DNA of 21,260 nt from a virus: IMG/VR virus record IMGVR_UViG_3300013132_000307, positions 1-21,260 of that record; one strand, given 5' to 3'. Of this stretch, positions 1 through 21,260 are shown one piece after another (position 1 is the stretch's first letter; each line of letters begins with the position of its first letter). The position numbers and the translations under genes were made by a program. The notes beneath the pieces were generated by a model. That model saw only the letters and a program-made list of their open reading frames with translations. It made no database searches and was not told the DNA's origin.

Positions 1-2660
1 CTTAATCTAGCTCCTCCTACAAAAACTTCTACATTATTTTGACTAGGAGCGAAATCCAAACTGACCTGACTAGTTGTCGCTGTAGTAACAATACGCTTGA
101 TTTCTTGACTGTCCTGATAATTTATGGTCTCACTTACTCCTAAATTAATCACTAAAGTATTTGATTTATGTTTAACAACCGCTCCAGTTCCTAGCGTTCC
201 TCTGCGTAATTTACTTAGAGTATTTCCAATTTTAGAAAAGTATTCTATTCTTTCCCCATTAATTTCAATAATTCCAGGAATGTTTAATTGCACATCTGGT
301 GCATCAAGAGCAGAACCATTTACTACTTCCAACGAAACATCGAATTGAGCTAAATCTTGTGCCAATCTTGTAGTTTTAGCTTTATTCAACCTCTTATAAT
401 GCATACGATTTAACATATCTTTAAATTGCATATATCCGTAACCTGTTGAAGTTTGCTTAGATCCGAAAAGGATAATATCTAGTACATCGGTAGTTAAAAC
501 AGGACTGCCTAAAACTATTTGTTGTAAATCACTATCTAAATAAAAATCAATTCCTGGAGTTAGCATTTTATTATTTTTAACAATCCATACAAAATCATCT
601 ACATTAGCTGGTTTAAATAACTTTAGTTTGCCACCTCTTAGGCTACTATATCGATAATATTCTGCTGTATCAATATCTAAATACGCAGTAGATTTGATAG
701 ATTCTTGTGTTCGAATTATTTCTAAAATATCGTGATTATAAAATGACACTATATCAACAATAGATCCTGCCGATGGAGCATTTGTAAATATAATACTATT
801 ACTAGAACCAGTGCTATCGATTATGTATTGGCTGTCCCCAGTGTTTGTTACAGATAAAATACTTCCTTCAGAATATAATAAAGAGTTAATGGTAATCGAG
901 AACCCTGTAAGATTAATAGTATAGTCAATACCAATTCCTAACTGTGTACCATCTAAATAAACTTTAACATCGGAAGGATTCACAGAGCCTGGAGGTTGTT
1001 GATACTTAACCATAGTAAATGTCAATTGATTGTTTGACAAAACAAAACACTGGGTAATTCCTGGATTTAAAATCTCTCCGTTCTTAATTACTAAAATATT
1101 ATTAGCTAAAGGTTCAGACATTCCGATAGGATTAGTTAAAGGAAATTGTAATGTACTTCCATCTACTGCTAATTGCTCTGACCTAACTATGCTAGCTGAA
1201 AAATTACCATCATTAGTAATCATATAAGTTATTATTGCATCTTGCGGTTGAGCTACTCCGAACCTTATTCCAACCTTGTAAATATCAGAATAGGAAGAAT
1301 CGGTTTCAAAAATCTCATAATTAACACTTTCCCCATTTACTAAAACTATATGTCCTAAGTTTTCAGAAAAAGGAGCATTGGTAATAAATTCAACAGTGCT
1401 ACCATCAGAAATAAAATAATCCAGAGCTAGTAAATTAGCAGAAGTATATCCCATTCCTATTACAGTTACAACTTCATTTAACGCAGGGGCTACTAAGAAA
1501 TGAATATCTTTTGTATACCAGTCAAATGTATAATGTAAAGATTGTTTTTTAATTAAATTTCCTACCTTAACAAATATTGCACTTAAGTTTTGTGGTAGTT
1601 GGTCTAACCTAAAATTGGTCCTTGTACCATCTGCAATGTAAGTTTTAAGGAAAATATTAGCAGAACTACTTGTAGACAACTGAAACACTTTGATAGCTAA
1701 TGCATCTACAATCTGTCCTGGAACTATTTCTTCTGGTGCATGACTAGATGTTGGAGTAATTAACCCATCACCATCAATATTGATATCTTCAGGATTAACT
1801 CCTGTAGCGGTAGTATAAGCTAAATTACCACCTTCTAACTGTGTGTCATAATCTTCTGCCTTAGGACTTATACTCCCGTCGCTGGTTGTTTTTCTAAAAA
1901 TAATTATGTCATCAACCTGTAACTCTAAAGGAGGATTACTTGTAGGATTAGGCAGTTCAAAACTATTATTAACTCCATTTCCAGTAATGGTCTGCATAAC
2001 AGCACTAACATTTGTTACAGGGTTTACAGTGCCAAAGTTAGGATCATCTAGTCGTATTTCTGTATATTCGTTTACTGACCCTACAATTAACCGTTTTAGA
2101 TAGACATTTATTTGTTCACCTACACCTGGAACATAATCAAATTCAAATGTTCCGTATGTACTATCATTAGGAATTACAAATATTTGATCTTCAAAGTTGT
2201 CATTCTCATCACCCCAGTTAGATTCTCCAAATAAATCACTATCAAATCCTTTAACTCCAACAAAATTAACTAGACCCTGAATGTTTACACCACCGTAGTC
2301 AATTCCTGTCATCAACTGTGCGTAATCTTTTCCTAACATTCCTAAATTAGGGTCATAATAATGCTTTATTCTATCTAATGCATTAAGATGCTCGAATCCT
2401 ATTTGATAGTTTATAATTATAGTATCATTTCTAGCAGGAGCAGTTTCTAAAGTTAAAATTCCATAATAACTTGTATAACCTTTTGTAGTTGTAGATCTCA
2501 CTGTAATAGAATAATCGTCTTTTAAAAGATCTAAATTATTGACTAAAACAGAATAAGTGTCACGCTGGACTCTAGGAGCATACCTTAACTGAAATTGTAA
2601 CTGACTACCTGTACCTATAAATGTTTCTGTATATTCTAATGTAGATCCTGTGTATTCTTC
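1..2660 (-). repeat. Degenerate beta-sandwich modules in the C-terminal part of the giant protein
   Basis: From about residue 3430 to the edge, a divergent unit recurs roughly every 75-115 residues. It starts with a small or Gly-rich turn and an aromatic strand (GTGSQLQFQL, GNGVNNSFELP, DGTRTNFRLD, DGSTVEFITNAP, DGSTLQFPLTNP, GSSNSIIFTNAP). Several continue with a V-x-V-x-x-(N/G)-G strand (IVLVNGE, ILVIKNGE, VKVYLDGTQ) and an APxxxDxIxI strand. Clear unit starts are at residues 3655 (G), 3772 (D), 3847 (D), 3928 (D) and near 4043. Repeats are divergent at DNA level. Such arrays usually form elongated appendages; that role is inferred. Confidence 0.55.
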
Positions 2661-5600
2661 CAACCTAGAAGTTCTATCAAATTTCATTGTTACTTTATTA
2701 GATCTCACCACTTCACTTTCAACCACAGCAGTTACCATAGCTACACTACCAGTTATAGATAATCCACCATCTAAAATAATTTTAGGAGCAGTGATATACC
2801 CAGATCCTTGATCTAATATCTGTATACGATTAACTCTGCCAGCTGAAATATAAGCATTCGCTTTAGCTGGTGTTTTACAACTACCTATTATTTTTACAAC
2901 AGGATTACTAATATATCCTGAACCTGAACTAACTATGTCTATCCTTTTTATTTTAAAACCGACATTATCTTTCCAATGGCGCCAAGGATAGGTTGACAAA
3001 GCAGAACTATAACTAGAATCATCATTAATATTAACATTAATTGTTTGAGAAACAAAATTGCTATCTATATAAGTCGGTAAATCAAAATCTGTTATTACGG
3101 TTTGACTGTTATCTAATTTATTATAACTACTTACATATTCTCTAATCTTAGTCCTATATGGTTTAACTTCTCTAATATAATCTTCAAAGTTTTCAAGATT
3201 GTCATTTTTATAGGTTACCTTTTGTTGCAACTCTCCTAAATTATGTTTAGCTTTTATAAAACTAGTTTTAACTATCCAATCGACAAAAGGTTGCTCATGC
3301 ATCACATATCTTAAACCACTAAAGAATAGTTTTAAATATTCAATATACAAATCATCTACAAAAATATTATTTTTGATAACACTTAGAATAACTTCAAGCT
3401 CTTTAATAGGAGAATAATCATAATATTGGCTATCAAACAATTGTGTATCAAAACCTATGACATTAGCAGAATAATCATATAAAGAACTTAGCAATTGTAT
3501 AGTTCCATTTTGTCTGCCGATAACATTATAATTTTTAGTATAGTCTGTTGTAAAACTATCATTAAATTTTTTCAATAATAACCATCCACCTGAACCTATA
3601 GATTCTACCTTAACAATACTGCCTAACTCAGCAGTTAAAGTGTATAATTCATTGGTGTTTTTTATTAAATGATCTATTTTTGTAAACTGATTATACTCGG
3701 TGTCATACCAATCAATATAAGTCCAAAAGTTGGAAACATCATATCCTTGACTTTGTGTTCTATTATAACTTTGAGTATTAGGTAAAAATTCATATATTGA
3801 CCAAATACCTTTAATAGTTGAATCTGTTTTCACAAGTACACTAAAATTCCTTGCTATTATTTTAGTGTCAAGAGCATAACCGTAGCCTTTATTAATAACT
3901 TCTACATCAACTACCTGGCCCGATTCATTGATAGTTGCACGAAGTTTAGCATCTTTACCGGAACCAGAAATTGAGAGATAAAACCTATGCTTGTATCCAT
4001 AACCCGAATCAACAATATTTGCTCCTATAATTTTACCATTTTCTAAAATAGGAGTAATAACAGCAGTTGATACCAAGGATGTACTAACAAACCTAAACTC
4101 ATCGACAGTTTCAATAACCTCGTCATACATTCCGGAAAAGGTACTAGGTACAGGGTCTTTTAAAAACAAATCTGATATATCGTAATCATCGGTAATAATC
4201 TTAGTTTTTAAAACAGAATTGGCACGCTCAACAAATTGCTTTAATGCTTCTACTCTATTAACAAACATAGTTTGTCTTGGTCTAGACAATATGCCATACT
4301 TTTTCTTTTCAGGCAGTGAAGGACTAGGAACTAGTCTGCCAAAACTGTCTTTACCTATAAGACTATCAAACCATTTTTGTTCAATTTGTGTAGGAATTAA
4401 GGTTTTTTCATATAAACTTAACAACTTCCATTGACTATGACTATTAGATTTTCTATATTGCTTATCCACTGTCCAATATTCAATGTTAAGATTAGTCAGA
4501 TTACTTTTTATGTACCTTGATAGATTAACTAAGGCAAAAGTATCTGATGAAGTAAAGGCTACACAAGGATATCCTTGTGCAACAGGATCACTTATCAACT
4601 TAGATACATCATTTGCGCTAAGTTGTCTATCTTGTAAATTAGGAATAATTGTAGGATTTTTTACCCAAAAATAGTAGATATTTTTAAAACTCTGGCTTAC
4701 TTTATCATAATACTGTCGAACACTATAACAATTATTACCATATTTAGAAGCTCCGCTGATACCTAACGACTGTCCTTTTTCAGTATTAGCTAAATTATCC
4801 CACTCTGAAGGTTTATACTTTGTTTCTACCCATTCATATATATCTATGCTAGCAGTTTCATATAGCTTGTTCCAATTAGACGCTCTGTATATTATATTAC
4901 CAACATTGTTTTCAAGAAACTTTGCTCTTGTTAAATCCCACCATAACATACCTACATAACTTTTATTCCAGGCCTGGCCTTGATCAACAATTACATCCTC
5001 GGTACCAATGTCATATGTTGCAGGATCGTAAAAAGTTTTAAATTTAATTTCTTGATCTGCTGGACCTGGAATTCTACCTTGACTAACATCAACAACATCA
5101 AGATAAGTTAATAGCTTTTGTTCGTAGGTATCATACAAATATATCTTCTTAAAATAATCAATTACAACCTTATCTGCTTCTTGATACTTTATCGACCAAC
5201 TAAATTTTCCTGGCTGTTTGTAGTAAGAAAACACTTTACCGGCAAACTTAGAATTTCCGTTAGACTCTCTCGGAGCACCTACTAATATGCTATTTGTCCC
5301 CACTCCGACAGCATAACCGTAGTTATCTTGTAAACCTGTATCTTGATTAGTTGTTAAACTTTGACCATATATAAAATTAGTATGATAACGATCAAAAATA
5401 TCAACTCTTCCTGAATCAATGTGCTTGTCGTTAAACCTTGTTGTATTGTTATCAAATGTCGTTATATCCTTATCAAAACTAACAAAATTATCTACATCAC
5501 CATTTTGGCTCAATACAACTAAGGTTTCATCATCATTCATAAACTGAAGATTATAACCAAAATATTCAAAAGATTCAGGATTGTGACTCTTTAGTTTTTG

Positions 5601-8600
5601 TTTAAAATCATAATACTCATCTAACATATAGATATCAACTTTACCGCTATCAGCTAAAGTTGAGTCATCTAAATTTGCACCAATAGCAATGTATTTTGCA
5701 TTGCCTGATACTGCTACACATTGTCCAAAGTTATCGTAACCAGATGATTGATCATTTATAACTTGTAAATTACTATACCCACCACTAGATTTTTCATAGA
5801 TATAAACTTTATCATTATTAGGATCACTGACGGCTAATATAGATGCATCATCAGCTATAGATAAACTATGGCCAAATTTTGAACTACCAGCTTCTATAAG
5901 AGTTTCTTCTAAAATCCAATTACTAGTATTAGTAAGCCCTGCTGTATAAACAAAAACTTTGTTGTTATTAACTGATGCGATTGCTGCTACATAATGATCT
6001 GAATCTTTAGCTATGACAATTTTAGATCCTAGATCAGAAACAGATAAGCTAGATCCACTGATTGTCTGCTTATAATTAAATATACCTAATAAACTATCCC
6101 TACTATATAAATGTACATATCTACTTGCATCATTTAATTGCTCTGCTATGGCTAACCAGTTACCATCTGGGCTAATAGCTAAATTGAACCCAAAATCTGC
6201 ACTATTACTATTTGTACTTACTAGAGTAAATTGTTGCTTCCAGGCCGAGTCAGCGATGTTTTTGAAGAATATTGTAACCTGGTTAGTGTCACCTATCGCA
6301 GCAATATTATCTAACTTGCTAACAGTAATCGACCTACCAAACATTACATTATCCTCTATAATGTTTAAATGGTCGATATACATATTGTTATAAATTTTTT
6401 CGTGCTCTAATATAACGTGCTTACCAGTCCCATCATCGTCGACCCACAGCAGTTCATTACTTTTTATTCTTTTTGGAATATAAGGATTAATGTTGTCAAT
6501 TGAATCTACTCTTACTTCGCTAAAATAAAAAGGAACACAATTTGAACTATCTCCAACTATATCTTTATCCCAGTCAGAAATTGTTTTTTTAATATAAATT
6601 TTTCTATTAACTACACTTGAAATCTTGTAAAAACCTTTAATTAGATTAATATTACTAAGTCCAATGATTTCACCAACCTTAACATTAGGCAAAATGTCAA
6701 CTGTTAATACTAAATTAGAATTTGAATATTCAATCAATTCTATTCTAAATTGATGTTTAGTTAAACGATAAACTGACCAGTTCTTAGGTGGTGCAAGAAA
6801 TGCAGTCCATACATAATCACCTTCTGTATAATTTGCCATATCTTCATTTAATATTTGGTCTAAATTATCAACGTAAGACCTTACATCAGTATATCTAACA
6901 TACCCAGCAGATCTTAGAAAATCTTTAGCTGACCCTGTTAACCATATATTGTTAGTATATCCTACCGGTTTAATAGGAACATCGGATTTTTTTATACGAT
7001 ATATAAAGTCTGGCTCATAGCTTATATTTTCTGTCAAATACACAGGTTGAGGATTTATTTGTATATTTTTTTCATCTAAATTAAACTCAACTTCATTATA
7101 AGTATCAGTGGATCCATAACTTCCTACCCGGACTGCCCATTCTTCATTAAACGTTAGGCTCTCTTGATCGTCAGCACTTAGTACATCAAAAAGTTTATTA
7201 AGAACATTTTGAGTTCCTTTTTCAGATATCATACCTTGATAAAATTTATATTGACTAATATCGTCATTAATAATATTTTCTAAATATTGTCTTTTTTGAT
7301 ATCCTATTAAGTGTTGTGCTAATTTTTGCTGACTAATATCAAAATTATCGCTGTCTAAATCATAAAAATCTGTAAACTGTTCTGCTTTATAATCCCAGTT
7401 TGGAATCATTCTGCTTTCTGGTTTATCACTTAAAATGATCCAATCATCGTTATTAAGGATTTCAGTTCCAGGTAAAAATTGTTTAGCACTGTAATAAAAA
7501 TCTTTATAAAATACTATGTCACCTAGATTGTAATCAGTCCACGGTTCCCAACTTTCAATCTTAGCCTGATCAAATATGAAACCTGGAATATTAAACCCTC
7601 CGTTCCAATTTGTTGAAATGTATCCCAATAATTTAACTTTATCGTGCTTATAGCCAGCAGGTACATCATAGATAATATCATTAAACAATGTTATATTATC
7701 TAATAAAATAACGTGCTCTTTCTGCACTAACCTTAAATTAGCTCCATAAATTCCGTGATTCGTCTTTTCAGGGCTAATGCTGAATAAGTTTCCTTCTCTA
7801 TAAGTATTTGTTAAAGTGGATGATAACAGCTCTCCATCCACTCTAAAGATGTTATATCCATATAAAGTATCAACTATATTATCAACAACAGAGTACTCAC
7901 TTGACACTGTAAGCGTTAATGCCGCTGGACTTAAACTTAAAGCACTACCTTCTTTCCAGTTTTGAGTAGTCCAAAACGCAAATTCCTTAGCACTAGTTTC
8001 CCAATTTTCAATTGACTTTAAATTAGAGTTATAATCTTCAAAAACAAAGCCTTGATCTTGAAGATAAGATCCATAACCTAAAATAAAATCAACTACCTCC
8101 TGTATAGTTCTATATTTTGTTCCGTAACTTACAATCTTTTCATTCTTTAAATCAAAATCTTTTCTTATAAAAATATCTCTGCCACCAATAACAGGAAGTT
8201 TAGATAACTTTGTAAAATAACTGGATTCAAAATTATTACTGGCTGTATGGGTAACATTTACTCTGTAAAATAGATTATTATTGCGAACAATTAGACCTGA
8301 AGAATATCTATTACCTGACTCCCAATCAATAAAACTTTCCGAGATTCCTCCTATATTAATTTCTTTACCAGGTCTATCCCATTCATAATATCTAAAATAA
8401 GGTTGATCTCTATTATAACCTCTTATGTCAAACCCGTCAGCAAATTTAGTTATAATTATACCGCTATAATCCAACCTTCTTATAGGACTGCTCACATTAA
8501 GGAAAATCTTATAATTTTCTTCAGGAACAAAGATACCCATAGTACTGTTTGGGCTTTTACTATCAAGGATAATTTTTAACTTTTCTTTGCTAGTAAATCC

Positions 8601-11600
8601 GCCTAATCTGCTGGCTATTTTGTTTTGTAAAGATTTTAATTCTTCTTTATACCTATTAAGAAATATCTTTAATTCCGTAGAAAGGCTATCTATAACATAG
8701 TTCACTAATCCACTTGTATAAATCCGTTCAGTATCATTTACAGTAGATGGAAAAACAAAACTATCTAATCTTACACGCAGATCAGTATCAGTAAAAATTA
8801 ATTGACCAACTAAGTTTCTGCTTATTCTACTTCTATCAAAACATAAATTTATAACTTTACAAGGATTCATCAATATTGCTGCTTGTATTAATGAAAAAGC
8901 ATAGTAGCTACTTCGTCTCCAGGCTGTCTCTACAGGGCCTTGATCTCCAAAAACATAAAATCCTTGTTCAACTATTGCAGTCATATTCTTTAAAAAACCT
9001 GATACAAAAGGACTTTTTAACTTACCTTCTGCATCAACAGGCTTTCCATACTGCAAACAACTTTTTGCAAATTTACTATTTACTTTAATAACTTTATTAG
9101 GCTCTCTAATAATTCCATCTTTAATATCATCCCATAAAATGAAATTATCACTTGTATAAGGTAAAGGACCATAAACTTCTTGCCACCACTTAGGCTCTAT
9201 GCTAAATCCTAAACATTCCCAAGGATGTGTATGTGGCCGATCAGTATCTAAAATATATCTATATATTCCTCTCCAGAAAGCAGGACTATCAGTATCATCT
9301 GTTAAACTTGCTCCTCTATAATTGTAAGTCCAATGATTAGAATTATCCCAAAACACTTGTTCAGAAAAATCATTTTGTATGTTTGAAGTCCATTCAAAAA
9401 AGAATTTTGAAAGTATTTCTTCTTGCTCTGTCTTGCTGTATAAATTAGTTCTACTTTGTCCCGGAATATAATCAAATATATCAAATATATTCGAATCATA
9501 CTTTACCTTAATATTATTAAAAATACGTTTTTCAAGTTCAAGCAATACATCATCTCTATAATCATTGAATCCCACTGTTATGCTTCCATCGTGCCCTTGC
9601 ACAACAGTTATAGGTTCTAAATAACTATCATCTACATATTTTTTTGGCTCAAATAGAGGAAAAATTCCTAGCTTTGTAGGAGTTGGTGGGCAAAAACTTC
9701 CGTCAGTAGTTTCATATTCATATACTTCTATTAAATCATCATCGACTAAATCTGTAAGAATTTCAAAATAGTCATTATTAAAAATATAATCTCGACCGTG
9801 CAAAAGTTGGGTATTATTTCTATAAATTAAAACTGATCTATTTGACAATTGATCTAAATTAAAGGCTGTACTCAATGGATAAGCCTTAGTTCTATAATCT
9901 AGTACACGATACTCAAAACGCTTATTTGCTGTATAAGCAAACATATCACTTAGAAAGTATGCATCTGTTTTTGGTCGATCCTTGTTAAGTTCATTTAAAA
10001 TTAAATCAGTTAGTTGCTTAGGTTCTGTTTGAACAGCTATCTCAGAACTTTTAACTAAAAAAGATGTTTTGAATTTTCCGTATTCATTTTTAGCCTTATT
10101 CAATGCTGCCATAACATTGAACTCTTTAGACCCTAAACTATATAATGCTAAATTAAGAGGACCGCTATGTTGTATAAATCTAGTCCCTAAATGACTGACT
10201 GGGCCAAGATCTCTTATATTACCATACCCTGGATAACTGCCTTGAAAAGAGTCTAAATTATCAACAATACTGTTTACATGATCAATTACTTCACCTAAGG
10301 TAAAATTTTTAATGTTTCGATTTAATGGATTATTTTGAAAATTTAAAGGCAGTTCATAGTGCCCGTTATTGTTTTTAGACTGTTTAGAATATAATTTCAA
10401 AGTTATCAGGTCTGAATTATCAACAGCTTTAGTTAAAAAAACTTCTTTTCTGACTGCACCTTGTTTTATAGTAAAAGATGTTGGTTTTAACTTAACACTG
10501 TTTACATAAACTTTTACCTTTAAATCTGAAAGATTTAAATGCTCATCAAACACATCTATAGGAAACCCTGCTGTTATTCCATCAATATTGTGGTTCCTAA
10601 AAATCTTTACTATTGGTTGTGCATTTTCTAAATTATTTTTAATCCAACTATTTTCATATGTCCAATCAGACAAACTTATAATCTTCTTAAGATACCCTAT
10701 ATCTAACTGCTTTGTATAAACCTGAGATATCTCTTTATAATAAAAACTATCTTGTAATAAATCAAAACTAAAAACAATATCCCCAACATTATTAATATTT
10801 TGATAACTTAGGCTAAATCCTAGTTCACTATCAGCTACTCCTGTTCCTATCTTGTAAGAAAATACCTTAGTTCCTTTGAAATTTGTTCCATCATAAACAG
10901 AAGAATCGGTAAAACTTATACCATCTTTATCAAACACATCGAAATAAGGAGTTTGATTTATTGCTGTTTTAGCCTGTCCTAACTGCCAAGCAGATCCATT
11001 ATACCAATATGCTAGTCCTTGATTGCCAGTTATGGTATCCGATTCATTAATTTTTATTTCTTCATATCTACCTTGATTAATTAACACTGTTTCATATGCT
11101 AACGGTACTGAATCATCTGTTTCTAATAGATTAATTATTCTGCGAAATCCTGAAAATACTTCAAGACTATGTACACCATCTCCGGTCGCATAAATGTCAA
11201 CGACATTTTGCAGCAAGCTATCTGTGTATAATTGCAATGTCTTTTGATCAATAACTTTTACATAATAAATCTGTCTATGAACTAATCCTTGTAATTGTAT
11301 ATTATTATTGCTAAGATAGATAACCCTATCTCCATTAATCAATCCGTGATCAATTTCACACTTTATGGTGTCAGTTGTAATGTTAACACTGCCAGTAGAA
11401 TCACTTGGGGCATTGGCACTAAAATCTATGTTTCTTCCAGGAACTGTTACAGATACAAATTCAACCTTGAATATTCTACCATTGACCAGTCTATCAGGAT
11501 CTGCTGTAAATAACACACGCATACCATCAACTAAGTTGATCCCATCAATATTATAACCTAAACTTCCTACAATAGTAGAAAAAACATCTGTAGTAATATT

Positions 11601-12944
11601 GTCTATTAGATCTACATTTTTTTTAGCTACGTGTCCAAAATTATATAATTTTAAATTAGCACTAAATTCAATAATAGGACGAGTTGCTCTAGCTGTTTGA
11701 TCTAATTCTAAATTAGATCCTCTAAATTCTGCTGTTTTCTTAATCACATCTTGATGATACCAACGATTAGTCCTAGACCAAGCATTTCGATCTTTACTAC
11801 TTCTGTTTACTACAATATAATCTTTACTTTTTGGATAATTTGTAATAGTGCTAAATGGAACCTGATCAAATGGATCATTATCAAACAATAAAGCCTGCTC
11901 TTCTGTAAAATTAGATAAAATTTCTAAATCATTAAAGTTTATTAATTTTATTGCTTCACCTACTCCTTCTACTAACCAAAATCCAGTTTTATAAATTTCT
12001 GGTTGAGTGTTACCAATAAAATCTAACTTCATTCCATTGCTTAAACTTAGACCATTAGGAAGAACATAATTCCTTTTTCCTAAAATATCTTTTTCTACAT
12101 CTAGAAAAGTATTTTCTTCAATGTCTTTAATTAGAATTATACCCCCAGCATTATTATCTTTTTCGCTTAGATAGTAAAGCTGATCTGGAGCGTCTAACGG
12201 CACTGTAAAAATCATTTGTCCGGACTCTACTGAATTACTGCTGACTATATTAGTGTCAGTGGTATATTGGTCAAGAGGACCTTCTGTTCTAATAGTCTTA
12301 ATACTAAATGGATTGTTAGGACTAGTAATTTCAAACCTATATGTTTGTCCCCTGTAAAGAATTAAAGTAGGATTGCGTGTTAAAGCATCAGGAGTAAACA
12401 AATAGGCAAAACTATCACCTTGATCTTCTATAACAACTGTATAAGTGCTGTCTATGTCTAATTGTTGTCCTGCGATAGTTATCGGATCTGGACCATAAGG
12501 TAACCAATAATATTGTTGAAAATTTACAAACTTATCCCAATCAATATTAGGATTCCAACTATAAAACTCCTGTTTGTTTAAACGTTCATGATTATCAGTT
12601 ATTCCGTTTAGTATGGTTATTTGATTTATATGATCAATATAATCTTTAAAAAATTTAACATTTCCAAACTGATCTTCATAAACTAAAGAAGGCTCAAATT
12701 GATAATCCTGTCGTAATTTATCTGTGGCTGCTAAAAAAATGTCATCAGATTTAACACTTTTAGCATTTTGCCTTCCAATAAATCCGCTTATCTTTTTAAC
12801 AGTACCTGGTTGTGTTAATTGATCTAGTGTAGATGCTAAAAACTTTTTATTAGCATCTGTTCTATAAAATCTAGGCAGCAAATCTGCTGTTTTCCTATTT
12901 TCACGACCTGTTATCGGAACTGGCGATTCGTTATCTAAAGGCAT
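1..12944 (-). CDS. Giant virion structural (probable baseplate/tail) protein, at least 4314 residues, C-terminus beyond window
   Basis: One reading frame runs from the ATG at 12944-12942 to the window edge without a stop; widely spaced landmarks (residues 147, 1242, 1901, 2201, 2571, 4249) all fall in the same frame. It starts 2 bases after the gp6 stop, behind an AGGA ribosome-binding site. Visible parts in order: a beta-rich N-terminus with YYWLPYGP near residue 145; a W-rich block (HPWE, KWW, YGPLPYT) at 1240-1262; two carbohydrate-binding-like segments at 1541-1585 and 1797-1840; GMISEKGT near 1905, then EEWAVRVG; seven FG-GAP-like blades at 2200-2580; glycine-rich GxGY modules at 2970-3035 and 3330-3400; repeated beta modules from about 3440 to the edge, including GERIEY and RRGTLGTG (4220-4251). 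No signal peptide, transmembrane segment or catalytic motif is apparent. Its place after gp6 is that of T4 gene 7 (1032 residues), so an outer-wedge role, possibly with receptor contact, is inferred. I recognise the class (very long structural proteins of marine T4-like phages) but no exact family. Confidence 0.9.
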   Translation of the reverse strand, partial: MPLDNESPVPITGRENRKTADLLPRFYRTDANKKFLASTLDQLTQPGTVKKISGFIGRQNAKSVKSDDIFLAATDKLRQDYQFEPSLVYEDQFGNVKFFKDYIDHINQITILNGITDNHERLNKQEFYSWNPNIDWDKFVNFQQYYWLPYGPDPITIAGQQLDIDSTYTVVIEDQGDSFAYLFTPDALTRNPTLILYRGQTYRFEITSPNNPFSIKTIRTEGPLDQYTTDTNIVSSNSVESGQMIFTVPLDAPDQLYYLSEKDNNAGGIILIKDIEENTFLDVEKDILGKRNYVLPNGLSLSNGMKLDFIGNTQPEIYKTGFWLVEGVGEAIKLINFNDLEILSNFTEEQALLFDNDPFDQVPFSTITNYPKSKDYIVVNRSSKDRNAWSRTNRWYHQDVIKKTAEFRGSNLELDQTARATRPIIEFSANLKLYNFGHVAKKNVDLIDNITTDVFSTIVGSLGYNIDGINLVDGMRVLFTADPDRLVNGRIFKVEFVSVTVPGRNIDFSANAPSDSTGSVNITTDTIKCEIDHGLINGDRVIYLSNNNIQLQGLVHRQIYYVKVIDQKTLQLYTDSLLQNVVDIYATGDGVHSLEVFSGFRRIINLLETDDSVPLAYETVLINQGRYEEIKINESDTITGNQGLAYWYNGSAWQLGQAKTAINQTPYFDVFDKDGISFTDSSVYDGTNFKGTKVFSYKIGTGVADSELGFSLSYQNINNVGDIVFSFDLLQDSFYYKEISQVYTKQLDIGYLKKIISLSDWTYENSWIKNNLENAQPIVKIFRNHNIDGITAGFPIDVFDEHLNLSDLKVKVYVNSVKLKPTSFTIKQGAVRKEVFLTKAVDNSDLITLKLYSKQSKNNNGHYELPLNFQNNPLNRNIKNFTLGEVIDHVNSIVDNLDSFQGSYPGYGNIRDLGPVSHLGTRFIQHSGPLNLALYSLGSKEFNVMAALNKAKNEYGKFKTSFLVKSSEIAVQTEPKQLTDLILNELNKDRPKTDAYFLSDMFAYTANKRFEYRVLDYRTKAYPLSTAFNLDQLSNRSVLIYRNNTQLLHGRDYIFNNDYFEILTDLVDDDLIEVYEYETTDGSFCPPTPTKLGIFPLFEPKKYVDDSYLEPITVVQGHDGSITVGFNDYRDDVLLELEKRIFNNIKVKYDSNIFDIFDYIPGQSRTNLYSKTEQEEILSKFFFEWTSNIQNDFSEQVFWDNSNHWTYNYRGASLTDDTDSPAFWRGIYRYILDTDRPHTHPWECLGFSIEPKWWQEVYGPLPYTSDNFILWDDIKDGIIREPNKVIKVNSKFAKSCLQYGKPVDAEGKLKSPFVSGFLKNMTAIVEQGFYVFGDQGPVETAWRRSSYYAFSLIQAAILMNPCKVINLCFDRSRISRNLVGQLIFTDTDLRVRLDSFVFPSTVNDTERIYTSGLVNYVIDSLSTELKIFLNRYKEELKSLQNKIASRLGGFTSKEKLKIILDSKSPNSTMGIFVPEENYKIFLNVSSPIRRLDYSGIIITKFADGFDIRGYNRDQPYFRYYEWDRPGKEINIGGISESFIDWESGNRYSSGLIVRNNNLFYRVNVTHTASNNFESSYFTKLSKLPVIGGRDIFIRKDFDLKNEKIVSYGTKYRTIQEVVDFILGYGSYLQDQGFVFEDYNSNLKSIENWETSAKEFAFWTTQNWKEGSALSLSPAALTLTVSSEYSVVDNIVDTLYGYNIFRVDGELLSSTLTNTYREGNLFSISPEKTNHGIYGANLRLVQKEHVILLDNITLFNDIIYDVPAGYKHDKVKLLGYISTNWNGGFNIPGFIFDQAKIESWEPWTDYNLGDIVFYKDFYYSAKQFLPGTEILNNDDWIILSDKPESRMIPNWDYKAEQFTDFYDLDSDNFDISQQKLAQHLIGYQKRQYLENIINDDISQYKFYQGMISEKGTQNVLNKLFDVLSADDQESLTFNEEWAVRVGSYGSTDTYNEVEFNLDEKNIQINPQPVYLTENISYEPDFIYRIKKSDVPIKPVGYTNNIWLTGSAKDFLRSAGYVRYTDVRSYVDNLDQILNEDMANYTEGDYVWTAFLAPPKNWSVYRLTKHQFRIELIEYSNSNLVLTVDILPNVKVGEIIGLSNINLIKGFYKISSVVNRKIYIKKTISDWDKDIVGDSSNCVPFYFSEVRVDSIDNINPYIPKRIKSNELLWVDDDGTGKHVILEHEKIYNNMYIDHLNIIEDNVMFGRSITVSKLDNIAAIGDTNQVTIFFKNIADSAWKQQFTLVSTNSNSADFGFNLAISPDGNWLAIAEQLNDASRYVHLYSRDSLLGIFNYKQTISGSSLSVSDLGSKIVIAKDSDHYVAAIASVNNNKVFVYTAGLTNTSNWILEETLIEAGSSKFGHSLSIADDASILAVSDPNNDKVYIYEKSSGGYSNLQVINDQSSGYDNFGQCVAVSGNAKYIAIGANLDDSTLADSGKVDIYMLDEYYDFKQKLKSHNPESFEYFGYNLQFMNDDETLVVLSQNGDVDNFVSFDKDITTFDNNTTRFNDKHIDSGRVDIFDRYHTNFIYGQSLTTNQDTGLQDNYGYAVGVGTNSILVGAPRESNGNSKFAGKVFSYYKQPGKFSWSIKYQEADKVVIDYFKKIYLYDTYEQKLLTYLDVVDVSQGRIPGPADQEIKFKTFYDPATYDIGTEDVIVDQGQAWNKSYVGMLWWDLTRAKFLENNVGNIIYRASNWNKLYETASIDIYEWVETKYKPSEWDNLANTEKGQSLGISGASKYGNNCYSVRQYYDKVSQSFKNIYYFWVKNPTIIPNLQDRQLSANDVSKLISDPVAQGYPCVAFTSSDTFALVNLSRYIKSNLTNLNIEYWTVDKQYRKSNSHSQWKLLSLYEKTLIPTQIEQKWFDSLIGKDSFGRLVPSPSLPEKKKYGILSRPRQTMFVNRVEALKQFVERANSVLKTKIITDDYDISDLFLKDPVPSTFSGMYDEVIETVDEFRFVSTSLVSTAVITPILENGKIIGANIVDSGYGYKHRFYLSISGSGKDAKLRATINESGQVVDVEVINKGYGYALDTKIIARNFSVLVKTDSTIKGIWSIYEFLPNTQSYNRTQSQGYDVSNFWTYIDWYDTEYNQFTKIDHLIKNTNELYTLTAELGSIVKVESIGSGGWLLLKKFNDSFTTDYTKNYNVIGRQNGTIQLLSSLYDYSANVIGFDTQLFDSQYYDYSPIKELEVILSVIKNNIFVDDLYIEYLKLFFSGLRYVMHEQPFVDWIVKTSFIKAKHNLGELQQKVTYKNDNLENFEDYIREVKPYRTKIREYVSSYNKLDNSQTVITDFDLPTYIDSNFVSQTINVNINDDSSYSSALSTYPWRHWKDNVGFKIKRIDIVSSGSGYISNPVVKIIGSCKTPAKANAYISAGRVNRIQILDQGSGYITAPKIILDGGLSITGSVAMVTAVVESEVVRSNKVTMKFDRTSRLEEYTGSTLEYTETFIGTGSQLQFQLRYAPRVQRDTYSVLVNNLDLLKDDYSITVRSTTTKGYTSYYGILTLETAPARNDTIIINYQIGFEHLNALDRIKHYYDPNLGMLGKDYAQLMTGIDYGGVNIQGLVNFVGVKGFDSDLFGESNWGDENDNFEDQIFVIPNDSTYGTFEFDYVPGVGEQINVYLKRLIVGSVNEYTEIRLDDPNFGTVNPVTNVSAVMQTITGNGVNNSFELPNPTSNPPLELQVDDIIIFRKTTSDGSISPKAEDYDTQLEGGNLAYTTATGVNPEDINIDGDGLITPTSSHAPEEIVPGQIVDALAIKVFQLSTSSSANIFLKTYIADGTRTNFRLDQLPQNLSAIFVKVGNLIKKQSLHYTFDWYTKDIHFLVAPALNEVVTVIGMGYTSANLLALDYFISDGSTVEFITNAPFSENLGHIVLVNGESVNYEIFETDSSYSDIYKVGIRFGVAQPQDAIITYMITNDGNFSASIVRSEQLAVDGSTLQFPLTNPIGMSEPLANNILVIKNGEILNPGITQCFVLSNNQLTFTMVKYQQPPGSVNPSDVKVYLDGTQLGIGIDYTINLTGFSITINSLLYSEGSILSVTNTGDSQYIIDSTGSSNSIIFTNAPSAGSIVDIVSFYNHDILEIIRTQESIKSTAYLDIDTAEYYRYSSLRGGKLKLFKPANVDDFVWIVKNNKMLTPGIDFYLDSDLQQIVLGSPVLTTDVLDIILFGSKQTSTGYGYMQFKDMLNRMHYKRLNKAKTTRLAQDLAQFDVSLEVVNGSALDAPDVQLNIPGIIEINGERIEYFSKIGNTLSKLRRGTLGTGAVVKHKSNTLVINLGVSETINYQDSQEIKRIVTTATTSQVSLDFAPSQNNVEVFVGGARL
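2740..4035 (-). repeat. Two paired glycine-rich GxGY modules in the giant protein
   Basis: Two related blocks flank this stretch. Block one (residues about 2970-3035) reads IVDSGYGY, then ISGSGKDAKL, GQVVDVEV and NKGYGYALDT. Block two (about 3330-3400) reads IVSSGSGYISNPVVKIIG, then AGRVNRIQIL and DQGSGYITAPKIIL. Each holds two copies of V-x-x-G-x-G-Y followed by a short beta strand, with a small-residue-rich strand and a G-x-V-x-x-I hinge between them. Such tandem units are familiar in phage tail structural proteins. The roughly 300 residues between the blocks carry none and look like mixed helix and strand. Confidence 0.6.
5205..6344 (-). other. Seven FG-GAP-like repeats (predicted beta-propeller) inside the giant protein
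   Basis: Seven blade starts with an aromatic or Leu followed by Gly can be read: MFGRS (F2202), DFGFN (2251), DLGSK (2305), KFGHS (2357), NFGQC (2406), YFGYN (2462) and NYGYA (2542). Each is followed by a hydrophobic strand such as AISPDGNWLAI, AVSGNAKYIAIG or ILVGAPRE, and most close with a (K/R)V(F/Y/D)(V/I)Y strand. Spacing is about 50-80 residues. This is the pattern of FG-GAP/integrin-alpha beta-propeller repeats, and seven is the number in an integrin-type propeller. In that family the propeller is an adhesion platform; a role here in receptor binding or inter-subunit contact is inferred. Confidence 0.75.
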
Positions 12945-12946
12945 TC

Positions 12947-15900
12947 TTAATTTCCTGGTGAGCTAATAATACTTTGTTGGATAGTATAAGTTGAGGACGA
13001 GCTTATCGATCCTGTAGACTTTATTCTACTAGCGGTAACTGCTGAGATAATTTCAATATCATCAATAGTTGCTCCGTTAACAAATATTTGGTCTTTTTCT
13101 GCTTTTATTTCTAAAAGACTGCCAAATGTAAGATTGCTTTTTTTAGGCACTATGACAAAGTTTACAATGCTGGTGGCTAATCTATTCATTACAAACGTAG
13201 CTAATTCTGTAAAATAAAAATTATCTCCAAAGTCCCAATTGTCAATGGTAAAAAATTCATTTATGGCACCAATTACTCTGCTTTTAACATCATTATCACT
13301 AATAACAATTTCAGTATTTTTAACAACTTTGAAAGTGGCCTGTAAGTCTATTGTGGCATTACTTCCAAACAAAATCTTATATCTAGCTGGATGATATATA
13401 ACCTCATCACTTATACTTTTAATTAAATTAAGATTACTGGATAGCAAATTGTACAAAGAATCAGAGCTAGGAGGTAACGGCAGTATTGACCTAGTTCCGT
13501 CCAAATATTCTCTAAATTCTTTATCATATTGTTTGGTTAAAATGAAAATGTCGATAATATTAGTAATACCAGGATCTATCCTTGTTTCATAATCAGCATT
13601 ATGGATATATTGAAATTTTAAATTATTCCTTCCTCGATAGCACTTATAATTAAGACTTACAAGTAGCTCAGCTGTTGTTTTATTAAAACGCTTAACTACA
13701 TCTGTATCTATAAAATAAAAATATTGATTATCATTAAAAATACTTAAATCGGAAATAAGCGATTCACTCTCTTTGATTAAAACTGTAAGGGAAGAATTGT
13801 CAAAATATCTATAATCCTCTTGATTATCTTCTATAGTGTAAAGTTCTTCTACTATGTAATATGATTGTAGATCAGTGCTATTAGTTGCTATGATATTGGA
13901 AAATATTTCTGGATTATCTACAACTCCGTCGTCATCTGAATCAGCAAAACTAATTTGAATTTTTTTAGTGTCTAAATATCCATCTAATCCTTTATACTCT
14001 TCAACTATTTCTAAATCTTGATCGAATGTAAAACTATTTAAAGTTGTATTATCTCTATTAATGCTTAAAAGCTTGATCTTATCTTTTTCAATAGTATTAG
14101 TTCTTGTATCATAGATTTTATCACTTGAATCATAATAAAAACGAATTTGTTTATCACTTTCAAAAATATATCGTAAAAATCTACAACTAACGGTGTAATA
14201 TTCTGAATCTGAGATAAAGCTAACTAACCAGCTACTATCTGCTTTTTCATTTGTATTATAACCCGACTGCGCTAGACTAAAATTATCTACTAAATTTAAG
14301 TTTACCTCAAAAATAATAGCCCAAGAGCTTGTAGCTATATCATATCTTAAACCAAATGGCTTATGTGCATATATTAAATCAATCACTGTACTAATCACAT
14401 TAGTGTTTAATGTAGTTTTAAAAGGCGCAATTATTTGAGCTAACTCAGCAGTATTAGGTATAATATCATTTAACTTTATTGTTCCAAATCCCGAAGTTAA
14501 TATTCCTGAGCCACCATTGGTTCCATCTCCTGCAACAGCAATCACTTTAGCGAAAAGATATTTTTGAACTCCGTATTGATTATTCGTTGTTGTAAGACTG
14601 TTATTATCTAATGTATTAAAATAGTAACTTCCCGGAGCTTTAAACTTAAGCAATGCTCCTGGTAGTATAGACTTTAATAGACTACTAGTATATGTCCCAA
14701 CTTTTAGAGCCTGTGCAGAAAAGCTACTTTTAAAATATCCAGTGGATAAATTTGTTTCTTCAGTTATACTAGTCCAAAATGTATCGGTTGGGATTATTTT
14801 TGTAAATTTGTCATAATAGTAATCTCGTAAATTATTCCTAGATAGATAGTCATAGAGTTGATTATAAATTATACTCTCTATATCAGTTTTACTAGTAAAC
14901 TTAAATTGAAAACTATCAACAAATTCTTCTTTATATATTACACCGTCATCAGCAAATAAATTCGTTTTGCTATATTTTCCAGTAGGATCTACTAAATCAA
15001 AATAACGACTTATCCCACTGCTAGATCTATTAACGGCTTTAACCTTAGCAATTTGTTGACTTACACTAAATGGGCTAAGGCTATAATCTTCCGCAGTAAT
15101 CATTCTATTTTGCGTGTAATAAGTTGCAGGAGCTCTTTGCTTTATGTTCACTGAACTCTCAGTAGGACTGCTATTGTTTACACTAGTTACTAAACTAAGA
15201 GTAATAAGAACACTTTCTGGTTGATTAAAATTACTTACATAAGGAATTTCAATGCTTATGTTTCTCATATCTCTAGGATTAATTGTATAACTTATACCTT
15301 CGCTGGTTCTATAATACACTCTAAAACTACCTAAAGGCAGATTTCCAAAAACACCATCACTAAACTGTAATGTTACCTTATCATTAGCACGAGTAATTGC
15401 TGTATAAAAATTCCTTATAGATTTTTCTAAACTATTGTAAATGACATTATTACCTTCAATACTGCTTAACTTTTGCCAATATTCTGATTCAGCACCTTGA
15501 CTACTCAATCTATAAAGCCATATGTCATCGTTGTTAATATTGGCTGCATCAATATCTAAAGTTTCATTTGTAGAAGGCTGAGTAAAATTAAATGTACCTT
15601 GATTTAATTGTCCTTGCTTAAAATACATATAAAACCCAGTGTTAGAACTGGCATTTCCTTTTCCATCATTTCTATATAAAAAAGCTAACCTATTACCACG
15701 ATTAGGAGGCTCTTCGTATATTTCTTCTTTATTTTTAAAAGTAGAACTAACTATTTCAAATGTCATTGTTCTACCATCAACACTTTTATCAAAGCTGTAA
15801 ATAGGTACATCTAAATTACTACTTTGAAACCTATATTGCTCAGAAGGAATACCATAAATTGTTTTCTTATCTTCCGGATTTCCAAATTGTCTAGTGGCAG

Positions 15901-16393
15901 GAAGTGCTGCATTTAGTATTTTAATAAACTGGTCATACCAACTTGAATTACTAGGATCATTCCATGTAATAACCTGACCAGCTAAATTTCGTCCGTTGCT
16001 ATCTAAAACATTTTGGGTTGTTTGTAAACTAGTAATTTTAAGCAGACCACTGCCAGCAATATTACGTTTGGCATTATAGCTTAATAGTCTAGCTAATCTA
16101 AGAACACTTTCCCTGCGCTCTGCTAACTCTAAAAAGTTATCTCTACTATTAAGGTCGATACGATAGGCTATGCTTTGCCCTAAAAAAGCCATCAAATCAA
16201 TTAAGGCTAGATATTCACTACTTTCAATATAATCGTTGAAATCTTCAGGATAGTTTTCTCTAATATAGGCTATCATTACCCTGCGAAGATTTTCAAAATC
16301 ATAACTCTGAAAATCTGCATTACGAAAACTTTGATATATTCTACGCCAATCTTCAGCAACTAATAATCTATTTTGTCTATCGGTTATTGACAT
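12947..16393 (-). CDS. 6: Baseplate wedge protein, gp6-like (enlarged, 1148 residues)
   Basis: Structural protein of the inner baseplate wedge. In T4, gp6 dimers clamp the wedges into the ring that surrounds the hub. The N-terminal 120 residues are strongly gp6-like: VAEDWRRIYQSFRNADF, YPEDFNDYIESSEYLALIDL, RIDLNSRDNFLELAERRESV and LRLARLLSYNAKRN. The middle holds YYTQNRMITAEDY (about 420-435) and SSSGISRY..DPTGKYS (about 455-475). The C-terminal 130 residues, with helix-rich INEFFTIDNWDFGDNFYFTEL, fit the baseplate-J-like end of gp6. At 1148 residues it is far longer than T4 gp6 (660); the extra length lies between about 500 and 1000. Residues 818-829 form a DxDxDGxxDxxE loop. The ATG at 16393 has TGGA a few bases upstream in a 45-bp gap, making this start secure. 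Confidence 0.93.
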   Translation of the reverse strand: MSITDRQNRLLVAEDWRRIYQSFRNADFQSYDFENLRRVMIAYIRENYPEDFNDYIESSEYLALIDLMAFLGQSIAYRIDLNSRDNFLELAERRESVLRLARLLSYNAKRNIAGSGLLKITSLQTTQNVLDSNGRNLAGQVITWNDPSNSSWYDQFIKILNAALPATRQFGNPEDKKTIYGIPSEQYRFQSSNLDVPIYSFDKSVDGRTMTFEIVSSTFKNKEEIYEEPPNRGNRLAFLYRNDGKGNASSNTGFYMYFKQGQLNQGTFNFTQPSTNETLDIDAANINNDDIWLYRLSSQGAESEYWQKLSSIEGNNVIYNSLEKSIRNFYTAITRANDKVTLQFSDGVFGNLPLGSFRVYYRTSEGISYTINPRDMRNISIEIPYVSNFNQPESVLITLSLVTSVNNSSPTESSVNIKQRAPATYYTQNRMITAEDYSLSPFSVSQQIAKVKAVNRSSSGISRYFDLVDPTGKYSKTNLFADDGVIYKEEFVDSFQFKFTSKTDIESIIYNQLYDYLSRNNLRDYYYDKFTKIIPTDTFWTSITEETNLSTGYFKSSFSAQALKVGTYTSSLLKSILPGALLKFKAPGSYYFNTLDNNSLTTTNNQYGVQKYLFAKVIAVAGDGTNGGSGILTSGFGTIKLNDIIPNTAELAQIIAPFKTTLNTNVISTVIDLIYAHKPFGLRYDIATSSWAIIFEVNLNLVDNFSLAQSGYNTNEKADSSWLVSFISDSEYYTVSCRFLRYIFESDKQIRFYYDSSDKIYDTRTNTIEKDKIKLLSINRDNTTLNSFTFDQDLEIVEEYKGLDGYLDTKKIQISFADSDDDGVVDNPEIFSNIIATNSTDLQSYYIVEELYTIEDNQEDYRYFDNSSLTVLIKESESLISDLSIFNDNQYFYFIDTDVVKRFNKTTAELLVSLNYKCYRGRNNLKFQYIHNADYETRIDPGITNIIDIFILTKQYDKEFREYLDGTRSILPLPPSSDSLYNLLSSNLNLIKSISDEVIYHPARYKILFGSNATIDLQATFKVVKNTEIVISDNDVKSRVIGAINEFFTIDNWDFGDNFYFTELATFVMNRLATSIVNFVIVPKKSNLTFGSLLEIKAEKDQIFVNGATIDDIEIISAVTASRIKSTGSISSSSTYTIQQSIISSPGN
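12953..12956 (-). promoter_or_regulatory. Ribosome-binding site of the giant structural gene
   Basis: On the minus strand AGGA lies 8 bases before the ATG at 12944, inside the last codons of gp6. It supports this ATG as the true start and suggests translational coupling to gp6, whose TAA stop ends 2 bases before the start codon. Confidence 0.6.
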
Positions 16394-16411
16394 CTTTATT
16401 CCAGTTTTATA

Positions 16412-16419
16412 TATTTATT
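16412..16419 (-). promoter_or_regulatory. Candidate T4-type late promoter upstream of gp6
   Basis: The 45-bp gap between gp25 and gp6 is the only sizeable non-coding DNA in the window. On the minus strand it carries AATAAATA, matching 7 of 8 bases of the T4 late promoter TATAAATA. The match ends 18 bases before the gp6 ATG, leaving room for a short leader with the TGGA ribosome-binding site. The region is very AT-rich, so a chance match is possible. Confidence 0.35.
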
Positions 16420-16438
16420 TTACAAATAAACTAGGTAG

Positions 16439-16891
16439 TTAACCTATAACTATACCGTTTTCTTGGTCAAATCTAAGCTGCAAAGCTTCTTGTATATTAT
16501 AAGGATAATAGGTCAACACACATTCAATTTGTATTCCCGACTCGTAAGTAGTCACAATGACCTGATCTGCACGAGTACGAGGATCATAATTTATAATCTG
16601 TTCTACGTTACTGATCACAGCAGCCTTCAAATCTTCAGTTAAAGGCTCAAACAATATATCCCATATAATAGTACCAAACTCTGGTTGTTCTAGTCTTTCA
16701 CCCATACGTATATGAAAATTATTAATTAAATCTTGTTTTATTAATTGTAAATCATACAGGCTAAAACTGTTCCCATCTGTTGAAACAGTGCTAAAACCTC
16801 TATAAGTTTTAGATCCTAATGCTGGTTTAGTTTTAGCATTAGTTAAAGTAATTTTATCATATAATTTGCTACTTGCTGTCATATGCCCCAT
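16439..16891 (-). CDS. 25: Baseplate wedge / sheath initiator protein, gp25-like
   Basis: gp25 sits in the inner wedge with gp6 and nucleates the tail sheath in contractile injection systems. The 150-residue product carries the family signature at residues 63-83: MGERLEQPEFGTIIWDILFEP, where R-x-x-P-E/D-F-G is the conserved gp25 core. A helix follows (LTEDLKAAVISNVEQIINYDPR), then the beta strands of the gp25/GPW fold. Length compares with 132 residues in T4. The start is uncertain: the first ATG (16891) overlaps gp5 by 13 bases and has GAAGGG only 2 bases upstream, which is too close. The ATG at codon 4 (16882) makes an ATGA overlap with the gp5 stop, like the hub/gp5 junction, and puts the N-terminus (SSKLYDKI) where T4 gp25 begins. 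It is at least as likely and gives 147 residues. Confidence 0.92.
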   Translation of the reverse strand: MGHMTASSKLYDKITLTNAKTKPALGSKTYRGFSTVSTDGNSFSLYDLQLIKQDLINNFHIRMGERLEQPEFGTIIWDILFEPLTEDLKAAVISNVEQIINYDPRTRADQVIVTTYESGIQIECVLTYYPYNIQEALQLRFDQENGIVIG

Positions 16892-19194
16892 GTCCCTTCA
16901 TCTTCTGCATTTTGTTCTACAGGAGGATTACGTTTGAAAGTATCAATGTCAGTACTATACTTTCTCCAATGACTTGCTATCTCTTTTGAATCTCCACCTT
17001 TGTACCTAAAGGGAAATGCTGTACCTCTAGGATTAAAATGATCTCTCTGTGTAGGTCCTGATTTAACCAACTCAGGATCTAAGTTTTCATGATGAGGGTA
17101 AGGCTCAGGAGTTGGCATCCTACGCATAATTACATCTTTAGTAGCGGAACCTTGCCAATCATCTTGGCTTGAAATATCAGGCAATGTTATAGTTTTTAAT
17201 TCACAGAATAATGTTCCTTTGGCACTGATTCTTGCTTCTTCAGGATGTTCTGGAGGTTCAGCTGGTGTAGCTTCAGGAGCCTCGGCAGCAGTAGCAGCAG
17301 TAGCAGCAGTGGCAGCTCCTGGACCATTCATATGAATTTGTGGAGCAGTCTCTATTATGTTTCCTCCAGCACTAGTTTCATTGGTACCACCGCTGGTTGT
17401 ATAAACATGGCCGCCGGCTTTCATATCCATATTGGCGCCAGAATATAATGTATAATTTGCTGGAGTATGAACATCCATATTGGATCCAGAGTATAATTTA
17501 TAATTTGCTGGAGTATGAAGATCCATATCGCTATCAGAATGTATTTTCAATGTACTGTTTGTATGAACGTTCATTTCACTTTGACTAAACAACTGATAAT
17601 GACCTCCTTCGACCCGTATATCCATACCTCCTTGATTAGTATGCTCATAGGTACTTTCTGTTTTTAAATCATAATCACCGTCAACTTTAGTCTTAACATA
17701 GCCTGTGATATGATGGTCTACATTATGTCCATTAATATGCCAAATACGCATATCTTTATTAATAATAACATCAACTCGATCTGGAGTTTCCCCATTGACA
17801 TCTTCAACTGGGGTAGTAATTTCTCCGTCATTGGCTACAGGATTGGCAGGGTCATCCTCTCTTCCAGTAAAGGGTGCAAACTTGGCTCCTGAGGCACCTT
17901 GACCTGCTGTAAAACTAACACCTTTAGCTATACGCCAATCTAATCTTCCATCTACATTATGAGTATAGTCAGTAGCATAGTATTTTTTGACATGATCATT
18001 TACTGTTTGTCGATACTCTTCTTCAATAGTTTCATCTTTTCTAGCACGTATATGAATCTTCTGATCCTTGTCTACAATTAGCACATTATCTTTCATTACG
18101 TGTGTATGCATTTCTCCATGAACTTTAATATTAAAATTCTGAAACACTTCTAAATTAAAATCCCTATCACAAATAAAGTTAAAATCCTGTTTAGTTCTTA
18201 TACTAATACTATCCTCAGCGAATACATCTATTTTGCCGTCACTTGTGAGCTCTACCCAGGCAGTTCCTCTACTGTTACAAATATAAATTAAATCTTCACT
18301 ATTATGCATTAATATTTGATGACCAGTTCTAGTTCTTAAACGGAGTAGTTCATTGTGAGGTCTATCTCTTAGTCCTCCTTCACCCTCTTCTACATTTTTA
18401 TAAACAGGTGGACCTTTACTAGGTAAAGTTTCTCGCTCCCATTTATCATCACCGTCATCCATGACAAAACTACTGCCACCTAATCTACTTACAAAAGCAT
18501 TATTAATTTTACTTTCTGCTTTGCCAACTTTACCCGTTTTACCAGATTTATCAATTGGCCCTGGTGTGCTTATACCGAACACCATACTAGGAACTTCTCG
18601 TCTAGCACTACTTGACGTAATACCTCTAACATCATCTTTGAGCAATCCTTGTTTCTCTAAAAAACTGGCTAAAGGATGCTCTGGCTTTAACTTTCTAGTT
18701 CCATCTTCATTACCTTCATGAATCTTTTTGTTATATTCAGTTCCAGGAACCCTAGTTTTTTCAAGGTTAGTATTTCTACTATCTTCTACAATATACTCAG
18801 TAGCAGCAAATCCTGGCGTACTAAAATTCATATTTTCATTCATTAAAGGGCATCCAATCCAGTACCCTTTCTTTTCATCTCCATTGAGAAAAATGCAAAC
18901 AACATAACTGCCTACATCAGGAGGAACCATCCAAAATCCATAACTTTTTTGAGTTTGATCGTGTGTATCGGGATCTTGCCCTAGATAATCGTAGCTGGTA
19001 ACTCCATAAAAAGGACTAAGATATTTTACTGTTCTGATTTGAGAACTGGCAGCATCATCACTTCCCACTTCCCTCATTAACTGGACTTCAAGAACTCCGT
19101 TATAAGTTTGATCAACTACACTGATGACCTTAGCTAGACAAGGACTACCATCTTTAGTTGAGCTATTCGGCGACGGCCTATATTCTTCACTCAT
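16879..19194 (-). CDS. 5: Central baseplate spike protein, gp5-like, without a visible lysozyme domain
   Basis: Forms the membrane-puncturing needle under the hub. Residues about 15-130 fit the gp5 OB-fold: a strand set with LAKVISVVDQTYNGVLEV, FYGVTSYDYLGQD, YGFWMVPPDVGSYVVCIF and KKGYWIGCPL. A polar linker leads to LRLRTRTGHQILMHNSED (about 282-300), then WVELTSDGKIDVFAEDSISI, the usual entry to the VgrG/gp5 beta-helix, which runs to about 620 with short alternating hydrophobic rungs. Four 16-residue units lie at 539-602. An Ala/Thr/Pro/Glu linker (627-657) precedes a C-terminal extension with PTPEPYPHHENLDP. T4 gp5 carries a T4-type lysozyme between OB fold and needle; no such domain or its E/D/T catalytic pattern is visible here. 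The ATG at 19194 overlaps the hub stop (ATGA) with GGAG 10 bases upstream. Confidence 0.88.
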   Translation of the reverse strand: MSEEYRPSPNSSTKDGSPCLAKVISVVDQTYNGVLEVQLMREVGSDDAASSQIRTVKYLSPFYGVTSYDYLGQDPDTHDQTQKSYGFWMVPPDVGSYVVCIFLNGDEKKGYWIGCPLMNENMNFSTPGFAATEYIVEDSRNTNLEKTRVPGTEYNKKIHEGNEDGTRKLKPEHPLASFLEKQGLLKDDVRGITSSSARREVPSMVFGISTPGPIDKSGKTGKVGKAESKINNAFVSRLGGSSFVMDDGDDKWERETLPSKGPPVYKNVEEGEGGLRDRPHNELLRLRTRTGHQILMHNSEDLIYICNSRGTAWVELTSDGKIDVFAEDSISIRTKQDFNFICDRDFNLEVFQNFNIKVHGEMHTHVMKDNVLIVDKDQKIHIRARKDETIEEEYRQTVNDHVKKYYATDYTHNVDGRLDWRIAKGVSFTAGQGASGAKFAPFTGREDDPANPVANDGEITTPVEDVNGETPDRVDVIINKDMRIWHINGHNVDHHITGYVKTKVDGDYDLKTESTYEHTNQGGMDIRVEGGHYQLFSQSEMNVHTNSTLKIHSDSDMDLHTPANYKLYSGSNMDVHTPANYTLYSGANMDMKAGGHVYTTSGGTNETSAGGNIIETAPQIHMNGPGAATAATAATAAEAPEATPAEPPEHPEEARISAKGTLFCELKTITLPDISSQDDWQGSATKDVIMRRMPTPEPYPHHENLDPELVKSGPTQRDHFNPRGTAFPFRYKGGDSKEIASHWRKYSTDIDTFKRNPPVEQNAEDEGTWGI
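17389..17580 (-). repeat. 48-bp tandem repeat encoding beta-helix rungs of the spike
   Basis: Four consecutive 16-residue units occupy gp5 residues 539-602: SEMNVHTNSTLKIHSD, SDMDLHTPANYKLYSG, SNMDVHTPANYTLYSG and ANMDMKAGGHVYTTSG. The middle ones are also near-identical in DNA: tataatttgctggagtatga starts at 17451 and again at 17499, an offset of 48 bp. Sixteen residues equals two 8-residue rungs, the period of the T4 gp5 needle. The pattern suggests recent duplication that lengthened the needle. Confidence 0.8.
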
Positions 19195-21260
19195 AGGTCT
19201 GTATCTCCAAGTTCTTGTGCATAAGTTTCTTGTTCATAAGTTGGTTCCAATGATTCTTGCCACTCCACTTCACTACTTCCTAATCCTGTAAATTCTGCAT
19301 TATCTGCTTCTTCTAACGGTGTTGCAAGTTCTATACCTTGATCATCATCCCTAGGAGTAGAAATCTTAGGTACAACATTCTTAGCTTCAGGAACACTAGG
19401 ATTATCTTGATTAGGTACTCTAACTAACTGTAGTTCTTGCGTAAATTTTCCTCTTGCAAAACTACTATTAATTTGTAATACTCTAAACAACCCACTGAAT
19501 TGAAATTGTGTTTCTTGATTTCCAAAATCGTATAATGAGTTAAACTCTGGAATATAATAACTAGGAGTTAGATCGACTGGATTTCTAAAGTACACTGCAA
19601 TATAAACTTCCCCATTCTCATAACTCATTTCACCATCCTGATTAACATTTTGTCTTTCTGTAAATCCAGCACGATAATTCCCAGTGCCACTGCTAGTAAT
19701 ATAAAAAGGATCTCCTAATATTGACATAGTAAGATTTAACATATCATATCCTTTAGTGGCTAAATCATGAAATTGCCTAGCTGCTAAAGTAGCTGGATCA
19801 TCTGCTTGAAAGGCACCCCCTTGATTAGCAGTAGATGTTTTTGTTAATACAGGTTTGATTGTATCAGGAGCATTATGACTAGCAGGACTGGCACCACTAC
19901 CTGCTGGATCATCTGGCTCTCCGATCTTTTCTGCGTTAGAACCTCCAGTAGACTGAGCTACACCTTGTTGCCCTTCGGAATTTTTCCCCATATCAGCAGT
20001 TAATGCTCTGTAAAAACCGTTTTTAAACTCTAATCTTAAATCAATAATGTCTAAATTTTTTCCTGTATAATTGTAATAGTATTTTTTAACTACTTCATTC
20101 CATTTGTTTTCAACACCGGGATTTTTACTATTAGCTGTGGCATTCTTCTGTGCATCTACAAGATATTCTTCTACTCTATAAACTATTTTTTTAGGACAAT
20201 ACCCAGTTATAGGATCTTCTGCACCTTTGAAAAACGTCTTACTATCTACTCTCCACCAACGTATTTGTCCTTGTGCAGTCCAATTTTCTTTCTTTAACGC
20301 CCATTTTACATAATCACTGGTAATAATTACCTGATTTATAATATCTGTAATTAACTGTCCTTGATCAAAGGTATATAAACCGTTATTAGAATTAACTTTC
20401 ATTTTGCCGCGCTTATAGACTCCATCTTCATAGACAAAGTTATCTTCTGCAAAACCAGTTTCTCCTTTATTATAGTTGTCAAATCCTAATTTTGCTGCTC
20501 CGATTCTATTCAATGACTCATCATCTCTGCTTTCATCTGGAAATACAATATCAATCTCGTCGTAATAAAGAACATCCTTCTTTTTAACACGATTTTTGTA
20601 GTATTGATTAACCACGTGCTTAAGACTTTTTTCACTTTTCCTTAATAATTGCTCTATAGTTTTCGGTACGTTATCGTCTACAATTATCTGAGTGTCAGTT
20701 TTCATTTCATTGTAAGTATCACTGAACCCGCCTTCATTAAATGGATATGCCTCAACATCATAAAAGCAACCTTTACGAGTGACACTCATATTAATTTCAC
20801 GAATTTTTAAAGGTATAAACTTTTTACTGAGTTTATCTTCAATCATTAAATTATCTGGATCATAATGTCCTGTAAACTTTATTGTTAACAACATCGGAAC
20901 ATCAGCATAATTTAAATACTTTTGTTCAAATGCTGCTGCTTGTAATGCTTGAAAAAATAAACCCATGCTATAAGGTTCAAAAACCTGAAAACTTATTGTT
21001 AAAGCATTAGTATTTCCTGTATTTTCATTTAGACCAGCCATACCTGTAATTTTTAAATTGTCAAGATAAAAATCAAGTTTACCAGCCGCTGTAGTAATTA
21101 AATCTTCTTCTTTGGCAGCACCTGCACTAGCTAGGATAATTTTTCCAACTCTAGTATTATCAATGTAAGTATTACCATTATACTCTGTTTTACTTAACAC
21201 ACTAAGAGTAAAATGATAATTGCATACACTATACTCAAACAATGCATTAGGCAATATAGC
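19191..21260 (-). CDS. Baseplate hub-type structural protein (gp27 position), N-terminus beyond window
   Basis: At least 689 residues are visible. The frame stays open through GCT ATA TTG at the window edge, and the TTG at 21254 is probably internal, because the following residues (NALFEYSVCNYHFTLSVL) read like a conserved strand just after a true N-terminus. An N-terminal beta-rich region (to about 180) includes TISFQVFEPYSMGLFFQAL and DVPMLLTIKFTGHYD. A Gly/Ser/Pro/Asp-rich linker spans about 427-490. The C-terminal part has ILGDPFYITSSGTGNYR (about 510) and FSGLFRVLQINSSFARGKFT (about 585-603), followed by QELQLVRVPNQ, then an acidic tail. This arrangement resembles hub-associated structural proteins of T4-like marine phages. 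Its position directly before gp5, sharing an ATGA overlap, suggests it plays the gp27 role of holding the spike. No clear T4 gp27 sequence match is visible, so no symbol is given. Confidence 0.75.
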   Translation of the reverse strand, partial: AILPNALFEYSVCNYHFTLSVLSKTEYNGNTYIDNTRVGKIILASAGAAKEEDLITTAAGKLDFYLDNLKITGMAGLNENTGNTNALTISFQVFEPYSMGLFFQALQAAAFEQKYLNYADVPMLLTIKFTGHYDPDNLMIEDKLSKKFIPLKIREINMSVTRKGCFYDVEAYPFNEGGFSDTYNEMKTDTQIIVDDNVPKTIEQLLRKSEKSLKHVVNQYYKNRVKKKDVLYYDEIDIVFPDESRDDESLNRIGAAKLGFDNYNKGETGFAEDNFVYEDGVYKRGKMKVNSNNGLYTFDQGQLITDIINQVIITSDYVKWALKKENWTAQGQIRWWRVDSKTFFKGAEDPITGYCPKKIVYRVEEYLVDAQKNATANSKNPGVENKWNEVVKKYYYNYTGKNLDIIDLRLEFKNGFYRALTADMGKNSEGQQGVAQSTGGSNAEKIGEPDDPAGSGASPASHNAPDTIKPVLTKTSTANQGGAFQADDPATLAARQFHDLATKGYDMLNLTMSILGDPFYITSSGTGNYRAGFTERQNVNQDGEMSYENGEVYIAVYFRNPVDLTPSYYIPEFNSLYDFGNQETQFQFSGLFRVLQINSSFARGKFTQELQLVRVPNQDNPSVPEAKNVVPKISTPRDDDQGIELATPLEEADNAEFTGLGSSEVEWQESLEPTYEQETYAQELGDTDL

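Follow-up and report, generated by a model that had tools for sequence, protein, structure and literature searches.

The 21,260-base window analyzed here, an entire IMG/VR virus record and not an excerpt from a longer one, carries on its minus strand a giant open reading frame (ORF) that, judged from its sequence, is one gene for one protein of ~4,400 residues. With a probability of roughly three in four, this protein is a gp7-position baseplate-wedge protein enlarged by inserted beta-domains, in a jumbo-type myovirus related to PA5oct, Atu_ph07, and RaK2. Giants at this locus have already been deposited for many jumbo phages and cyanophages; therefore, size alone is not new. The protein belongs to a family that is on record for cultured jumbo phages; what novelty it has is modest and lies solely in its domain composition. 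The giant ORF and its likely ribosome binding site are located as follows:

3..12944, minus strand: giant virion structural ORF, 4,314 codons in the window and ~4,404 when complete; 490 kDa as seen; match to PHROG_10938 at 1,034.7 bits
12953..12956, minus strand: AGGA, putative ribosome binding site of the giant ORF, 9–12 bases upstream of the ATG

In the ORF listing, the frame starts with an ATG at 12944 and stays open for 4,314 codons to the window edge. A stop-free run of this length would arise by chance with p ~10^-168, given 31% GC and the 8.6% stop codons expected for the strand composition, and the remaining five frames over the same stretch contain 236–701 stops. The stop codon of gp6 lies two bases before the ATG of the giant ORF. 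Use of an alternative genetic code was rejected, as translation table 11 keeps the frame open in all homologues used.

A scan of IMG/VR yielded 332 stretches that encode relatives of the giant, from which the best 79 loci were kept. A complete, uninterrupted giant ORF of 4,298–5,609 codons is present in 45 of these 79 loci, a count that includes some near-identical loci and leaves out L036. The latter has a stop at codon 3,680, six bases before the contig end (21022 of 21028), which is probably a contig-end error. The closest relative, L026, comes from a separate assembly, shares 81% identity with the window protein across its full 4,314 residues, and encodes a protein with a predicted mass of 500 kDa. 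Its ORF is complete at 4,404 codons, and therefore ~90 codons are missing from the ORF of the window. A preliminary description of this DNA had stated that the end of the ORF is not reached; this is true of the window, where the contig ends, but the ORF does end in L026. Between the window and L026, dN is 0.12 and dS ~1.7 over the whole length (dN/dS ~0.07). Low dN is seen in all 300-codon blocks, with the highest value at residues 2101–2400, and therefore indicates one continuous protein under strong purifying selection. The uninterrupted minus-strand ORF of at least 4,314 codons claimed in the preliminary description is thus confirmed by the ORF listing, stop statistics, dN/dS, and homologues. 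Likewise, a frameshift, or the patchwork of frames against which that description had argued, is excluded by the low dN in every block and by independent assemblies that are open end to end.

The remainder of the window encodes the following proteins:

12947..16393, minus strand: gp6-type baseplate wedge protein, 1,148 aa; PHROG_10646 (2e-288) and PHROG_219 (6e-14)
16439..16891, minus strand: gp25-type baseplate wedge or sheath initiator protein, 150 aa; PF04965 and PHROG_261
16879..19194, minus strand: gp5-type hub/spike protein, 771 aa; PHROG_13211 (4e-51), with PF22178 Gp5_trimer_C and DUF2345 below Pfam cut-offs
19191..21260, minus strand: virion structural protein, from its position a probable hub component; PHROG_11190; cut by the contig edge

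The gene order in the window is gp5-like, gp25, gp6, and giant, and in L026 tail-fibre genes then come downstream. The place of the giant gene, directly downstream of the gp6-type wedge gene, matches the order in T4 (gp6-gp7) and in P2 (J-I). T4 gp7, at the comparable locus, has 1,032 residues, as the preliminary description correctly gave. In XM1, the T4 gp7 orthologue is gp17, a protein of 242 residues that is reported to build the core bundle together with two gp6-type chains (PMC10457771); proteins at the gp7 position thus differ widely in size.

The match of the giant to PHROG_10938, a family annotated as 'virion structural protein', extends in five stretches over most of the chain. Searches of NCBIfam, and of the PDB with the full protein sequence, returned no match. 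Only distant relatives, with ~25–31% identity over the longer matches and mostly from jumbo myoviruses, were found by tblastn against cultured phages. The homologous giants of cultured phages are:

PA5oct gp355: 3,857 aa, directly after gp6; seen by ESI-MS/MS according to the record note
Atu_ph07 gp180: 4,449 aa, directly after gp6
Phosso XYS97451: 4,555 aa, directly after gp6
RaK2 ORF070w: 3,326 aa, directly after gp6
CBB CBB_236: 3,340 aa, directly after gp6
Vibrio 2.275 homologue: 3,771 aa; the upstream neighbor is a large ORF without gp6 annotation
Salicola phage SCTP-2 homologue: 3,807 aa; the upstream neighbor is a large ORF without gp6 annotation

CBB_236 was identified in purified virions by mass spectrometry (21 unique peptides, coverage 7.72%; PMC5259590). 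With CBB_236 and PA5oct gp355 both virion components, the earlier assignment of the giant as a structural protein is supported. Because identity is low, the window clade forms a lineage separate from the cultured members of PHROG_10938. Giant-carrying metagenomic contigs of 270–365 kb occur among the homologues and, together with the named relatives, suggest that the window derives from a jumbo phage. In the literature on giant phage ORFs, we found no paper on this family. The SCTP-2 ORF that adjoins the giant at the gp6 position (L006 21272–30562) encodes 3,096 residues, and both wedge proteins may be enlarged in this phage. In Klebsiella phage K64-1 (NC_027399, ~52700–59900), the giant homologue is annotated as many small hypothetical proteins, perhaps through over-annotation or frameshifts from sequencing, given that a single ORF is present in its relative RaK2.

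Giants are also found at the equivalent locus of cyanophages:

P-HM1 gp7: 4,446 aa, just after gp6; annotated as gp7, baseplate wedge initiator
S-RIM8 'gp7': 6,395 aa, just after gp6; annotated as gp7
S-MbCM6 giant: 7,022 aa, just after gp6
P-SSM7 giant: 7,124 aa, just after gp6

Several domains can be located along the chain of the window protein:

12111..12464, minus strand: cupredoxin-like beta-sandwich, residues 161–278 (AlphaFold and VIA-align)
8232..8324, minus strand: CBM5/12 (chitin-binding type 3) module, residues 1541–1571 (Pfam PF02839, at the gathering score)
7440..7550, minus strand: second CBM5/12-like sequence (WEPWTDYNLGDIVFYKDFYYSA...W), residues 1799–1835 (pattern match)
5187..6398, minus strand: seven-bladed FG-GAP beta-propeller, integrin-alpha-like, residues 2183–2586 (Pfam, AlphaFold, and VIA-align)
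3852..4064, minus strand: GxGY repeat module, residues 2961–3031 (BLASTP match to the 7,022-aa protein of S-MbCM6; motif positions)
2691..2954, minus strand: GxGY repeat module, residues 3331–3418 (BLASTP, 40% identity to the S-MbCM6 giant; motif positions)

AlphaFold models covered residues 1–1130, predicted to be mostly beta-structure (mean pLDDT 71.5), and residues 1600–2760 (mean pLDDT 71.8, ~90 in the propeller). In structure searches with these two regions, the only standouts are the cupredoxin-like domain, the propeller, and a 76-residue match of residues 502–598 to ubiquitin-activating enzymes (Z 9.5). Residues 161–278 align with 2dv6_A at a VIA-align Z of up to 10.8 (rmsd 2.6, 99 residues). 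In the alignment, the copper-ligand residues (His, Cys, His, Met) are replaced in the window, where NPFSIKT and YYLSEKDNNAGG are found, and no relative with the domain has the Cys/His/Met ligands. Therefore, residues 161–278 have a cupredoxin-like fold and do not form a copper protein. Similar 'beta-sandwich' proteins are present in BFVD in cyanophages and giant viruses. The CBM5/12 module (PF02839) was found in all ten giant-family members scanned (10/10); the second CBM5/12-like sequence is missing in distant relatives according to the alignment. The GxGY modules are repeated many times in the S-MbCM6 giant and constitute its main detectable sequence kinship with the window protein.

The propeller scores above the Pfam cut-off for FG-GAP_2 (PF14312), contains seven repeats, and aligns with 9t5z_A at a VIA-align Z of 34.1 (rmsd 3.1, 337 residues). 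A motif search found no DxDxDG calcium loops in residues 2183–2586. The lack of this motif leaves intact the assignment to the FG-GAP fold, but not a placement in the calcium-binding integrin group. The propeller segment is the most variable part of the giant, with 541 residues in the window (2060–2600) and up to ~1,440 in L037 and L066, and it evolves fast, as it includes the highest dN against L026. No paper joining FG-GAP with a phage baseplate was found in the open-access literature.

Two conserved segments bear on the kinship of the giant with T4 gp7 and P2 gpI:

12765..12887, minus strand: conserved N-terminal LLPRFYR..NKKFL..TLDQL, residues 20–60, conserved across relatives; candidate gp7/gpI core-bundle helix
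7170..7319, minus strand: conserved helical segment with the KGT motif, residues 1876–1925 (alignment); candidate gp7/gpI trifurcation segment

For residues 20–60, helices are predicted at 19–22 and 30–44 (pLDDT ~40), and the resemblance to the N-termini of gpI and cyanophage gp7 makes this segment a candidate N-terminal core-bundle helix. Further along, helices are predicted with low confidence at residues 1870–1922 (pLDDT mostly <50). In hhalign, the segment around residue 1909 places MISEKGTQNVLNKLFDVLSAD on FYSTKGIEASYKFLFKVLYNE of T4 gp7, in the expected register and at a non-significant E of 0.25. Comparison of four conserved segments with T4 gp7 and cyanophage gp7 profiles by hhalign gave nothing above the reversed-profile control; a control comparison of cyanophage gp7 with T4 gp7 failed too, and therefore the method is insufficiently sensitive here. 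A PDB sequence search with the KGT-segment profile gave no match. A KGT-core HMM was built from segments of T4 gp7, cyanophage gp7, and P2 gpI, without any member of the giant family. Of the 28 family members giving a match to this HMM, 22 have the best one at the conserved KGT column, among them the distant proteins of SCTP-2, PA5oct, Vibrio, and Phosso, whereas matches to reversed sequences are scattered. The scores are weak (best 4.5 bits vs. 4.4 for the reversed control), and the family members, being related, do not count as independent. T4 gp7 is absent from the structure matches for residues 1–1130 and 1600–2760, an absence that does not exclude kinship. In the window protein, LLPRFYR..NKKFL..TLDQL lies at residues 20–45 and KGT at 1909; the spacing differs from that in P-HM1 and S-MbCM6, which suggests that the gp7 core is split by insertions of different size. 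Gene order and the weak KGT helix motif are suggestive of descent of the giant from gp7, for which sequence profiles alone give no proof. Frame, domains, and gene order support the view, put forward in the preliminary description, of one continuous multidomain polypeptide at the gp7 position.

The giant might instead not be homologous to gp7. It could have replaced gp7 at the locus, or a small gp7 core could lie elsewhere while the giant acts as a peripheral scaffold or as an anchor of a fibre network. Such an origin would agree with the lack of a significant sequence match to gp7 and with database labels for the family that go no further than 'virion structural protein'. Moreover, pelagi- and cyanomyophages are reported to lack T4 gp7, which the VrlC protein has 'substituted' (PMC7029224); a replacement of gp7 has thus been proposed. 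However, the giant occupies the gp7 position beside gp6 in the jumbo phages examined, and the giants have one conserved site at which a KGT segment recurs in the expected register; we consider a non-gp7 origin rather unlikely.

A lower likelihood is given to proteolytic processing of the chain into several virion proteins during assembly. T4 gp7 is not known to undergo processing. Nothing direct speaks for such cleavage in the giant, although the low peptide coverage of CBB_236 would be compatible with it. Against it, every complete homologue keeps all domains in a single frame, the chain shows even selection throughout, and no report of fragments was found. Finally, the contig is a fragment that ends inside the giant ORF, and an assembly or sequencing artefact could in principle have joined several genes. 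The 81%-identical assembly, many more distant assemblies, and cultured phage genomes have an equivalent uninterrupted arrangement, which refutes an assembly chimera and makes an artefact of any kind exceedingly improbable.

If the giant is an enlarged gp7-type wedge protein, its short conserved helices (residues 20–60 and 1876–1925) would be bundled with a dimer of gp6 into the core of the wedge, as happens with gp7 in T4 and its homologue in XM1. By analogy with these two systems, each of the six wedges would consist of the giant's helices and two gp6 chains, and the giant would probably be present in six copies per virion. The remaining ~4,000 residues, mostly beta-domains both inserted and appended, would project from the wedge, possibly as the outer baseplate and fibre-like parts envisaged in the preliminary description. 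These projecting domains may provide a scaffold and an attachment or carbohydrate-binding surface; the strongest candidates for attachment are the variable propeller and the CBM modules, with other fibres or host envelope glycans as their potential partners. A more far-reaching and decidedly speculative idea, which we think doubtful, is that a gp7-type core split by ~1,850 inserted residues, the integrin-like propeller, and lectin-type modules form an adhesive baseplate surface, joining host recognition and contraction triggering in one ~500 kDa chain.

Proteins of 3,300–7,100 residues are common at the gp7 locus of jumbo phages and cyanophages, and the records and papers examined mostly label them just 'virion structural protein'. 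The anatomy of the giant offers a testable picture of how the baseplates of large phages may be enlarged, through insertions into a wedge core that is itself small and conserved. Two features deserve attention: a gp7 core that is possibly split, and a propeller of integrin-like type.

Among known systems, the integrin alpha-chain beta-propeller resembles the window domain in its seven FG-GAP blades. The window propeller differs in being a single domain within a phage chain, in its 15% identity, and in being without DxDxDG calcium loops, and the fold common to both says nothing on function. The cyanophage giants share with the window a single giant ORF at the equivalent locus, GxGY modules, and the KGT motif. 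They show no end-to-end homology to the window protein: only modules match by BLASTP, with a weaker match across the propeller segment. Their N-terminal core is recognizably LPxF..F..YY, with KGT following ~180 (P-HM1) or 690 (S-MbCM6) residues on. T4 gp7, XM1 gp17, and P2 gpI are like the giant in their position after gp6 and, more tentatively, in a candidate KGT helix motif whose register corresponds, to which P2 gpI adds an N-terminal LLP-type segment. Unlike T4 gp7, the giant is four times longer, has no significant sequence match to it, and carries beta-domains that are not comparable by sequence. The closest counterparts are the PHROG_10938 giants of PA5oct, Atu_ph07, Phosso, RaK2, and CBB. 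The window clade has the FG-GAP propeller segment, of which PA5oct, RaK2, and Vibrio 2.275 have a short version or none. Nevertheless, the PHROG_10938 giants are homologous to the window protein (23–28% identity over ~3,000 residues for those aligned), occupy the same post-gp6 locus, have 3,326–4,555 residues, and are virion proteins where tested (CBB_236 and PA5oct gp355).
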